From assembly GCF_021442325.1 (NCBI RefSeq), contig NZ_CP087879.1, positions 620,001 through 684,000 on the forward strand: 64,000 nucleotides of DNA, read 5' to 3'. A program made the position numbers and the translations under genes. Origin of the DNA: Agromyces marinus. Lineage in GTDB: Bacteria > Actinomycetota > Actinomycetes > Actinomycetales > Microbacteriaceae. Below the pieces are notes generated by a model that worked only from the letters and a program-made list of their open reading frames with translations, was not told the origin of the DNA and made no database searches. Shown one piece after another: positions 1 through 64,000 of the stretch (its first letter is position 1; every line of letters begins with the position of its first letter).

Positions 1-419
1 CTCGCGGGCGAGACATCACCCGTCGAGGTCAGGGAGGTGATGATGCCGCCGTAGAACGGCGCTCCGTCGAGCACGGTCACGACGCCGTCGGCGCCTGCCG
101 CTGCGGGGCCGGGGCAGGCCATGTCGGTCGCCGGTCCGGGCACGCCGTGCAGGTGCATGGCGTGCGGCAGGTTCGGCGAGAGCCCCCACGCCTCGACGGT
201 GACCTGCAGCTTGCCGTTCGGCAGCGCCTTCACCCTCGTGCTGCCTTCGGCCTGCGAGCCGGGTACGTCGGTCGGCTGGATCGCGTCGAGCGAGTACGAA
301 TAGCTCGCGACCTTCGCGGACGGGTTGCCGTCGTGGCCCGCGAACGCGGCGCCTGCGCCGCTGAGCGCGAGGGCCGATCCGGCGACCAGGGCCGTGATGA
401 TCCGGGTTGTGTTCCTCAT
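1..419 (-). CDS. Secreted protein, CHRD-like (partial, C-terminus off window)
   Basis: The ATG lies at 417-419 behind a good Shine-Dalgarno (GAGGAGG), and the frame is open to the left edge, so 139 codons are seen and the C-terminus is missing. Residues 1-27 form a Sec signal peptide with a short basic start, a hydrophobic core and an AFA-type cleavage site. The mature part has a beta-rich pattern and the motif HAMHLHGV at residues 86-93, which resembles the histidine-containing strand of CHRD and SOD-like extracellular domains. The product is probably exported. A 5-bp microsatellite lies about 97 bp upstream of the start. The function is unknown and the CHRD assignment is tentative. Confidence 0.7.
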   Translation of the reverse strand, partial: MRNTTRIITALVAGSALALSGAGAAFAGHDGNPSAKVASYSYSLDAIQPTDVPGSQAEGSTRVKALPNGKLQVTVEAWGLSPNLPHAMHLHGVPGPATDMACPGPAAAGADGVVTVLDGAPFYGGIITSLTSTGDVSPA

Positions 420-515
420 GTCGTCCTCCTCGGGACATCGACCGATGGTCGTCGCCCCGAGCGGGCGTCGTCGGCCGTTGCATGGGGATTCGGAGCCGGT
501 GCCGATCCGGATCGG

Positions 516-565
516 ATCTGATTTGATCTGATCTGATTTGATCTGATCTGATCTGATCTGATCTG
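516..565. repeat. Pentanucleotide microsatellite (ATCTG)10
   Basis: Ten consecutive 5-bp units of ATCTG, two of them ATTTG, run without interruption, with a degenerate unit just before. The tract lies between the end of the PucR gene and the start of the secreted-protein gene, so it sits in the latter's upstream region. A 50-bp short-period repeat is unusual in a genome this GC-rich. Confidence 0.95.
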
Positions 566-581
566 AGCTTGCCCGTGCCGG

Positions 582-2171
582 TCAGCGCGCCCGCAACTGG
601 ATCCAGGCCGCGAGCCGCTGATCGGGCCCTTCCAAGCGGATGCCGTGCACCTCGGCCGCACGACGCAACCGGTGCCGCACGGTGTTCTGGTGCACGCCGA
701 GGCGCTCGGCGGTCTGCGCGACGTTGCCGAACGATTCGAGCCAGACGAGCAGGGTCTCGCCGATGTCGCGAGTCGACTCGCGCTCGAACAGCGCGTCGAT
801 CGCCGGGTCCCGGAGCTCGTCGGCGCCCGCGAGCAGTTCGGCGACGCGCGCCACGACGAGTCGGGGGCGGACCGCGTCGACGGTCACGATGCGCGGCGCG
901 CGGCCGAGGTCGCCCGACGCGGCGACCTCGAGCAGCCGGTCGGCGAGATCGCGCGCCCCCGCCACCTCGCCCGAGCGGTGCGACGGCCCAACGACCGCGA
1001 TCCTGACGCCGTCGCCGACGAGGCGATCCACCAGCGGGAGCATCGGTTCGGCGACCCCGACCGCCTCGTCGACGGTCGCGGCGGCGAACAGCGCGTAGAC
1101 GCGTGCGCGATGCGCGACCGCGACCGTGTCGGGCCGGTGCAGCACCAGGTGGCGGACCACGGTCGAGCGCAGCTGCGCGATCGCGGTGGGACCGGCGGCG
1201 GGCACGTCGAATGCGAGCAGCGCCGCGCCGCGCTCCTCGGGGATGCCGAGCTCGGCGAACTCGGTGCCGGTGAGGTCGATGCCGGTCAGCAGGGTCCGCA
1301 GGCGATCCTCGCGCGGACGCTGGTTGGTCGCGTGGGTGCGCAGGTCGTCGAGCAGGTGCGCGCTCGCGAGGGCGCTCGCGCGTCGCATCCGCTCGTCCTG
1401 CTCCGCGGTGATCGGCCCGTCGCCCGAGGCGTCGATCGCCCAGATCGTGCCGAGCGGGAGGGCGCCGGCGCGGATCGCGAACGCCACGCGCGGCTCCTCG
1501 TCGCCGAGTCGGGGGTACTTGATCGGCAGGTCGGCGCGCAGCACGGTGCGGTACTGGTCGTCGTTGTAGGGCGAGGCCGGCACCTGGCGCGCGAGGATTC
1601 CGTGCGTGCGGAGTTCGTCGATGACCTGCCCGGGCACCGACGAGTAGGCGAGGATGTTGCGGCTGAGGTCCTCGATCGCGACCGAGCCGCCGAAGTGCTC
1701 CGCGAGTTCGTTGGCGATCGCGAAGAGCGGTTCCGCGCCGCGATCCTGCGGGCCGCCGAAACCCGCGTCGGCCTCGCCGAGCAGGTGCGTGAGCTGCGCG
1801 TCCAGGAGGCGCCAGCTGATCCGGTCCGCGACGCGCAGCACCGCGATGCCGCTCGACTCGGCGATGGCCCCGAGCGCCGCGACCCGGTCCGGGCTGCACT
1901 TGACGACGAGGCCGACGGCCCCGCGATCGGCGGCGGACGAGGCGAGCGCGGCGATGCGGGCCGTGCTCAGCGAGGCCGTCGACGGTGCGAGCAGCAGGGT
2001 GCCCGCGGCATCCGTCACCTCGTCTGCGATGTCGAGGAACTCGGTCCCGGTGACCGCCGCGTGCCCCGGGATCGGGCCGAGCGCGGTCATCGTCGCCGCG
2101 CCGAGCTGATCGACGAGTTCGGAGACCGTGACGCGGGGGAGCACCGATACTGGAGTAACTGCTGCATCCAT
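582..2171 (-). CDS. PucR/CdaR-type transcriptional regulator
   Basis: This 529-residue protein has the PucR-family layout: an N-terminal ligand-sensing domain (about 10-130), a central CdaR/GGDEF-like region (about 290-420) and a C-terminal helix-turn-helix containing AERLGVHQNTVRHRL near residue 490. Family members control purine, amino-acid or sugar-acid catabolism. It is divergent from the LysA-like/ABC importer operon, with a 96-bp intergenic region that must hold both promoters, so it is the natural candidate to regulate that operon. The start at 2171 leads directly into the sensing domain. The effector cannot be read from the sequence. Confidence 0.88.
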   Translation of the reverse strand: MDAAVTPVSVLPRVTVSELVDQLGAATMTALGPIPGHAAVTGTEFLDIADEVTDAAGTLLLAPSTASLSTARIAALASSAADRGAVGLVVKCSPDRVAALGAIAESSGIAVLRVADRISWRLLDAQLTHLLGEADAGFGGPQDRGAEPLFAIANELAEHFGGSVAIEDLSRNILAYSSVPGQVIDELRTHGILARQVPASPYNDDQYRTVLRADLPIKYPRLGDEEPRVAFAIRAGALPLGTIWAIDASGDGPITAEQDERMRRASALASAHLLDDLRTHATNQRPREDRLRTLLTGIDLTGTEFAELGIPEERGAALLAFDVPAAGPTAIAQLRSTVVRHLVLHRPDTVAVAHRARVYALFAAATVDEAVGVAEPMLPLVDRLVGDGVRIAVVGPSHRSGEVAGARDLADRLLEVAASGDLGRAPRIVTVDAVRPRLVVARVAELLAGADELRDPAIDALFERESTRDIGETLLVWLESFGNVAQTAERLGVHQNTVRHRLRRAAEVHGIRLEGPDQRLAAWIQLRAR

Positions 2172-2267
2172 GCCGCAAAGCTATCCGAAATCTCCAACCA
2201 CAGGGCGTCGGGATCTTCCTAGGCTGGCCACCGCGACGGTGAAGGCGCCGCGCGGAGGAGGAAGTCG

Positions 2268-3578
2268 ATGACCCCGTACCGACCGTCACCCGAGGGCACC
2301 CGACTCGGCGAACTCTGGCGGATCCTGCCGGAGGAGGCCGCGGCGAGTGCCGACGGCGTGCTCGAGATCGGCGGCGTCTCGGTCACCGAACTCGCCGAAC
2401 GGTTCGGCACGCCGCTGCACGTCTACGACGAGGGGGGACTCCGCCGGCAGGCCCGGCGGTTCGTGGACGGGCTGCGCACGCGTTGGCCGAACTCCGAGGT
2501 GCTCTTCGCGTCGAAGTCGCTCCCCGCCGTCGGGATGTACCGCCTCGCACAGGATGAGGGGCTGTCGGTGGACATCGCCGGCGGCGGGGAACTCCGGCTC
2601 GCGCTCGCCGCAGGCGTCGACCCCGGCCGCATCCACTTCCACGGCAACGCCAAGACCGACGCCGAACTGCGCATGGCGCTCGACGCCGGGATCGACACGA
2701 TCATCGTCGACAACGACGACGAGATCGACCGGCTCGAACGGCTCCTCGAGCGCCCGCAGAAGCTCCTGCTGCGCGTCATCCCCGGCGTCGACGCGAAGAC
2801 CCACGCCTCGCAGGCCACCGGCGGCGCGAACTCCAAGTTCGGGCTGCCCATCGACCAGGCCGAGCGCGCGATCGCGCGCATGCGATCGCACCGCCTCATG
2901 CGGTTCGACGGCGTCCACCTGCACATCGGATCGCAGATCCTCGGCACCGGGCAGTTCGCCGAAGCCGTCGAGAAGATCTCCGCCGTGGGCACCTTCCCGA
3001 CCTACGACGTCGGCGGCGGCCTCGGCGTGGCCTACACCTACGACGAGCAGGCGCCCGGGGTCGACGACTACCTCGACGCGATCGTCGACGCGGCGCGCGC
3101 CAACCTGCCCGCCGATGCGCGCCTGCTCATCGAACCCGGGCGCTCGATGGTCGCGCGAGCCGGCATCACGCTCTACCGGGCGACCACCGTCAAGCGCACC
3201 GGGCGGACCTTCGTCGCCGTCGACGGCGGACTCGCCGACCAGATGGACATCGCCCTCACCCAGCAGCGGTACGAGGCGATCCTCGCCGACCGGCTGCTCG
3301 AGCCGTGGACCGAGACCGTGCAGCTCGTCGGTCGCCAGTGCGAGTCCGGCGACCTGCTCGTCGACGGCGCCGCGATGCCGCCGGCCAGGATCGGCGACCT
3401 GGTCGCGATGGCCGCCACCGGCGCCTACGCGTACACGATGTCCAACAACTACAACGGCGCGCTCAAGCCCGCCATCGTGTTCGTCGCCGACGGCGAGGCC
3501 CGCCTCGTCACGCGCCGCGAGACCTACGACGACCTGCTCGCGACCCACGCGCCCGCCATGGCCGCCGCGCTCGTCTGA
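2268..3578 (+). CDS. PLP-dependent decarboxylase, diaminopimelate decarboxylase-like (fold type III)
   Basis: 436 residues with the hallmarks of the LysA/ornithine decarboxylase group: a Schiff-base lysine in FASKS (K83), the glycine-rich phosphate loop GGGLG, the EPGRS motif, the CESGD motif that donates the active-site cysteine to the partner subunit, and GAYAYTMSNNYN near the C-terminus. The enzyme removes the alpha-carboxylate from a basic or diamino acid. GAGGAGGAAG precedes the ATG. It leads an operon with a polar amino-acid ABC importer, so it is more likely a catabolic or specialised decarboxylase acting on the imported substrate than the housekeeping lysine enzyme, though the latter cannot be excluded. 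Confidence 0.85.
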   Translation: MTPYRPSPEGTRLGELWRILPEEAAASADGVLEIGGVSVTELAERFGTPLHVYDEGGLRRQARRFVDGLRTRWPNSEVLFASKSLPAVGMYRLAQDEGLSVDIAGGGELRLALAAGVDPGRIHFHGNAKTDAELRMALDAGIDTIIVDNDDEIDRLERLLERPQKLLLRVIPGVDAKTHASQATGGANSKFGLPIDQAERAIARMRSHRLMRFDGVHLHIGSQILGTGQFAEAVEKISAVGTFPTYDVGGGLGVAYTYDEQAPGVDDYLDAIVDAARANLPADARLLIEPGRSMVARAGITLYRATTVKRTGRTFVAVDGGLADQMDIALTQQRYEAILADRLLEPWTETVQLVGRQCESGDLLVDGAAMPPARIGDLVAMAATGAYAYTMSNNYNGALKPAIVFVADGEARLVTRRETYDDLLATHAPAMAAALV

Positions 3579-3661
3579 GCCCGCCGCCGATCCGCCCGAC
3601 CGCACGCCCGCACGCCCCCACGACCACTCGACCGCACGATCACTCGACAAGGGAGTCCCAC

Positions 3662-4594
3662 ATGATCACCCGTACCACCGCCGCCCTTGCGCCCGCCGCG
3701 CTGCTCGCCGTCCTCGCCCTCACCGGCTGCGCGGGCTTCGGCACCGCAGCGGGCGCCGCCGACACCGGGCCCGAGGTCCCCGTCGGCGACGAGGTCTCGA
3801 CGGAGGTCGACGCCGCACTGGCCGACCTGCTGCCCGCGGAGATCCGCGAGAAGGGACGCCTGGAGGTCGCGCTCGACATCCCGTTCCCGCCGATGGCGAT
3901 GTACGACGACGCCAACCGCGAGGTCGGCTTCGACCCCGAGCTGGCCCGCCTGATCGGGCAGAAGCTCGGCATCGACGTCGTCCTGAACAAGCAGGCGTTC
4001 GACTCCGTGATCCCCTCGCTCCAGGCCGGGAAGAACGACCTGATCATGAGCGGCATGAACGACACCCCCGAGCGACAGGAGACGCTCGACTTCGTCGACT
4101 ACACGCGCGGCGGGTTCGCGATCCTCGTCGAGGCGGGCAACCCCGAGGGCATCCTGACGCAGGCCGACCTGTGCGGGCGCACCGTGTCGATCCAGAAGGC
4201 GACCGTGCAGGGCGAGCTGCTGCGCGCGATGGACTGCGACGGCGAGCCGGTGACCGTCACCGAGCTGCCCTCCGACCTCGACGCGCAGACCGCGCTGCGC
4301 GCGGGCAAGTCGGACGCGTACGTCTCGGACGCCGTCGTCGCCGAGTACGTCGCGGCCACCACCGACGACGGCGACACGTTCGACGTCGTGCGCGACCCGG
4401 AGAACCCCGCCGGCTTCTCGCCGGTCTACAGCGGTATCGGCATCCTCAAGTCGGACGCCGAGCTCACCGAAGCCATCCGCGCCACGCTGCAGGCGCTCAT
4501 CGACGAGGGCAGCTACCAGCGGGTGCTCGAGCGCAACAACATCGGCGCCTACGCGGTCGACGCCGCCGAACTGAACCAGGGGGCCGCGCGATGA
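3662..4594 (+). CDS. Amino-acid ABC transporter substrate-binding lipoprotein
   Basis: 310 residues. The N-terminus is a lipoprotein signal ending in the lipobox LTGC (Cys about residue 21), so the protein is anchored outside the membrane. The rest has the periplasmic-binding type II fold of polar amino-acid binders, with FPPMAMYDDANREVGFDPEL near the start. The ATG at 3662 is chosen because AAGGGAG precedes it and the signal peptide begins there. The stop overlaps the permease start (ATGA). With the next two genes it forms a complete importer, and the upstream decarboxylase suggests a basic or diamino acid as the ligand. Confidence 0.9.
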   Translation: MITRTTAALAPAALLAVLALTGCAGFGTAAGAADTGPEVPVGDEVSTEVDAALADLLPAEIREKGRLEVALDIPFPPMAMYDDANREVGFDPELARLIGQKLGIDVVLNKQAFDSVIPSLQAGKNDLIMSGMNDTPERQETLDFVDYTRGGFAILVEAGNPEGILTQADLCGRTVSIQKATVQGELLRAMDCDGEPVTVTELPSDLDAQTALRAGKSDAYVSDAVVAEYVAATTDDGDTFDVVRDPENPAGFSPVYSGIGILKSDAELTEAIRATLQALIDEGSYQRVLERNNIGAYAVDAAELNQGAAR

Positions 4595-5559
4595 CGGCGC
4601 TCGCCACCGCGCCCGCGGCGACCGCGGGTGACGACGACATCGTCGCGATCCCGTTGCGCCGGCCCTGGCGGTGGGTGGGAGCGGTCGCCGTGCTCGCGTT
4701 CGCCGCGGCGTTCGCGATGTCGATCCTGACCAACCCGAACCTCGACTTCGCCGCGATCGGCGCGTTCCTGCTCGACCCGAGGATCCTCGAGGGCGTCGGG
4801 CTGACGCTGCTCATCACCGCCATCGCGATGGTCGTCTCGACGCTGCTCGCGATCGTGATCGCGGCCATGCGGCTGTCGACGAACCCCGTGCTCTCCTCGG
4901 TCGCGTGGGTGTACGTGTGGGCCTTCCGCGGCACCCCGCTGCTCGTCCAGATCGTGCTGTGGGGATACCTCGGTCTGCTGTACGAGCAGATCTCAATCGG
5001 CATCCCGTTCACCGGCATCGTGTTCTGGCAGGCCGACACGAACGCGCTCATCAGCGCGTTGACCGCGGGCCTGCTCGCGCTGACGCTGAACCAGGCCGCC
5101 TACTCGTCCGAGATCGTCCGGGCCGGCATGCTCTCGGTCGACGAGGGCCAGCGGGAGGCCGCGTACTCGCTCGGGATGTCTCCGCTCTACACCTTCCGGC
5201 GGATCCTGCTGCCGCAGGCCATGCGCGTGATCATCCCGCCCATGGGCAACGAGACGATCTCGATGCTGAAGAACACGTCGCTGCTGTCGGTCATCGCGGT
5301 GCTCGAGCTCTACACGCAGGCGAGCGTGATCTCGTCGCAGAACCTCAAGCAGGTCGAACTGCTCATCGTCGCGAGCCTGTGGTACCTGCTCATGACGAGC
5401 GTGCTGTCGATTCCCCAGTACTACCTCGAGCGACGGTTCGGGCGCGGGTCGAGCCGCAACCTGCCGCCGACCCCCCTCCAGCGGCTCCGCGCCGCATTCG
5501 CCGCCCGCAGGCCCGGGCCGGAACCGGCTCCCGTGACCAAGGAGGTCCGAGCACTATGA
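4591..5559 (+). CDS. Amino-acid ABC transporter permease (HisMQ type)
   Basis: 322 residues with about five to six membrane segments and the polar amino-acid permease signature: FRGTPLLVQ in the first half and the EAA loop EAAYSLGMSPLYTFRRILLP, which contacts the ATPase. The N-terminal 30 residues and the C-terminal tail of about 35 residues are cytoplasmic and Pro/Arg-rich. It starts inside the stop codon of the binding protein and its own stop overlaps the ATPase start, so the three are translationally coupled. Only one permease gene is present, so the channel is probably a homodimer. Confidence 0.92.
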   Translation: MTALATAPAATAGDDDIVAIPLRRPWRWVGAVAVLAFAAAFAMSILTNPNLDFAAIGAFLLDPRILEGVGLTLLITAIAMVVSTLLAIVIAAMRLSTNPVLSSVAWVYVWAFRGTPLLVQIVLWGYLGLLYEQISIGIPFTGIVFWQADTNALISALTAGLLALTLNQAAYSSEIVRAGMLSVDEGQREAAYSLGMSPLYTFRRILLPQAMRVIIPPMGNETISMLKNTSLLSVIAVLELYTQASVISSQNLKQVELLIVASLWYLLMTSVLSIPQYYLERRFGRGSSRNLPPTPLQRLRAAFAARRPGPEPAPVTKEVRAL

Positions 5560-6359
5560 CCATCACCGCACCCGCGACCCGCCCGACCGGCGCCGCCCCG
5601 CGACCGCTCGTCGAGATCAGGGGCGTGCGCAAGAGCTTCGGCGCCCACCAGGTGCTCCGCGACATCTCGCTCGAGGTGCCCGAGGGCACCGTGACCGTCC
5701 TGCTCGGGCCCTCCGGTTCGGGCAAGTCGACGCTGCTGCGCTGCGTCAACCACCTCGAGACGATCGACGGCGGACGCATCATCGTCGACGGCGACCTCAT
5801 CGGCTACCGGCAGGCCGGCCGCGCCACCCACGAGATGACGCCCCGCCAGATCGCCCGCCAGCGGCGCGGCATCGGCATGGTCTTCCAGCGGTTCAACCTC
5901 TTCCCCCACATGACCGCGCTCGAGAACATCACCGAGGCCCCGATCGGGATCGCCGGGGCGCCGCGCGCGAAGGCGAAGGCCACGGCGCTCGAACTGCTCG
6001 ATCGCGTCGGCCTCGCCGACTTCGCGGGGCACTACCCGTCCCAGCTGTCGGGGGGCCAGCAGCAGCGCGTCGCGATCGCGCGGGCCCTCGCCATGGGTCC
6101 GAAGCTGATGCTGTTCGACGAGCCGACCTCGGCGCTCGACCCCGAGCTCGTGGGCGACGTGCTCGACGTCATGCGCGAGCTCGCCGCCGACGGCATGACG
6201 ATGATCGTCGTCACCCACGAGATCGGGTTCGCGCGGGGCGTCGCCGACCAGGTTGTGTTCATGGACGGCGGGGTCGTGGTCGAGGCCGGCCCGCCGGAGG
6301 AGGTGCTCGACCGGCCGCAGCGGCAGCGGACGCGGAACTTCCTGGAGAGCGTCCGGTAG
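5556..6359 (+). CDS. Amino-acid ABC transporter ATP-binding protein
   Basis: 267 residues with a complete ABC ATPase core: Walker [10 protein letters not shown] (about residue 50), Q-loop [12 protein letters not shown], signature LSGGQQQR, Walker [13 protein letters not shown] and the switch histidine in VVTHE. This is the GlnQ/HisP subgroup that energises polar amino-acid uptake. The start at 5556 follows AAGGAGG and overlaps the permease stop. It is the last gene of the decarboxylase-importer operon; a 131-bp gap separates it from the protease/NTPase operon. Confidence 0.93.
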
Positions 6360-6490
6360 CGCGGCCGGCCCCTCGATCAGGGCGCGCACGGATGCAGTCG
6401 AGGAATCCTCGACGCTACACTCGGGTCGGATCCACCACCGGCGTCCGAGCCCGGCGCCGGCATCTCGTCGACCGCAGGCGGTGGCAGCTG

Positions 6491-7513
6491 ATGACGCACT
6501 TCCTCGATGAACTCCCGCTCGACTTCAGCTCGACGGGGATGCAGGACCTCGTGCGCATGCTCGGGGACAACTACCCCACGCCCCGGGCCGCGACCCCGCT
6601 GATCAGGCAGGCGGGCATCCCGCTCGCGGCCCTCGACCTCGAGCAGCCCATGGCGTACGCCTGGCCCGAGGTCCTGGCCGAGGCGCGACGGCGCGACCTG
6701 CTGCGGGCGCTGCTCGCCGTGATCGCCGGACAGGACGCCGCGGTCGCGACGAGGCTCGACGAACTGCTCGACGAACGGCCCGTGCTTCCGGCGCCGAGCC
6801 CGGACGGCGCGGGCGCCCTCGTGCCCGACGCAACGGAGCGCGACCGGCTCGAGCGCCAGGTCGGCGCCGAGCCCACGCTCCTGGACATCTCGTTCCTCGA
6901 GCGAGGCCTCGAACTCGCGGCCGCGGTGGCGAGGCTGCTCGTGACGCTGAGCGACGGCGAGTACCACGGCACCGCGTTCCGCATCGGCGAGGACCTGCTC
7001 CTGACCAACCACCACGTCCTGTTCGATGACGCCGGACCCGCGACCCGGGTCACCGCGTGGTTCGGGTACGAACGCTCGTTCGCGGGTGCGCAGCGCGAGG
7101 TGCAGGTCGTCGACGGTGACCCGGCGAGCATCGTCGGGTCGGCCGATCACGACTGGGCGGTCGTGCGCACCGCGACGCCGATGCCGCAGCGCGCACCCGT
7201 CATCCCGCTCGCCGGGGCACCCGTGCCGGCCGAACTCGATCGGGTCTACATCATCCAGCACCCGAACGGGGGCGTGAAGAAGATCGGCATGGTGCACAAC
7301 CTCGTCGTCGAGGTCACCGACGACGTGCTCAGGTACCGGACCGACACCGAGCAGGGCTCGTCGGGGTCGCCCGTCTTCGACGAGCAGTGGCGGCTCGTCG
7401 GCCTGCACAACCGGTGGGATGCGCGCACGGTCGACGGTCGGACCGAGTACTACAACGAGGGGCGCCGCATCGATCGGGTCGCGACCGCCCTGTCAGGAGC
7501 GGGGGTGATCTGA
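6491..7513 (+). CDS. Trypsin-like serine protease with N-terminal effector-associated (EAD)-type domain
   Basis: 340 residues in two modules. Residues about 14-95 form an all-helical domain with the EAD1-like pattern NYPTPRAATPL ... PMAYAWPEVLAEARRRDLL. Residues about 140-340 form a V8/trypsin-like protease with the full triad: His175 in LTNHHV, Asp221 in DHDWAVV and Ser291 in GSSGSPVF. There is no signal peptide, so it acts in the cytoplasm. In known conflict systems EADs recruit effectors to sensor ATPases by homotypic contact, and the next gene carries a similar N-terminal domain. The ATG at 6491 is preferred because the EAD follows at once. It is the first gene of a four-gene operon with gaps of 2 bp or less. 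Confidence 0.8.
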   Translation: MTHFLDELPLDFSSTGMQDLVRMLGDNYPTPRAATPLIRQAGIPLAALDLEQPMAYAWPEVLAEARRRDLLRALLAVIAGQDAAVATRLDELLDERPVLPAPSPDGAGALVPDATERDRLERQVGAEPTLLDISFLERGLELAAAVARLLVTLSDGEYHGTAFRIGEDLLLTNHHVLFDDAGPATRVTAWFGYERSFAGAQREVQVVDGDPASIVGSADHDWAVVRTATPMPQRAPVIPLAGAPVPAELDRVYIIQHPNGGVKKIGMVHNLVVEVTDDVLRYRTDTEQGSSGSPVFDEQWRLVGLHNRWDARTVDGRTEYYNEGRRIDRVATALSGAGVI

Positions 7514-7515
7514 CG

Positions 7516-8628
7516 ATGGGCGTCCTCGACGACCTGCCGTTCGACGAGACCGACCCGGATGCGCAGGCACTCGTCGAACTCCTCCGCGACCAGGTCGGCA
7601 AGGACCAGGCGAAGATGTACGCGGGCGCCAGCGGGGTCCCGCACGACGAGGTCGACTGGGACGGCCCGATGGCGCTCGTCTGGCCCAGGATCATCAGGGT
7701 CGCGGTCGCGCACCGACGACTGCGGACGCTCGTCCTGGCCGTGTACCAGGAGGCGCAGGGGCTCGACCTGCTCGCCCGCCTCATCGAGCAGCCCGCGACC
7801 GCCGCGCCGGCCGCGCCCGCCGACGACGGGCCCGCCGGCGACGGCTCGGGCGGGCCCGGTTCGGGCGTGCCCGACCCGTGGGACACGCCCCGGCTCTGGC
7901 GACGCGAAGCCATGATCGGGCGCGCCCGACTCCGGGACAGGGTCCGCGAGATGATCGCACGCGACGGCGACCGGGCGCTGCTCATCACGGGCGATCACGG
8001 CTCGGGGAAGTCGAACTCGCGGCGCTTCATGAGCTGGCTCGCCGAGAGCGAGGTCCTGCCGAAGGTCCACGTCCTCGACAACTCGAGGCGCGCGGGCTCG
8101 CCGATGGACGCGCAGGAGCTCGCCGTGTGGGTCGCATCCACGCTCGCCGGCGCCCAGGCCCCGTCGTTCGACCTCGTCGCGCAGCCCGAATCGATCGTGA
8201 CCCAGTTCCGAGGGTGGCTCTCGAGCGTCACCTCGGAGTTCGACGCCCCCGTCTGGCTCGTGTTCGACGGATTCACGAGCGAGAACACCACGGCGCCCGG
8301 ACTCCAGCTCATCCACGACCTCGCGGCATCCGTCGCGGACCGCCAGCTCGACCGCCTCCGGGTCGCCGTCTGCGGGTTCGAGGGCGTCGAGCCCGGGTAC
8401 CCCGGAGCGATGGTCGAGCCGCTGGAGCATCCGACCGATGCCGAGGTGAAGGCGTTCTTCAAGCGGATGTCGGTCCTCCTGGAGCACTCCGCGAGCGATG
8501 ACGACGCGATCGAGGTGCTCTTCGCCGAGTTCGAGGGTCGTGGCGGCCCCGTCGCGGCCCGCGCGCTCGCCGAACTCGGTCCGAGCGCGCTCGAGTTGGC
8601 CAACGAGGTCTACGGGGGAGCGTCGTGA
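7516..8628 (+). CDS. EAD-type domain fused to P-loop NTPase
   Basis: 370 residues. Residues about 15-92 are a helical domain whose core, PMALVWPRIIRVAVAHRRL, aligns with the protease's PMAYAWPEVLAEARRRDLL. A Gly/Ala/Pro-rich linker (about 95-120) leads to a P-loop NTPase: Walker A GDHGSGKS at 159-166 and a Walker B-like strand VWLVFDGF near residue 250. The domain is short, without obvious C-terminal sensor repeats. It starts 2 bp after the protease stop and ends by overlapping the STAND gene (GTGA). The likely role is a switch or adaptor linking the STAND ATPase to the protease; this is inference from domains and order. Confidence 0.72.
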   Translation: MGVLDDLPFDETDPDAQALVELLRDQVGKDQAKMYAGASGVPHDEVDWDGPMALVWPRIIRVAVAHRRLRTLVLAVYQEAQGLDLLARLIEQPATAAPAAPADDGPAGDGSGGPGSGVPDPWDTPRLWRREAMIGRARLRDRVREMIARDGDRALLITGDHGSGKSNSRRFMSWLAESEVLPKVHVLDNSRRAGSPMDAQELAVWVASTLAGAQAPSFDLVAQPESIVTQFRGWLSSVTSEFDAPVWLVFDGFTSENTTAPGLQLIHDLAASVADRQLDRLRVAVCGFEGVEPGYPGAMVEPLEHPTDAEVKAFFKRMSVLLEHSASDDDAIEVLFAEFEGRGGPVAARALAELGPSALELANEVYGGAS

Positions 8629-11600
8629 GTCGCCGCGAGGCCGAGCGGGCGAGGATCACGGCCGACCAGATGCGCGCGCGGCTGGCCGCGATCCCCGCGA
8701 AGCCCGCGCCGACGGACGCCGATCCCGCGGACGACCCCGCCCGCGAGCGACTGCGGGAACGCGTGGTCCTCCTGGACTACTTCCCGGCCAGGGCCGTCCT
8801 CGGCGACGGACGGGCCCCGGACGCAGCGGATGATCGGGTCGCGGAGTTCCTCGGCGAGGACTGCGATGTCGTCCGGACGCGCTCGGGCGGCGGCAGGCGA
8901 CTGCGGCCGACGGTGCGTCGCGCGACGATCCTCCGCCTCGGTGCGGACGGAACGCGTGCCGCCCTCGTCGCCCGCGACGCCGTCGCGGCCGGCCCGCACG
9001 ACCTCGCCCACCGGATGGCGCGCCGCCTGCTCGAAGGCGGGCTCGACCTGGAGTCGCTGGCACCGGACGAACTGAGCGGCGTGCTGCGCGCCCGGGAGTG
9101 GCTGTCGCCGTTGCGCGGCTCGATCGAGCTTCCGACCGAGGCGGCCGTGCGCCGCGCCCTCGACCTCGCGAACGTGCTCGCGCCGCTGCGCCGCGTCGCC
9201 CAGCAGGACTTCGTCGGGCGTCGCGCGGAGCTCGACCTGATCGACGGGTTCGTGCGCAGCCCCGGGACGGCTGCCCGGCCGATGGCGTTCCACGGGCCCG
9301 GAGGGGTCGGCAAGTCCGCGTTGGTCGGGAGGTACGTCCTCGAACGCGACCGTCACGGCGACCGCCCCATGCTCGCCTACCTCACCTTCGATCGAGCCGA
9401 ACTCGACCCGCGCCATCCGCTGACCCTGCTGCGGGAGGCGGTGCGGCAGATCGCCCTGCAGGTTCCGGCCGTCGCCGAGTCCGCGCTCGACCTGTCGCGC
9501 CGCTTCACCGACCAGCTGAACGCCGATCTCGCGAATCGCGCCGAAGCAGCGCCGCAGCGGGCGATGCGCGGGTCCGACGCGATGCGGTTCTCCAGCGACC
9601 TGTTCCTCTTCATCGACGCCTTCGGCGCGTTCGTCGACGAGGCCTCCGCAGGGTTCGACGCGGACGGCGGGCGGAGGGGGCCGCTGCTGTTCTGGCTGGA
9701 CACGTTCGAGGTCGCCCAACGCCGACGGCGCTCCAGCCTCGGGGGGCTCGGGGAGGCGTTGCGGGTGCTCGCCCGTGCGGTGCCGACGGTGCGCATCGTC
9801 GTGACGGGTCGGGCGGAGGCGCGCGAACTCGATCCCGACCAGCATCCGCTCGGCGGGCTCGAAGGCGACGAGGCACGGACCTTCCTCGAGCGCGCGCTCC
9901 AGGGGATGCAGGTCTCGCCGACGCTCGTCGACGAGGTGGCCGGTCGGGTCTCGGGCAACCCGCTGAGCCTCCGGCTGGCCGCGGAGCTCATGCGGCGAGA
10001 GGGCGAGGCCGTGCTCGCCAGCCCACGGGGCCGGCGCAGGCTGCTGTTCGGGCTGACCGAGGAGCGGGTCCAGGGGATCCTCTATCGGCGGATCCTCGAC
10101 CACGTCGACCCGGCGATCCGGCCGCTCGCGAACCCGGGGCTCGTCGTGCGTCGCATCACGCCGGGCGTCATCAGGCAGGTGCTCGCCGGACCCTGCGGGC
10201 TGGGCGAGGTCGACGCGGCGCGCGCGTCCGACCTGTTCGCGCGGCTCAGCCGGGAGGTGACGCTCGTCCGGGAGGTCGGCGCCGACGTGATCATCCATCG
10301 TGCCGATGTCCGGACGGAGATGCTGCCGCTCCTGGAGGCCGACGCGCCGGAACAGGTCGCCGCGATCCATCGGAGCGCCGTCGAGTACTACGCCGGGCGG
10401 GCGGGGCCGGATGACCGGACCGAGCGCCTCTACCACCGACTCATGCTCGGCGATGCGGCGACGAGCGACGACGAGGACTGGGATCCGCTCGCGGCGGCGG
10501 CGCTCGAGCCGGCGCTGCCGGAGTTCCCGCCGGCTTCGCGGGTCGAGCTCGCGAGCCGGTTGGACGAGGTCGAGGTGGATCCCGACGACCTCGCAGCGGC
10601 CGAGTCGGAGGCGTGGGTCCGCCAGTTCGTCGGGCAGGCCCGCAGCATGCTGGATGCCGGCGACGCGGCGCACGTCGTCGACCTGATCGAGCGGCGACCC
10701 GACGGTGTGCGGACGCTCACCGCCGAGGTCGGCCAGCTGCACGTCGAGGCGCTCGCCGCGATGGGCCTGCGGGCGGAGGCCACCGAGGTGGCCCGGGAGG
10801 CTATCGCCGCCGCGGATGCCGCAGGCGACCTGCGGGGCTACGTCGAGTTGTCGATCGTGGCAGCTCGGGTCGCCGAGGACGGCGGGGACTTCGTGCAGGC
10901 GCTCGACTCGTACCTCGACGCGCGGGAGAGCGCCGTCGACCTGGGCGTGCTCACGGTGGGCCTGACGGCGGGTGCGGGTGCGCTCCGAGTGGTTCGTCGC
11001 GGCGGGATGCGACCGGATGCCCGCATCGACGCGCTGCGCACGGCGATGGTGAGCGAGACGGGGCGCCTGACGGAGTCCGACAAGGCGAGGAACCCGTCGC
11101 TGCTGCGCGAACTCGCCGCGGACCTGTCCGCGGAGGCCCCGGGCCTGCTCGCGGACGCGGCCGAGTACGCGGGGGTCGAGGCGGACACCGGGCACGGCGA
11201 GGCGTTGAGCCCCGAGGCCCGGTCGACGATCCGGCGGGTCTCGGCGCCGCCGCCCGAACCGGACGCGGCGGCGGCGGTGCCCGAGCCGGACGCGGCGGCG
11301 CCGGTCGGCCCCGTGACGGCGGTGCCGATGCCGCCGCCGGCGGACCCGATGCCGCCGCCGGCGGACCCGATGCCGCCGCCGGCGGCGGAGCCGATGCCGC
11401 CGCCGCCGGTCTCGGCCGCCCCGCGTGGATCCGGGTCTCCGGCGGGGGAGCGCCGGCGTCCGTGGCGGCGCCGACGGTCCTCCGCGGCGAAGGGCAAGGC
11501 CGTCTCCGATGCCCTTCGGGAGAGCCCTGAGGACGAGCAACTGCAGGCGCACCTGAGGGAGTACTGGCGGTCCGAGGCCGATCAGGCGTCGTACCCGGCC

Positions 11601-11684
11601 GCCGAGCCGCCGCCGGGTCGCGGCGGTGGGGCCGACGGCGCGGAGGGCGGGCCTTCGTCGCGCGGGGAGGGAGAGCAGCCGTGA
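8625..11684 (+). CDS. STAND-family ATPase with helical-repeat C-terminus and proline-rich tail
   Basis: 1,019 residues, GTG start overlapping the previous stop. After about 190 residues of uncharacterised N-terminus comes an ATPase with FVGRR at 196-200, Walker A GPGGVGKSAL at 224-233, Walker B LLFWLDTFE near 355, VTGRAE (sensor) near 395 and the GNPLSLRLA (GxP) motif near 445, as in NB-ARC/NACHT proteins. A winged-helix region follows, then TPR-like helices (about 690-800), a proline-rich stretch of MPPPADP repeats (about 895-930) and an Arg-rich tail. STAND ATPases sense a ligand, oligomerise and switch on effectors; here the candidate effector is the protease two genes upstream. Confidence 0.8.
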   Translation: MSRREAERARITADQMRARLAAIPAKPAPTDADPADDPARERLRERVVLLDYFPARAVLGDGRAPDAADDRVAEFLGEDCDVVRTRSGGGRRLRPTVRRATILRLGADGTRAALVARDAVAAGPHDLAHRMARRLLEGGLDLESLAPDELSGVLRAREWLSPLRGSIELPTEAAVRRALDLANVLAPLRRVAQQDFVGRRAELDLIDGFVRSPGTAARPMAFHGPGGVGKSALVGRYVLERDRHGDRPMLAYLTFDRAELDPRHPLTLLREAVRQIALQVPAVAESALDLSRRFTDQLNADLANRAEAAPQRAMRGSDAMRFSSDLFLFIDAFGAFVDEASAGFDADGGRRGPLLFWLDTFEVAQRRRRSSLGGLGEALRVLARAVPTVRIVVTGRAEARELDPDQHPLGGLEGDEARTFLERALQGMQVSPTLVDEVAGRVSGNPLSLRLAAELMRREGEAVLASPRGRRRLLFGLTEERVQGILYRRILDHVDPAIRPLANPGLVVRRITPGVIRQVLAGPCGLGEVDAARASDLFARLSREVTLVREVGADVIIHRADVRTEMLPLLEADAPEQVAAIHRSAVEYYAGRAGPDDRTERLYHRLMLGDAATSDDEDWDPLAAAALEPALPEFPPASRVELASRLDEVEVDPDDLAAAESEAWVRQFVGQARSMLDAGDAAHVVDLIERRPDGVRTLTAEVGQLHVEALAAMGLRAEATEVAREAIAAADAAGDLRGYVELSIVAARVAEDGGDFVQALDSYLDARESAVDLGVLTVGLTAGAGALRVVRRGGMRPDARIDALRTAMVSETGRLTESDKARNPSLLRELAADLSAEAPGLLADAAEYAGVEADTGHGEALSPEARSTIRRVSAPPPEPDAAAAVPEPDAAAPVGPVTAVPMPPPADPMPPPADPMPPPAAEPMPPPPVSAAPRGSGSPAGERRRPWRRRRSSAAKGKAVSDALRESPEDEQLQAHLREYWRSEADQASYPAAEPPPGRGGGADGAEGGPSSRGEGEQP
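11325..11408 (+). repeat. 21-bp tandem repeat encoding MPPPADP
   Basis: Two exact 21-bp units, a third lengthened by 3 bp and a fourth shortened unit lie inside the STAND gene and encode a proline-rich linker. Because the period is a multiple of three, changes in copy number would alter linker length without breaking the frame. Confidence 0.9.
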
Positions 11685-12358
11685 GTGGAACGATCGGGGA
11701 CGTCGGGGATGTCGGGGATGTCGGGGATGTCGGAGGCGCCGGGGGCGCCCGGGAGGACGGGCGTGCGCGGCGCGGCCGACGCTGGCCCGCCCCGGGCGGA
11801 GGGTCGAACGGCGTCCCCTGGTGGGTCCTGTTCATCGCCGCGGCGGTCGTCGTGGGCGGCTTCATCGTGCTCGCGGTCGTGAGCTACCTGCGCGCGGACG
11901 ACGAGGGGATGACCGACGCGGTCTGGACCCGGATCGTGCTCGTGCTGCAGGGCATCCAGGCGATCGCGTTCACCGCGGTGGGGTGGATGTTCGGACGCGA
12001 GGTGCACCGCGGTGAGGCACGACAGGCTGAGGAGCGAGCGCAGACCGCGGAGTCCCGAGCACACGAGGGGCGCCTGGACCTGCGCACCGCGCACTCGGAG
12101 TCCGCGGCGGCGCGAGACCTCGAGCGAGCCGCGTTGGAGCGGGCGACCCGCGCGGAGACGAACGGATGGCGCTTGGCCGAGGCCGTGCGTGCGCAGTCGG
12201 TCGCGACCGACGCCTCCACCGCCGGCGGGTTCGAGCGGTCGCGGTCGCGGGCAGCGGCCGATGCGGGCGGAGCGTCGGGCGGAGCGCCGGGCGGAGCGGC
12301 CGGCGGCGCGGCGCGGCTGCGGGAGCTCGCGGATGCGCTGTTCCCCGAAGCTCGCTAG
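11681..12358 (+). CDS. Membrane-anchored coiled-coil protein of the STAND/protease operon
   Basis: 225 residues, GTG start overlapping the STAND stop (GTGA). The N-terminus contains four GDV repeats and an Arg-rich patch. Two hydrophobic segments follow at about 48-68 (VPWWVLFIAAAVVVGGF) and 82-101. The region from about 103 to 175 is rich in Ala, Glu and Arg with a heptad-like spacing and is probably a cytoplasmic coiled coil; the tail is Gly/Ala-rich. No enzymatic motif is visible. Its place as the last overlapping gene suggests it anchors the system to the membrane or acts as a membrane-disrupting effector. No known family was recognised. Confidence 0.7.
   Translation: MSGTIGDVGDVGDVGDVGGAGGAREDGRARRGRRWPAPGGGSNGVPWWVLFIAAAVVVGGFIVLAVVSYLRADDEGMTDAVWTRIVLVLQGIQAIAFTAVGWMFGREVHRGEARQAEERAQTAESRAHEGRLDLRTAHSESAAARDLERAALERATRAETNGWRLAEAVRAQSVATDASTAGGFERSRSRAAADAGGASGGAPGGAAGGAARLRELADALFPEAR
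11696..11731 (+). repeat. Four 9-bp repeats encoding GDV
   Basis: One GGGGACGTC and three GGGGATGTC units stand in tandem at codons 6-17 of the membrane protein gene. The period keeps the frame, so copy number can drift without inactivating the gene. Confidence 0.9.
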
Positions 12359-12362
12359 ATCT

Positions 12363-12411
12363 GCAACCAATGGGTTGCGCTATTCCCTCTTGTGTGCAAC
12401 TCTGGGGTTGC
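12363..12411. promoter_or_regulatory. Twin ArsR-type operators GCAAC-N6-GTTGC
   Basis: Two copies of the perfect inverted repeat GCAAC-N6-GTTGC lie at 12363-12378 and 12396-12411. Their starts are 33 bp apart, about three helical turns, so dimers would bind the same face. They lie immediately upstream of the AHSA1/ArsR operon and are the likely autoregulatory operators. Confidence 0.7.
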
Positions 12412-12455
12412 AAGTGTTACGGCATCGAGCAACGCACCATCCGCCGAAAGGACCG

Positions 12456-12941
12456 ATGATCATGACCATGACCGACAACCCCGCCTCCGTCGTCGACGAG
12501 GTCACCTACACCGTCCGTCGCACCATCCGGATCCACGCGCCGGTCGAGAAGGTGTGGCGCGCCGTGACCGAGCCCGAGCACCTCTCGCGCTGGTTCGGAG
12601 CGACCGTGCTCGACGGCTCCGGCGTCGGCGCCGAGGGCACGATGACGTTCGAGACGTACGGCGCCGTGCCGATCCGCGTCGAGGCGATGGATCCGCCCAA
12701 GTCCGTGAGCTACCGCTGGAGCAACGACGACGCGCTCGGTGCACTGCCCGACCGGGTCGAGGACGCGACCTCGACCGTGTTCACCTTCACGCTCGAGGCG
12801 ATGGCCGACGGTACCGAGCTCACGGTCGTCGAGACCGGGTTCGAGCGCACCTCCGACCCCGCGACGAACCTGGCCGAGCACGCCAAGGGCTGGGTGGAGG
12901 AACTCGACAAGCTCGTCGCCCTGCTCGAGGGCGCCGCGTGA
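12456..12941 (+). CDS. SRPBCC / AHSA1-like protein
   Basis: 161 residues with the START/Bet v1-like AHSA1 pattern: RTIRIHAPVEKVWRAVTEPE at the start and LSRWFGA, then a C-terminal helix that closes a hydrophobic pocket. Such proteins bind small hydrophobic ligands and in actinobacteria are often paired with an ArsR regulator, as here. The ATG at 12456 follows GAAAGGA. The stop overlaps the GTG of the ArsR gene, so the two are co-translated. The ligand is unknown. Confidence 0.85.
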   Translation: MIMTMTDNPASVVDEVTYTVRRTIRIHAPVEKVWRAVTEPEHLSRWFGATVLDGSGVGAEGTMTFETYGAVPIRVEAMDPPKSVSYRWSNDDALGALPDRVEDATSTVFTFTLEAMADGTELTVVETGFERTSDPATNLAEHAKGWVEELDKLVALLEGAA

Positions 12942-13255
12942 CCACGGGAACGCTGGTCCCGGTGTTCGCCGCACTCGGAGACGAGACCCGGTGGAGCATC
13001 CTGGCCGCACTCGGCGAGGGCGACGCGTCCGCGTCCGCCCTCGCCGGGCGGCTCCCGGTCACCCGGCAGGCCATCGCCAAGCACCTCGTCGTCCTGCAGG
13101 AGGTCGGGCTCGTCGAGCCGGTCCGCGTCGGGCGCGAGGTCCGCTTCCGCGTGATCGGTGCGCAGGTGTCCGAGACGGCGCGCCGGCTGGACGCGATCGG
13201 CACGGCGTGGGAGCGCCGTCTGGCCGCCATCAGGGAGATCGCCGAAGGGCTGTGA
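12938..13255 (+). CDS. ArsR-family transcriptional regulator
   Basis: 105 residues with a single winged helix-turn-helix: FAALGDETRWSILAAL, then LPVTRQAIAKHLVVLQEVGL as the recognition region and a basic wing. No metal-binding cysteines are present, as in the ArsR subgroup paired with AHSA1 proteins. The GTG start overlaps the AHSA1 stop. It probably represses its own operon through the two GCAAC-N6-GTTGC repeats about 50-90 bp upstream of the AHSA1 start. Confidence 0.88.
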   Translation: MTTGTLVPVFAALGDETRWSILAALGEGDASASALAGRLPVTRQAIAKHLVVLQEVGLVEPVRVGREVRFRVIGAQVSETARRLDAIGTAWERRLAAIREIAEGL

Positions 13256-13326
13256 GGCGGGCTGGGCCGACTCGCGCCCGCAACTCGGTCCCGCGCGGTC
13301 ACTCCGGGGCGATCACTCCGGGGCGA

Positions 13327-13710
13327 TCAGTCCTCGGGCATCGACCTGCGATCGCCCACCGTGCCGCGTGCTCCGGGGAAGGCGAGCGAACCCGCCGCGA
13401 CCCACCATTCCATGACGTCGAACGCCAGCCGGCCGGCGATGACCGACGGGTCGCCCGCCGAGAGCCGAGCCGCCTCGGCGGGGCCGCACGCGAAGACCGA
13501 CATGCCGCGGTACGCGGGGTCGCTCTGCTCCCCGAACGGGCCGTTGGCGACGAGTACCCCGTCGCGGCGGAGCTCGGCCCGGTACGCGAGGTGGCGCGCC
13601 TGCAGCGCGTCGAGCTCGTCCTCCGGCAGGTCGGGCGCGCCGTCGGGGCGCCGTAGCATCACCAGCGTGTAGACGTCGAACGCGTCCGGGACATCGGGGC
13701 TTCGAGGCAT
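13327..13710 (-). CDS. YciI family protein
   Basis: 127 residues with the ferredoxin-like YCII pattern: YTLVMLRRPDG strand, a helix containing HLAYRAELRRDG and VLVANGPF, then MSVFACGPAEAARLSAGDP and a C-terminal VMEWWVAAG strand. The family has a conserved His (here within ARHLAYR) and is sometimes active in dehalogenation or lactone chemistry, but most members are uncharacterised. It stands alone, convergent with the ArsR gene. Confidence 0.8.
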   Translation of the reverse strand: MPRSPDVPDAFDVYTLVMLRRPDGAPDLPEDELDALQARHLAYRAELRRDGVLVANGPFGEQSDPAYRGMSVFACGPAEAARLSAGDPSVIAGRLAFDVMEWWVAAGSLAFPGARGTVGDRRSMPED

Positions 13711-13812
13711 CCGTCAGACCTCCCGGGCCGCGCGAGGCGCACGTCCCGGCCTCAGGCTACGCCTGCGAGCCGACGTCGGCGAGAATAGAGGTCGACGCGA
13801 GCGGGACCGAGG

Positions 13813-14277
13813 ATGAGCGAGATGCACGACAAGCAGACCGAGACGACGACGGATGCCGCGGGCGGCCCGCACACGCCCGGCCATCAGGCGATCGGCTGCC
13901 CCGAGTGCTTCGAGGAGCTCCAGCGGAACCGCGACTGGTGGAAGGCCCGGCCCGAGGGCTCGCGGCTCGTCGGTCTCGTCGTCGCGCGCGAGGACATGCC
14001 GTCGGTGGTGGATCAGCGCTCCGACCTCGCGCGCTTTGGCGTCGACATCCTCGACTTCAAGCACCCGATGCCTGACATGCCGGAGTCCTGGGAGCAGCGG
14101 CTCGGGCGACTGTTCGAGACCCTGAGGTCGGGCGACGTCCTCGTCGTGGCCAACGAGCGGGCGCTCGGACGGACGCCCGATGAGATCGCCCGCACCATCC
14201 GAGCGCTGCGCAGGCACGATCTGGTGGTGAAGGTCCTCACCCGCGGCGCGCCGCACCTGGAGAGCGCGCGCGGGTAG
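13813..14277 (+). CDS. Serine-recombinase-like domain protein, probably inactive
   Basis: 154 residues. The part from about 55 to 150 follows the fold pattern of the resolvase N-terminal domain: a first strand and DQRSDLARFGVDIL, the helix RLGRLFETLRSGDVLVVANE, then RALGRTPDEIARTIRAL and a last strand VKVLTRG. The usual RVS catalytic-serine position is replaced (VVAREDMPS), and there is no DNA-binding helix-turn-helix after the domain. The N-terminal 50 residues contain CPECF, a possible small metal knuckle. It is probably not a working recombinase. The role is unknown. Confidence 0.65.
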   Translation: MSEMHDKQTETTTDAAGGPHTPGHQAIGCPECFEELQRNRDWWKARPEGSRLVGLVVAREDMPSVVDQRSDLARFGVDILDFKHPMPDMPESWEQRLGRLFETLRSGDVLVVANERALGRTPDEIARTIRALRRHDLVVKVLTRGAPHLESARG

Positions 14278-14283
14278 GCCCGG

Positions 14284-15033
14284 TCAGCGCTTCGGGCTCG
14301 GTGGGCGGCGTCGCTCCCAGGCGTCGGCGATGTGCGAGCGCATCGCGGCTTCCGCCTCGTCGGGGTCGCCGGTCTCGATGGCCGCGAAGACGCGCTCGTG
14401 CTCCTCGAGCGTCGTCTCGAGGCGGCTGTGCAAATGGAAGCGGTCGCTTTCGCGTGCCTGGTCGAAGAGGATCCCGACGATGTTGACCGCGAGGCGATTC
14501 GCACTCATCTCGCCGACGGCCTGGTGGAACACGACGTCGGCAGCGTTGAACGCCGGCTCGTCTTCGATGGTGTCGCGCATGAGCTGCATTGCGGTACGGA
14601 GGCGCTCGAGGTCCGCCTCGGAACGGTGCGCCGCGGCATCACGAGCGATCACGCCCTCGAGCGACGCGCGGACCGTGCTCAGGTCGTCGAGAATCCCGAG
14701 CGTCGCGTCGTTCGCGACGAGCGCCGACAGCACGGTCGCGTCGACCAGGTTCCAGGATGCCGCGGGCAGCACCTGCGTCCCGCGTCCCTGGGCGACCGTG
14801 ACGAGGCCCTTCTCCTCGAGGCGCTTGACCGACTCGCGGATCACGGTGCGGCTGACGCCGAACTGCTCGCACAGCACGGCCTCGGGCGGAAGCGAGCTTC
14901 CGGGTGCGAGGTCGCCGCGCACGATCGCACTCACGAGATCGGTCACGACCGTCACCCCGAGTCGGGGCGTCCGGGCGCGCGCGGCGATCGTGGGATACGG
15001 GGCGGCGGCATCGGTCGGCATGTGCCACAGCAT
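14284..15033 (-). CDS. FadR-type GntR transcriptional regulator (FCD domain)
   Basis: 249 residues: an N-terminal winged helix (PGSSLPPEAVLCEQFGVSRT, VIRESVKRLEEKGLV) and a C-terminal all-helical FCD ligand domain with the metal-site pattern D...H at FHQAVGEMSANRLA and histidines further on. Members usually repress sugar-acid catabolism and are released by a pathway acid. It is divergent from the long operon starting at 15134 and almost certainly regulates it. ATG at 15033 is used; an ATG at 15021 is also possible. Confidence 0.9.
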   Translation of the reverse strand: MLWHMPTDAAAPYPTIAARARTPRLGVTVVTDLVSAIVRGDLAPGSSLPPEAVLCEQFGVSRTVIRESVKRLEEKGLVTVAQGRGTQVLPAASWNLVDATVLSALVANDATLGILDDLSTVRASLEGVIARDAAAHRSEADLERLRTAMQLMRDTIEDEPAFNAADVVFHQAVGEMSANRLAVNIVGILFDQARESDRFHLHSRLETTLEEHERVFAAIETGDPDEAEAAMRSHIADAWERRRPPSPKR

Positions 15034-15044
15034 AGCCTCCGGCG

Positions 15045-15066
15045 GTAATCACACCTATGATCTTTC
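15045..15066. promoter_or_regulatory. GTAATCA / GATCTTTC boxes upstream of the sugar-acid operon
   Basis: GTAATCA (15045-15051) and GATCTTTC (15059-15066) occur together between the FadR-type gene and the operon. The same two boxes, in the same order, occur at 29656-29673 beside the second FadR-type gene. They are candidate regulator or promoter elements; spacing differs (7 versus 3 bp). Confidence 0.4.
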
Positions 15067-15133
15067 CATTTCATGACATAAGACGTATGATGAGATCTCG
15101 GTCGTGTGTGGCGGACGAAGGAGTGAGGCTGCA

Positions 15134-16285
15134 ATGAAGATCACCGGGTATCGCACCCTGGCTGCGCAGCAGCACTGGCGCCGCGCCATCGGCGACGTCA
15201 ACGGGCACATCGTCGAGGCCGTGACCGAGGTGCCGATCGTCATCCTCGAGACGGATGCCGGCATCGAGGGCGTCGGCGTCGGCTCGCACGCCGACCTCGC
15301 CCGGCTCTTCCCCGCGATCGAGGGCGAGGACCCGCGCAGCGTCGCGGCGCTCTTCGACCGGATGCTCGCCCAGGTGTTCAAGTCGGGGCACGCGGGCGCC
15401 ACCTACGGCGGCATCGCGACGCTCGACGCCGCGATCTGGGACCTCAAGGCGAAGGCCGCCGGCGAGCCGCTCTGGCGGATGCTCGGAGGCCGCGACCGGT
15501 TCGTCCCGGGCTACGCATCAGGACTCGACATCGCGCTCGGCGACGACGAGCTCACCGCGTTCTACGCGGAGTTCGCCGACCGAGGCTTCGTCGCGGGAAA
15601 GCTCAAGGGCGGCCTCGACTTCGACGCCGACCGGCGTCGGCTCGGGATCCTCGCCGACGCCCTGTCGGCGAACACCTCGCGCCCGGGCCTCATGCTCGAT
15701 GCGAACGAGTCCTGGCAGGTCAAGCAGGCCGTGCGCTACGTCAGCGCCCTCGAGGAGCACGTCGACCTGCTCTGGGTCGAGGAGCCCCTGCGCAGGTGGG
15801 ACGCCGTCGGCCACGCTCGGCTGAGTTCGGCCATCCGTGCGGCGGTCGCGACCGGCGAGAACCTCACGGGCGTCGACCAGTTCCGGCCGCTGTTCGAGGC
15901 CGGTGCGCCCGACGTCGTGCAGGCGGGTGCGATCTGGGGCGTGTCGCACATGCACCGCCTCTCGTTCGCCGCGGCCGCACGCGACCTGCCCGTCAGCATC
16001 GTCGGCTACAACGCCAACCCCGCGGTCGCACACGTCATGCCCGCGGTGCCCAACCACCTGACCACCGAGATCCAGGCGCTGGAGTTCGCCGACGGGATGC
16101 TCGTCGACCACGAGTACGCCGACGGGGGCATCGTGCTGAGCGACGAGCCAGGCAGCGGCATCCGCATCGACGAGGCCGCGATCGCGGTCGCGCGACGCGG
16201 CAACGGCTGGGCCGACCCGGCCGGGCCGCACATGCGGCCCATCCGGGCGGGCCTGCGCGTCGTGCTCGACGGGGTCGAGCGATGA
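15134..16285 (+). CDS. Mandelate racemase/muconate lactonizing enzyme family (sugar-acid dehydratase-like)
   Basis: 383 residues of the enolase superfamily. The N-terminal capping domain is followed by a barrel with base residues in KLKGG (K156, K158), metal ligands in DANESW (D189), VEEPL (E216) and GEN (E242), and YNANP near 293. Enzymes of this type abstract the alpha-proton of a carboxylate; most of those in sugar operons dehydrate aldonates to 2-keto-3-deoxy acids. GAAGGAG precedes the ATG at 15134. It opens an eight-gene operon whose later genes (XylX-like enzyme, semialdehyde dehydrogenase) fit a 2-keto-3-deoxypentonate product. Substrate unproven. Confidence 0.85.
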   Translation: MKITGYRTLAAQQHWRRAIGDVNGHIVEAVTEVPIVILETDAGIEGVGVGSHADLARLFPAIEGEDPRSVAALFDRMLAQVFKSGHAGATYGGIATLDAAIWDLKAKAAGEPLWRMLGGRDRFVPGYASGLDIALGDDELTAFYAEFADRGFVAGKLKGGLDFDADRRRLGILADALSANTSRPGLMLDANESWQVKQAVRYVSALEEHVDLLWVEEPLRRWDAVGHARLSSAIRAAVATGENLTGVDQFRPLFEAGAPDVVQAGAIWGVSHMHRLSFAAAARDLPVSIVGYNANPAVAHVMPAVPNHLTTEIQALEFADGMLVDHEYADGGIVLSDEPGSGIRIDEAAIAVARRGNGWADPAGPHMRPIRAGLRVVLDGVER

Positions 16286-17283
16286 GCGCCGTCGACGCGG
16301 CCGGCACGGGCGCCGCGATCCACGGCGAGATCCGTCCCGGCCTGCACCGCGTCCAGGCGCCGCTCGGCGACCGGTTCGTCGCGCTCTACGTGCTCGTCGG
16401 CGACGATTCGGCGCTCCTCGTCGACACGGGCATCCGCGAGTCGATCACCGAGACGCTGCTGCCCTACCTCGACGCCGCGGGCATCCCGCGCGAGCGGCTG
16501 CGCTGGGCCGTGAACACGCACTGCGACTTCGACCACACGGGCGGCAACGGCGCCCTGAAGGCCGCGATCCCGACCGTCTCGATCGTCGCGCACGAACTCG
16601 ACGCCGAGCTCACCGAGGACGTGCAGCGCCTCATCGACGTGCGCTACGGCGAGTTCCGCGACACCGACGGCTTCGACGACCCGCCCGAGACGACCGCGTA
16701 CCTGCGGAGCGTCTCCGACCTGGTGCCCGTCGACGTGCGCGTCACGGGCGGCGAGGAGTTCGACCTCGGCGGGCGCACGGTGCGCGTGCTGCACGTGCCG
16801 GGGCACAGCCCGGGCCACGTCGCCGTGTACGACGAGGCGAACCGCGCCCTGCTCATCGGCGACGCGACCCTCGGAGCTACCGTGCCGTTCGCGGACGGAT
16901 CGCCCGCGTTCCCGCCCACGTACCGCGACACCGACCCGTACGTCGCGAGCCTCACCGCGTTCCGCGACCTCGACGCCGACCTGCTGCTCACCGCGCACTA
17001 CCCGGTGTACGAGGGTGCGGGCGTCGGCGCCTTCCTCGACGAGAGCGAGGCGTACACCGAGCGGGTCGACGCGGTGCTCCTCGCCGTGCTCGGCGCGGCC
17101 GACGGCCCCCGCACGACGCTCGAGCTCGTGCGCGACGCGGGCTCCGAGCTCGGCCCCTGGGGTGCCGACGCGCTCGACTACGCGGTCTTCCCGGTCACCG
17201 GCAACCTCGAGCGGCTCGCCGCGCGCGGCGTCGTCGCCGAGCAGACGGATGCCGCGGGCCGCCGCCGCTGGAGCCTCGCATGA
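16282..17283 (+). CDS. Metallo-beta-lactamase-fold hydrolase
   Basis: 333 residues. The MBL core runs from about 20 to 240: LLVDTG strand, NTHCDFDHTGGN motif, a VPGHSPGH motif holding a metal-binding histidine, LLIGDATLG and a late LLTAHYPVY histidine. The first motif reads HxDxDH instead of the usual HxHxDH. A C-terminal winged-helix-like tail (about 250-333) is present, as in some MBL hydrolases. It overlaps both neighbours by 4 bp. In this operon it could open a lactone or cleave a CoA thioester; the sequence does not decide between them. Confidence 0.8.
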   Translation: MSAVDAAGTGAAIHGEIRPGLHRVQAPLGDRFVALYVLVGDDSALLVDTGIRESITETLLPYLDAAGIPRERLRWAVNTHCDFDHTGGNGALKAAIPTVSIVAHELDAELTEDVQRLIDVRYGEFRDTDGFDDPPETTAYLRSVSDLVPVDVRVTGGEEFDLGGRTVRVLHVPGHSPGHVAVYDEANRALLIGDATLGATVPFADGSPAFPPTYRDTDPYVASLTAFRDLDADLLLTAHYPVYEGAGVGAFLDESEAYTERVDAVLLAVLGAADGPRTTLELVRDAGSELGPWGADALDYAVFPVTGNLERLAARGVVAEQTDAAGRRRWSLA

Positions 17284-18353
17284 GCGCCCGGGTGCGTCTC
17301 GGCGCCGTCGGCGCCGGCTGGTGGGCGACGAGCAACCACTTCCCGATCTTCGCCGCGCGCGAGGACGTCGAGCTCGTCGGCGTCTGCGGCATCGGCCCCG
17401 AGCTCGGCGCCGTGCGCGACCAGTTCGGCTTCGGCATGGCCACGACCGACTACGACGAGCTGCTCGACCAGGGGCTCGACGCGGTCGTCGTCGCGACGCC
17501 GCACGACCTGCACCACCCGCAGGCGGTCGCCGCGATCGAGCGCGGCCTGCACGTGCTCGTCGAGAAGCCCGTCACGCTCGACGCGGCGCAGGGCTGGGAC
17601 CTCGCGGCCAGGGTGCGCGAGCACGGCGTGCACTTCCTCGCGCCCTACGGCTGGAACTACAAGCCGTTCGTCGTTGAGGCCAAGCGCCTCGTCGACGCCG
17701 GGCACCTCGGCGAGATCCAGCACGTGCTCTGCCACATGGCCTCGCCGACGCGCGGCCTCTTCGCGGGCGACACGAACCACATCCGTTCGCTCTGGGACTC
17801 CGAGACCAGCGGCCCCGACCCCCGCACGTGGCAGTCGCCCGCGCGCGGCGGCGGCTACGCGCACGGGCAGATCACCCACTCGAGCGCCCTGCTGTTCTGG
17901 CTGAGCGGCCTGCGCGCGGCATCCGTCATGGGGAAGGTCTCGAACGGCGGTGCGGCGGTCGACCTCTTCGACGCGGCCGTGATCACCTTCGACGGCGGTG
18001 CGCTCGGGTCGCTCTCGGGCGCGGCGACGCTGCCCGACGGCGACCCGTACCAGGTCGACATCCGCATCTTCGGCTCCGAGGGCGTGCTCATGCTCGACAC
18101 CGAGCGCGAGCGTGCGTGGGTGCACCGCTACGACGGCGCCCGCTACGAGATCGAGGTCGAGCCGGGTGCCGGCGCCTACGAGTGCATCGTGCCGCCCAAC
18201 CGGTTCATCGACCTCATCACCGGGGCGAGCACCGAGAACAACTCCGACGTCGAGGTGGCGGCCCGCTCGGTGGAACTGATCGACGCCATGCTGCGCAGCG
18301 CCGCTGCGGGAGGGACCGAAGTGAACGTGCACGACCTGGAGCAGGCAGCATGA
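17280..18353 (+). CDS. Gfo/Idh/MocA family NAD(P)-dependent oxidoreductase
   Basis: 357 residues. The Rossmann domain starts with LGAVGAGWWATSNH, a variant of the dinucleotide fingerprint, and contains the family motif EKPVTLD with the catalytic lysine. The C-terminal mixed sheet domain includes GGGYAHGQITHSSALLFWL, which supplies the second conserved histidine. The family oxidises sugars, inositols or sugar acids. It overlaps the upstream hydrolase and downstream CoA-transferase genes by 4 bp. In a sugar-acid route it would make a ketose or lactone that the other enzymes consume. Confidence 0.88.
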   Translation: MSARVRLGAVGAGWWATSNHFPIFAAREDVELVGVCGIGPELGAVRDQFGFGMATTDYDELLDQGLDAVVVATPHDLHHPQAVAAIERGLHVLVEKPVTLDAAQGWDLAARVREHGVHFLAPYGWNYKPFVVEAKRLVDAGHLGEIQHVLCHMASPTRGLFAGDTNHIRSLWDSETSGPDPRTWQSPARGGGYAHGQITHSSALLFWLSGLRAASVMGKVSNGGAAVDLFDAAVITFDGGALGSLSGAATLPDGDPYQVDIRIFGSEGVLMLDTERERAWVHRYDGARYEIEVEPGAGAYECIVPPNRFIDLITGASTENNSDVEVAARSVELIDAMLRSAAAGGTEVNVHDLEQAA

Positions 18354-19609
18354 CCGGGCACGATGCGGGCGCGCGGGGCGTGCTCGACGGCTACCGCGTG
18401 CTCGACTGCTCGATCGCCATGGCCGGGCCGTTCGCGGCGCAGCGCCTCGGCGACCTCGGCGCCGACGTCATCAAGGTCGAGCCGACCACGGGCGAGTGGC
18501 AGCGCCACGCGGCCGCGGGCGGCGCGGCGGGCAACGAGATCAACGTGTCCTTCCTCTCGCTCAACCGCAACAAGCGCTCGGTCGCGCTCGACCTCAAGTC
18601 CGACGAGGGCAAGGCGGCGCTCCGCGAGCTCGTCGCCGGGGCAGACGTGTTCCTGCAGAACTACCGCCCGGGCGTCGCCGCACGTCTCGGCGTCGACTAC
18701 GCGTCGCTCCGCGAGATCAACCCGTCGATCGTCTACGTGTCGATCTCGGGCTACGGCGAGGACGGCCCCTACCGCGACCGTCCCGGGCAGGACCTGCTGC
18801 TGCAGGCCATGTCGGGCGCCATGTACTCGGCCGGGCGCGACGGCGACGAGCCCTCGCCCGCCGGCCAGTACCTCGCCGACGCGATCACCGCGTCGACCGC
18901 CTTCGAGGGCGTGCTCGCCGCGCTGCTGCACCGCGAGCGCACGGGCGAGGGCCAGCTCGTGACGGTCAACATGCTCGACGCGCTCACGACGCTCCAGATG
19001 CAGGAGCTCTCGGTGTTCACGGTCGGCCGCAAGGCCCAGCAGCGGTCGGCCGAGCCGCACGCGCACGTGTACATCCGCGCGCCGTACGGCGTGTTCGAGA
19101 CGAGCGACGGCTACGTCGCCCTCGCGTTCGCCGACCTGCACGAGCTCGGCCGCCTCATCGAGGAGCCCGCGTTCGAGGGCTGGTCGAGCGAGGTCGAGGG
19201 ATGGACCCGCCGCGACGAGATCCACGCGAAGACCGCCGCCAGGCTGCGCGGGAACACGGCCGCGCACTGGATCGAGGTGCTCGGCGGCGCCGGCATGTGG
19301 ATCGGCCCCGTGAACGACTACGCCGGCCTCGTGGACGACCCGCAGGTCGTGCACAACGGCACGTTCGTCGAGTACGAGCATCCGACCGAGGGCCTCGTGA
19401 AGACCCCGGGCTTCCCGTACCGCTTCTCGGCGACCCCGCCGCGCATCGACCGAGGTGCGCCGCGCGTCGGCGAGCACACGCGCGAGGTGCTGCGCGAGGC
19501 CGGGTTCGACGAGGCTGCGATCGACGCGCTGCTCGCCTCGGGCGCGGCGCGGGCGACGGAGGCGGCGCCTGCCGCGCTCGAGCCCGCACCGGTCGCCGCG
19601 AGCGCCTGA
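18350..19609 (+). CDS. CaiB/BaiF family CoA-transferase (class III)
   Basis: 419 residues with the class III pattern: RVLDCSIAMAGPFAAQRLGD at the start, GADVIKVE, SLNRNKRSVALDLKS and the catalytic aspartate expected in the GQDLLLQAMSG region. These enzymes move CoA from a donor thioester to a carboxylic acid. The last 20 residues are an Ala/Pro tail. It starts in the stop of the oxidoreductase gene and its stop overlaps the next gene (TGATG). Together with the enoyl-CoA hydratase two genes on, it shows that at least one intermediate is handled as a CoA thioester. Confidence 0.88.
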   Translation: MTGHDAGARGVLDGYRVLDCSIAMAGPFAAQRLGDLGADVIKVEPTTGEWQRHAAAGGAAGNEINVSFLSLNRNKRSVALDLKSDEGKAALRELVAGADVFLQNYRPGVAARLGVDYASLREINPSIVYVSISGYGEDGPYRDRPGQDLLLQAMSGAMYSAGRDGDEPSPAGQYLADAITASTAFEGVLAALLHRERTGEGQLVTVNMLDALTTLQMQELSVFTVGRKAQQRSAEPHAHVYIRAPYGVFETSDGYVALAFADLHELGRLIEEPAFEGWSSEVEGWTRRDEIHAKTAARLRGNTAAHWIEVLGGAGMWIGPVNDYAGLVDDPQVVHNGTFVEYEHPTEGLVKTPGFPYRFSATPPRIDRGAPRVGEHTREVLREAGFDEAAIDALLASGAARATEAAPAALEPAPVAASA

Positions 19610-20763
19610 TGGCCCGGTACGTCGGCCTCACGTGGGATCACCCGCGTGGGCGGCTCGCGCTCGAGCGCGCGGCCGAGCAGGCGACGGATGCCGCGGGCGA
19701 ACGCCTCATCGAGTGGCACGTGCACTCGCTCGAGGGCTTCGAGTCGAGCCCGATCGAGGAGCTCGCCGAGCGCTACGACGTGATCGTGCTCGACCATCCG
19801 CACCTCGGCGACGCCCTCGCGGGCGACGCGATCCGGCCGCTCGACGAGGTGTTCGAGGCATCCTTCCTCGACGAGGTGCGCGCCGGCGCGGTCGGCCCGA
19901 GCACGGCGTCGTACACGCTCGACGGCCGCTTCTGGGCGCTCCCGCTCGACGCGGCGACGCAGGTCGCCGTGCGCGTGCCCGAGCTCGTGCCCGACGCGCC
20001 GACCACGTGGGGCGAGGTCCGCGAGCTCGCCGCGACCGCGCCCGTCGCGCTGAGCCTCGCCGGGCCGCACGCGTTCCTCTCGTTCGCGTCGACCTGCGTC
20101 GCGCTCGGCGCGGAGGCCGGCATCGTCCCCGCGACCGAGCCCGGCGCCGGGCTCGTCGACCGCGCCGTCGGCGCCGAGGCGTTCGCGCTCATGGCCGAGC
20201 TCGCGGCCCGCATGCCCGAGGGCGCCGCCGACCTCAACCCGATCGGCCTGCTCGAGCGCATGCGTCGCGACCGCGACATCGCGTACATCCCGCTCGTCTA
20301 CGGGTACGTGAACTACGCCTCCGGCCCGGGTGCGCTGCGCTTCGACGATGCGCCCGCGGCGACAGCGGGCGGCCGCCGCGGCTCGACCATCGGCGGCACG
20401 GGCATCGCGATCACCACACGCTGCCGCCCCGATGCCGACCTCGTCGCCCACCTCGCGGGCCTGCTCGACCCCGAGGTGCAGCGCACGTTCATCCCCGGGC
20501 ACGCCGGCCAGCCCGGCCTGCGCAGCGCCTGGATCGACGACGCGGTCAACGCGGCATCCGGCGCCTTCTACCGCGCCACGCTCGAGACGATCGACGACGC
20601 CTGGGTGCGTCCGCGCGTGCCGCGATACATCCGCTTCCAGTCCGAGGCATCCGCGATCCTCCGTGACGCGCTGCTCGCGCCGGGCGCCGCGCGCGCCGAC
20701 GCGGCGCTCGACGACCTCGACCGGGCGTTCGACGCCCTCGCCCGCGAAAGGAGCGTGCTCTGA
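19609..20763 (+). CDS. Solute-binding-protein-like protein without signal peptide
   Basis: 384 residues resembling the sugar-binding (type I, MalE-like) family: a YDVIVLDHPHLGDAL strand-helix near the start, the mid-protein GRFWALPLDAATQVA, DAPTTWGEVRELA and the late PGHAGQPGLRSAW. Unlike true binding proteins it has neither a signal peptide nor a lipobox; the first residues are MARYVGLTWDHPRGR. No ABC permeases lie nearby. It is fused into the operon by TGATG overlaps on both sides, so it is a real gene of the pathway, probably a cytoplasmic ligand-binding or co-opted protein. Confidence 0.7.
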   Translation: MARYVGLTWDHPRGRLALERAAEQATDAAGERLIEWHVHSLEGFESSPIEELAERYDVIVLDHPHLGDALAGDAIRPLDEVFEASFLDEVRAGAVGPSTASYTLDGRFWALPLDAATQVAVRVPELVPDAPTTWGEVRELAATAPVALSLAGPHAFLSFASTCVALGAEAGIVPATEPGAGLVDRAVGAEAFALMAELAARMPEGAADLNPIGLLERMRRDRDIAYIPLVYGYVNYASGPGALRFDDAPAATAGGRRGSTIGGTGIAITTRCRPDADLVAHLAGLLDPEVQRTFIPGHAGQPGLRSAWIDDAVNAASGAFYRATLETIDDAWVRPRVPRYIRFQSEASAILRDALLAPGAARADAALDDLDRAFDALARERSVL

Positions 20764-21542
20764 TGCAGCCCGCCAGCCCGAACATCCGCCTCGAGGTCGA
20801 CGGCCACGTCGCGATCATCACGATCGACCGGCCCGAGAAGCTCAACTCGGTCACGCCCGAGATGTCGTACGCGCTCGTCGACGCGATCGAGTGGGCGGAT
20901 GCCGCAGCCGAGGTCCGCGCGATCGTGCTCACGGGCGCGGGGGAGCGCGCGTTCTGCGCGGGCTCCGACATCCGCACGCTCGACACGTACGAGACGCCGT
21001 GGGAGTTCCGCAACCGCACCGACTACTGCGACGCGATCCGCGCCGCCCGCAAACCCGTGATCGCCGCGATCAACGGGTACGCGTTCGGCGGCGGCCTCGA
21101 GACCTCGCTCATCTGCGACATCCGCCTCGCCTCGACGACCGCGAGCTTCGCGGCGCCCGAGATCAAGCTCGGCTGGATCGGCGGCGGCGGCATGTCGACG
21201 TTCCTCGCGCACTCGATCGGCCCGTCGAACGCGGCCGTCATGCTCATGACGGGCGACCCGATCGACGCCGAGACGGCCCTGCGCTGGGGCCTCGTGAGCG
21301 AGCTCGTCGAGCCCGGGCGCCTGCTCGAGCGCGCGGTCGAGCTCGCCCGCGTCATCGCCTCGCGCCCGCCCATCGCGGCCGAGACGGCCAAGGCGAACCT
21401 GCGCGCCGCGTTCAACATGACGCAGGACGAGGCCATGCGCTACGAGCGCGACCTGCAGACCGTGACCTTCGCCACCGAGGACGCGCACGAGGGCCGGGCG
21501 GCCTTCGCCGAGAAGCGCGCGGGCGTCTTCCACCGGCGCTGA
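20763..21542 (+). CDS. Enoyl-CoA hydratase/isomerase family protein
   Basis: 259 residues with the crotonase fold: DRPEKLNSVTPEM, the oxyanion-hole pieces AFCAGSDIR and NGYAFGGGLE, and APEIKLGWIGGGGMSTFLA. The second catalytic glutamate of classical hydratases (GGxxE in the loop after NGYAFGGG) is present as GGGLE, and the position in KLGWIGG is glycine-rich, so hydratase, isomerase or another crotonase reaction is possible. It overlaps the previous stop by 1 bp. With the CoA-transferase it forms the thioester branch of the operon. Confidence 0.87.
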   Translation: MQPASPNIRLEVDGHVAIITIDRPEKLNSVTPEMSYALVDAIEWADAAAEVRAIVLTGAGERAFCAGSDIRTLDTYETPWEFRNRTDYCDAIRAARKPVIAAINGYAFGGGLETSLICDIRLASTTASFAAPEIKLGWIGGGGMSTFLAHSIGPSNAAVMLMTGDPIDAETALRWGLVSELVEPGRLLERAVELARVIASRPPIAAETAKANLRAAFNMTQDEAMRYERDLQTVTFATEDAHEGRAAFAEKRAGVFHRR

Positions 21543-21589
21543 CACGCACCAGACCGAACCGGACCGACGAGACAGGATCCACCGGAACC

Positions 21590-22771
21590 ATGACGAGCAC
21601 CACCACGACCTGGCCCGACGCCCGCGGCATCCTGCCCGACGACGCCGGCCGCGCGACCCTCGTCGGCCGCGCCTGGACGCCGGCCGGCCCGAGCGTGGTC
21701 GTACTGCGGCCCGAGGGCGTCGTCGACGTCTCGCGGGCGTTCCCCACGATGCGCGCGCTCACCGAGCACGCCGACCCGATCGCGGCCCTCGCCGCCGCCG
21801 ACGGTCCCGTGCTCGGCTCGCTCGACGACCTCGTCGCCAACACCCCGCCCGAGACGCGCGACCCGGCGCGCCCGTGGCTGCTCTCGCCGATCGACCTCCA
21901 CGTCGTGAAGGCGGCCGGAGTGACGTTCCCGGTGTCGATGCTGGAGCGCGTCATCGAGGAGCGCGCGCGCGGCGACCAGGACGCGGCCGCTTCGATCCGC
22001 GCCGAGATCCTCGCCACCATCGGCGGATCGCTCGACGCGCTGAAGCCCGGCTCCGACGAGGCCGCCGCGCTCAAGGCACTGCTCATCGAACGCGGCTGGT
22101 GGAGCCAGTACCTCGAGGTCGGCATCGGCCCCGACGCCGAGGTCTTCACCAAGGCGCCCGTGCTCGCGACCGTCGGCGCGCTCGTCGACGTCGGAGTGCA
22201 CCCCGCTTCGCAGTGGAACAACCCCGAGCCCGAGGTCGTGCTCGTCGTGAGCTCGGCCGGTCGCATCGTGGGCGCGAGCCTCGGCAACGACGTGAACCTG
22301 CGCGACGTCGAGGGCCGGAGCGCCCTGCTGCTCGGCAAGGCGAAGGACAACAACGCATCGGCCTCGCTCGGCCCGTTCATCCGCCTGTTCGACGACGGCT
22401 ACGGCATCGCCGACCTGCGCGCATCGGTCGTGCGCCTCTCGATCGACGGCGAGGAGGGCTACCGCCTCGACGGCACGAGCGAGCTCGCGCGCATCAGCCG
22501 CGACCCGGTCGACCTCGTCGGCCAGGTCGTCGGTGCGCACCACCAGTACCCCGATGGCTTCGTGCTCTACCTCGGCACGATGTTCGCCCCGGTCGAGGAC
22601 CGCGACGTGCCCGGCCGCGGGTTCACGCACCGCGACGGCGACCTCGTCCGAATCGCCGAACCGCGCCTCGGTACGCTCGTGAACCGGGTGCGCTCGACCT
22701 CCGACGCCGAACCGTGGACCTTCGGCATCGACGCCCTCTGCCGATCCCTGTCCGCGCGCGGCCTGCTCTGA
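21590..22771 (+). CDS. FAH-superfamily enzyme, XylX-like 2-keto-3-deoxypentonate dehydratase
   Basis: 393 residues, longer than typical fumarylacetoacetate hydrolases and of the XylX length class. Motifs include EVFTKAPVLATVGA, SQWNNPEPEVVLVVSS with the metal-binding glutamates, GNDVNLRDVEGRSALLL and AHHQYPDGFVLYLGTMF. In the Weimberg pathway XylX converts 2-keto-3-deoxy-xylonate to 2-oxoglutarate semialdehyde, the substrate of the next gene's enzyme. The ATG at 21590 lies 47 bp after the crotonase gene. The assignment rests on length, motifs and the neighbouring dehydrogenase. Confidence 0.8.
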   Translation: MTSTTTTWPDARGILPDDAGRATLVGRAWTPAGPSVVVLRPEGVVDVSRAFPTMRALTEHADPIAALAAADGPVLGSLDDLVANTPPETRDPARPWLLSPIDLHVVKAAGVTFPVSMLERVIEERARGDQDAAASIRAEILATIGGSLDALKPGSDEAAALKALLIERGWWSQYLEVGIGPDAEVFTKAPVLATVGALVDVGVHPASQWNNPEPEVVLVVSSAGRIVGASLGNDVNLRDVEGRSALLLGKAKDNNASASLGPFIRLFDDGYGIADLRASVVRLSIDGEEGYRLDGTSELARISRDPVDLVGQVVGAHHQYPDGFVLYLGTMFAPVEDRDVPGRGFTHRDGDLVRIAEPRLGTLVNRVRSTSDAEPWTFGIDALCRSLSARGLL

Positions 22772-22814
22772 ACCGGCGCCCGCCGCCCCGCACGATCCCG
22801 ACCCGGAGAAGACC

Positions 22815-24320
22815 ATGCTCAGCAGCACGAACCCCCGCACCGGCGAGAGCCGCCCGACCGGCATCGCCGCCTGCACGCCCGATGAGGCCGATCGCGTGAT
22901 CCGGGCGGCGGATGCGGCGTTCGAGGACGCCTCAGCCGAGGACCGGCTCTGGCGTGCCGGCCTGCTCGACGCGCTCGCCGACGCGCTCGACGCGAACCGC
23001 GACGAACTCGCCGCGATCGCCGACCGCGAGACCGGGCTCGGCCTGCCGCGGCTCACGGGCGAGGTGGGCCGCTCGAGCTTCCAGTTCCGGCTGTTCGCGG
23101 ACGCCGTCCGCGAAGGCTCCCACCTCGAGGCGACCATCGACCGGGCCGCGACGACGCCGCTCGGCCCGCAGCCCGAGATCCGACGGATGCTCGTGCCCAT
23201 CGGCACCGTCGCGGTGTTCGGTTCGAGCAACTTCCCGTTCGCGTTCTCGGTCGCCGGCGGCGACACCGCGTCGGCGCTCGCCGCGGGCAACGCGGTCGTG
23301 CTGAAGGCGCACTCATCGCACCTCGAGACCTCGCGCGCGTCGCACGCGGTGCTGCGCGACGCGGCCGCCGCGTACGGCGCCCCCGACGGGCTCATCGGCA
23401 TCGTGTACGGCACCGAGGCCGGACGGGTGCTCGTGTCGCACCCGCTCGTGCAGGCGGTCGGGTTCACGGGATCGCTCGGTGGCGGCCGTGCGCTCATGGA
23501 CCTCATCGACGAGCGCCCCCGGCCGATCCCCTTCTACGGCGAGCTGTCGAGCCTGAACCCGCTGATCATCACGCCGGCTGCGGCCGTGGCCAGGGGCGAG
23601 GCGATCGCCGACGGGCTGTACGGCTCGTTCACGCTCGGCAGCGGCCAGTTCTGCACGAAGCCGGGCGTGGCGTTCGTGCCCGTCGGCGAGGCGGGCGACG
23701 CGCTCGTCGCGCGGATCGCGGCGAAGGCGGCGGATGCCGCGTCGGCCGTGCTCCTCAACGAACGCATCGCCGCCTCGTTCGACGAGATCCGCGACCGGGT
23801 GACCGCCGGCGGCACGGTCGACGTGCTCGCGCAGGGCGTCGTCGAGCCGGGTGCGGGCTTCACCGCAGCGCCGACGGTGCTCGCCACGACCGCGGCGGAG
23901 CTGACCGCCGAGGCGACCGAGGAGGTCTTCGGGCCGCTCATCGTCATCGTGCGCTACCGCGAGGACGCCGAGATCGTGCGCGCGCTCGACGCCGTGCCCG
24001 ACTCGTTGACGGCGACCGTGCACAGCGAGGCATCCGACGCGGGCGCGGTCGCAGCGCTCGTGCGCGAGCTCGCTCCGCGCGTCGGGCGGCTCGTCTTCGA
24101 CGGGTACCCGACGGGCGTTCGCGTCTCGTGGGGCCAGCACCACGGCGGTCCGTGGCCGTCGACGAACTCGCAGCACACGTCGGTCGGCGTGAGCGCCATC
24201 CGACGGTTCCTCCGGCCGCTCGCCTGGCAGGATGCGCCGGAGGCGCTGCTGCCCGCGGAACTGCGCGACGGGTACGAGGGGATCCCGCGACGGGTCGACG
24301 GGGTGCTCCAGCTGGGCTGA
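22815..24320 (+). CDS. Aldehyde dehydrogenase, 2-oxoglutarate-semialdehyde type
   Basis: 501 residues. The catalytic cysteine is in GSGQFCTKPG (about residue 279) and the general base in FYGELSSLNP (about 242), both with the wording typical of 2-oxoglutarate (2,5-dioxovalerate) semialdehyde dehydrogenases rather than of general ALDHs; VFGSSNFPFAFS is the cofactor-side motif. It would oxidise the XylX-like enzyme's product to 2-oxoglutarate, feeding the citric acid cycle. The ATG follows GGAGAAG. It ends the operon, before a GC-rich hairpin and the convergent kinase gene. Confidence 0.88.
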   Translation: MLSSTNPRTGESRPTGIAACTPDEADRVIRAADAAFEDASAEDRLWRAGLLDALADALDANRDELAAIADRETGLGLPRLTGEVGRSSFQFRLFADAVREGSHLEATIDRAATTPLGPQPEIRRMLVPIGTVAVFGSSNFPFAFSVAGGDTASALAAGNAVVLKAHSSHLETSRASHAVLRDAAAAYGAPDGLIGIVYGTEAGRVLVSHPLVQAVGFTGSLGGGRALMDLIDERPRPIPFYGELSSLNPLIITPAAAVARGEAIADGLYGSFTLGSGQFCTKPGVAFVPVGEAGDALVARIAAKAADAASAVLLNERIAASFDEIRDRVTAGGTVDVLAQGVVEPGAGFTAAPTVLATTAAELTAEATEEVFGPLIVIVRYREDAEIVRALDAVPDSLTATVHSEASDAGAVAALVRELAPRVGRLVFDGYPTGVRVSWGQHHGGPWPSTNSQHTSVGVSAIRRFLRPLAWQDAPEALLPAELRDGYEGIPRRVDGVLQLG

Positions 24321-24343
24321 CGCGGCGGCCGCGCGGCCGCGTC
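24319..24343. terminator. Possible bidirectional terminator hairpin
   Basis: GACGCGGC (24319-24326) pairs with GCCGCGTC (24336-24343) across a 9-nt GC-rich loop, between the convergent dehydrogenase and kinase genes. There is no T-tract, so intrinsic termination is uncertain. Confidence 0.4.
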
Positions 24344-24362
24344 GCCCCGGCTCGGCCGCGAC

Positions 24363-25334
24363 TCAGCGCCGGACCGGGTCCTGGCCGTCGTGCTCGCGCT
24401 CGAGGTCGCGCCGGGTGGGGAAGCCCTCCCAGTCGCCCGGGTGCGCGCACGCGGCAGCGCCCGTGCGGACGGCGAGGTCGAGTCGCGCCCCGACCGGCTC
24501 GCCCGCGAGCCTGGCCGCGAGGTAGCCGGCGACGAACGCGTCGCCGGCGCCCACGGTGTCGACCACGTCGACCGGGACCGCCGGTCGACGCTCGAGGCGT
24601 CCTTCGAGGACGGCGAGTGCGCCGTCGGCGCCGAGCTTGACGACGACCTCGGCCGGGCCGAGGTCCGCGAGCGCGCGAGCGAGGGCTTCGGGGTCGGACT
24701 CGGGCAGGCCCGTGACGAGTGCGGCCTCGTCGACGCCGGCGAAGACGAGGTCGGCCCGGGCCGCGATCGAGCGGTAGCAGGCGGATGCCGCCGCGGCGTC
24801 CGGCCACAGGGAGCTCCGGTGGTTCACGTCGAAGGAGACCGGAACCCCCGCGACGCGCGCGAGGTCCACGACGGCGTCGATCGCCCGGTGCGCCGAGTCG
24901 GAGAGCGCGGGGGTGATGCCGGTCACGTGCACGAGGTCGTGCGCGGCGACGTCGACGAGGCGGAGGTCGTCGGGCGAGAGCCGGCTCCCGGCGCTCCCGG
25001 AGCGGTGGTAGGTGACGACCGTGCGCCCCTGCGCGGGGGACTCCTTGATGAGCAGTCCCGTCGCGGCGGTGTCGACCGGAGCCAGGACGCGCACGCCCTC
25101 GGCGAGGAGTTCGCGCACGACGCGGGTGCCCAGGCCGTCGTCGCCGACCCGGCCGAGCCAGGTCACGGGGGTTCCGAGCCTCGCGAGGCCGACCGCGACG
25201 TTGCCCTCGGCGCCGCCCGTGCCGACCGCGAGGTCGGGTTCGTGGGCGAGCGAACCGATGCCGCGCGTGCGCAGCACGCCGAGCCCCTCGCCGAGCGTGA
25301 GCACGCCCGCGGGCCGCGCCTCGGCCCCCGTCAT
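24363..25334 (-). CDS. PfkB-family sugar kinase, 2-keto-3-deoxygluconate kinase-like
   Basis: 323 residues of the ribokinase fold. Visible are the N-terminal GGAEGNVAVGLARLG substrate motif and the C-terminal DTVGAGDAFVAGYLA signature with the catalytic aspartate. PfkB enzymes phosphorylate many sugars; here the next gene upstream in the operon is a KDPG aldolase, so 2-keto-3-deoxygluconate is the likely substrate. The ATG overlaps the aldolase stop (ATGA). It is the last gene of a four-gene operon. Confidence 0.87.
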   Translation of the reverse strand: MTGAEARPAGVLTLGEGLGVLRTRGIGSLAHEPDLAVGTGGAEGNVAVGLARLGTPVTWLGRVGDDGLGTRVVRELLAEGVRVLAPVDTAATGLLIKESPAQGRTVVTYHRSGSAGSRLSPDDLRLVDVAAHDLVHVTGITPALSDSAHRAIDAVVDLARVAGVPVSFDVNHRSSLWPDAAAASACYRSIAARADLVFAGVDEAALVTGLPESDPEALARALADLGPAEVVVKLGADGALAVLEGRLERRPAVPVDVVDTVGAGDAFVAGYLAARLAGEPVGARLDLAVRTGAAACAHPGDWEGFPTRRDLEREHDGQDPVRR

Positions 25335-25966
25335 GGCGTCACCGCGTTCGCACCGGAGGGACCGACCGCATCGACCGCGGCGCGGCTCAGCCTCGCGATC
25401 GCGGCGAAGTCGCGGGCCGCGATGAGCTCGCGCGTGACCATCCAGCTGCCGCTCACCGCGAACACGTGCTTCGAGGCGAGGTAGTCGGCCGCGTTGGTCT
25501 CGGTGACGCCGCCGCTCGGCAGGAACCGCACCCCGGGGAACGGGCCGGCGAGGGCCGTGATCATGCCCAGGCCGCCGAGCTGCCCCGCGGGGAACAGCTT
25601 CAGGCGGTCGAGGCCGAGCCGGACGGCGCGCTGCACCTCGGTCGCGGTCGCGACCCCGGGGACCACGTCGACGCCGTGGGTGCGGGCCCGATCGACCACG
25701 TCCTCGGCGAGGCCCGGGCTCACGACGAACCGGGCGCCGGCGTCGACGACGCGGTCGACGTCGTCCGGGGTGAGGACGGTGCCCGCGCCGACCGCGAACC
25801 CGTCGAGGTCGCGCAGCGCCGCGATCGCGTCGATGCCCGCGGGCGTGCGCAGCGTGATCTCGGCGCAGCCGATGCCTCCGGCGAGGAGCGCCTCCGCGAC
25901 CGGCTCGGCCAGTCCCGCGTCGTCGATCACGACCACGGGCACGAATCGCCGACCGTCGAGGCTCAT
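25331..25966 (-). CDS. KDPG/KHG aldolase (Eda-like)
   Basis: 211 residues forming a class I aldolase barrel: GCAEITLRTPAG with the catalytic Glu36, GAGTVLTPDD, FVVSPG, and the Schiff-base lysine K123 in RLKLFPA, followed by LPSGGV for phosphate binding. It splits 2-keto-3-deoxy-6-phosphogluconate into pyruvate and glyceraldehyde 3-phosphate. The ATG at 25966 is chosen because it overlaps the upstream SDR stop; a start 12 bp earlier is possible. It couples by ATGA to the kinase gene. Confidence 0.9.
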   Translation of the reverse strand: MSLDGRRFVPVVVIDDAGLAEPVAEALLAGGIGCAEITLRTPAGIDAIAALRDLDGFAVGAGTVLTPDDVDRVVDAGARFVVSPGLAEDVVDRARTHGVDVVPGVATATEVQRAVRLGLDRLKLFPAGQLGGLGMITALAGPFPGVRFLPSGGVTETNAADYLASKHVFAVSGSWMVTRELIAARDFAAIARLSRAAVDAVGPSGANAVTP

Positions 25967-26721
25967 CGGCCGAGCCATCCGCCGTCGACCGGAAGCACGA
26001 CGCCCGAGACGTACGCGGCGGCGGGCGAGGCGAGGAACACCGTGGCACCCGCGAGGTCTTCGGCCCGTCCCCACCGCCCTGCGGGGATGCGCTCGAGGAT
26101 CGACCGCGAGCGGTCGGCGTCCTCGCGGAGCGCCCGCGTGTTGTCGGTCGCGATGTAGCCCGGCGCGATCGCGTTGACGGTCACGCCCTTCTCGGTCCAC
26201 TCGTTCGCGAGCGCCTTGACCAGGCCCGCGACCCCCGACTTGGCGGCGGCGTAGCCGGGCACGTTGATCCCGCCCTGGAAGCTGAGCAGGCTCGCGGTGA
26301 AGATGACGCGGCCGTCGCCGCGTTCGAGCATGCCGCGGGCGATCTCCTGCGTGAGCACGAACTGGCTCGAGAGGTTGACCGCGATCACGCGGTCCCAGAG
26401 CTCGAGCGGATGCTCGGCCGCGGGCGAGCGCTCGATCGTGCCGGCGTTGTTCACGAGGATGTCGATGCGCCGCTCGCGCAGCGCTCCGCCGAGCGCGAGC
26501 ACGGCGTCGCGGTCGGCGAAGTCGACGGCGTGCGCCTCGAAGCTGCGGCCGTGCGCCTCGACGGCGCGGGCGATCCGGCTCCCGGTCGGTTCGAGGCTCG
26601 AACTCACGCCGATGATGTCGGCGCCTGCGGCGGCGAGCGCCTCGGCCATGGCGAAGCCGATGCCCCGCTTGGCTCCCGTGACGAGGGCCGTGGTCCCCGT
26701 GAGGTCGAAGCTCGTGGTCAT
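25963..26721 (-). CDS. SDR oxidoreductase, KduD-like
   Basis: 252 residues of classical short-chain dehydrogenase: TGAKRGIGFAMA cofactor motif, NNAG, the catalytic Ser in ASLLSF, and YAAAK with the Tyr-Lys pair. It most resembles 2-dehydro-3-deoxy-D-gluconate 5-dehydrogenase (KduD), which feeds KDG to the kinase and aldolase encoded next in the same operon. It overlaps both neighbours by 4 bp. Gluconate 5-dehydrogenase is the main alternative. Confidence 0.83.
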   Translation of the reverse strand: MTTSFDLTGTTALVTGAKRGIGFAMAEALAAAGADIIGVSSSLEPTGSRIARAVEAHGRSFEAHAVDFADRDAVLALGGALRERRIDILVNNAGTIERSPAAEHPLELWDRVIAVNLSSQFVLTQEIARGMLERGDGRVIFTASLLSFQGGINVPGYAAAKSGVAGLVKALANEWTEKGVTVNAIAPGYIATDNTRALREDADRSRSILERIPAGRWGRAEDLAGATVFLASPAAAYVSGVVLPVDGGWLGR

Positions 26722-27752
26722 GCGTCGGTCTCCTGTCCGGCCCGGACGTCGACGAGCACCTTCATGGCCCGTCCGCCCTCGAGATCGTCGAAGGCCGCGC
26801 GCGTCTCGGCGAGCGGCACGATCTTCGAGATCAGGCTAGCGCTCGGGATCGTGCCGTCGGCGATGAGCTCGACCGCCGTCTCGAAGTCGGCGCGCTGGTA
26901 GACGCGTGCGCCGAGGATCCGAAGTTCGCGCCAGAACACGCGCTGCAGGTCGATCTCGCGCGGCTTCGGGTGGATGGCGACGACCACGACCGTGCCGCGC
27001 ACCTTGGCCAGCGAGGTCGCGCCGAGCACCGCCGCAGCGGCGCCCGAGACCTCGAAGACGGCGTCGGCGCCCGCACCGCCGGTCCACGCCTCGACCCATG
27101 CGACCTGGTCGGTCTCGCGCGGGTCGATCGTCGTGAAGCCGAGCCCTGCGATGAGCCCCCGGCGGTTCGCGTCGAGCTCGATGACGGCGACCTCGGCGCC
27201 GAAGGACCGGGCGACGGTCGCGATGAGCACGCCGATGGGTCCGCCGCCGATGACCACGGCGCGCTCGCCGGGCGCGAGCTCTGCGCGTCGCACGTCGTGC
27301 ACGGCCACGGCGACGGGCTCGACGAGTGCGGCCGCGTCGAGCGCGATGCCGTCCGGGAGCGCGACGAGGACGTCAGCGGGGACGTTCCAGTACGCCTGGA
27401 GCGCGCCGGGGGAGTCGATGCCGATGAAGTCGAGGTTCTGGCAGATGTGCTCGTTGCCGGCCCTGCACGCCGGGCAGGTGCCGTCCCAGGCGAGCGGCAT
27501 GACGGTCACCGCGTCGCCGGCGGACCACGCGTCGACGCCGTCGCCGACGGCGGCGATCGTGCCGCTCATCTCGTGGCCGAAGACGAGGGGGGTCTCGACG
27601 CGCGCGTCCATGCTGCCGTGGAGGATGTGCAGGTCGGTTCCGCAGAGGCCGACGTAGGCGACGCGGATCTGCACCTGCCCGGGTGCGGGCGGTGTCGGAT
27701 GGGCCTCGATGAGGGTGATGGTCGATTCACCCGTGTAGGCGGCGGTCAGCAT
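26718..27752 (-). CDS. Zinc-dependent medium-chain dehydrogenase
   Basis: 344 residues. Catalytic zinc ligands are C37 in GLCGTD and the H60-E61 pair in GHEMSG. The structural lobe has only CPACRAGNEHIC, three cysteines where four are usual. The Rossmann motif is VIGGGPIGVLIA. Family members near KduD and KDG enzymes oxidise sugar acids or polyols such as sorbitol or galactitol. It leads the operon ADH-SDR-aldolase-kinase. Its promoter region, shared with the divergent aldo-keto reductase, contains two palindromes. Confidence 0.85.
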   Translation of the reverse strand: MLTAAYTGESTITLIEAHPTPPAPGQVQIRVAYVGLCGTDLHILHGSMDARVETPLVFGHEMSGTIAAVGDGVDAWSAGDAVTVMPLAWDGTCPACRAGNEHICQNLDFIGIDSPGALQAYWNVPADVLVALPDGIALDAAALVEPVAVAVHDVRRAELAPGERAVVIGGGPIGVLIATVARSFGAEVAVIELDANRRGLIAGLGFTTIDPRETDQVAWVEAWTGGAGADAVFEVSGAAAAVLGATSLAKVRGTVVVVAIHPKPREIDLQRVFWRELRILGARVYQRADFETAVELIADGTIPSASLISKIVPLAETRAAFDDLEGGRAMKVLVDVRAGQETDA

Positions 27753-27799
27753 GGGTCCTCCAGCGATGTCGTGGGAACGACGCCGGATTGGGGAGACCT

Positions 27800-27835
27800 A
27801 TTGCGCCGCAATGTCCTCGATTCTCGCACGAGAAT
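27800..27835. promoter_or_regulatory. Two palindromes in the divergent ADH/aldo-keto reductase promoter region
   Basis: ATTGCGCCGCAAT (27800-27812, perfect around a central C) and ATTCTCG-CA-CGAGAAT (27820-27835, perfect) have centres about two helical turns apart. Both lie between the two divergent starts and are good operator candidates. Confidence 0.55.
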
Positions 27836-27896
27836 GGCGCGCGAGGCGAAAGTCATCTAACCTTTACTCCGTACTGCTCGCCCATGGAGGTCCCCG

Positions 27897-28868
27897 ATGA
27901 AGCGTCACCCCCTGCGACCCGGGGTCGACCCGACCGAACTCGGCTTCGGTGCCGCCCAGCTCGGCAACCTCGCCCGCGAGACGACCGACGCCGAGGCTCG
28001 CGCGGCCGTCGACGCGGCATGGGACGCCGGCATCCGCTACTTCGACACGGCCCCCCACTACGGGCTCGGGCTCAGCGAACGCCGCCTCGGCGAGGCGCTG
28101 CGCGAGCGTCCCCGCGACGAGTACGTGCTCTCGACGAAGGTCGGGCGACTCCTCGTGCCCAGCGGATACCCCGAGGGCGCCATGGACGACCAGGGCTTCG
28201 CGGTGCCGGCGACGCTGCGTCGCGAGTGGGACCTCAGCCGCGACGGCATCCGCCGCTCGATCGACGCGAGCCTCGAGCGCCTCGGGCTCGACCGGATCGA
28301 CATCGCCTACCTGCACGACCCCGACGACCACGGCGAGCAGGCGCACGCCGAGGCCGTCCCGGCGCTCATCGAACTGCGCGAGGAGGGCGTCGTCGGTGCG
28401 GTCGGGGCCGGGATGAACCAGTCCGCGATGCCCGCCGAGTTCGTCCGCCGCCACGACGTCGACGTCATCATGCTCGCCGGCCGGTACACGCTCCTCGAAC
28501 AGGGCGCGCTCGACGACCTGCTCCCCGCCGCGCTCGAGCGCGGCGTCGGCATCGTCGCGGCCGCGGTCTACAACTCCGGCCTGCTCTCCAGGCCGCGGCC
28601 GGCAGCGGATGCCACCTACGACTACGCACCCGCGCCTGCGGCGATCCTCGAGCGCGTCGACGCGCTCGCCGATGTGTGCGACGAGTTCGGCATCGCCCTG
28701 CCCGAGGCCGCGCTCGCCCACCCCCTGCGGCACCCCGCCGTCGTGTCGGTCGTCGTCGGGATGCGAACGCCCGAGCAGGTGCACGGAACCGCCGCGCGGT
28801 TCGAGGCGCAGATCCCCGACGCCTTCTGGGAGGCGCTCACGCGACGGGGGCTCCTGCGCGATGCGTGA
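27897..28868 (+). CDS. Aldo/keto reductase, L-fucose/D-threo-aldose 1-dehydrogenase-like
   Basis: 323 residues of the AKR barrel: GFGAAQLGNL at the start, YFDTAPHYG with catalytic Asp and Tyr, LSTKVGRLL with the catalytic lysine, and YLHDPDDH. This wording matches the AKR group that oxidises C1 of L-fucose and related aldoses to the lactone. GGAGG precedes the ATG. The lactonase, FAH hydrolase, SDR and mutarotase of the same route are 0.8-3.6 kb downstream, beyond a FadR-type gene on the other strand. Confidence 0.85.
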   Translation: MKRHPLRPGVDPTELGFGAAQLGNLARETTDAEARAAVDAAWDAGIRYFDTAPHYGLGLSERRLGEALRERPRDEYVLSTKVGRLLVPSGYPEGAMDDQGFAVPATLRREWDLSRDGIRRSIDASLERLGLDRIDIAYLHDPDDHGEQAHAEAVPALIELREEGVVGAVGAGMNQSAMPAEFVRRHDVDVIMLAGRYTLLEQGALDDLLPAALERGVGIVAAAVYNSGLLSRPRPAADATYDYAPAPAAILERVDALADVCDEFGIALPEAALAHPLRHPAVVSVVVGMRTPEQVHGTAARFEAQIPDAFWEALTRRGLLRDA

Positions 28869-28872
28869 GGAC

Positions 28873-29631
28873 TCAGCCCTCGTCGGGGGCCTCGGCGGGC
28901 AGCTCGTCGACGCGACTCGCGGTGAACTCCTCGACGCCGAGCACGTGGACGCTCATGCGGATGCGGGCCCGGTCGGGATCGCCAGCTTCGAGCGCCTCGA
29001 GGATCGCACGGTGCTCGCGCTGCGTGTCGTGCACGGCTCCGCCCTGATGGATGGCGCGCCACAGCCGCGCACGCGCCGTTCGGCTCACGAGCGCCTCGAT
29101 GATCGCCGCGAAGGCCGGGTTGCCGCTCGCCGTCGCGATCAGCCGATGGAACTCGGTGTCGACGTCGATGGTCGCCTCGAGGTCGATCTGGCCGTCGACC
29201 TCCAGGATCGCCTCGCCGCGGTCGAGGATGCCGCGCGCCCGCGCGAGCTCGTCCTCGGTGATCCGCAGCGCCGCGTGCGCCGCGGCCTCGGGTTCGAGCA
29301 CGCGCCGCACGCCGAGCAGGTGCACGCTGTTCTCGGGACTCTGCAGTTCGGCGAGCATCCCGAGGGGCTCGAGCAACTGGCCGGGTTCGAGCGAGGTCAC
29401 GTACGTGCCGTCGCCCTGCCTGGTCTCCAGCACGCCGAGGACCACGAGCGCCCGGACGCCCTCGCGGAGCGGGCCCCGCGAGACGCCGAGCCGCGCGCCG
29501 AGTTCGCGTTCGACCGGCAGGCGCGAGCCCGCCATGAGTTCACCGCTCGTGATCATCTCGCGGATGCCGTCGATCACGACGTTCGAGCGGGAGCGGATCG
29601 GAGCGCCGTCGGGCGCGGGCGTGCTGGCCAT
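28873..29631 (-). CDS. FadR-type GntR transcriptional regulator (FCD domain)
   Basis: 252 residues from the ATG at 29631 (a GTG two codons upstream is possible). The N-terminal winged helix contains SRLPVERELGARLGVSRGPL and REGVRALVVLGVL; the FCD domain has the DTEFHRLIATASGN metal-site helix and later histidines (EHRAIL, VHVLGVE). It is convergent with the aldo-keto reductase and divergent from the lactonase operon, so it probably controls the fucose-type genes. It is a second, distinct FadR-type regulator in the sugar region. Confidence 0.9.
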   Translation of the reverse strand: MASTPAPDGAPIRSRSNVVIDGIREMITSGELMAGSRLPVERELGARLGVSRGPLREGVRALVVLGVLETRQGDGTYVTSLEPGQLLEPLGMLAELQSPENSVHLLGVRRVLEPEAAAHAALRITEDELARARGILDRGEAILEVDGQIDLEATIDVDTEFHRLIATASGNPAFAAIIEALVSRTARARLWRAIHQGGAVHDTQREHRAILEALEAGDPDRARIRMSVHVLGVEEFTASRVDELPAEAPDEG

Positions 29632-29655
29632 GGGCACAGCATAGACGAGCAGGCC

Positions 29656-29673
29656 GTAATCATCAGATCTTTC
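29656..29673. promoter_or_regulatory. GTAATCA / GATCTTTC boxes upstream of the lactonase operon
   Basis: GTAATCA (29656-29662) and GATCTTTC (29666-29673) repeat, with shorter spacing, the boxes found beside the first FadR-type gene. They lie in the 65-bp divergent region between regulator and lactonase. Confidence 0.4.
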
Positions 29674-29696
29674 GACTTGGATACCGAGGAGGCCGC

Positions 29697-30575
29697 ATGA
29701 GCGGGATCATCGACGCGCACCAGCACGTCTGGAGCCTCGAGCGCGCGGAGTACCGCTGGCTGACGCCCGAGGCCGGCGTGCTCTACCGCGACTTCGAGAT
29801 GGCGGAGGTCCTGCCGTCGTTCGCGCGGGCGGGCGTGACCGGCACCGTGCTCGTCCAGTCCGCCGACAACGACGACGACACCGAGCACATGTTCGCCGTC
29901 GCCGAGACCGAGCCGCGCGTGCTCGGGGTGGTCGGCTACGTCCCGCTGCACGAACCCGAGCGGGCGGCATCCCGCCTCGAGGAACTCCGCGGCAGGGTGC
30001 GCTTCTGCGGCATCCGCAACCTCATCCACGACCGACCCGACCCGGGCTGGCTCCGGCGCGACGACGTCGACGAGGGGCTCGGCATCCTCGAGGCCGCCGG
30101 CGTGCCGTTCGACGTCGTCGGCGTGCTGCCCGAGCACCTCGAAGCCGTGCTCGAGGTCTCGGACCGGCATCCCGACCTCGACCTCGTGCTCGACCACCTC
30201 AACAAGCCGCCGATCGGCGCCGGCGACCACGAGCCGTGGGCCTCGCTCATCGCGAAGGTCGCCGAGAACCCGCGCGTGCACGCCAAGGTCTCGGGCCTGT
30301 ACTCCGCCGTCGGCGACCCCGCCGACTGGAGCGTCGAGACCGTCCGGCCCATGTTCGACCACGCGCTCGCCGTCTTCGGGCCCGACCGCCTCATGTACGG
30401 CGGCGACTGGCCGGTCTCGCTCATCGCCGGCGGCTACGACCGGGTGTTCGACGGCATCGACGAACTCCTGTCCGGCCTCGACCCCCGCGAGCGCGGCGCG
30501 ATCCTCGCGGGGACCGCTCGCCGCTTCTACTCGCTCCCCGACGCACCCCCCGAGACGGAAGGCACCACCCCATGA
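29697..30575 (+). CDS. Amidohydrolase family 2, L-fuconolactonase-like
   Basis: 292 residues of the amidohydrolase-2 barrel: IIDAHQHVWSLE with the first histidines, a middle VLDHLNKPP histidine strand and YGGDWPVSL with the catalytic Asp. This is the pattern of sugar lactonases such as L-fucono- and L-rhamnono-lactonase, which hydrolyse the lactone made by the aldose dehydrogenase. GGAGG precedes the ATG. Its stop overlaps the FAH gene (ATGA), and it heads a four-gene operon. Confidence 0.87.
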   Translation: MSGIIDAHQHVWSLERAEYRWLTPEAGVLYRDFEMAEVLPSFARAGVTGTVLVQSADNDDDTEHMFAVAETEPRVLGVVGYVPLHEPERAASRLEELRGRVRFCGIRNLIHDRPDPGWLRRDDVDEGLGILEAAGVPFDVVGVLPEHLEAVLEVSDRHPDLDLVLDHLNKPPIGAGDHEPWASLIAKVAENPRVHAKVSGLYSAVGDPADWSVETVRPMFDHALAVFGPDRLMYGGDWPVSLIAGGYDRVFDGIDELLSGLDPRERGAILAGTARRFYSLPDAPPETEGTTP

Positions 30576-31426
30576 CCGACACGTTCACCCTCGCCCGACT
30601 CGGCGCCCCGGGCCGCGAGGTCCCCGTCGTGCGCGTCGGCGACCGCGTCCTCGACGCGCGCGCCCTCACCGCCGACTACGACGCCGCGTTCTTCGCCGGC
30701 GACGGGGTCGCCCGGGTGCGCGACGCGCTCGACGCACTGCCCGCGTTCGACGGCGACGTCTCGCGCGTCGGGGCACCGATCGCACGCCCCGGCAAGATCG
30801 TCTGCATCGGCCTGAACTACCGCGACCACGCCGAGGAGACCGGTGCCGCGCTTCCCGAGGAGCCCGTCATCTTCATGAAGGACCCGTCGACGATGGTCGG
30901 GCCGAACGACGACGTGCTGATCCCGCGGAACTCGACGAAGACCGACTGGGAGGTCGAGCTCGGGGTCGTCATCGGCTCGACGGCGCGCTACCTCGACTCG
31001 CCAGACGACGCGCTCGCGTGCGTGGCCGGGTACGCCGTCTCGCACGACGTCTCCGAGCGCGAGTTCCAGCTCGAACGGGGCGGCCAGTGGGACAAGGGCA
31101 AGAGCTGCGAGACCTTCAACCCGTTCGGTCCCGATCTCGTTCCGGCCGACCAGGTCGCCGACCCGCAGCAGCTGGGCCTGCGGCTGTGGGTCAACGGCAC
31201 GCTGCACCAGGACGGCAACACCTCGAACATGCTCTTCAGCGTGGCGCACGTGATCTGGTACCTCAGCCAGTTCATGGTGCTGAACCCCGGTGACGTCATC
31301 AACACCGGCACCCCGGCGGGCGTCGCGCTCGGCCTGCCCGGCACGCCCTACCTGCGCGCGGGCGACACGGTCGAACTCGAGATCGACGGACTCGGGCGTG
31401 CGGGCCAGCGGATGGTGCAGGCATGA
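30572..31426 (+). CDS. FAH-family hydrolase, 2,4-diketo-3-deoxy-L-fuconate hydrolase-like
   Basis: 284 residues. The FAH fold shows CIGLNYRDHAEETG, FMKDPSTMVGPNDDV, the metal glutamates in DWEVELGVVIG and the late GTPAGVALGL. In non-phosphorylative L-fucose breakdown this family cleaves 2,4-diketo-3-deoxy-L-fuconate into pyruvate and lactate. It overlaps the lactonase and SDR genes by 4 bp each. The shorter length and motifs separate it clearly from the XylX-like enzyme at 21590. Confidence 0.86.
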   Translation: MTDTFTLARLGAPGREVPVVRVGDRVLDARALTADYDAAFFAGDGVARVRDALDALPAFDGDVSRVGAPIARPGKIVCIGLNYRDHAEETGAALPEEPVIFMKDPSTMVGPNDDVLIPRNSTKTDWEVELGVVIGSTARYLDSPDDALACVAGYAVSHDVSEREFQLERGGQWDKGKSCETFNPFGPDLVPADQVADPQQLGLRLWVNGTLHQDGNTSNMLFSVAHVIWYLSQFMVLNPGDVINTGTPAGVALGLPGTPYLRAGDTVELEIDGLGRAGQRMVQA

Positions 31427-32190
31427 GCGCGGGCGAGTTCGACGGGCTCGTCGCCGTCGTCACGGGCGGAGCCTCGGGCATCGGCCTCGCCGCGGCCGAG
31501 GCCCTGGCCGCACGCGGCGCACGCGTCGCGGTGCTCGACCGATCCGTCGACGGCCTGACCGAGTCGCTGGCCGGGTTCGCCGCCGACGTCGCGGACCGCG
31601 CGTCCGTCTCCGCCGCGGTCGACGCGATCGCGGAACGCTTCGGCGGGATCGACATCCTCGTCAACAACGCGGGCATCAGCGCCGTCGGCACGGTCGAGGA
31701 GAACGACGACGAGGAATGGGCCCGCGTGCTCGACGTCAACGTGATCGGCATGGCCCGCGTCACCGCCGCGGCGCTGCCGTGGCTGCGACGCTCGGAGGCG
31801 GCATCCGTCGTCAACCTCTGCTCGATCGCGGCCCTGAACGGCCTCCCGCAGCGCGCGCTCTACTCGGCGTCCAAGGGTGCCGTGCTCGCGCTCACCTACG
31901 CGATGGCGACCGACCACGTCGGCGAGGGCGTCCGCGTGAACTGCGTGAGCCCGGCGACCGTCGCGACCCCGTTCGTCGAACGCATGCTGCAGGGCTTCGC
32001 CGACCCCGTCGCCGAGCGGGCCGCGCTCGACGCGCGCCAGGCGACCGGCCGCATGGTCACTCCGGAAGAGGTCGCCGGGGCGATCGTGTACCTCGCGAGC
32101 CCGTCGTCCGGGTCGACCACGGGCACCGCGCTCGAGATCGACGGCGGCATCACCCACCTCCGCCCGCGACCGGCCGGGGCGCGCGCATGA
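31423..32190 (+). CDS. SDR oxidoreductase, 2-keto-3-deoxy-L-fuconate dehydrogenase-like
   Basis: 255 residues of classical SDR: TGGASGIGLAAAEALA, NNAGIS, a serine in LCSIAALNG, YSASKG with Tyr-Lys, and SPATVATPF. It would oxidise the C4 hydroxyl of 2-keto-3-deoxy-L-fuconate to the diketo acid that the FAH hydrolase cleaves. The role rests on the operon: lactonase, FAH hydrolase, this gene and mutarotase overlap one another. Confidence 0.84.
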   Translation: MSAGEFDGLVAVVTGGASGIGLAAAEALAARGARVAVLDRSVDGLTESLAGFAADVADRASVSAAVDAIAERFGGIDILVNNAGISAVGTVEENDDEEWARVLDVNVIGMARVTAAALPWLRRSEAASVVNLCSIAALNGLPQRALYSASKGAVLALTYAMATDHVGEGVRVNCVSPATVATPFVERMLQGFADPVAERAALDARQATGRMVTPEEVAGAIVYLASPSSGSTTGTALEIDGGITHLRPRPAGARA

Positions 32191-32528
32191 GCGGGCGACC
32201 GCGCGTGCGGCGCCTCGCCTCGGTCATCGGCCTGCCGGCCGAGCACCGCGAGGAATACGAGCGGCTGCACGCCGACGTCTGGCCGAAGGTGCTCGAGCGG
32301 CTGACCGCGAGCAACATCCGCAACTACTCGATCTACCGTCACGGCGAGGTGCTCTTCGCCTACATGGAGTACGTCGGCGACGACCTCGAGGCCGACATGG
32401 CCGCGATCGCCGCCGACCCCGAGACGCAGCGCTGGTGGTCGGTGTGCGAGCCGCTGCAGCGGCCGTTCGCCGAACGCGCGGAGGGCGAGTGGTGGATGGA
32501 GGTCCCGGAGGTCTTTCACCTGGACTGA
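32187..32528 (+). CDS. L-rhamnose/L-fucose mutarotase family (RhaM/FucU-like)
   Basis: 113 residues with the RhaM-type ferredoxin-like fold: EEYERLHADVWPKVLERL near the start with the conserved His, IRNYSIYRHG, and WWSVCEPLQRPF late. The enzyme interconverts alpha and beta anomers of a deoxyhexose and supplies the form used by the aldose dehydrogenase. The ATG overlaps the SDR stop, and it closes the operon. Confidence 0.87.
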   Translation: MSGRPRVRRLASVIGLPAEHREEYERLHADVWPKVLERLTASNIRNYSIYRHGEVLFAYMEYVGDDLEADMAAIAADPETQRWWSVCEPLQRPFAERAEGEWWMEVPEVFHLD

Positions 32529-32589
32529 GCGTCACGCGACGCGCGCAGGTCGACGCGCGACGCGCGACGCCGGTGCCGGGCCGCGGTGG

Positions 32590-34557
32590 TCAGTCGCGGC
32601 GGACGACCCGCCGGTGCACGTCGGCCATCGCGTCGGCCGGGATCTCCTCGGTGATCCACGGGCCGGTGCCCTCGCTCGGGTCGAGGATCCCGGTCTCGAG
32701 CCACGCGTAGGCGCCGTCGAGCACGCGCGATGCGAGGCGTTCGTCCTCGGCGTCGGTGTTGTGCCAGAGGTCGTGGAGCAGCGCCTCGGTGCGGTGGCGG
32801 GACTGCTCGGCGAACACGTCCGCGAGCTGGGTGGCGGCCCGGCCGTCCTCGGGTGCGTCGGCCGCGATCATCGCGGCGCGCGCGCACGCCGCCGAAACCG
32901 CGAACAGCTCGGCGCCGACGTCGACGACGCGTGCGAGGAACCCCTGCCGGTGCTCGAGGTCGCCCTGCCAGCGGGCCATCCCGGTGAACGTCGAACGTGC
33001 GAGCTTGCGGCTCGTCCGCTCGACGTAGCGGAGGTGGCGCGCGAGCGCGCCGAACTCGTCGTACGAGGTGGGCAGGTACCCCTTGCCCGCGACGAGCTTG
33101 GGCAGCCAGCGCGCGTAGAACCCGCTCGCCGACGCTGCGGCCTTGAGCTTCGCGGTCACGTCGAGGTGCGGGTCGATGAGGTCGCCCGCCGCGGTGAGGT
33201 GCGCGTCGACGGCCTCGCGCGCGATGAGGAGCTGCATGATCTCGGTCGACCCCTCGAAGATGCGGTTGATCCGGAGGTCGCGCAGCAGCTGCTCGGCGGC
33301 GACGGCACGCTCGCCGCGGGCAGCGAGCGACGCGGCGGTCTCGAACCCGCGGCCGCCCCGGATCTGCACGAGCTCGTCGGCGATCTTCCACGCCATCTCG
33401 GACGCCCACAGCTTCGCGAGCGCGGCCTCGATGCGGATGTCCTTGCGACCCTCGTCGGCGAGTGTGCCCGACAGGTCGACGACCGCGTCGAGCGCGAACG
33501 TCGTCGCGGCGATGAACGCGACCTTGTGCGCGATCGCCGCGTGCTCGCCCACCGGGCGCCCCCACTGCACGCGCGCCGCGGACCACTCGCGCGCGATCTT
33601 CAGGCTCCACTTGGCGGCGCCCGCGCAGATCGCGGGAATGGCGAGCCTGCCCGCGTTCAGCGTGGTGAGCGCGATCTTCAGGCCCTCGCCCTCGCGCCCG
33701 ATGAGGTTCTCGGCCGGGACGCGGACGCCGCGCAGCGAGGTCAGCCCGTTCTCGAGCCCACGAAGCCCCATGAACGCGTTGCGGCGGTGCACGGTGATGC
33801 CGGGGGAGTCGGCCTCGACGACGAACGCGCTGATGCCGCCGCGGTGCCCGTCGGAGGCGGGCACGCGGGCCATGACGACGAGCAGTTCGGCGACGACGCC
33901 GTTGGTCGTCCAGAGCTTGGTGCCGTCGAGCACGTACTCGGTGCCGTCCTCCGTCGGCACGGCGGTGGCTCGCAGCCGGGCCGGGTCTGAGCCGACCTCG
34001 GGTTCGGTGAGCAGGAACGCGCTGATCGCGCCCGCCGCGCACCGCGGCAGGAAGCGGCGCCGCTGCTCCTCGGTGCCGGCGAGCACGAGCGGTTCCGGCA
34101 CGCCCACCGACTGGTGCGCCGAGAGCAGTGCCCCGATGCTCGCGTTGACGGTGCCGATCATCGCGAGCGCATGGTTGTACCAGTACTGCCCGAGCCCGAG
34201 CCCGCCGTACTCGACGGGGATCTTCATGCCGAACGCGCCCACCTCGGCGAGGCCCTGGAACACCTCGTCCGGAATCCGCGCGTCGCGTTCGATCGCCGTG
34301 CCGTCGACCGTGCGCAGGAACGCCTCGAGGTCGGCGATGAATCGCTCGCCGCGTTCGCGGCGCTCTGGGTCGGGGCGGGGGTGCGGGTGGATGAGCGACA
34401 GGTCGAACTGGCCGAGGTAGAGGCCCTTCGCGAAGCTGGGCCTGCGCCAGTCCTGCTCGCGGGCGGCTTCGGCGACCGCGCGGGACTGCTGTTCGTCGGG
34501 CTCGCGGCCCGGCGTTGCGGTGGACTCGCTGGACTCGCTGGACTCGGTGGTGCTCAC
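32590..34557 (-). CDS. Acyl-CoA dehydrogenase
   Basis: 655 residues, longer than the usual 380-residue ACAD because of an N-terminal extension of about 60 and a C-terminal helical domain of about 180, as in very-long-chain and actinobacterial ACAD forms. The core has the FAD motif FLLTEPEVGSDPAR, TNGVVAELLVV, the IRGGRGFE region and a catalytic glutamate in RIFEGSTEIM. The N-terminus carries a TTESSESSES stretch encoded by short repeats. It stands alone after the fucose operon on the other strand and probably serves fatty-acid oxidation. Confidence 0.9.
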   Translation of the reverse strand: MSTTESSESSESTATPGREPDEQQSRAVAEAAREQDWRRPSFAKGLYLGQFDLSLIHPHPRPDPERRERGERFIADLEAFLRTVDGTAIERDARIPDEVFQGLAEVGAFGMKIPVEYGGLGLGQYWYNHALAMIGTVNASIGALLSAHQSVGVPEPLVLAGTEEQRRRFLPRCAAGAISAFLLTEPEVGSDPARLRATAVPTEDGTEYVLDGTKLWTTNGVVAELLVVMARVPASDGHRGGISAFVVEADSPGITVHRRNAFMGLRGLENGLTSLRGVRVPAENLIGREGEGLKIALTTLNAGRLAIPAICAGAAKWSLKIAREWSAARVQWGRPVGEHAAIAHKVAFIAATTFALDAVVDLSGTLADEGRKDIRIEAALAKLWASEMAWKIADELVQIRGGRGFETAASLAARGERAVAAEQLLRDLRINRIFEGSTEIMQLLIAREAVDAHLTAAGDLIDPHLDVTAKLKAAASASGFYARWLPKLVAGKGYLPTSYDEFGALARHLRYVERTSRKLARSTFTGMARWQGDLEHRQGFLARVVDVGAELFAVSAACARAAMIAADAPEDGRAATQLADVFAEQSRHRTEALLHDLWHNTDAEDERLASRVLDGAYAWLETGILDPSEGTGPWITEEIPADAMADVHRRVVRRD

Positions 34558-34625
34558 GCGAACCTCCTCGTTGTCGCCACCCTACGCCGGGGCCGAGAAC
34601 CCGCGCCAGCGGTCCGCAGATGCGG

Positions 34626-35159
34626 TCAGGTGCGGTCGCGCACCTCGTCTGGCCACGCGACCACGAAGCGCTCGAACACGACCGGCTGGTCTACGCCCCA
34701 GTCGATGCCGAGAGCGGATGCCACGCGCTGCCAGTATCTGCGGTGGTTCTCGCGCCACGACGCGAGCGACCGGTCGCCCTCGCCCTCGTCGTAGGCGAAC
34801 GCCGCGTCCACGCTGTCGAACGGTCCGATCCGGAGCTCGGTGCTGCGCAGGACAACCCGCGGTCGGCCAGTCGAGTCGCACGCGATCCAGTGACTGCCGA
34901 TCCGGGGCAGTGGCTGCCCCTCCGCGGCGAACTCGGCCACGAGGCCCGCCGTCGCACGCTTCGTGCCGTCGAGCACGAGCCCGAGGAGTTCGTCGGTGAG
35001 TGCGGCGTGGTCGCCGAACACCTCGACCGACGGTGGTTCGGCATCCGTCGCCTCAGCGGGGTGCGCCGTGCGGTACGCCTCCCACATCGCCGCGGCCGCT
35101 GCCCGGTCGATCGGTGCGTTCGGTGTGCGTTCGTCATGGTGCTGCTCGGAGTCGGACAC
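34626..35159 (-). CDS. ASCH domain protein
   Basis: 177 residues from GTG at 35159. The ASCH (PUA-like) pattern is clear: LGLVLDGTKRATAGL near the N-terminal third, LPRIGSHWIACDSTGRPRVV, STELRIGPFDSVDAAFAYDEG and the ending HRRYWQRV. Such domains bind RNA or modified nucleosides; some hydrolyse N4-acetylcytidine. The GTG is preferred because the long upstream frame is low-complexity and crosses the 35.3-kb hairpin. The biological role is unknown. Confidence 0.82.
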   Translation of the reverse strand: MSDSEQHHDERTPNAPIDRAAAAAMWEAYRTAHPAEATDAEPPSVEVFGDHAALTDELLGLVLDGTKRATAGLVAEFAAEGQPLPRIGSHWIACDSTGRPRVVLRSTELRIGPFDSVDAAFAYDEGEGDRSLASWRENHRRYWQRVASALGIDWGVDQPVVFERFVVAWPDEVRDRT

Positions 35160-35252
35160 GGCGCCAGTCTGCCAGCGCGCGCCGCGCCCGGCATCCGCTC
35201 TCATGCGCCTGCCCGAAACCCGCCCCGGCAGGCGAGCCCACCCGAACCTTCG

Positions 35253-35311
35253 CGAGTGGGTGCCGAATGCACCGCCCGCGGGGTGCGGGCGGTGCAGATG
35301 GCACCCACTCG
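35253..35311. repeat. 59-bp imperfect hairpin
   Basis: A 12-bp outer stem (35253-35264 with 35300-35311), a symmetric 4-nt internal loop, an 11-bp inner stem (35269-35279 with 35285-35295) and a 5-nt loop. It lies between the ASCH and ABC-2 permease genes, both on the minus strand, and may terminate transcription or be a dispersed palindromic element. Confidence 0.75.
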
Positions 35312-35356
35312 GGCGGGCGAAGGCGGGTGAAGGCGGGCGAAGGCGGGTGAAGGCGG
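35311..35356. repeat. 10-bp tandem repeat AGGCGGGYGA
   Basis: Three AGGCGGGYGA units, a degenerate unit before and a partial one after directly follow the 59-bp hairpin. The tract is noncoding, ahead of the permease stop. Confidence 0.85.
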
Positions 35357-35381
35357 CGGGCGGGCGGCTCGCCCGCACGAC

Positions 35382-36142
35382 TCAGCCGAGCCGGCGGCGG
35401 TACTTCGCGAGCGCGACGACGTAGGCGACCAGCAGGATGCCGACCAGCCACGCGAGCGCCACCCAGATGTCGGTGCCGACGGGCTCGCCCGCGAACAGGG
35501 CGCGGATGGTGTCGACGATCGAGGTGACCGGCTGGTTCTCGGCGAACCAGGCGACCGGCGCGGGCATCGAGTCCGTCGGCACGAACGCCGAGCTGATGAA
35601 CGGCAGGAAGATGAGCGGGTAGCTGAACGCGCTCGCGCCGTCGACCGTCTTCGCCGAGAGGCCGGCGACGACCGCGAGCCACGTGAGCGCGAGCGTGAAC
35701 AGCACCAGGATGCCCGCCACCGCCAGCCATGAACCCGCCGACGCTCCCGTGCGGAACCCCATGATCAGGGCGACGCCGACCACGATCGCGAGCGCGACGA
35801 GGTTCGCGACGAGCGAGGTCAGCACGTGCGCCCAGAGCACGCTCGACCTCGCGATCGGCATGGACTGGAAACGCTCGAAGATGCCGCCCTGCAGGTCGAG
35901 GAACAGCCGGTACGCGGTGTACGCGACGCCCGAGGCGACCGTGATGAGCAGGATGCCCGGGAGCATGTAGTCGATGTACGACCCGGCTCCGCCGGTGTCG
36001 ATCGCGCCGCCGAAGACGTAGACGAACAGCAGCATGAGCGCGATCGGCGTGACCGCCGTCGTGACGATCGTGTCTGGGCTGCGGAGGACGTGCGTCAACG
36101 ACCTGCCGGTGAGGACGCCGGTGTCGGCGAGGGCGTGAGTGG

Positions 36143-36146
<4 letters not shown>
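35382..36146 (-). CDS. ABC-2 type transporter permease (drug exporter)
   Basis: 254 residues with about six membrane helices and the ABC-2/DrrB pattern: SPDTIVTTAVTPIALMLLFV, a large loop, GIFERFQSMPIARSSVLWAH as the coupling region, and LIFLPFISSAFVPTDSMP before the last helices. With the ATPase encoded just before it (4-bp overlap) it forms a half-type exporter for drugs or lipids. It is the last gene of the operon PadR-DUF1048-ATPase-permease. Confidence 0.9.
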
Positions 36147-36931
<785 letters not shown>

Positions 36932-36981
36932 GGTGGTGGTTCCCTTCCGTTCGCGCCGGGCGGGCACGTGGCCCGGGGGCG

Positions 36982-37347
36982 TCAGCTCTCGTCGGCTTCG
37001 GCGCGTTCGATCGCGTCGGTCAGCCGCTGCTTCTCCTTGGTGATCCACTGCCCGTCGACGTAGTTCGCGAGGAACTCCTCGGCGAACGCGACGGGGTCCT
37101 CGCCGACGATCGCGCGGACGGGCGTGCCGTCGGCCGCCGCCTGCTCGAAGAGCGTGGCGAGATCGTCGAGCATCGTGAGCATCACGTCGCTCTTCGTGAT
37201 GCCGCCCGCGTAGAGCACGTAGCGGTCGAGGGCCTGGGCTGCGGTGCGGTGGGCGCCGGGCAGCGCCTCGAGCCGTGCCTTGTACTGCTTGTACTGCTTC
37301 TTGTCGTCGAGCGATCCGGTGATCGTCTCGATCCACTTGGCGGCCAT
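36982..37347 (-). CDS. DUF1048 family protein
   Basis: 121 residues, all helical, with the DUF1048 pattern: KQYKQYKARLEALPGAHRTA, ALDRYVLYAGG and FAEEFLANYVDGQWI. Members are nearly always found with a PadR regulator and an ABC-2 exporter in Gram-positive bacteria, which is exactly the setting here: 1 bp after the PadR stop and about 50 bp before the ATPase. The molecular role is unknown. Confidence 0.85.
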   Translation of the reverse strand: MAAKWIETITGSLDDKKQYKQYKARLEALPGAHRTAAQALDRYVLYAGGITKSDVMLTMLDDLATLFEQAAADGTPVRAIVGEDPVAFAEEFLANYVDGQWITKEKQRLTDAIERAEADES

Positions 37348-37348
37348 G

Positions 37349-37678
37349 TCAGTCTTCCTTCCGGTGGAGTTGTTCGATGCGGTCCGCGAGGAAGCCCCAC
37401 GTCCGCCAGAACTCGTCGAGGTCGCTGCGACCCCGGTCGTTGAGCGTGTAGACCTTGCGCGGCGGCCCCTTCTCGGAGGGGACCTTGACGACATCGACGA
37501 GCCCGCGCTGCTCGATCCGCACGAGCAGGGCGTAGACGGTACCCTCGGCGATGTCGGCGAACCCCTGCTCGCGCAGACGCGCGGTGATCTCGTAGCCGTA
37601 CGCCGGCGCGCTCGCCAGCAGCGCCAGCACGATGCCCTCGAGCGTGCCCTTGAGCATCTCGGTCATCTGCTTGCCCAC
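37349..37678 (-). CDS. PadR-family transcriptional regulator
   Basis: 109 residues from GTG at 37678, which is preceded by AAGGGGGG; earlier in-frame starts would place the operator inside the coding region. The winged helix shows LALLASAPAYGYEI, EGTVYALLVRIEQRGLV and KGPPRKVYTLNDRGRSDL, followed by a short dimer helix. PadR proteins repress detoxification or efflux genes and release DNA on binding a drug. It leads the exporter operon and probably binds the long palindrome at 37692-37758. Confidence 0.87.
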   Translation of the reverse strand: MGKQMTEMLKGTLEGIVLALLASAPAYGYEITARLREQGFADIAEGTVYALLVRIEQRGLVDVVKVPSEKGPPRKVYTLNDRGRSDLDEFWRTWGFLADRIEQLHRKED

Positions 37679-37691
37679 GAGGCCCCCTTCG

Positions 37692-37758
37692 CTATTCGGT
37701 GTTGCTGAGTACTGGTACATAGTGACACGAAGTACCGGTACCTAGCAAGACCGAATAG
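37692..37758. promoter_or_regulatory. Large PadR operator: 27-bp inverted repeat
   Basis: Arms 37692-37718 and 37732-37758 match at 23 of 27 positions across a 13-bp spacer. Each arm ends in a near-perfect or perfect 10-bp palindrome (GTACTGGTAC, GTACCGGTAC). It begins 13 bp upstream of the PadR GTG and would cover its promoter. Confidence 0.75.
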
Positions 37759-37776
37759 TGCGGGCGCGACGGCGCG

Positions 37777-38229
37777 TCAGATCGGCAGCGGCCGGTCGTC
37801 GACGATCGTCTTCATCACGAGCGTCGACTCGACCCGGCGCACGCCGGGCAACGCCGAGAGCCGCTCATCCCACAGCCGCTGGTACGCGGCGAGGTCGGGC
37901 ACGGCGACGCGCAGCAGGTAGTCGGGGTCGCCGAAGAGCCGCAGCGCCTGGATGACCTCCGGGATCTCGGCGACCGCCGCGTCGAACGTCGGGACGGTCG
38001 CGCGGTTCGCCTGCTCCATGGTGACGAACACGAGCGCCCCGAAGCCGAGCCCGACGCGCTCCGGATCGATGACCGCCCGGTACCCCGTGATGGCGCCGGA
38101 TGCCTCGAGCGCGCGCAGGCGCCGGTGCGTCGGCGACATGCTGAGCCGCACGCGATCGGCGAGGTCGGTGAGGCTCAACCGCCCGTCCTGCTGCAGCTCG
38201 GCAAGGATTCTCCGGTCCGTGGCATCCAT
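37777..38229 (-). CDS. Lrp/AsnC-family transcriptional regulator
   Basis: 150 residues: an N-terminal helix-turn-helix (DRRILAELQQDGRLSLTDLA, MSPTHRRLRALEASGAI) and a C-terminal RAM ligand domain (VFVTMEQANRATVPTF, LFGDPDYLLRVAV). These proteins sense amino acids. It is divergent from a LysE-family exporter 104 bp away, the common pairing in which the regulator switches on amino-acid export. Confidence 0.92.
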   Translation of the reverse strand: MDATDRRILAELQQDGRLSLTDLADRVRLSMSPTHRRLRALEASGAITGYRAVIDPERVGLGFGALVFVTMEQANRATVPTFDAAVAEIPEVIQALRLFGDPDYLLRVAVPDLAAYQRLWDERLSALPGVRRVESTLVMKTIVDDRPLPI

Positions 38230-38333
38230 GAGGTGGATTCTTCCACTCGCACGGCGTTGCGTGGCGGAATCGGGAAGCGGCCTCCATCGGCCCCGGCATA
38301 TCGTTCCGAGGTCGGTTCCGAAGGGAGGACGTC

Positions 38334-38996
38334 GTGGACGCCCAACTGCTGCTCGCGTGCTCGGTCATGATGGTCCTGATGGTGCTGCTGCCAGGACCGG
38401 ACTGGGCGTACATCCTCGCGGCGGGCATGCGCGAGCGCAGCATCCTGCCGTCGCTCGCGGGCATCCTCGTCGGGTACCTCGCAACGGTGTCGGCCGTCGC
38501 GATCGGCGTCGGCGCGGCCGTCGCCGCGCTGCCCGGCTTCATCGTCGCCCTCACGTTCGCGGCGGCCGTCTACCTCGCCTACCTCGGGGTCCGGGTCCTG
38601 CGTGACCCGCCGGTGGTGGTCGCGCAGGGCGCGGGAACCGAAGCGGATGCCGGTGGCGCTCGAGCCGTGGCATCCGCTCGCCCCTGGCTGCGCCTCGCGC
38701 AGGGCGCCGGGGTCTCGGGGCTCAACCCGAAGGGCCTGCTCGTGCTCGTGGTGCTGCTGCCGCAGTTCACGGATGCCGCGGGGTCGTGGCCGATCCCCGT
38801 GCAACTGGCCGTGCTCGGCCTCATCTTCGTCGCGGCGTGCGCGCTCGTGTACTCGGTCGTCGGCTACGGCGCGCGGACGGTGCTCCGGATGCGACCGTCG
38901 GCGATGCGCGTGGTGTCGCGCGTGTCGGGTGCGTCGATGATCGTGCTCGCGGTCGTGCTCGTCGTCGAGCAGGTGGCGCACGTCGTGCAGGCGTAG
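38334..38996 (+). CDS. LysE/RhtB-family amino-acid exporter
   Basis: 220 residues with six hydrophobic segments; the first, MMVLMVLLPGPDWAYILAAG, carries the family's conserved PGPD turn, and SGLNPKGLLVLVVLLPQF is the typical mid-protein motif. GTG start at 38334 behind GAAGGGAGG. LysE proteins export basic or neutral amino acids or homoserine lactones. The divergent Lrp-type regulator suggests amino-acid control. Confidence 0.9.
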   Translation: MDAQLLLACSVMMVLMVLLPGPDWAYILAAGMRERSILPSLAGILVGYLATVSAVAIGVGAAVAALPGFIVALTFAAAVYLAYLGVRVLRDPPVVVAQGAGTEADAGGARAVASARPWLRLAQGAGVSGLNPKGLLVLVVLLPQFTDAAGSWPIPVQLAVLGLIFVAACALVYSVVGYGARTVLRMRPSAMRVVSRVSGASMIVLAVVLVVEQVAHVVQA

Positions 38997-38999
38997 CCT

Positions 39000-39665
39000 G
39001 TGCGCGTGGACGGGGAACCCGCGGGGCACGCGAAGTACGACGTCAAGAAGGCCCACCGCGGGCTGTACGCGCCCGGCGCAGGCGACTTCGTGCTCGTCGA
39101 CGTGCCGCCCATGCAGTACCTCGCGGTCGACGGGCACGGCGATCCGAACACCGCTCCGCAGTACGGAATCGCCGTCGAGGCGTTGTTCGGCACCGCGTAC
39201 GCGGTGAAGTTCGCGAGCAAGCGGATGTCGGGGCGCGACTTCGTCGTCGCGCCGCTCGAAGGGCTGTGGTGGGCGGATGATCCGGCGTCGTTCAGCGCAC
39301 GCCGGAAGGACGAGTGGAGTTGGCGGCTGCTCATCCACCAGCCGGACTGGATCGACCAGGCCGCGGTCGCAGCCGCCGTCGAGGCGACCCGCGCCAAGCG
39401 CGAGAACCCGGCGCTCGACCGGCTGCGGCTGGAACGGCTGCACGAGGGGCAGTCCGCGCAGATCCTGCACGTCGGCCCGTACGACGCGGAGGCGCCGACG
39501 CTCGCGCGGCTGCACGACGAGTGGATGCCCGGGCGCGGACTGACCTTCGCCGGCCCGCACCACGAGATCTACCTGAGCGACGCGCGCCGCACGGCTCCGG
39601 AGCGGCTCCGGACGGTGTTGCGCCAACCGGTCCGTCGCGCGGCCGGCGCCGACGCGGCGCTGTAG
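39000..39665 (+). CDS. GyrI-like small-molecule-binding domain protein
   Basis: 221 residues, GTG start 3 bp after the LysE stop. The GyrI-like pattern is FVLVDVPPMQYLAVDGHGDP, TAYAVKFASK, FVVAPLEGLWWAD and, late, QSAQILHVGPYDAEAPTLAR and EIYLSDARRTAPERLRTVLR. Stand-alone proteins of this type bind hydrophobic small molecules; some hydrolyse epoxides or esters. The close spacing suggests co-transcription with the exporter gene, though a functional link is not evident. Confidence 0.83.
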   Translation: MRVDGEPAGHAKYDVKKAHRGLYAPGAGDFVLVDVPPMQYLAVDGHGDPNTAPQYGIAVEALFGTAYAVKFASKRMSGRDFVVAPLEGLWWADDPASFSARRKDEWSWRLLIHQPDWIDQAAVAAAVEATRAKRENPALDRLRLERLHEGQSAQILHVGPYDAEAPTLARLHDEWMPGRGLTFAGPHHEIYLSDARRTAPERLRTVLRQPVRRAAGADAAL

Positions 39666-39700
39666 TCTCGCCGCACCGGGTTCGACGCGAGGGGGCACCC

Positions 39701-40135
39701 ATGGCAGGTTTCGAGATGGACGAGGTCATCGCGGCGTCGCCGCGACGGGTCTTCGAGGTGCTCTCCGACCCGAGCAGGGCGACGGAGTTCCTCGAGAACG
39801 TCACCGAGAGCACGAAGCTCACCGACGGGCCGATCACGACGGGCACGCGATTCCACGAGACGCGGGTCGTGAACGGCAAGGAGGCGAGTGCCGAACTCGT
39901 CGTCGGCGCCTACGAGCCCGACACGAGGGTCGAGATCGGCACCGAGGCCGAGGGCATCTCGGTGCTGTACCGCTACGAGCTCGCGCCCGAGGGCGACGGC
40001 ACGCGGGTCACGTGGACGTGCGAGCTGCAGGCGGAGGGATTCCGCAAGATGATGCTGCCGATGGTCGCCGGCGTCATGAAGAAGGAGGACGGCGACCACC
40101 TGCAGCAGCTGAAGGCGTACCTCGAGGAGCAGTGA
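39701..40135 (+). CDS. SRPBCC-family protein
   Basis: 144 residues with the START-like fold pattern: an opening strand FEMDEVIAASPRRVFEVLSD, a helix SRATEFLENV, several antiparallel strands including TRVTWTCELQAEG, and a long C-terminal helix ending in HLQQLKAYLEEQ. It probably binds a lipophilic ligand. ATG at 39701 behind GAGGGGG. No regulatory gene adjoins it; it follows the GyrI-like gene by 35 bp. Confidence 0.83.
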   Translation: MAGFEMDEVIAASPRRVFEVLSDPSRATEFLENVTESTKLTDGPITTGTRFHETRVVNGKEASAELVVGAYEPDTRVEIGTEAEGISVLYRYELAPEGDGTRVTWTCELQAEGFRKMMLPMVAGVMKKEDGDHLQQLKAYLEEQ

Positions 40136-40148
40136 CGCCCGCCGGGCG

Positions 40149-40499
40149 CTACCAGATCACGGCGATCGAGGCGTTCGCGAGCGTCAGGATGCCGATCGAC
40201 CAGAACACCGCGGGCGGCACCGAACCGGTCTTGCGCTGGCGGCCGGCGCCGATCCCGAGGAGCGCGCCGATCACGATGAGGATGACGAGCTTCGTGCCGA
40301 TCTTGGCGTAGTTCAGGTCGCCTTCGATGCCCCAGGGGGCGGCGAGGGCGAGCCCCGCGACGGCGGCGATGGCGAGCCCCCAGTGCATGACGCGCGTGAT
40401 GCCGCGCTTGCCGTTGAACACTTCGACGACCCAGGCGCCGAAGAGCACGGCGAAGCCGACGAGGTGCACGATCAGGACGATGTCGCGGAGGGTTTCCAT
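40149..40499 (-). CDS. Four-helix membrane protein of unknown function
   Basis: 116 residues with four hydrophobic segments (about 3-25, 38-57, 68-86 and 96-115) and short connecting loops; the second loop is basic (FNGKRGITRVMHWG). No enzymatic or transport motif was recognised. The ATG at 40499 is preferred over a GTG three codons upstream. It is convergent with the SRPBCC gene. Confidence 0.75.
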   Translation of the reverse strand: METLRDIVLIVHLVGFAVLFGAWVVEVFNGKRGITRVMHWGLAIAAVAGLALAAPWGIEGDLNYAKIGTKLVILIVIGALLGIGAGRQRKTGSVPPAVFWSIGILTLANASIAVIW

Positions 40500-40544
40500 G
40501 CCGTTCACGCTATCGCGTGGCCGCCGATCACGGCAGGGTCGGGG

Positions 40545-40985
40545 TCAACCGATCTGCTCGGCCAACGCGAGGATGATCCCGTCCGGTCCGCGCAGGTAGC
40601 AGAGCCGGTACGCGTCCTGGTAGTTCCCGACCTCGCGCAACGGCTCGACGCCGTGCGGGCGCAGGCGCGCGAGCGTGTCGTCGAGGTCGTCGACCGCGAA
40701 CATGATGCGGTGCAGGCCGAGGGTGTTCGGCGGCGGTGCCGCCGGCGACGGTGCGGATGCCTCGGGGTGGAGGTACTTCGACAGTTCGAGCCTGCCGTGC
40801 CCGTCGGGCGTGCGCATCATGGCGATCTCGCTGCGGATCCCGTCGAGTCCGACAGCCTGGTCGGCGAAGAGGCCTTCGTTGTGGGCGCGACCTTCGAGTT
40901 CCATGCCGAGTTCGGCGAACAGCGCGATCGCGGCATCCAGGTCGTCGACGACGATGGCGACGTTGTCCATGCGTTGGATGGTCAT
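40545..40985 (-). CDS. VOC-family (glyoxalase/dioxygenase-like) protein
   Basis: 146 residues made of two beta-alpha-beta-beta-beta units: DNVAIVVDDLDAAIALFAEL in the first and GLHRIMFAVDDLDDTLARL in the second. Metal ligands in the usual places include the glutamate of GRLELSKYL, the histidine of LHRIMFAV and the late ILALAEQ glutamate; an Ala/Pro linker joins the units. The family includes glyoxalases, dioxygenases and antibiotic-binding proteins; no substrate can be named. Confidence 0.85.
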   Translation of the reverse strand: MTIQRMDNVAIVVDDLDAAIALFAELGMELEGRAHNEGLFADQAVGLDGIRSEIAMMRTPDGHGRLELSKYLHPEASAPSPAAPPPNTLGLHRIMFAVDDLDDTLARLRPHGVEPLREVGNYQDAYRLCYLRGPDGIILALAEQIG

Positions 40986-41109
40986 GCGTCGAGCGTACGG
41001 CGGCCGGGTGCAGCCCGGCCGGTTGCGTCTTGACGCGCGGCCGCGACCGGACGAGGGTGATCACGTCAACCGCGATCGCGCGGGGTGCCGCGCACAGGGG
41101 AGCGAACGC

Positions 41110-41478
41110 ATGCAGACCACGACCGACCTGACCACCGAGCAGATCGCCCGAGCGTTCTCGGGCCACCGGTTCGACCTCGCGCTGCAGCATCTCGCCGACG
41201 ACGTCATCTGGACGTCCGTCGGCGGCGGCCCCCTGGTCGGCCGAGAGGCGGTGGCGACGGCCATCGAGCGCACGGCCGCCGAACTGGCCGACGTCACGAC
41301 CGAGTTCCAGCGGTTCCGCTCGGTCGTGGGGGAGGAGAGCGTGGTCGTCGACAGTCTCGCCCGCTACACGGATGTCGACGGAGGCGTGTCGATCGTGGCA
41401 TCCTGCGATGTCTTCGACTTCGCTTCCGACGGCCGGATCACCGAGATCGTGTCGTACATGATCGAGCTGCCGAACTGA
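41110..41478 (+). CDS. NTF2-like/SnoaL-type protein
   Basis: 122 residues with the cone-shaped NTF2 pattern: a helix containing AFSGHRFDLALQHLADDV, IWTSVGGGPLVGREAVATAI, then strands FQRFRSVVGEESVVVDS and VSIVASCDVFDFASDGRI. AGGGGAG precedes the ATG. These proteins act as cyclases, isomerases or simple binding domains. The next small gene starts 13 bp later and may be co-transcribed. Confidence 0.82.
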   Translation: MQTTTDLTTEQIARAFSGHRFDLALQHLADDVIWTSVGGGPLVGREAVATAIERTAAELADVTTEFQRFRSVVGEESVVVDSLARYTDVDGGVSIVASCDVFDFASDGRITEIVSYMIELPN

Positions 41479-41491
41479 CGGGAGGGTGAGC

Positions 41492-41764
41492 ATGAGCGAC
41501 GGTCGGCTGACGTTCCGCGCGACCATCGGCGTCGACGTGAAGGGCGAGACCTGGAGCTGCGTCGAGATCCCCGACTCGGCCGAGTTCTTCGGAACCGGCA
41601 AGGCGGTCCGGGTCGACGCGAGCGTCGACGGGGTGCGCCTCGAGAACGTGGGCGCGATGGTGACCGGGCAGGGCGGGCACATGGTGTCCCTGAACGCCGC
41701 TGTGCGGAAGGCCCTCGGCAAGGGCATCGGCGACCCGGTCGACGTGGTGATCACGCGACGGTAG
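41492..41764 (+). CDS. DUF1905 family protein
   Basis: 90 residues, essentially one DUF1905 domain: LTFRATIGVDVKGETWSCVE, IPDSAEFFGTGKAVRVDASV and a C-terminal GIGDPVDVVITRR. The fold is a small beta barrel found alone or fused to YdeI-type proteins. ATG at 41492 follows GGGAGG; a GTG two codons upstream is less likely. Function unknown. Confidence 0.83.
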   Translation: MSDGRLTFRATIGVDVKGETWSCVEIPDSAEFFGTGKAVRVDASVDGVRLENVGAMVTGQGGHMVSLNAAVRKALGKGIGDPVDVVITRR

Positions 41765-41810
41765 TCGGGAGCGCCGGCCCCGGCACCAGCAGGGTGAAGG
41801 CACCGCCGCG

Positions 41811-43556
41811 TCAGTGCGGCCCGCGCCGCCCGAGCGCCCCCGCGAACACCGCGTGCAGCAGCGGGACGACCGAGACCCCGAGCAGGATGCCGCCCCAGAC
41901 CGGCTCGTCGACCCGCAGCAGGATCCCGCCCAGGAACAGGCCCACGAAGATCACCGCCGACACGATCCGGCCGGCGGTGCGCTCGAGGCGCGACATCCGC
42001 TGTTCGATCCGCGGCGACTGCGCGACGAGGCGGCCCTCCTCGATGCGGTCGACGATCCGGTCCAGGCGGCCGGGCAGCCGCCAGGCCGTGCCGGCCGCCG
42101 CCAGCGCCTCGCGGCCGAGCGACTGCACCACGTTGCCGCGCTCGTCGCGAAGCAGCTTCGCGGCGTAGGGCTCGACGGCGTCCCAGATGTTGAACTCGGG
42201 GTCGAGCGAGCTGCACATGCCCGAGGTCAGCGACATGGCGCGGATGATGAGCAGGAAGTTCTCGGGCAGCTGGAAGGGCTGCGTGCGCATGGTCTCGCCG
42301 AACTCGATCGCGAACCTCCGCAGCTCGCGCTCGTCGACCTGCGCGAGTTCGGCGAAGCCCATCCCGCCGAACCGCGCGAACAGTTCGGTCATCGCGCGCT
42401 CGAGCTCCGCGGTCTCGGCGGTCGGAAGCAGGAACCCGACGCTGCGGAACGCCTCGACCACGCGGGCGCCGTCGCGTGAGGCGACCGCGATCATGAGCTG
42501 CTGCAGGGCGTGCCGCAACCCGTCGGGCACCTGGCCCATCATCCCGAAGTCGATGAACGTGAGCTGCCAGTCCGGGGCGTCGGGCGGGGCAGCGGATGCC
42601 GCGGCATCCGTCTCGCCGGTGCGCATACCGACCCCGGTGCGCATGCCGACCGGGGTGACGAAGATGTTCCCCGGGTGCGGGTCGGCGTGGAAGTACCCGT
42701 CGCGGAAGAGCTGGTCGAACATGACGGCCGCGAACCGGTGCGCGACCTGCTTCGGGTCGATGCCCGCCGCGACGAGCGAACCCCGGTCGCTGATCTTGAT
42801 CGCCGTCACGTCGGCGAGCGTGAGCACGCGGCGGGTGGTGCGCTCCCAGACCACCTCGGGCGCGGCGACGCGCGCGTCGCCGGCGAAGCTCGCCGCGAAT
42901 CGCTCGGCGTTGCCGGCCTCGTGCAGGTAGTCGATCTCCTCGAGGCTGGTCGTGGCGAACTCCTCGACGAGCGAGGGCAGGTCGACGCGGCGAGCGACGA
43001 ACCCCACGCGGCTGAGCCAGCCGGCCACGCGGCGCAGCGCCGCGATGTCGACGTCGACGATCACCTCGATGCCGGGTCGCTGCACCTTCACGACGGCGTC
43101 GTCGTAGCCCATGTCGGCGGCGTCGATAGGGGAGAGGCGGGCGCGGTGCGCCTGGCCGAGGGATGCCGCGGCCAGCGGGGTCGGGTCGAACGACGCGTAG
43201 GCGCGCTCGAGCGGCACGCCGAGCTCGGCTTCGGCGAGGCGGCGGATGTCGTCGAAGGGCACGGGCGGCACTTCGTCCTGGAGCCCGGCGAGTTCGCGCG
43301 TGATCTCGGGCGGCAGCACGTCGAGTCGGGAGGAGAGGTACTGGCCGACCTTGATCATGAGCCCGCCGAGGTCGACCGCGAGCACGTGGAAGCGCTGGGC
43401 GATGCGGGTCAGGCGCGCTTCGCGCCCGCGCGCGACGATCCCGGACAGCCCGAATCGGGGCAGCACGATCTCGTACCACCAGGTCTGCACGATGTATCGC
43501 GCGGCGAATCGGAGGATCCGCCGGTAGCGGGCGCGCGTGTTCCCCACATCGGGCAT
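41811..43556 (-). CDS. ABC1/UbiB (AarF) family atypical kinase
   Basis: 581 residues. The kinase-like core shows the KxGQ-type motif LMIKVGQYLSSRLDVLPPEI, the AAASLGQAHRA motif in place of the P-loop, AVVKVQRPGIE with the nucleotide lysine, FHADPHPGNIF and FIDFGMMG. Two C-terminal hydrophobic helices anchor it in the membrane. Such proteins support isoprenoid-quinone and other lipid pathways by ATPase action. Between HADPHPGN and DFG sits an insert of about 25 residues with GMRTGVGMRTGE, encoded by an 18-bp tandem repeat. ATG at 43556 is chosen as the start of conserved sequence. Confidence 0.88.
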   Translation of the reverse strand: MPDVGNTRARYRRILRFAARYIVQTWWYEIVLPRFGLSGIVARGREARLTRIAQRFHVLAVDLGGLMIKVGQYLSSRLDVLPPEITRELAGLQDEVPPVPFDDIRRLAEAELGVPLERAYASFDPTPLAAASLGQAHRARLSPIDAADMGYDDAVVKVQRPGIEVIVDVDIAALRRVAGWLSRVGFVARRVDLPSLVEEFATTSLEEIDYLHEAGNAERFAASFAGDARVAAPEVVWERTTRRVLTLADVTAIKISDRGSLVAAGIDPKQVAHRFAAVMFDQLFRDGYFHADPHPGNIFVTPVGMRTGVGMRTGETDAAASAAPPDAPDWQLTFIDFGMMGQVPDGLRHALQQLMIAVASRDGARVVEAFRSVGFLLPTAETAELERAMTELFARFGGMGFAELAQVDERELRRFAIEFGETMRTQPFQLPENFLLIIRAMSLTSGMCSSLDPEFNIWDAVEPYAAKLLRDERGNVVQSLGREALAAAGTAWRLPGRLDRIVDRIEEGRLVAQSPRIEQRMSRLERTAGRIVSAVIFVGLFLGGILLRVDEPVWGGILLGVSVVPLLHAVFAGALGRRGPH

Positions 43557-43593
43557 CCTGCCGGTCGGATGCCGACGTGTCGAGGGCACTCGG

Positions 43594-44208
43594 TCAGCCC
43601 TGGGCGAGGATCGAGTACAGCCGGCGGCGTGCGTCTTCCAGCACCTCGACGGCTTCCTGCACCTGCTCGGGGGTGCCGCTTCGGCCGACCTGCGCGGCCG
43701 CCTGTGCGAGTTCGATGCCCGCCTTGGGCAGTGGGCCCGACATGCCGAAGTCTCGACCGCGCCCGCCGGCGCCGGGGCCGCCGACGCCGCTGCCGGGCGG
43801 GGTGGGCCAGGGCGGGGTGCGACCGGCGGATGCCTCGGCCTCGGCCGTGCCCGCCTCGGTGAGCGTGTACGTCTTGCGCCCGCCCTCCTCTCGGGCGGTG
43901 ATGAGGCCCTCGTCGGCGAGCAGCTGCAGGGTCGGGTAGACCGAGCCCGCGCTCGGCTTCCATGCGCCGCCGCTGCGCTCGGCGATCTCGGTGATGACCT
44001 GGTAGCCGTGCATGGGCTTCTCGGCCAGGAGCGCGAGGACCGCTGCGCGGACGTCGCCCTTGCCCATGCGCGGTGCGACCTTCTGCTCGAACATGCCGCG
44101 CAGTTGCTCCATGGCCTCCCAGAGGCCCTGGCCGCCACGGCCGCCCGGCCCCCAGTTGCCCGGGCCGCTGCCGAAGCCGCCGCCGGTGTACGAACCTGAA
44201 TCGCTCAT
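43594..44208 (-). CDS. PadR-family transcriptional regulator
   Basis: 204 residues. A Gly-rich N-terminus (about 1-48) precedes the winged helix (AVLALLAEKPMHGYQVITEI, GSVYPTLQLLADEGLI, GRKTYTLTEAG), followed by a Pro/Gly linker and a C-terminal helix bundle (about 155-204). GAGGAGG precedes the ATG at 44208. It is 37 bp upstream of the UbiB-type gene on the same strand, so the two are probably co-transcribed. A perfect 14-bp palindrome lies just upstream and is the likely autoregulatory site. Confidence 0.87.
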   Translation of the reverse strand: MSDSGSYTGGGFGSGPGNWGPGGRGGQGLWEAMEQLRGMFEQKVAPRMGKGDVRAAVLALLAEKPMHGYQVITEIAERSGGAWKPSAGSVYPTLQLLADEGLITAREEGGRKTYTLTEAGTAEAEASAGRTPPWPTPPGSGVGGPGAGGRGRDFGMSGPLPKAGIELAQAAAQVGRSGTPEQVQEAVEVLEDARRRLYSILAQG

Positions 44209-44242
44209 GATGACCTCCTCGAGCCGGGCCCTGATCGGGTCT

Positions 44243-44268
44243 CGACGATATGTCAACGATATATCGTT
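44243..44268. promoter_or_regulatory. PadR operator candidate
   Basis: The perfect palindrome AACGATATATCGTT (44255-44268) is preceded by a related half, GACGATATGTC (44243-44253), 35-60 bp upstream of the PadR start. The AT-rich, repeated CGATAT core stands out from the surrounding GC-rich DNA. Confidence 0.65.
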
Positions 44269-44308
44269 CTCGGGCCCTCGCGGCGGTGAATGGCGGCGAA
44301 TCCAGCCG

Positions 44309-44893
44309 TCAGGCGCGGTCGGGCGTGCGCGAGTACCACTCGACGAGGTTTCCGCCGTCGAAGGAACGCACGCCGTCGAGCGAGAAGGCGGTCGGCGCGA
44401 AGACGGGACCGAATGCCGGGATCCCGGCGCCCGCCACGACGGGGTAGCGCTTGATCACGAGTTCGTCGATCTCGTCGAGGAGCTGCCCGGCGAGCCGCCC
44501 GCCGCCCGCGAGGTAGATGTCGAGGCCGGAGTCCTCGGCCTTGAGTGAGCGCACGGTCGCGGACGCCTCGCCGGCCGCGATCGTCACGGCAGGGTCGGGG
44601 GCGTCGAGAGTGCGTGAGAAGACGACCTGGCGAAGATGCGAGTAGGGGGAGGTCACGCCGGCGCGCAACGCGATGTCGTAGGTGCGGCGCCCCATGACGA
44701 CCGTGTCGAATCGGCTCGGCGCGACATCCGCTCTGCCGAGCTCGTCCCGGTACGCGGCGGGCAGCGCGTCGCCGTAGTCGTCGACCATCCAGGTCAGGTA
44801 CTCCTCCGACCCGGAGAAGAACTCGACCTCGTCGTCGGGGCCGGCGATGTACCCGTCGATCGAGAGTGCGATGTAGTAGATCAGTTTTCGCAT
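44309..44893 (-). CDS. RibD/dihydrofolate-reductase-like protein
   Basis: 194 residues with the DHFR-fold RibD C-terminal pattern: KLIYYIALSIDGYIAGPDDE at the start, FDTVVMGRRTYDIAL, QVVFSRTL, and LDIYLAGGGRLAGQLLDEID followed by IKRYPVVAGAG. Such small stand-alone reductases use NADPH on an unknown substrate. GAGGAGCC precedes the ATG. It is divergent from a TetR gene, with an inverted repeat between them. Confidence 0.86.
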   Translation of the reverse strand: MRKLIYYIALSIDGYIAGPDDEVEFFSGSEEYLTWMVDDYGDALPAAYRDELGRADVAPSRFDTVVMGRRTYDIALRAGVTSPYSHLRQVVFSRTLDAPDPAVTIAAGEASATVRSLKAEDSGLDIYLAGGGRLAGQLLDEIDELVIKRYPVVAGAGIPAFGPVFAPTAFSLDGVRSFDGGNLVEWYSRTPDRA

Positions 44894-44928
44894 GGCTCCT
44901 CCGTCGTCGCGTTCGCGGACCTCGGATC

Positions 44929-44950
44929 AACCACTCTACTCATAGTGGTT
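44929..44950. promoter_or_regulatory. TetR operator candidate AACCACT-N8-AGTGGTT
   Basis: A perfect 7-bp inverted repeat with an 8-bp AT-rich spacer lies in the 167-bp region between the divergent reductase and TetR genes, 36 bp from the reductase start. Confidence 0.65.
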
Positions 44951-45060
44951 AGAATGGCAAGCACTCATCGCTGTGCAGCGGAGGTCGGGCGCTGGCCGCC
45001 GGGCCTCGGTCGCTGGGCCTCGGTCGTTGGGCTCGAGGGCGGAATCGAGGGGGTAGGCGG

Positions 45061-45636
45061 ATGGTTCGGAATCCCGGGCGGCGTCGGCAGCTGCTGGACG
45101 CCGCGGTCGAGGTGATCGCCGACCACGGCAGTCGCGGGTTGACGTTCGGTGCCGTCGACCGGGAGGCCTCGGTGCCGGCCGGCACGGCCTCCAACTACTT
45201 CGCGTCGCGCGATCAGCTCGTCGACGAACTCGCTGCGCATGTCTTCGAACGGCTCGCACCTGATCCGGTCGAGGCGGCGAGACGGATGGCGCGGGCGCAC
45301 ACCCGAGACGCGGAGCGCGACCTCATGCGCTGGCTCGTCGAGCGGGCGGTGGCCGATCGTTCGGCGCACCTGGCGTTGTTCGAGCTGCGGCTCGAGGCGA
45401 CCCGCAACCCCAGGCTCGCTCCGGCCGTGACCGGGCACTTCGCGGGGAATCTCGCGGCCGCGACCGCCGACCACGTGGACGGCGGATTCCCGGGCGACGA
45501 GTCGACGGCGCTCGTGCTCTACCTGGCGGTGAGCGGGCTGCTCCTCGAACATCTGACCATGCCCGACCTGCTCGGCGAGGAGCGGGTGCAGCACATCGTC
45601 GACCAGGTCGTGGCGACGATCGTGCCGCAGAGATGA
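45061..45636 (+). CDS. TetR-family transcriptional regulator
   Basis: 191 residues. The DNA-binding domain shows RRRQLLDAAVEVIADHGSRG and VPAGTASNYFASRDQLVDEL; the C-terminal helical domain forms the ligand pocket and dimer face (TALVLYLAVSGLLLEHLTMP). It is divergent from the RibD/DHFR-like reductase and probably represses it through the AACCACT-N8-AGTGGTT site. The inducer is unknown. Confidence 0.9.
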   Translation: MVRNPGRRRQLLDAAVEVIADHGSRGLTFGAVDREASVPAGTASNYFASRDQLVDELAAHVFERLAPDPVEAARRMARAHTRDAERDLMRWLVERAVADRSAHLALFELRLEATRNPRLAPAVTGHFAGNLAAATADHVDGGFPGDESTALVLYLAVSGLLLEHLTMPDLLGEERVQHIVDQVVATIVPQR

Positions 45637-45674
45637 GCCGGATCGCGCGACGCGCGCCCCTCGGATGGGCGCGA

Positions 45675-46610
45675 TCAGCCCGACCGCGGCCCGGCGGGCT
45701 CGAGGACCGGCTTCGCCGCCGCCGCCGGCACCGCCCCCTTCCGCCGCCCCGGAGCGTTCGCGACGAACACTCCCGCCACGAGCACCGCCCCGCCCACCGT
45801 CTCCCACACGTTCGGCACCTGCCCGAGCAGCACCGCCGCCGACGCCATCGCGACGACCGGCGCGAGCAGCACCCACGGCACGACCGACGCCGAGCGGTTC
45901 CGCGCGAGCAGCCCGTTGAAGATCGCGTAGCCGACGAGCGTGCAGAGCCCCGCGGTGTAGAGCGTCGACAGCAGCGGCCGCCACCCGAACGCGGCGATGC
46001 CGGCGGCGATCGCGTCAGGCCCCTCGATGAGCGCCGACAGGCCGAGCGCGGGCAGCGGCACGACGAGCGACGACCACACGGTGAGCGAGAGCGCGCCGAA
46101 TCGCCGTGCCGGTGCGACCGGGCCGGCCTTCCGCGAGATCACGTTGCCGACGGCCCACGACAGCGCGGCGAGCAGGCACAGCACGACCGCGAGTGCGGGA
46201 GCGTCGCCGCCCCGGCCGAGGGCCACGACGCAGAGCCCGACCGTGCCGAGCAGCACGCCCGCGACCTGGAGGCGCGTGGGCCGCTCGCGCAGCGCGAGCG
46301 CGGCGACGAGGATCGTGAGCACGACCTGCGCCTGCAGCAGCAGGGCGGCGATGCCGGGTTGCAGTCCGAGCGCGATCGACGTGTAGAGCAGCGCGAACTG
46401 GCCGAGGCTCATGAAGAGGCCGACGCCGACGACGGTCTTCCAGCTCGCGAGCGGGCGCGGCACCAGGACCACGGCGAGGGCGACGATCGCGAAGCGGATG
46501 GCGACGAAGAACAGCGGTGGGATGCCATCCATGCCCCAGTCGATCACGACGAAGTTGAAGCCCCACATCGTCGCCACCAGCGCGGCCAGCAGCATGTCGC
46601 GTCTCGTCAT
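45675..46610 (-). CDS. EamA/DMT-family transporter
   Basis: 311 residues with ten hydrophobic segments arranged as two EamA repeats: the first starts LAALVATMWGFNFVVIDWGM, the second VLCLLAALSWAVGNVISRKA. The family exports amino acids, purines or other metabolites. It is divergent from a LysR gene 72 bp away, the standard arrangement in which the LysR protein controls the exporter. A charged Ala/Pro tail ends the protein. Confidence 0.9.
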   Translation of the reverse strand: MTRRDMLLAALVATMWGFNFVVIDWGMDGIPPLFFVAIRFAIVALAVVLVPRPLASWKTVVGVGLFMSLGQFALLYTSIALGLQPGIAALLLQAQVVLTILVAALALRERPTRLQVAGVLLGTVGLCVVALGRGGDAPALAVVLCLLAALSWAVGNVISRKAGPVAPARRFGALSLTVWSSLVVPLPALGLSALIEGPDAIAAGIAAFGWRPLLSTLYTAGLCTLVGYAIFNGLLARNRSASVVPWVLLAPVVAMASAAVLLGQVPNVWETVGGAVLVAGVFVANAPGRRKGAVPAAAAKPVLEPAGPRSG

Positions 46611-46682
46611 GGGTCAAGGTTCGCCCGCGGCATCCGGAAACACCAGCGACCATTTCTGCTCATGAATCGGTAGCATCGCTGC

Positions 46683-47630
46683 ATGATCGATCTCGAAGCC
46701 GTGGTCGCGCTGCGCGCGGTGGCCACGAACGGCAGCGTTGCGGCGGCGGCAGATGCGCTCGGGTTCACGCCCTCGGCGGTGTCGCAGCAGATCAAGCGCC
46801 TCGAGCGCGGCACGCGGGTCGCGCTGCTCGAGCGGGCGGGTCGCGGGGTGGTGCTGACGGATGCCGCTCGCCAGCTCGTCACGTCGTCGGCGACGGTGCT
46901 CGCCGACCTGGAGCGCATCGAGGCCGACCTGCATCTCGCGAGCAGCGCGACGGGGGCGGATGGCGCGGCGGCGCGCCGCATCACCGGCGAGGTGCGCGTC
47001 GGCGCGTTCTCGACCGCGGTGCGGGGGCTCCTCGTCGACGTGCTGCCGCGCCTGCGCGAGGAGCACCCGGAGCTGCGGGTGCCGCTGCGCGAGAGCGAGC
47101 CGTGGGAGACGATCGCGCTCGTCGCGTCGGGTCAGCGCGACCTCGGCATCGTGCACCGGTGGGGCGAGGTCGCGCTGGCGATGCCCGATCACCTCGTCGA
47201 GACGGCCCTGTTCACGGATGTCGCGGACGTGATCCTGCGCCGCGAGCACCCGCTCGCGCTCGCCGGAGCCACGGAGCTCACGCCGCAGGACCTCGCCGAG
47301 GAGGAGTGGGTCGCCACGTTCGACTCGACGATCTGCCGGCAGTGGCTGCGGCGCCTGTTCGACGGCGTCTCGAACGCGCCGCGCATCGTGCACGAATCGA
47401 TGGAGTTCGAGAACCACCTCGAGCTCGTCCGCGCCGGGCTCGGGGTGGCGTTGGTGCCGCGTCTCGGGCGGTCCCCGCTGCCAGACGATCTCGTCGCGAT
47501 CCCGACCGTGCAGCCGGCGTCGGTGCGCGGCGTCGTGGCAGTGCACCGCCGAAGCCAGGCGGACTCGCCCGCGCTGCAGGCGGTGCTCGATGCGGTGCGG
47601 GTGGGCGCGGCGGGGCTTCACGCCGGCTGA
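46683..47630 (+). CDS. LysR-family transcriptional regulator
   Basis: 315 residues: N-terminal helix-turn-helix (LRAVATNGSVAAAADALGFT, SAVSQQIKRLERG) and a C-terminal periplasmic-binding-like effector domain with VRVGAFSTAVRGLLVDVLPR and LGVALVPRLG. It is divergent from the EamA transporter gene and probably activates it. Its 3' end overlaps the convergent HNH-protein gene by 13 bp. Confidence 0.9.
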   Translation: MIDLEAVVALRAVATNGSVAAAADALGFTPSAVSQQIKRLERGTRVALLERAGRGVVLTDAARQLVTSSATVLADLERIEADLHLASSATGADGAAARRITGEVRVGAFSTAVRGLLVDVLPRLREEHPELRVPLRESEPWETIALVASGQRDLGIVHRWGEVALAMPDHLVETALFTDVADVILRREHPLALAGATELTPQDLAEEEWVATFDSTICRQWLRRLFDGVSNAPRIVHESMEFENHLELVRAGLGVALVPRLGRSPLPDDLVAIPTVQPASVRGVVAVHRRSQADSPALQAVLDAVRVGAAGLHAG

Positions 47631-49114
47631 GGTGCGCCTGTGCACCGGTCGCGCGTATGGGGCTCGTCGGCAAATACGAAGGGCATCATGCCGCCGTTGC
47701 GTCGCGGAGTTCGGAATCGCGCACGCCCGCCGAGTCGTGGCACTCGGGCCGGGTCGATGTGGGGTGGTGGGATGAACCACACGTCGGTGGGGCCGGGCCG
47801 GATCTGCCAGCCGTCGCGGTGGATCATGTGGTGGCAGAAGGTGCAGAGCATGACACCGTTGGAGAGGTCGGTCGGGCCGGCGTCTCGTTCCCACCAGCGG
47901 ATGTGGTGGGCTTCGACGTAGCCGATGTTCTGACCGCACGACGCACAGCCGCCGTCGCGCTCGCCGAGGGCGAGGCGCTGCGCCTTGGTGAAGAGTCGCG
48001 CTGCCCGTCCGAGGTCGAGCGGGAGGCTGTCGCCGCCCAGCACGGCGGGGATGAGTTCGGCGTCGGCCGCCATCCGCCGGGCGGTCGATGCGGAGATCGG
48101 CTGCTCGAGGCCGTCGATGCGGGCGTGCCCGAGTTCGTTGACGAGGGCGTCGAGGTCGACGCGCACGACGACGGTGGTCTTCGCGAGCGGGGCGGCCGTC
48201 TGGGTGCAGCCGAGTGTGTGGCGGGCGAGTGCGGCGAGCGCGTCGGCCTGGATCTGCGGGATGGACCGCCGGTCGTCGACGACCGGCGCGAGGTCACCCG
48301 CGCCGGGCTGCCGCCGGCGCAGTGCGTCGCCGGCCAGCGCCTCGATCGCAGCCTTCACCGGCGCAGCGCTCTCGGGATCGAGGCGGGCGTGCAGGTGCAC
48401 CATCCCGTGGTGGTCTTCGCGCATCGTCACGGAGCGCTCCATGCGCAGCTCGTCTTCGCGGGGTTCGACGCCGTCGGGATCGAGCCGCGCCTCGGCCTCG
48501 CGCACCCCTCGCATGAGCGTCTCGAGCGGTACGCGCGCGGCCAGGTCGACGAGCGCCGACTCGACCGCGAGGACCCGGCCCGCCTCAGCCCGAGCCGACG
48601 CCCGGTCGAGCATCGACGTGATCGCCGACGCCGCCTCGATCCCGATGGTCGCGGCGGCGAGGGCGGTGGCGACGAGCGGATGCCGCGCCGGCATCCGCTC
48701 ACCGCTGAACGCCTGCCGCTCGGCCGTCGCCGTACCGACGGCGATCAGCCGGTGCGCGTCGGCCCGCGAGCCGCCCGTGGCGGCCGCGATCAGGCGGACC
48801 GGATTGTGGAACCCGTGCGCCTTCGCGAGCCCGTCGACGCCGAACTCGGGCCCGGACCGTTTCGCCACCTCGGCAGCGACCCTGGCGAGCACGACGTCGA
48901 CCTCACGCCGGGCTTGGGCGAGCGCATCGGCGACCTGCACCAGCCCGGCATCGCCCATCCGTTCCACCTCGACCTGAGCCGACCCGCTCGCCGCGCCCCA
49001 CGCCGGCATCGCACTCGCCCACGCCTCCCGCAGCGCGGCCACGCCGCGCTCGAGCGCAGCGAGCGCGTGCTGCGCCGGCTGCGCCTGCTGCGCGGGTGGC
49101 GGGGGCCGTTCCAT
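47618..49114 (-). CDS. DUF222 / HNH endonuclease domain protein
   Basis: 498 residues from ATG at 49114 (a GTG 13 codons earlier is possible). Residues about 30-330 are the helical DUF222 domain; the C-terminal part has the HNH nuclease motif CASCGQNIGYVEAHHIRWWE, then LSNGVMLCTFCHHMIHRDGW with the second metal-binding pair. Many copies of this family occur in Microbacteriaceae and other actinobacteria; some are linked to 13E12-type repeats. The true role is not established. It overlaps the LysR gene tail to tail. Confidence 0.85.
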   Translation of the reverse strand: MERPPPPAQQAQPAQHALAALERGVAALREAWASAMPAWGAASGSAQVEVERMGDAGLVQVADALAQARREVDVVLARVAAEVAKRSGPEFGVDGLAKAHGFHNPVRLIAAATGGSRADAHRLIAVGTATAERQAFSGERMPARHPLVATALAAATIGIEAASAITSMLDRASARAEAGRVLAVESALVDLAARVPLETLMRGVREAEARLDPDGVEPREDELRMERSVTMREDHHGMVHLHARLDPESAAPVKAAIEALAGDALRRRQPGAGDLAPVVDDRRSIPQIQADALAALARHTLGCTQTAAPLAKTTVVVRVDLDALVNELGHARIDGLEQPISASTARRMAADAELIPAVLGGDSLPLDLGRAARLFTKAQRLALGERDGGCASCGQNIGYVEAHHIRWWERDAGPTDLSNGVMLCTFCHHMIHRDGWQIRPGPTDVWFIPPPHIDPARVPRLGGRARFRTPRRNGGMMPFVFADEPHTRDRCTGAPQPA

Positions 49115-49414
49115 GCTTCGATCCTGCACCCACCCACCGACATTCGCTCGCACTGGAAATCATCGATGACCAGCGATTCTCCCTGTGGATGAATCGGGGC
49201 GAACGCACCCTGTGGAGGAAGAGTCAGCAGAACGCGCCGAGCCCCTCGGGAAGCGTGGAGGAACGCGGTCGACGACGCGTCGATCGGGTCGTCGCGCACG
49301 GATGCTGCCTGCCGCCCCGCACCGACCGCCCCGGCCCTCGCCGGCGCTTCCAGCTCTCTCGCCCCGGCGAAGCGTCACGCCACCCGAAGGCGGCGAGCCG
49401 CGGCATCCGCTGCC

Positions 49415-49786
49415 TCAGCTCAGCGCGACCAGCAGGCTGAGCACCGCCAGCACGGCGACGACCGGCGTCATCGTGTACCGCTCGGGCTTGCTGCGCGAGA
49501 TGGCGTTCATCACGATGCCGAGCACGAAGTAGCCGAACACGATCCACATGCCCACCGCCGAGACGGCGTCGGGCACCACGTCGATCACGTCGACGCGGTC
49601 GAGGGCGAGCACCGCGATGACCGTGTAGACGACGATCGACACCAGGCTGCCGATGCGAAGCCCGGTCGGCAGCACTCGGTGCGCGCCGCCCCACGCGAAC
49701 CGGCCGAGCGGCGACCCGAGCGCCAGCGCGAGCTGGAACACCGCGAGCAGGGCGAGGATGACGGTCAGGGCGATCGCGGCGGCCAT
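49415..49786 (-). CDS. Four-helix membrane protein
   Basis: 123 residues with four hydrophobic segments (about 3-22, 42-60, 71-92 and 103-122). Between the first two is ALGSPLGRFAWGGAHRVLPT, seen in a family of small actinobacterial membrane proteins without known function. The ATG at 49786 puts the first helix at the N-terminus; the frame extends upstream but is low-complexity there. About 300 bp with no gene separate it from the HNH gene. Confidence 0.7.
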   Translation of the reverse strand: MAAAIALTVILALLAVFQLALALGSPLGRFAWGGAHRVLPTGLRIGSLVSIVVYTVIAVLALDRVDVIDVVPDAVSAVGMWIVFGYFVLGIVMNAISRSKPERYTMTPVVAVLAVLSLLVALS

Positions 49787-50105
49787 GGGCCGAGCGTATC
49801 GACTGGCGGCGACCGGCTGACACTCTGCGCCTGGCGGCGGCGCCGGCGGGGATGCGGCGGCGGGATCGTGCACCTTCACGTCGAGCGGCATGAGCGTGCG
49901 CGCGCCGTGCTCGAGCGGCCGGTCGTGAGCGGATGCCGCGTCGGCGGGCTCCGCGGATGAGGGATCGTGGAACGCGGACGCGATCGCCCAATGCCTGCTC
50001 CCGGCGCGGCGGAGGTCGCGCTAGACTTGCTGGGCGGTGGGCCACTGCCGGAGGTCCGGTAGCGGTTGTCGCGCCCCCGCTCGTGTGGTCGGATACCGTG
50101 ATCGC
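49787..50105. other. Intergenic region without recognised features
   Basis: About 320 bp between divergent small membrane-protein genes. No RNA gene, long hairpin or repeat was seen. It should contain promoters for both neighbours, but none is clear enough to place. Confidence 0.5.
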
Positions 50106-50735
50106 GTGCCCGAAGACCCCGCTGCTCCTTCGAGCGACATCTGCGCGCATGCGCGGCATCGATCCGGTCGTACCACTTGGGCGGTTCGAGCCGCCGCAGC
50201 CGGCATCGGCATCGCCGTCATGGTGTGGTCGCTCGCCGTGATGTTCAACGACCTCGATTCCGAGTCGTTGGGTCCGCCGGTCGTATTCGTCGGCGGATTC
50301 CTCCTCGTTGTCGGGGCAGCGATCGCGGCGTGGTTCGATTGGCAGTACGACGCCCGGATCCGATTCGCAGAGGATCGTTCGTCGGGGTGCTTCATCATGC
50401 CGGTCATCCTCACGAAGCAGTTGCCGGCGCAGGTGGATGAGGCGATGACCGGCCTCGGCCAACGCAGGGCGTACGTGCCGCGGCAAGGCCAAGCGTTGCT
50501 CGCCGCCGACGCCGACGGGATCGAGTTACGCGCCCGGTGGGGCTCGCGCCCCGTCTTCTCCCTTCCGAGCGGGTCGATCCGCTCGGTCGAGATCGGGACG
50601 ATCGCCTTTCCGCTCGGCGAAGCGACCGCCATCGACCTCATAGTGGGCACCGCGGGCAGGCAGCGGATCTCGCTGATGCCCATGCGCTCGACCCGCCGGT
50701 ACTGGGGCACCGAGCGCCGCGAGATCATCGATTAG
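50106..50735 (+). CDS. Membrane protein with cytoplasmic PH-like tail, unknown function
   Basis: 209 residues from GTG at 50106. Two membrane segments (about 27-46 and 56-74) are followed by a soluble part with beta-strand spacing: FAEDRSSGCFIMPVILTKQL, QALLAADADGIELRARWGSR and TAIDLIVGTAGRQRISLMPM. The spacing suggests a bacterial PH-like domain, but the match is weak. It begins a run of three small membrane-protein genes in the same direction. No family was recognised. Confidence 0.6.
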   Translation: MPEDPAAPSSDICAHARHRSGRTTWAVRAAAAGIGIAVMVWSLAVMFNDLDSESLGPPVVFVGGFLLVVGAAIAAWFDWQYDARIRFAEDRSSGCFIMPVILTKQLPAQVDEAMTGLGQRRAYVPRQGQALLAADADGIELRARWGSRPVFSLPSGSIRSVEIGTIAFPLGEATAIDLIVGTAGRQRISLMPMRSTRRYWGTERREIID

Positions 50736-50885
50736 TACGCTGCCGGGCTTCGAGAGGCGCTGCGGGTCTCCGCGCTGCGAGCCGATTCGCGGATGCTCGA
50801 CAGTTCGACCAGGGCAGTGGGAGACGGCGGCGAGCAGCGCGGCGCTGACCCCGGCGACCCGCCGCACTCGCCATAGAGTGGTCCC

Positions 50886-51488
50886 GTGCGCGTCAGGTTG
50901 CGGGGCTCCGGTGGCGCCGCGCGCTGGCTCATCGGGTACCCGTGGCTCACATTGCTGATCGCGTCGGTGTTCGTCGGCGAATTCGCGCCCAATCCTGCCT
51001 ACGTTCAGGCCGCCGCGGATGACGCCGCCAAGCCGTTCGTGTTCGCGCTCACCGCGGTCGGGTGCGTGTTGTGGTTGCGGCTCCCGCTGCTCGGCGTGTG
51101 GTTCGGTCCGCATGACGTGCGGATCCGCAGCTGGTTCAGGACGACGACCGTCTCGGTGCACCGAGATCTGCGGTGCTCTCGTCAGGCGTGGAGCAGCTGG
51201 ATCAACGACTGGAACGCCGACGGCAGCGGAAGCATGTTCAACGTGCTCGCGCTCACGTGGACGGATGACGCCAGCCGCCGTCGCGCGGGCGTCTACTACG
51301 GAACGCTCGCCCATTGGAAGGCCGTACGGAATCAGGCAGCGATCATCGAGGCGTTCGCGCAGGCCGCCTGGATCGACCCTTCACCCGAACTTGCGCGTGG
51401 ATACGCCCGGGGCGCCGAACGTCAGGCCGTGATCGATGCGATCCCGGCCGCCGGCCGCCGTGTCCGTTCGCCTGGCCAGATAGCCTGA
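50886..51488 (+). CDS. Membrane protein, unknown function (PH-like)
   Basis: 200 residues from GTG at 50886. Two hydrophobic segments (about 18-36 and 50-70) precede a soluble part starting GVWFGPHDVRIRSWFRTTTV, which resembles the opening strands of a bacterial PH domain, then WTDDASRRRAGVYYGTLAHW. It has the same layout as the upstream gene, from which it is separated by 150 bp, and may be a distant paralogue. Function unknown. Confidence 0.6.
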   Translation: MRVRLRGSGGAARWLIGYPWLTLLIASVFVGEFAPNPAYVQAAADDAAKPFVFALTAVGCVLWLRLPLLGVWFGPHDVRIRSWFRTTTVSVHRDLRCSRQAWSSWINDWNADGSGSMFNVLALTWTDDASRRRAGVYYGTLAHWKAVRNQAAIIEAFAQAAWIDPSPELARGYARGAERQAVIDAIPAAGRRVRSPGQIA

Positions 51489-51493
51489 ACCCC

Positions 51494-51823
51494 GTGCTTG
51501 CCCTAGTCCTGGCCGTCACGTTCGGCCTCAGCGTCGGAACGCTCCAGGCCTACGCCTACCTCCCGCGCCCGCAACGTCTGCCGTCGGTCGCGATCGCCGT
51601 CGTGCTCGGGGTCGGCGTCGGGTATGCCGGATGGGGGCCGGGCGGGGCAACGATTCCCGCCATGGCGATCGTGTTCGCTGCCGTCGTTGCTCAGGCGCTG
51701 GTCGGCGGCCTGCGCCTCACGGGTCACCCTCTCGCGACGGGCCTCGGCTACTGGGCCCGCGTTTGGCTTGGCGTCACGCGCGCGAGCTCGCTCCGCCGCA
51801 CGCCGGCTGCAGCCGAGAGATGA
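51494..51823 (+). CDS. Small three-helix membrane protein
   Basis: 109 residues from GTG at 51494, 5 bp after the previous stop. Three hydrophobic segments (about 1-21, 29-46 and 54-72) and a basic tail (WLGVTRASSLRRTPAAAER) are visible. No motif was recognised. The close spacing suggests co-transcription with the upstream PH-like gene. Confidence 0.6.
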   Translation: MLALVLAVTFGLSVGTLQAYAYLPRPQRLPSVAIAVVLGVGVGYAGWGPGGATIPAMAIVFAAVVAQALVGGLRLTGHPLATGLGYWARVWLGVTRASSLRRTPAAAER

Positions 51824-51901
51824 CTGCCATCAGGCGCACGTCGTCCGCGCCACGCATTCCGCTGACGAACGCTTTCGCGCGCCGGCCTGCGCACGTCAGA
51901 A

Positions 51902-52537
<636 letters not shown>

Positions 52538-52937
52538 CGCCGCGATCAGGCCCGATTCCGGATGCCGCGGGAGTTCTGGATCACGTCTGGATTACGTACG
52601 CACGGCGAACCGCACGGGCCGCCAGCACCGAGAGCGAGTTCCAACACAGAGCCTGCTTTCCGTACCCCGACGGGGTAAGACGAGTCCTGGAGGCACTGCC
52701 CGGCGCTCGAACTGGCGGTGGACGCCCTACGGCGACCTGGGTTCGGTGAGGTGTTCGGCGCCCTGGCGCCTGGCGGTGCGCAGTCATCCAACCCGTGGCG
52801 TAGACGTGTGAAGCGCCGAGAACGATGCATGACGGCGGCCCGCGTACATGAACTAGAGCCTGATTCAATGCTATAACACGGGGATTTGAGTCCGACCGCG
52901 GCTTAGTCACGGAATAGGTCCCGCCGTGTGACGTGGG
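52538..52937. other. Intergenic stretch at island edge, no gene seen
   Basis: About 400 bp between the ABC-F remnant and the low-GC operon. No conserved reading frame, tRNA or clear attachment repeat was recognised. The composition falls from the chromosomal level towards the island level along this stretch. Confidence 0.5.
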
Positions 52938-54155
52938 CTACTCCACGGAAACGAGTGCGTGGGCCCACACCGGGAGATGGACGAGGCTGGCGTCGAGCCG
53001 TCGTTGAAGTCCCGGGGTTAGACGAACGCGATTCAAGTCGCGAAGATAAGAAGCGTGTTCATCGGCCAAGCGCGCTCGGAGTTCGCGGACGCTAGCGCCC
53101 TCAACTCGACGGATCTCGTCAGCGCGGGCAAAAACTGAATGCTTCATCAAGTCGTGATACGTGTACTCGCCTGGGTCCTTCGAGATGTAGTTGTCGTAGG
53201 CCGCATCGACAAGATTCGGGTCCTGACGCCAGAGTTCAGATGCCAGATCGACCGGCAGATACCGATGAATCCGCTCGACATAGTATCGAGCGGGGGCGCC
53301 GCCAGAAGTTCGCAGCTCTATGTGGTTGCGATGCTCAGAGAATCCGATACCGTGGGACACCCCTTGGAGGCCCACGGCGCGCAACAACACGGAAAAGTAG
53401 CCACCGTAGAGAGCGAAAGCCCGCTTTCCGCGCCGAGAAATGGTGGCGACGGACGACGCATATTCCGCAAGGCGCGTTGCGTTAGCAGGATCGACCTCTT
53501 CGAGGTTGTCGATCCAGATCACCACCTCTTCCTCATCGGAGGATCCGATCGATGTAGCGAGATGTCTTGGGTCCTGAGCCGCGAAGACGCGCCTGAGCTT
53601 CGGGCGGTTCTCGCCGGCGGCAGCGACAGTGCATCTCCACAGCAGGTCATTGGCGTCGTCGATCCACGTCTCGCCCGGTGTTGCCATGAGATACGGTGCC
53701 AAAACCCACCGCGGAAGCTTCGCGTCCGCCTGGGGTAATGACCGACCAAGTCGTCGGGCGTACTTCTCGAATTGCTTCGGGGCCAGACTCGTGTACGCGG
53801 TGTTGAAGCGCAACCAAGCCTCAGCAACTGTGCGGGCGAAATCCTCGGTCCACGCTTCGGGACGAACGACTCCGTGCTGCCTGAGCTCATCGGATATGTG
53901 CAGAATCTCGGCCAGCGCCACGTGCGAACGCTTGGGGGCGCCGTTGTGATACTGAAATAGGGGAGTGCGAGGGTCAATGGCGTATGGCCTATCGACGGCC
54001 GCCGAGAGCGAGAGTACAAATCCCTTTGTTCCCTCCGCCTGGTAGGCCGCGATCGTCCCAGGTACGATTAGGCCGTCGTACTCACTAGTCAGCTCGCGAA
54101 GTGTTTCTTGGTCTGTGGACCCGTACGCAAGAAAATGCGAGAAGTCGTCAAACAC
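52938..54155 (-). CDS. Uncharacterised 405-aa protein of the lower-GC island
   Basis: 405 residues, no signal peptide or membrane segment. Hydrophobic strands alternate with helices (FSHFLAYGS, YDGLIVPGTIAAY, KGFVLSLSAAVDRPYAIDPR, EVVIWIDNLEEVD, FALYGGYFSVLLRAVGL, SHGIGFSEHRNH), which suggests an alpha/beta barrel, perhaps TGT-like; this is a guess from the pattern. No known catalytic motif was assigned. It is the last of four overlapping genes (8-bp overlap with the nuclease-like gene). Base composition is clearly lower in GC than the flanks, a sign of transfer. Confidence 0.7.
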   Translation of the reverse strand: MFDDFSHFLAYGSTDQETLRELTSEYDGLIVPGTIAAYQAEGTKGFVLSLSAAVDRPYAIDPRTPLFQYHNGAPKRSHVALAEILHISDELRQHGVVRPEAWTEDFARTVAEAWLRFNTAYTSLAPKQFEKYARRLGRSLPQADAKLPRWVLAPYLMATPGETWIDDANDLLWRCTVAAAGENRPKLRRVFAAQDPRHLATSIGSSDEEEVVIWIDNLEEVDPANATRLAEYASSVATISRRGKRAFALYGGYFSVLLRAVGLQGVSHGIGFSEHRNHIELRTSGGAPARYYVERIHRYLPVDLASELWRQDPNLVDAAYDNYISKDPGEYTYHDLMKHSVFARADEIRRVEGASVRELRARLADEHASYLRDLNRVRLTPGLQRRLDASLVHLPVWAHALVSVE

Positions 54156-54606
54156 TCTTCGACCTCTCTGCCTGCAACTTGGCGACGAGCCTCGCGCGGA
54201 CCGTGCGACTGCGTTGCTGGGGTCTGGCGAGCACGAGGATTCGCATGCTTGCTCCGTCCAAAGTCATGACTCCGATGCCGTTCTCGGCTGCCTGAAGTAG
54301 CCCCGTCTGCTTGGGTAGGCCTCTCGTGACGATCCAGCTGCGATCGAAGGAGAGCCGGTTATACATAGCCTGCTCAAGCGCACGTTGGAACGATGCTAGC
54401 TTCAATTCATAGGCCGATGTCGTACGAGTGACCGACAGCGTCGCAAGGTCAACCCGTCGTCCATTCCACGGAAACTCGGAGACAACGAGCGTGCTCTCTC
54501 GCACGCGGCCGGTGGCGCGAAGAAGGTCCAGAAGAGGTGGAAGGAGAAGAGCTTCTTCGTGATTCTGAATGCGGGGCTCCGAGAGCCATGGCATGACGAC
54601 CATCAA
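54148..54606 (-). CDS. PD-(D/E)XK nuclease-like protein
   Basis: 152 residues. The core of the PD-(D/E)XK fold is readable: E44 in VVSEFPW, D53 in RRVDLATL, E67 and K69 in AYELKLA, and Q79 in ALEQAMYN on the following helix. The remaining strand is SWIVTRGL. Such small nucleases cut DNA or RNA in repair, restriction and abortive infection. It overlaps the membrane-protein gene by 4 bp and the 405-aa gene by 8 bp, so the products are made together. The specific role is unknown. Confidence 0.65.
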   Translation of the reverse strand: MMVVMPWLSEPRIQNHEEALLLPPLLDLLRATGRVRESTLVVSEFPWNGRRVDLATLSVTRTTSAYELKLASFQRALEQAMYNRLSFDRSWIVTRGLPKQTGLLQAAENGIGVMTLDGASMRILVLARPQQRSRTVRARLVAKLQAERSKSV

Positions 54607-55223
54607 TCGCCATCCAATTCGAGGGCTTCAGCGGCTATAGACAGCGATGGGGTTCGTTCTTCCGCTTGAGTCGCTTGGAGTTCGGCCTTCTGAACGGCCC
54701 TGTACGGTGCCAGGACGAGGAGGAAGAGGATCGCGCCAGCTAGGAAAACTCCGGCCGATATGTACAAGAAGATGTGTGCGGGAGTAAGCCCGAAGAAGTC
54801 CTTAAGCATCGCGAGGATGCATGCAGCGACCATCGCGATGGCAAAAGCGAGTGCGAACCAGAAGGCCAGGCGTACCCGCCGCCCCACGCGCGATGCCGCC
54901 CTGTGTGCAGCGTCGTCGAGCGAAAGCAACTGCTGATAGACCCGAGTCGCCTCCATCGCCTCCCCCGGATCGACGCGAGTCAGGTAGCGGTCGGTGCCGT
55001 TGTCGTAGTCGCGAAGAATTTCGTTCAGCACGCCTCGAAGCTTCTTCAGCTGGTCGGTGGCTGCGAGCTGCAGTCGAGCTGAGACCTCTGCGGCGCGCTC
55101 CCCAAGCTTGTTGGCCAGGCCAGGTGCATGGACGACGACGAACCAGATGATTGCAAAGCTTGCAAGCGCGCAAGGTATTCCGACCGCAAGAATCGCCCCC
55201 TGCCCCAAGTTACGGCCTTCCAA
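54603..55223 (-). CDS. Membrane coiled-coil protein of the lower-GC island
   Basis: 206 residues. A first membrane helix (about 11-33, AILAVGIPCALASFAIIWFV) is followed by a long helical, charged region (about 40-110) compatible with a coiled coil, then two more membrane helices (about 118-140 and 150-173) and a short acidic tail. No family was recognised. It overlaps the Panacea-like gene by 14 bp and the nuclease-like gene by 4 bp. In such a cassette it could sense the membrane or damage it. Confidence 0.68.
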   Translation of the reverse strand: MEGRNLGQGAILAVGIPCALASFAIIWFVVVHAPGLANKLGERAAEVSARLQLAATDQLKKLRGVLNEILRDYDNGTDRYLTRVDPGEAMEATRVYQQLLSLDDAAHRAASRVGRRVRLAFWFALAFAIAMVAACILAMLKDFFGLTPAHIFLYISAGVFLAGAILFLLVLAPYRAVQKAELQATQAEERTPSLSIAAEALELDGD

Positions 55224-55761
55224 GAATGTCGTCGCGGATCACGGACTTTGTCGTGTATTCGTCGTGCTGCTGGTAAACGTAGCGAATCAACCGCCGGAGT
55301 GGCCAGCCGGCGAATCGTTTGCGCAACGACTCCGCCGCGCGGACGGTGCCGGCGGGCAGGTCGCGCACGAGGGCGTCGTAGTACTCCCGACCGAGTGGCG
55401 TGAGGGCGAAGTCCCGTGTGGAGTACGGGACGGGGGCCGCGTCGTTCCCGACGGCCATGGAGACTTCATACTGATCCTCGTTTGAGGCGCTCGACTCGGC
55501 GGTGTCTTTGATCAATCCTCCCGAGCGCAGGACGTCGACAGCTTGGTAGACCTTTTGGGAGAATGGTCCGAAGTTGTATGCCTCGAAGTCCGCGGACTCA
55601 GTCATGGATCGCTGGGCTTCGGTTTCATGCTCAAGCAAGAAGACCAACTTTTCGAGCCGCGTGATCCCACGGATCTCGCCCCGCCGTTCGGCCGGACCAG
55701 GGTCACTGCCCAACAGGAGGACGATCGCGTCGTCGACCTCGAACTCGGTCGGTTCAGACAT
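55210..55761 (-). CDS. Panacea/SocA (YwgA)-like protein
   Basis: 183 residues with the pattern of the Panacea/SocA group: ITRLEKLVFLLEHE, FEAYNFGPFSQKVYQAVDVL, GLI, FALTPLGREYYDAL and IRYVYQQHDEYTTKSVI. Panacea domains act as antitoxins or adaptors for many toxins. GGAGG precedes the ATG at 55761. It is the first gene of the four-gene operon, so it could be the control or neutralising component for the genes that follow. Domain assignment is by eye. Confidence 0.62.
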   Translation of the reverse strand: MSEPTEFEVDDAIVLLLGSDPGPAERRGEIRGITRLEKLVFLLEHETEAQRSMTESADFEAYNFGPFSQKVYQAVDVLRSGGLIKDTAESSASNEDQYEVSMAVGNDAAPVPYSTRDFALTPLGREYYDALVRDLPAGTVRAAESLRKRFAGWPLRRLIRYVYQQHDEYTTKSVIRDDILGRP

Positions 55762-55899
55762 GTGCTCACCTCCGGAGTCGTCCTAGACAGATCAACGATA
55801 GGGCCAGCCAAGGACGAAGAGGGGTACGGAGTCGATCTGTTCGTGGCGGATTCACGCCGATCGGCTGTTGAGGAATAGTGGAAGCGCTCGCGCGTTGAA

Positions 55900-55920
55900 G
55901 TTGAGCGTACCCAACTCAAG
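55900..55920. promoter_or_regulatory. HAIR-type (HspR) operator upstream of the Clp gene
   Basis: GTTGAGC-N7-ACTCAAG matches the HspR-associated inverted repeat CTTGAGT-N7-ACTCAAG at 12 of 14 positions with the correct 7-bp spacer. It lies 20 bp upstream of the GTG start. HspR represses dnaK, clpB and lon in actinobacteria. Confidence 0.7.
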
Positions 55921-55939
55921 TTCCCCCAGGAGGACCCAG

Positions 55940-58639
55940 GTGCCAGACGACTTCAACGAGGCCGGCGCGAGCTCGTTCGACGAGTTCCTCGCCCGCTACC
56001 TCGCGGGTGAGCAGGCCAGGCAGGCGCGGTCGATCGACCTCAGCCGGTTCCTGACCTCGCGCACCCAGAGCATCCTGCAGCGTGCCGGACGCTTCGCGCT
56101 CGAGCGCGGGCAGACCGAGCTCGACGCCCTGCACATCCTGCGCGTCATCGTCGAGGACGAGTCCGTCGCGCAGGCGATCACGCGCGTGAGCGCGTCGCCC
56201 GAGCGCATCATCACGGCGACCGAGGCGCGGCTGCCCGCGGGTCTCGATACGGGCGCTGACGCGTCCTACTCGACCAGCGAGCGGGCGAACGCGGCGACCA
56301 TCACCCCGTCGGCCAGCCGCGCGCTGTTCCACGCGTACCAGGTCGCGCGCTCGAGCGGGTCGACGTACATCGACCCCGAGCACCTCTTCTTCGCGCTCGT
56401 GCTCGGGCAGGACGCCCCCGCCGGGCAGGTGCTCGCGCGCGCCGGCGTCACCGCGGACGCGCTCGCGGCCGGCCTGGGCGAGCACGTGGCATCCGATGTC
56501 GACTCGGATGAGGGGTCACGATACGGCGCTGGCGCGCCTACTCGACCCACGGAGGAGTCCGCCACGCCCATGCTCGACAAGTTCGGCCTCGACCTCACCG
56601 AGCGCGCAGCGAACGGCGAGCTCGACCCCGTGATCGGACGCACCGACGAGATCGAGCAGACCATCGAGATCCTCAGCCGCCGCACGAAGAACAACCCCGT
56701 GCTGATCGGCGAGGCCGGCGTCGGCAAGACCGCGATCGTCGAGGGCCTGGCCCGCGCGATCGTCGAGGAGAACGTGCCCGAGGCGCTGCTCGGCAAGCGC
56801 GTCGTCGCGCTCGACCTGCCCGCCATGCTCGCAGGCACCCGCTACCGCGGCGACTTCGAGGAGCGCCTCACCAAGACGATGGAGGAGATCGCCGAGCACA
56901 AGGGCGAGCTGATCGTCTTCGTCGACGAGGTGCACTCGGTCGTCGGCGCCGGCGGCGCCGGTGAGGGCATGGACGCGGGGAACATCCTGAAGCCCCGCCT
57001 CGCCCGCGGCGAGCTGCACGTCGTGGGCGCGACCACGCTCAAGGAGTACCGCACCATCGAGAAGGACCCCGCGCTCGAGCGCCGGTTCCAGCCGGTGAAG
57101 GTCGGCGAGCCCTCGATCGAGGACGCCGTGCTCATCATGCAGGGCCTGCGCCCCGCGTACGAGGAGCACCACGGCGTCACCTATACCGACGAGGCGCTGC
57201 GCGCAGCCGTCGAGCTCTCCGCGCGGTACCTCACCGACCGCGTGCTGCCCGACAAGGCCATCGACCTCATCGACCAGGCCGGCGCGCGCCTGCGCCTGAA
57301 GCTCGGCGTGAAGGTGGATGTCTCGGCCCTCATCGAGCGCCTCGCCGACCTGGAGGCCGACAAGAACGCGGCCGTCCGCGCCGAGCACTACGAGGAGGCG
57401 TCGCGCATCCGCGACGAGATCGAGAAGGTGCAGGAGAAGTTGGATGACGCCACCTCCGGTGGTCGAGTAGCGACGAAGGAGCGTATCGAGACCGGGAACG
57501 AGGGTCTCGATACGGGCGCCGGGGCGCCCTACTCGACCAACGGGGGAGGCGCCGGGGCGCCCTACTCGACCAACGACACGGTCATCGACGAGGCGCAGAT
57601 CGCCGCCGTGATCTCGCGGGCCACCGGCATTCCGGTGAACCGCGTCACGGAGGGCGAGCGCGAGCGCCTCGCGAACCTCGAGGGCGAGCTGCACGCCCGG
57701 GTCATCGGGCAGGACGACGCGGTCACCGCCGTCGCCCGCTCGGTGCGCCGCAACCGCACCGGCATGGGCGACGCCAAGCGGCCGGTCGGGTCGTTCCTGT
57801 TCCTCGGACCGACCGGCGTCGGCAAGACCGAGCTGGCGCGCGCCCTCGCGGCGAGCCTGTTCGACGACGAGGGCGCGATCATCCGCTTCGACATGAGCGA
57901 GTTCGGCGAGCGCCACACGGTGAGCAGGCTCGTCGGCGCCCCTCCCGGATACGTGGGCTACGACGAGGCCGGACAGCTCACCGAGCGCGTGCGGCGCAAC
58001 CCGTACTCGATCGTGCTGTTCGACGAGATCGAGAAGGCGCACCCCGACGTGTTCAACCTGCTGCTGCAGGTGCTCGACGACGGACGCCTGACCGACGGCC
58101 AGGGTCGCACGGTCGACTTCCGCAACACGGTGGTCATCATGACCTCGAACCTCGGTTCGGAGTTCCTCGCGTCGCGGTCGGGTGCGCTCGGCTTCGTGGC
58201 GTCGGCGGATGCTGCGGCCAACGGCTTCTCGTCGATGGACGACGTGCGCCAGCGCGTGATGGGCAAGGTGCGCGAGGCCATGCGGCCGGAGTTCCTGAAC
58301 CGCATCGACGAGATCGTGCTGTTCCAGAAGCTCTCGTCGGCGGAGATCGCTGAGATCGTGCGCCTGATGCTGGGTGCGACTTCGTCGCGGCTGGCCGCGC
58401 GCGAGATCGGCTTCGAGGTGACGGATGCCGCGGTGGCGCTCCTCGCGGAGCGCGGCTACGAGCCCGAGTACGGTGCCCGTCCGCTCCGTCGCCTGATCCA
58501 GCGCGAGATCGACGACCGCATCGCCGACCTCTTCGTGACCGGCGCCCTCGGCGACGGCGAGGGCGTGCGCGTGGATGCCGCCGACGGCGAGCTCCTCGTG
58601 GCATCCGTGCCCAACGCGACGGTGAACCTCGCTGCTTAG
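55940..58639 (+). CDS. Clp-family AAA+ unfoldase (ClpC/ClpB type)
   Basis: 899 residues from GTG at 55940 behind AGGAGG. Two Clp N-terminal repeats (about 30-95 and 112-185) are followed by AAA1 (Walker A GEAGVGKTA near 258, GAGGAGEGMDAGNILKP, arginine finger region), a short UVR-like middle domain (YEEASRIRDEIEKVQEKL) and AAA2 (GPTGVGKTE near 624, FDEIEKAHPDVFN, FLNRIDEIV). The short middle domain and a GALGF loop resemble ClpC, a partner of ClpP; the HAIR operator is more typical of clpB. Three linkers contain translated palindromic repeat copies, at about residues 100-112, 191-204 and 506-545. Confidence 0.9.
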   Translation: MPDDFNEAGASSFDEFLARYLAGEQARQARSIDLSRFLTSRTQSILQRAGRFALERGQTELDALHILRVIVEDESVAQAITRVSASPERIITATEARLPAGLDTGADASYSTSERANAATITPSASRALFHAYQVARSSGSTYIDPEHLFFALVLGQDAPAGQVLARAGVTADALAAGLGEHVASDVDSDEGSRYGAGAPTRPTEESATPMLDKFGLDLTERAANGELDPVIGRTDEIEQTIEILSRRTKNNPVLIGEAGVGKTAIVEGLARAIVEENVPEALLGKRVVALDLPAMLAGTRYRGDFEERLTKTMEEIAEHKGELIVFVDEVHSVVGAGGAGEGMDAGNILKPRLARGELHVVGATTLKEYRTIEKDPALERRFQPVKVGEPSIEDAVLIMQGLRPAYEEHHGVTYTDEALRAAVELSARYLTDRVLPDKAIDLIDQAGARLRLKLGVKVDVSALIERLADLEADKNAAVRAEHYEEASRIRDEIEKVQEKLDDATSGGRVATKERIETGNEGLDTGAGAPYSTNGGGAGAPYSTNDTVIDEAQIAAVISRATGIPVNRVTEGERERLANLEGELHARVIGQDDAVTAVARSVRRNRTGMGDAKRPVGSFLFLGPTGVGKTELARALAASLFDDEGAIIRFDMSEFGERHTVSRLVGAPPGYVGYDEAGQLTERVRRNPYSIVLFDEIEKAHPDVFNLLLQVLDDGRLTDGQGRTVDFRNTVVIMTSNLGSEFLASRSGALGFVASADAAANGFSSMDDVRQRVMGKVREAMRPEFLNRIDEIVLFQKLSSAEIAEIVRLMLGATSSRLAAREIGFEVTDAAVALLAERGYEPEYGARPLRRLIQREIDDRIADLFVTGALGDGEGVRVDAADGELLVASVPNATVNLAA
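56239..56277 (-). repeat. Palindromic repeat copy 1 inside Clp gene
   Basis: GGTCTCGATACGGGCGC ... CCTACTCGACCA, an inverted copy of the element found whole at 58642-58684. It is read as LDTGADASYST in the linker between the two Clp N repeats. Confidence 0.8.
56512..56552 (-). repeat. Palindromic repeat copy 2 inside Clp gene
   Basis: A more diverged copy (GGTCACGATACGGCGC ... CCTACTCGACCC) read in a different frame as SRYGAGAPTRPT, between the N domain and AAA1. Confidence 0.7.
57457..57574. repeat. Palindromic repeat cluster (copies 3a, 3b and partial) inside Clp gene
   Basis: A forward copy (GGTGGTCGAGTAGCG ... CGTATCGAGACC, 57458-57493), an inverted copy (57503-57541) and a 30-bp duplicated end (57545-57574) stand head to head before AAA2. 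All are translated in frame. Confidence 0.85.
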
Positions 58640-58641
58640 TC

Positions 58642-58684
58642 CGGTGGTCGAGTAGCACCGCCGAAGGCGGCGCGTATCGAGACC
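58642..58684 (+). repeat. Palindromic repeat copy 4, complete element after Clp stop
   Basis: GGTGGTCGAGTAG, a small CCGCC-GAA-GGCGG hairpin and CGTATCGAGACC form a 43-bp element 3 bp after the Clp stop. It serves here as the reference copy for those inside the gene. Confidence 0.85.
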
Positions 58685-58695
58685 GCCACACGTCA

Positions 58696-58740
58696 CGAGT
58701 CCCGGGAACTGGTTGCCTGACGCACCAGTCCCGGGACTCG
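58696..58740. terminator. Strong hairpin after the Clp gene
   Basis: An 18-nt arm (58696-58713) pairs with a 17-nt arm (58724-58740) with one bulged A and a 10-nt loop. It is the probable terminator of the Clp transcript, although no T-tract follows. Confidence 0.65.
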
Positions 58741-58793
58741 TCGCATATGGGCTGCGTTTCGCTCCCGAATAGTGCGCGAGTATCAGGTACAGC

Positions 58794-58799
58794 TATTAT
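58794..58799 (+). promoter_or_regulatory. Probable -10 box of a leaderless HTH-gene transcript
   Basis: TATTAT lies only 6 bp before the ATG at 58806, and no Shine-Dalgarno is present. Transcription would start at or next to the A of the ATG. No clear -35 box is seen. Confidence 0.5.
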
Positions 58800-58805
58800 T
58801 GATGC

Positions 58806-59384
58806 ATGTCTGACCTGATTCGCACCACCCGGGAGGAGCTCGGGCTCACTGGCGCCGAGCTCGCCGAGCGCCTCGGTGTCACCGCGGGCGCGATCTCGCA
58901 GATGGAACGCTCGGAGCGCGATGGCCGCATCAGGCTCGACACCCTCGAGCGTGCGCTCGCCGCGCTCGACCGGCGGCTGGACCTCGGCGCGACGCCCGCG
59001 GCCGCGTACGCCGACTACACCCCGGCGGCGCTCACCGATCAGGTCAACGATGCGCTCGACGATCGCGACGGCAGCTACGCGCTGCGGCTCATCACGCATG
59101 CGGCATCCGTCGTGCGCGATGACGCCGAAAAGCTGAGCGATGCCGAACTGGAGCGCCGGCCATCCCAGATCAAGGATGCGCGTTGGGAGCAGCTGTTCCG
59201 GGCGGTCTACGGCGACGCCATTCCCGAGCGCCGGCGCCCCGACTGGGCGAGGCCGGATCGGCTGAACCGGCGCTGGTACGTCTCCCGATTCGCGCCGCTC
59301 CGCGAGAAGGCCAAAACCTCGACCCCGCAGCGGCTGCGCGACCTGAACATCTTCATCGACGAGAACTCGCTGTCGACGCGATGA
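58806..59384 (+). CDS. XRE-family HTH protein, antitoxin-like
   Basis: 192 residues. The N-terminal HTH is clear (LIRTTREELGLTGAELAERL, VTAGAISQMERSERDG, LDTLERALAALDRRL); the rest is helical and of unknown fold, ending in DLNIFIDENSLSTR. The stop overlaps the nucleotidyltransferase start (ATGA). An HTH protein directly ahead of a nucleotidyltransferase is the layout of AbiE/MenAT-type toxin-antitoxin pairs, where the HTH protein represses and may neutralise. It starts without a leader. Confidence 0.8.
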   Translation: MSDLIRTTREELGLTGAELAERLGVTAGAISQMERSERDGRIRLDTLERALAALDRRLDLGATPAAAYADYTPAALTDQVNDALDDRDGSYALRLITHAASVVRDDAEKLSDAELERRPSQIKDARWEQLFRAVYGDAIPERRRPDWARPDRLNRRWYVSRFAPLREKAKTSTPQRLRDLNIFIDENSLSTR

Positions 59385-59917
59385 AGCACGGATTCGACGC
59401 GCAGGCCGTCCGCGACCTCCTCGACGAGCTCGCTCGGCGACTCGAGGAGCGGGGCGTTCGCGGCACCATTCGCGTCGCCGGCGGGGCCGCCATGCTCCTG
59501 CACTTCCCGGACGACCCGGCGGTGCGCGTCACGCGTGACATCGATGCACTGATCGAGCCGTCCGACGAGATCGAAGCCGTGGTCACTGAGATGGCGGTCG
59601 ATCTCGGACTCCCCTCCCGGTGGTTGAACGCCGCTGGCCGCAGCTGGTTCAGGGTCGAGGCGCGCGACACGGGCGCCCCCGTCGCCGTGACCGTCGCGAC
59701 CGAGCGCGAACTCATCGCCATGAAGTTGGCGGCAGTGCGCGACAAGGACTTCGTCGACCTCGGCATCCTGGCCCGTCACCTCGGCATCACTGAACCCGAG
59801 GAGCTCGTGCGAATCGCGTACGAGGTGTACGGCGACGATGCCGTCGAGCTGCCCGACGGGCGCGAGTCGTACCTGTGGTATGCACAGAGCGTGATCGACG
59901 ACGTTCGCGGGCGATGA
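59381..59917 (+). CDS. Nucleotidyltransferase-like protein (AbiEii/DUF6036-type), putative toxin
   Basis: 178 residues with the minimal nucleotidyltransferase core: VAGGAAMLLHF (the GG motif) followed by RVTRDIDALIEP with the two catalytic aspartates, and later ELIAMKLAAVRDKDFVDLGI, the Lys/Asp helix seen in this group. Such proteins modify tRNA ends in AbiE/MenT systems. It overlaps the HTH gene by 4 bp, and its own stop overlaps the next gene. Toxicity is inferred from family and layout. Confidence 0.75.
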   Translation: MKHGFDAQAVRDLLDELARRLEERGVRGTIRVAGGAAMLLHFPDDPAVRVTRDIDALIEPSDEIEAVVTEMAVDLGLPSRWLNAAGRSWFRVEARDTGAPVAVTVATERELIAMKLAAVRDKDFVDLGILARHLGITEPEELVRIAYEVYGDDAVELPDGRESYLWYAQSVIDDVRGR

Positions 59918-60543
59918 TCCTGACGGGGTCGCCAGCGCGCGCTCCTAATGTTCCACTTTCGAGTCGGGCCGTCGCGCCGGAGTACAGCCCCACGAACGTG
60001 GGCATTGCCAAACCCCCGCCGGAGGAGAATCCTGAGGATATCTCGTGTGCGTTTCTGGGGGATGACGACATGAACGTGCTCTCGCTCGAATTCGCCGGAT
60101 ACCTCGCAGGTGAGGTCGACTTCGGCCCTGTCCGCGACCGGCATCCGGTCGGCCCCGGGACCGTGCGGGACCAGCTCGACCTGGCGGTGGGGCGAGTGGC
60201 TTCCGTCGTCGAGTCCGACGGCGCTTTCGGGGAGTTCGCCGCGTTGACCGTCGTCGGCTTCTCCGACCGCAATGACACGCCCGGTCTCAGTTGCGACCAG
60301 CGGCGTGCCAGCGAATCGAGCGCGTCGTTCGACCGCGCCGGGTTCGCGTGGCAATGGCTGCAGCAGGCGGTGCTCGGTCACCTGGTGACACCGCGGCCGG
60401 ATTGGTGGAGTTCGTCGGGTGCGGTCACGTGGTTCATCGTGCCGACCGGCGCGGCGATCCTGGAGCACGATCCACCGGTGAGCGAGGCGGAGCGCCGACG
60501 GAACCGTCGCGTCAAGTTCGTGTTCAGCTTCTTCGGCGCGTGA
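59914..60543 (+). CDS. Hypothetical protein with weak OmpA-like segment
   Basis: 209 residues from the ATG that overlaps the nucleotidyltransferase stop. The first 50 residues are Pro-rich. From about 60 onward LEFAGYLAGEVDFGPVRDRH, LTVVGFSDRNDTPGLSCDQR and RASESSASFDRAGFAWQWLQ recall the strand-helix rhythm and the D...LS..RA motif of OmpA-like domains, but the usual signal peptide is absent. It is 4 bp ahead of the giant gene and is probably its partner. Function unknown. Confidence 0.6.
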   Translation: MILTGSPARAPNVPLSSRAVAPEYSPTNVGIAKPPPEENPEDISCAFLGDDDMNVLSLEFAGYLAGEVDFGPVRDRHPVGPGTVRDQLDLAVGRVASVVESDGAFGEFAALTVVGFSDRNDTPGLSCDQRRASESSASFDRAGFAWQWLQQAVLGHLVTPRPDWWSSSGAVTWFIVPTGAAILEHDPPVSEAERRRNRRVKFVFSFFGA

Positions 60544-60547
60544 CGCC

Positions 60548-63500
60548 ATGACCCTCCTCGGGAAGGTCCTCGGCAGCGGCTGGGCGGCCGGCGTCGTGCT
60601 CGGCGACGACGTGCGCCTGCTCCTCGATTCGCTGGAGGAGATCGCGACTCCCGCAGGTGGTGCCCGCCTCACGGCCGATGCGGCGATCCCGGGCGCGCTC
60701 GGGGCGGGGCTGCCTTCCGGCACCACTGTCCGATGGGCACTCGCACGCGCGGGGAACGGATTCCGGATGACGCTCACCCTCGAGGGTGCGGCATCCCAGC
60801 CGGTGCCGGGCGTCGCCGCGGCATCCCGTACCGAGTCGGGCACGGGCGTTCGCCGACGGGCGCGCCTCACCCAGACCGGCGCCGGAGCGCTCACCATGCA
60901 GCTCACCGGTGCGGTCGTCATCGAGGGCAAGCCGCAACGTGTGACGACGATCACCGCGAACGGCTTGCGACTCGTGCCGAGCAGCCCGAGCATGCTGCTT
61001 CCGGGTGGCATCGGGCTGACCGCGCCGACCGGCTTCACCGTCGGCCCGGGCCAGCGCGTCGAGTTCGTGCTCCCCGGCGACGTGCCGCTCTTCGGCGGAC
61101 TCGTGATCCCGGCCGACCTCGCGCTCGGCGGGCGGGCGATCACCGCCGAGGTGCCGGTGCGGCTCCGGGCTCCAGATCCCGAGGTCACCGGCACCATCGC
61201 CTGGCGCACCGGCCCGGCCCCCTCGCTCGTCGACCTCGTGCCGGTCGCGATCTCCCTGGCGCTCGACCTGCCCGTCGGCGCGCTCGGACCGCTGCCGACG
61301 GGGGACACGTCCACACGGCTCCGGCTCGATGCGTCACGCCCGGTCGACGAGCCCGACCGGCTTCGGCTCGCCGTCGGCGTCGAATCGGATGCCGCGGAGG
61401 GCGTCGTGCACGTGCCCCATTCCCAAGCCGCGAAGGTGCCCGGTGCGATGGTCGCCCTCGCGCCCGGGGTGCTCGCCGAAATCGGCGGCACCGCGGCATC
61501 CGTCGCTGCCCTGCTCGCAGCGGCCGCGTTCGCGCAGGCGGTGACGACCCGCGGCGGATACACGGTGCATTCCGCGGTCATCGAGGCCGCGACCTCGGGC
61601 CCCGTCTCGCTGCGGCTCGACCTCTCGGGATCGGTCTCGGTCGCGCCATGGGGCGTCTCGAACTTCCTGCGCATCAGCATGGACCAGAACCGGCCGATGC
61701 GTGTGCGGTGGCGGGACGTGCGCGCGACCATCGACCCGTCGAAGCCCGGCGCCGAGGCGCTGCGACTCGACTTCGCGAGCGCACGCGCCGAGATCCTCGA
61801 CCCGGGCGGCTGGACGGTCGAGACGGCCGCGAACCTGTTCGAGATCGTCGGCACCCGATCGGGCAGCGGCTCGACCTGGTTCGAGATCGACCTGCGCTTC
61901 ACGTACGACCTCGGGCCCGTGCGAGTGAGCGGCGCAACCGTGCGCGCGACCTGGGACGGCGGCTCCGTCCGGTACGGGATCCGGGGCCTGCAGGCGTCGA
62001 TCGAGGTGCCCGGCCTCGTCGAGGCGGGCGGGTCGATCTCGCTCGCTGACGGCGTCGAAGTCGTCCTGTGGGCGGAACTCGTCCCGCTCGGGGCGAGCGG
62101 ATTCCTCGTGTTCCGGACGGCGACCGAGGGCGGCGTCACCCGGTACGAGTTCACGCTCGGCGTCGACCTGCCCGTCCCCATCCTGCTCGGCCCGACCGGC
62201 CTCTCGCTCTACACGATCGCCGCGACGTTCGGCACCAACTCGGCGATGCCTCCGCTCGGCACGGCGGACCCGCTCGGCGAGCTCCGAACCTGGCAGCCGT
62301 GGGACGGGCTCGAGACCCGCTCGGGGGCGACCACCCTCGGGGCCGGTGTCGTCGTCGGCACCGCGCCCGACGCGGGGTTCGCCTTCAACGCGCTCGGCGT
62401 GTTCGGCATCTCGCTGCCGGACCCGGCGCTGCGGATCGCACTTGACGCCCACTTCCTCGCCGCACGGTACCGCGCCGCCGACCTGCCGCTGCTGGACGAG
62501 CATGCCGGCGGCGGCGCCGGTCTCGCGCTCTTCGGCGGGCTCGCCGTCTCCGACCGCGACATCGTCATCGGCGTCGTCGGCACGTACGACATTCCGAGGG
62601 TGGTGTCGATCGAGCTGCCCGTGGTCGGGCGGTTCCCGTTCGACTCGGACGACTGGTTCCTGCACGCCGGCAGCGATCAGGTCCACGGGCGCACGCCGGC
62701 ACCGCTCAGCGCCACGGTCTTCCCGGGCCTCGGCCCGCTCGAGGTGCGCGGATGGGGCTACGTGATGATCCGCGGCGACGGCATCACGAACGTCGGCGGC
62801 ACCGGCACCACGCTCGGTGGCTTCGCCGTCGCGGTGGGCGCCGGCTTCACGAAGACGTTCGGCGTGCGGCCCGTGCTCTGGGCCGAGGTGAGCGCCGCGT
62901 TCGTCGCGGCGATCGGAACGCGCCCGTTCATGTTGTGGATCACCGCCGACCTCCGCGGCCGCGCCGGCATCGGCCCGTTCAGCGTCGGCGTCGACACGAA
63001 GCTCACCATCCAGATCGGGCCCGACGAGCGCGTCGACATCGCGTTCAAGGCCTGCGTCTCGATCGACCTGTGGCTCACGACCCTGAGCGGATGTCTCGAG
63101 ATCGGCACGCTCGACACCGACCCCGCCGAGCCGCCGGTGCCCGCCGACGACGAGTGGCCGTTCCCGGTCTTCGCGCTCGCCGACGGCATCGGCCGCCTGC
63201 ACGTCGACGGCGTCGACGAGCATGAACCGCCCGCACCCGACCCGGACCCCGTGCCTCCGAGCTGGTCGAGCGTCGAGACGGTGTGGCCCGACGCCATCCC
63301 GCTCCTCACGTTCCCGGTCGCACCCGTGGTCGAGGCGCCGGGCGTGCCGCTGCCCGGCGGTACCCAGAACGGCGGCATCACGGGGTCGGGCACCTACCGC
63401 TTCCGCTGGGTGCTGGCCGACCTGGCGCTCGAGGAGATCGGCGACGGCGGTGTCGTTGCCGGAACCGTCTCGCTCGACAGGTCGGCGTGGCAGGCGGCGG

Positions 63501-64000
63501 CCGAGGATGTCGTCGTGACCTCGGGACTGCGCCAGCTCGCACTGCTCACGACGAGCCGCGGCGTCTCGCTCATCCACCAGAGCCCCACGTATCAGAAGCC
63601 CGATCGCCACCCGCTCAAGTCGGTCACGGGCCTGTGCAACTGGGATCCGATCAGGGCGCGGGCGTGGAGCTTCGGGGTGGATGCGACGGCCGACGGCGAT
63701 GGCGAATGGCACGTTCCCGGCCGCCACGGCCCGCTCACCCCGCTCTCGCTCCGCATCTTCTCGTCGCCGGTGGGCTTCCGCGCGCGCTGGCGGACATGGG
63801 TCGACCGGCAGGACGCGGACATCCCCGGCATCGCCGCGACATCCGGTCCCTACCGTTTCGACGCCATCGAGGTCGAGGGCACGACGCTGACGGGCGCGCT
63901 GTCGGTCGGCGCGCCCGTCGCCGTCGCGCCGACGCATCCCGACCGGCCGCCGGTCATGCAGGAGCTGACCATCGTGCTCGACGAACCCATCCAGGAGGGT
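60548..64000 (+). CDS. Giant beta-rich protein, DUF6603-like (partial, runs off right edge)
   Basis: 1,151 codons are open to the window edge with no stop. There is no signal peptide. The sequence is made of repeated beta-strand units rich in Gly, Val and Asp; segments such as LFGGLAVSDRDIVIGVVG, ATVFPGLGPLEVRGWGYVMI, GVRPVLWAEVSAAFVAAIG and GPFSVGVDTKLTIQIGPDE resemble the DUF6603 group of very large uncharacterised proteins. It starts 4 bp after the upstream stop without a Shine-Dalgarno, suggesting coupling. No enzymatic motif was recognised. Confidence 0.72.
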   Translation, partial: MTLLGKVLGSGWAAGVVLGDDVRLLLDSLEEIATPAGGARLTADAAIPGALGAGLPSGTTVRWALARAGNGFRMTLTLEGAASQPVPGVAAASRTESGTGVRRRARLTQTGAGALTMQLTGAVVIEGKPQRVTTITANGLRLVPSSPSMLLPGGIGLTAPTGFTVGPGQRVEFVLPGDVPLFGGLVIPADLALGGRAITAEVPVRLRAPDPEVTGTIAWRTGPAPSLVDLVPVAISLALDLPVGALGPLPTGDTSTRLRLDASRPVDEPDRLRLAVGVESDAAEGVVHVPHSQAAKVPGAMVALAPGVLAEIGGTAASVAALLAAAAFAQAVTTRGGYTVHSAVIEAATSGPVSLRLDLSGSVSVAPWGVSNFLRISMDQNRPMRVRWRDVRATIDPSKPGAEALRLDFASARAEILDPGGWTVETAANLFEIVGTRSGSGSTWFEIDLRFTYDLGPVRVSGATVRATWDGGSVRYGIRGLQASIEVPGLVEAGGSISLADGVEVVLWAELVPLGASGFLVFRTATEGGVTRYEFTLGVDLPVPILLGPTGLSLYTIAATFGTNSAMPPLGTADPLGELRTWQPWDGLETRSGATTLGAGVVVGTAPDAGFAFNALGVFGISLPDPALRIALDAHFLAARYRAADLPLLDEHAGGGAGLALFGGLAVSDRDIVIGVVGTYDIPRVVSIELPVVGRFPFDSDDWFLHAGSDQVHGRTPAPLSATVFPGLGPLEVRGWGYVMIRGDGITNVGGTGTTLGGFAVAVGAGFTKTFGVRPVLWAEVSAAFVAAIGTRPFMLWITADLRGRAGIGPFSVGVDTKLTIQIGPDERVDIAFKACVSIDLWLTTLSGCLEIGTLDTDPAEPPVPADDEWPFPVFALADGIGRLHVDGVDEHEPPAPDPDPVPPSWSSVETVWPDAIPLLTFPVAPVVEAPGVPLPGGTQNGGITGSGTYRFRWVLADLALEEIGDGGVVAGTVSLDRSAWQAAAEDVVVTSGLRQLALLTTSRGVSLIHQSPTYQKPDRHPLKSVTGLCNWDPIRARAWSFGVDATADGDGEWHVPGRHGPLTPLSLRIFSSPVGFRARWRTWVDRQDADIPGIAATSGPYRFDAIEVEGTTLTGALSVGAPVAVAPTHPDRPPVMQELTIVLDEPIQEG

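Follow-up and report, generated by a model that had tools for sequence, protein, structure and literature searches.

A conserved cassette of CoA-transferase, binding-protein-like protein and crotonase in Agromyces marinus and other bacteria appears to attach CoA to a sugar-derived acid

The window, a stretch of 64,000 nucleotides from Agromyces marinus (NZ_CP087879.1, positions 620,001-684,000), contains eight co-directional genes at window positions 15134-24320, and the ORF coordinates place five overlaps of 1-4 bp and two gaps at their junctions. On the forward strand, the gene for an MR/MLE protein of the enolase superfamily (15134..16285; Pfam MR_MLE_C, E 2.7e-36) is followed, with an overlap of 4 bp at each junction, by those for an MBL-fold hydrolase (16282..17283; Lactamase_B, E 9e-31), a Gfo/Idh/MocA dehydrogenase (17280..18353; GFO_IDH_MocA, E 4e-20) and a CaiB-type (family III) CoA-transferase (18350..19609; CoA_transf_3, E 4e-108). 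Overlaps of 1 bp connect the latter to the gene for a protein with the fold of solute-binding proteins (SBPs), termed SBPL for SBP-like (19609..20763), and this in turn to a crotonase gene (20763..21542; ECH_1, E 1.7e-61). An XylX-like FAH protein (21590..22771; FAA_hydrolase, 24.7 bits versus a cut-off of 23.9) and an ALDH (22815..24320; Aldedh, E 9e-49) are encoded after gaps of 47 bp and 43 bp, respectively. The sequence-only reading had described six overlapping genes with two close followers, which the coordinates confirm, and its family assignments hold in Pfam, with the SBP-like protein scoring below the Pfam cut-off. Divergent to the operon lies a gene for a GntR/FCD transcription regulator (14284..15033, reverse strand; GntR, E 1.7e-19; FCD, E 6e-24), which likely regulates it; a GntR gene precedes that of the MR/MLE protein in many window-type loci. 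Further downstream, at 27897..32528, ORFs named by eye constitute an L-fucose-type set (AKR, GntR, amidohydrolase, small FAH, SDR and L-rhamnose-mutarotase-like), all on the forward strand except the GntR gene.

For comparison with other genomes we used the best 80 of at least 492 confirmed candidate loci from one scan, a selection that leans to the crotonase type for this reason. Genes were labelled by blastp against a library made from annotated records and the window with fixed score cut-offs, so that absence here means no label in the flanking DNA, which extends up to 10 kb on each side. The gene order recurs across phyla, indicating that the arrangement is not due to chance, and the cassette occurs in Actinomycetota, Alphaproteobacteria and Burkholderiales, with a variant carrying MaoC instead of crotonase in Bacteroidota. 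The most conserved unit is CoA-transferase-SBPL-crotonase, which is contiguous and co-directional in 71 of the 80 best loci. The CoA-transferase was labelled in 77 and the crotonase in 78 of them, above any sugar-route gene; homologous operons lacking the CoA genes had been named as the refuting outcome, and the opposite was found, which argues strongly against the CoA genes being mere passengers. By the same labelling, FAH is present in 54 and missing from 26 of the 80 loci, ALDH is unlabelled in 54, and the MR/MLE protein is labelled in only 31.

The two CoA enzymes carry the residues expected for catalysis. The CoA-transferase scores 362 bits with CoA_transf_3 (cut-off 23.3), its nearest PDB entry is a succinate--HMG CoA-transferase (9br6, E 2e-67), and the catalytic Asp position holds Asp in 77 of 82 sequences, that of the window included. 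Both catalytic Glu residues of hydratases are kept in the crotonase (81/81 sequences), which shares 63-95% identity with 76 of the 80 other sequences and which we propose to be an aldonyl-CoA dehydratase. The MR/MLE protein retains the KxK motif and most metal-ligand positions in an alignment with talarate/galactarate dehydratase 2pp0; it has Gly at both positions where 2pp0 has the His and Asp that we take to be its catalytic dyad, and Gly occupies the His position in 33 of 34 MR/MLE sequences. The missing dyad rules out a canonical acid-sugar dehydratase of the mandelate racemase subgroup, so that the dehydratase role previously given to this protein does not stand. As the MR/MLE protein lacks the dyad and occurs in so few of the best loci, CoA-transferase and hydratase together are the better candidate for the dehydration step. 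Carnitine metabolism offers a parallel, since there a CaiB-type CoA-transferase is likewise paired with a crotonase (CaiB/CaiD), water being added or removed on the acyl-CoA and CoA being passed from product to next substrate. The operon differs in its sugar context and its SBPL partner, and the CoA-transferase stays far under the cut-off of the L-carnitine CoA-transferase equivalog (142 versus 413 bits).

SBPL reaches only 20.2 bits with the Pfam SBP model (cut-off 27). Searching the PDB with a profile of its family (A1), however, retrieves sugar-binding proteins such as LpqY (E 5e-14), and its AlphaFold (AF2) model (pLDDT 94.5) matches sugar SBPs in Foldseek, with TM scores (query) of 0.66-0.80 among the 50 matches listed. 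Alignment A2 combines the window sequence with those of 55 of the 80 best loci (56 sequences; L112 was omitted because a stop cut into its matched region) and contains 61 invariant residues. In all 80 best loci the start codon nearest to the TWxxPRG motif lies no more than 24 codons upstream of it (median 7), and in 78 the distance does not exceed 16 codons, leaving no room for a leader. Moreover, no ABC permease is annotated in the Bacteroidota cassette stretches, whose gene tables may be incomplete, while many other loci have sugar ABC genes nearby that include their own leader-bearing SBP. The binding-protein likeness noted in the sequence-only reading is borne out, but lack of leader room, Bacteroidota clusters without annotated permease and the tie to the CoA-transferase argue against SBPL as a transporter part. 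It rather appears to be a former sugar-binding protein that may have become an intracellular working part of the pathway. MqnA and MqnD are cytoplasmic enzymes with an SBP fold and would share with SBPL, as proposed here, the use of this fold for cytoplasmic chemistry, although SBPL stems from the sugar-SBP group.

The remaining proteins fit an oxidative sugar route. The Gfo/Idh/MocA protein (68-91% identity to its counterparts in 18 window-type loci) is a candidate sugar 1-dehydrogenase, and the MBL-fold hydrolase, whose HxDxDH metal motif residues are found in 18 of 19 sequences with one gapped, is a candidate aldonolactonase. FAH aligns with PDB entry 9kkt, named only FAH family protein, over 380 residues (E 6e-122) and with 2-keto-3-deoxy-D-arabinonate dehydratase 2q18 (E 2e-13). 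In the available part of PMC7374468, D-series 2-keto-3-deoxypentonate dehydratases are annotated as FAH family, so that membership in this family, as opposed to DHDPS, suggests a D-series substrate, and the sequence fits an XylX-like D-2-keto-3-deoxypentonate dehydratase. ALDH is proposed to be a 2-oxoglutarate-semialdehyde dehydrogenase, a specificity that we only infer since the protein misses the score threshold of all 25 NCBIfam models listed. FAH and ALDH together fit conversion of D-2-keto-3-deoxypentonate to 2-oxoglutarate. An FAH-family enzyme and an aldehyde dehydrogenase for the last steps, and a candidate sugar dehydrogenase for the first, recall the D-xylose Weimberg branch. In contrast to that branch, the operon has no usual xylonate dehydratase, its place being taken by CoA-transferase, SBPL and crotonase; a motif and blastp search that found its positive control detected no ORF of the IlvD/EDD kind in the window or in 84 loci.

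In a sister cassette, CoA-transferase and SBPL of the same kinds occur with MaoC, an unrelated hydratase fold, in place of crotonase; this cassette usually lies beside L-fucose genes. MaoC, not crotonase, accompanies CoA-transferase and SBPL in 11/11 Microbacteriaceae regions, taken from 27 genomes with a match of this second type, and in 4/4 Sphingomonas-family regions, whereas 21 of 22 close Microbacteriaceae matches are of the crotonase type. Two of six second-type 4-kb loci (L149 and L151) have no MaoC label, which counts against the scheme. The cassette has L-fucose genes next to it or in its vicinity, also in the window; an AKR gene adjoins the operon in L042 and L046-L049, joined by the amidohydrolase gene in four of these five. 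No L-fucose-specific gene was labelled in the four Sphingomonas-family MaoC regions or in L181, and two of those four regions carry an IlvD/EDD gene about 5-6.5 kb from the cassette, both observations again counting against the scheme.

Substrate clues come from neighbouring glycosidases. GH141-like genes accompany 19 of the 80 best loci as well as L042, and are absent from 61 of the 80 (up to 10 kb on each side). The neighbouring beta-helix proteins match the structure of GH141 enzyme BT1002 (5mqp) with E 1.9e-44 and 2.9e-46, and the two catalytic Asp positions are kept in 20 and 18 of 21 sequences, the remainder being gaps. In a Sphingomonas-family sample, 6 of 7 genomes with SBPL have a GH141-like gene versus 3 of 192 others (p 7e-9). 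The GH141_M domain gave no match in the window's own genome; among 13 proteobacterial genomes plus a single plasmid it matched in 8 of the 14, a lower yield than that of comparing full-length proteins. According to the available part of PMC10154630, the founder BT1002 releases 2-O-methyl-D-xylose-alpha-1,3-L-fucose from pectin rhamnogalacturonan II (RG-II). The GH141-like enzymes beside the cassette may release the same disaccharide, as in the degradation of RG-II by Bacteroides thetaiotaomicron (GH141 BT1002, GH139 BT0984), a study whose accessible text deals with how the polymer is cut and not with what becomes of the methylated monosaccharides (PMC10154630). No substrate had been named in the sequence-only reading; the neighbouring glycosidases suggest methylated sugars of RG-II, and plain D-xylose already has a route, as xylose isomerase scores over its cut-off in all 19 crotonase-type Microbacteriaceae genomes tested (cassette-bearing only). 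The most likely substrate of the crotonase type would thus be 2-O-methyl-D-xylose from RG-II, and 2-O-methyl-L-fucose is proposed for the MaoC type. GH141 also includes, in the part of the literature available, a xylanase and endo-fucanases, which counts against a methyl sugar, as do the 61 loci that lack a GH141-like gene and the missing GH141_M match in the window's own genome.

A CoA-dependent route as such is well supported by sequence comparison, and the earlier idea of a sugar-derived acid handled as CoA thioester within an oxidative pentonate route gains strong support from it. Tentatively, and with somewhat less than even confidence, we assign the operon to the oxidation of a D-xylose-configured aldopentose beyond the reach of ordinary xylonate dehydratases, most likely 2-O-methyl-D-xylose. 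Genes, families, catalytic residues, conservation, the missing leader and the linkage to GH141-like or L-fucose genes are read from sequence, and from them we infer what SBPL does, that a methyl ether is involved, and each reaction with its place in the sequence of steps. The sugar would be oxidised at C1 by Gfo/Idh (in other lineages by an SDR with a DUF4432 mutarotase-like protein), and the lactone opened by a lactonase, for which the MBL protein is a candidate. The CaiB-type CoA-transferase with SBPL would then load the aldonate onto CoA, and the crotonase would take water off the aldonyl-CoA across C2-C3. CoA would be handed to the next aldonate and the 2-methoxy enol ether hydrolysed to methanol and 2-keto-3-deoxypentonate, possibly by SBPL, before FAH dehydrates the latter to 2-oxoglutarate semialdehyde and ALDH oxidises this to 2-oxoglutarate. 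The sister MaoC cassette would perform the same chemistry on 2-O-methyl-L-fucose. That SBPL is a cytoplasmic enzyme which, with the CoA-transferase and a dehydratase of either fold, removes the 2-O-methyl group as methanol is a bolder and somewhat unlikely part of this picture; we know of no direct precedent for enol-ether hydrolysis by an SBP fold.

An unmodified pentonate (D-xylonate or D-lyxonate) could pass through the same steps, the 2-hydroxy-enoyl-CoA tautomerising alone to 2-keto-3-deoxypentonyl-CoA and the CoA-transferase recycling CoA. This alternative requires no unprecedented enol-ether step and agrees with the Weimberg end (FAH, ALDH) and the lack of IlvD/EDD, but with xylose isomerase already present, and with the GH141-like linkage, the L-fucose adjacency and the need for SBPL left unexplained, we consider it unlikely. 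The cassette of 11 proteobacterial loci is joined by genes resembling those for glyoxylate reductase and D-glycerate 3-kinase, as is that of three further regions; seven of the 11 loci lack FAH and none has a labelled ALDH. The 2-O-methyl scheme does not need the reductase- and kinase-like genes, which counts against it, as do the loci without labelled FAH (26 of 80) or ALDH (54 of 80), whereas the two additional genes are accounted for if the crotonase splits the aldonyl-CoA between C2 and C3 in a retro-aldol reaction, yielding (methoxy)glycolyl-CoA and D-glyceraldehyde, the latter proceeding via D-glycerate to 3-phosphoglycerate. The invariant hydratase Glu pair and the FAH that accompanies most of the best loci make such cleavage quite improbable. 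A different sugar of RG-II or pectin is similarly improbable; with D-apiose, for example, an RG-II constituent according to the available text of PMC12168206, the crotonase could remove the tertiary 3-OH of apionyl-CoA. Pectin at large is in keeping with the linked GH28-like, GH2, GH78 and GH106 enzymes, yet the FAH and ALDH end expects linear D-2-keto-3-deoxypentonate and the parallel version beside L-fucose genes finds no explanation. Finally, a plain Weimberg-type pathway with the MR/MLE protein as dehydratase and the CoA genes as passengers or otherwise used is very hard to credit, even though every non-CoA gene is of a Weimberg-like family, as the comparison speaks strongly against it, with the CoA genes most conserved and an MR/MLE protein that is dispensable and lacks the dehydratase dyad.

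The only relevant paper that our search found on CoA-dependent sugar catabolism concerns deoxyribonate in Klebsiella michiganensis; its available text proposes a CoA-synthetase, a hydroxyacyl-CoA dehydrogenase and a thiolase (PMC6365646). The sugar acid is proposed as CoA thioester there too, and neither enoyl-CoA nor solute-binding appears as a term in that text. A large carbon-source fitness study contains, in its accessible part, nothing on the cassette (PMC9007349). The S. meliloti copy yielded no published data under the locus tags tried, two of which belong to an unrelated ABC transporter. No paper in the open-licence literature was found on bacterial use of 2-O-methyl-D-xylose or 2-O-methyl-L-fucose, though the enzymes releasing them are described.

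The cassette therefore appears to represent a widespread, undescribed bacterial route that attaches CoA to a sugar-derived acid. If this is true, a CoA-thioester branch would be added to oxidative sugar catabolism and a gap in how pectin RG-II is degraded would be closed. If SBPL acts as an enzyme as outlined above, the cassettes would provide the missing bacterial route for the RG-II sugars 2-O-methyl-D-xylose and 2-O-methyl-L-fucose, and a sugar methyl ether would be opened hydrolytically without oxygen, P450 or cobalamin. The analysis would also suggest a likely function for a large protein family (at least 492 confirmed candidates in one scan) whose members are often annotated as ABC substrate-binding proteins and, judged by sequence, do not look exported.

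The forward-strand operon at 15134-24320 encodes, in this order, an MR/MLE protein, an MBL hydrolase, a Gfo/Idh dehydrogenase, a CoA-transferase, a protein of SBP fold without leader (SBPL), a crotonase, an FAH enzyme and an ALDH. The sequence-only reading had described a tightly packed eight-gene operon, which is borne out by overlaps of 4, 4, 4, 1 and 1 bp at five junctions and gaps of 47 and 43 bp at the other two. Pfam agrees with the family assignments of the operon proteins, and among the NCBIfam matches listed no operon protein lies at or above a curated cut-off, so that substrates cannot be read from names alone. The genome is a single contig of 3.2 Mb, and the top-scoring named relatives of the window's SBPL are from Agromyces. 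Inspection of the window by eye also revealed a tandem pair of proteins that resemble each other at the N-terminus, with a 1019-aa P-loop NTPase-like protein and a small protein after them (6491-12358; perhaps an NTPase cluster of the conflict or signalling kind), and an HTH protein overlapping a nucleotidyltransferase-like protein (58806-59917), which could be a toxin-antitoxin-like pair.

Searches with SBPL gave matches on 145 plasmid records and at least 492 confirmed stretches in bacterial genomes, the best 80 of the latter being used for comparison. In these best 80 of at least 492 loci the CoA-transferase was labelled in 77 and the crotonase in 78, and CoA-transferase, SBPL and crotonase were contiguous on the same strand in 71. 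The CoA genes, described in the sequence-only reading as built into the operon, are thus retained in homologous operons, and the comparative half of the refutation test proposed there gives no refutation. Other labels in the same best 80 were SDR (68), FAH (54), DUF4432 mutarotase-like (51) and Gfo/Idh (46), MR/MLE (31), ALDH (26) and MBL (17) being rarer. Two of the three loci lacking the CoA-transferase have a 72-73% identical copy elsewhere in the genome; the third belongs to a MAG whose best match reaches only 37%. The crotonase is 63-95% identical to the window protein in 76 of 80 others and the CoA-transferase 61-95% in 76 of 81 others. The catalytic Glu pair of the crotonase and the catalytic Asp of the CoA-transferase are kept in 81/81 and 77/82 sequences, respectively. 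On this sequence evidence the CoA genes are the core of the cassette. Three loci (L032, L077 and L088) form a third subtype in which SBPL precedes the CoA-transferase and an SDR is present; its crotonase is more distant (33-34% in L077 and L088), and L032 and L088 carry an SMP-30 lactonase-like gene.

The SBPL profile matches trehalose- and maltose-binding proteins, and the predicted model (pLDDT 94.5) has a sugar-SBP fold. In all 80 loci the start codon nearest the conserved TWxxPRG motif is no more than 24 codons upstream of it (median 7); three transport SBPs of the same clusters have, by eye, leader-like N-terminal stretches. Across 56 SBPL sequences 61 residues are invariant, a seemingly large number for a binding protein. 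In two Bacteroidota records SBPL is accompanied by a RhaT-type symporter, and no ABC permease is annotated, although plasmid gene tables can be incomplete. Judged by these features, SBPL does not look like a transport protein. Next to Gfo/Idh, MaoC-type clusters of two Bacteroidota records and of Sphingomonas-family regions (L183 17439-18671; L184 17676-18803; L164 15770-16939) encode another, different SBP-like protein that also lacks a leader; these clusters carry two CoA-transferase genes as well. On a Microvirga ossetica plasmid a distant SBPL relative (29%; L040 12986-14158) has two mannonate-dehydratase-like neighbours and no annotated CoA-transferase, and may be an SBP-like protein with other partners.

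A sister SBPL group, 32-41% identical, accompanies a CoA-transferase and MaoC, a hydratase fold unrelated to crotonase. CoA-transferase, SBPL and MaoC were labelled together in 11/11 Microbacteriaceae regions, fetched out of 27 genomes with a second-type match, and in 4/4 Sphingomonas-family regions fetched; MaoC was not labelled in L149 and L151, two of six short second-type loci. Close Microbacteriaceae matches have CoA-transferase-SBPL-crotonase in 21 of 22 loci (L127-L148). An L-fuconate-dehydratase-like gene is present in 8 of the 11 Microbacteriaceae MaoC regions, and two further regions have other fucose-type genes; no fucose-type gene was labelled in L181 or in the four Sphingomonas-family MaoC regions. 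Related clusters occur in Roseibium, Thalassospira, Ponticoccus and S. meliloti, where fucose genes are ~10-20 kb distant, and in the Bacteroidota Persicobacter and Rufibacter. The window's genome has one MaoC-type cassette of its own, starting at C1:378133 on the same contig. This locus (L044, C1:368001-388000) contains CoA-transferase, SBPL, MaoC, LacI, L-fuconate-dehydratase-like, GntR, MR/MLE and RraA genes; a sugar ABC binding protein is encoded close by. That two unrelated folds occupy one slot suggests that the conserved requirement is acyl-CoA hydration or dehydration. Crotonases use 3S-hydroxyacyl-CoA and MaoC proteins 3R-, a preference that would fit the configurations of D-xylonate (3S) and L-fuconate (3R).

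The MR/MLE protein had been read as a dehydratase. Alignment with the talarate/galactarate dehydratase 2pp0, which has a catalytic His-Asp dyad, speaks against this assignment, as the window protein has Gly at both dyad positions. Gly occupies the His position in 33/34 family sequences, and the Lys residues of the KxK motif are kept in 34/34 and 33/34. Neither the motif nor blastp gave an IlvD/EDD protein in the ORF sets of the window and 84 loci, although the motif does recover two known ones. Against this, the genes of those two known proteins are themselves ~5-6.5 kb away from a MaoC-type cassette, in two regions of the Sphingomonas family.

Around the core two main front ends are found, MR/MLE-MBL-Gfo/Idh as in the window and Gfo/Idh-xylose-isomerase-like-DUF4432-SDR with Rbs- or Ugp-type ABC transporters, the latter in rhizobia, Variovorax, Pseudosulfitobacter and others; the core does not change between them, and the FAH protein mostly does not either. 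At L042 and L046-L049, MR/MLE has sugar ABC transporter genes just ahead of it, and fucose-type genes follow downstream. The ABC genes of these relatives are missing from the window copy, and the one homologue of their binding protein found in the window's genome (38%) lies beside the MaoC-type cassette.

The window FAH protein matches 9kkt with an E value of 6e-122. According to PMC7374468, characterised D-2-keto-3-deoxypentonate dehydratases are annotated as FAH and the L enzymes as DHDPS family, and membership in the former points to a D-pentose. Plain D-xylose is unlikely as the operon's purpose, since all 19 crotonase-type Microbacteriaceae genomes tested, each of them cassette-bearing, already have a xylose isomerase above cut-off. 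A beta-helix family near the cassettes (21 proteins at 20 loci, 19 of these within the best 80) resembles GH141 BT_1002, with E values of 1.9e-44 and 2.9e-46 for the two tested. Positions matching BT1002 D523 and D564, an equivalence taken from the alignment with a numbering offset of five, are Asp in 20/21 and 18/21; the other sequences are truncated at the locus end and have gaps there. According to PMC10154630, BT1002 frees 2-O-methyl-D-xylose-alpha-1,3-L-fucose from chain A of RG-II, and in chain B the target of GH139 BT0984 is 2-O-methyl-L-fucose. GH141 also includes a xylanase and endo-fucanases, so the family match alone does not fix the activity of these neighbours. Also linked are GH28-like, GH2 (beta-glucuronidase-like, below cut-off) and GH78 enzymes, GH106 and GH127 at MaoC-type loci, and a separate beta-helix protein in five Streptomyces loci. 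Among 199 genomes of the Sphingomonas mali (G691) family, SBPL occurs in 7, a GH141-like protein in 9 and both in 6 (Fisher p 7e-9, kinship ignored). Excluding the known positives G691 and G701, GH141-like proteins are present in 4/5 SBPL genomes versus 3/192 others. In five of the six genomes with both, the two genes are no more than ~20 kb apart, and in the sixth ~130 kb. The crotonase cassette plausibly serves methylated xylose and the adjacent genes fucose, and the MaoC cassette would serve 2-O-methyl-L-fucose.

Metal-dependent dehydratases bind O2 of the aldonate, and on chemical grounds a 2-O-methyl aldonate should therefore be a poor substrate; dehydrating it gives an enol ether, which is unable to tautomerise. 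A CoA thioester would make the alpha proton acidic enough for the crotonase, and the resulting 2-methoxy enol ether would then require a hydrolase, for which SBPL, the only core member without an assigned step, is the candidate. This dehydration route is weak at the enol-ether step and at those loci that lack FAH or ALDH. Nor does it have a place for the glyoxylate-reductase-like and D-glycerate 3-kinase-like genes at 11 loci (L083, L093, L099, L100, L104, L106, L109, L111, L114, L119 and L123), of which seven have no labelled FAH and none a labelled ALDH. Such genes would suit a retro-aldol variant in which the crotonase cuts aldonyl-CoA between C2 and C3 into (methoxy)glycolyl-CoA and D-glyceraldehyde.

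In the open-licence literature we found no description of a CoA route to sugar acids or of 2-O-methyl-D-xylose or 2-O-methyl-L-fucose catabolism; the pathway and its cytoplasmic SBP-fold partner appear undescribed, the enzyme families being already known. SBPL is present in 48 of 299 genomes and 31 of 85 genera of the window's family, Microbacteriaceae, in 2 of 6 genomes of its genus and in 7 of 199 of the Sphingomonas family, a patchy distribution of the kind that an accessory catabolic trait should show.
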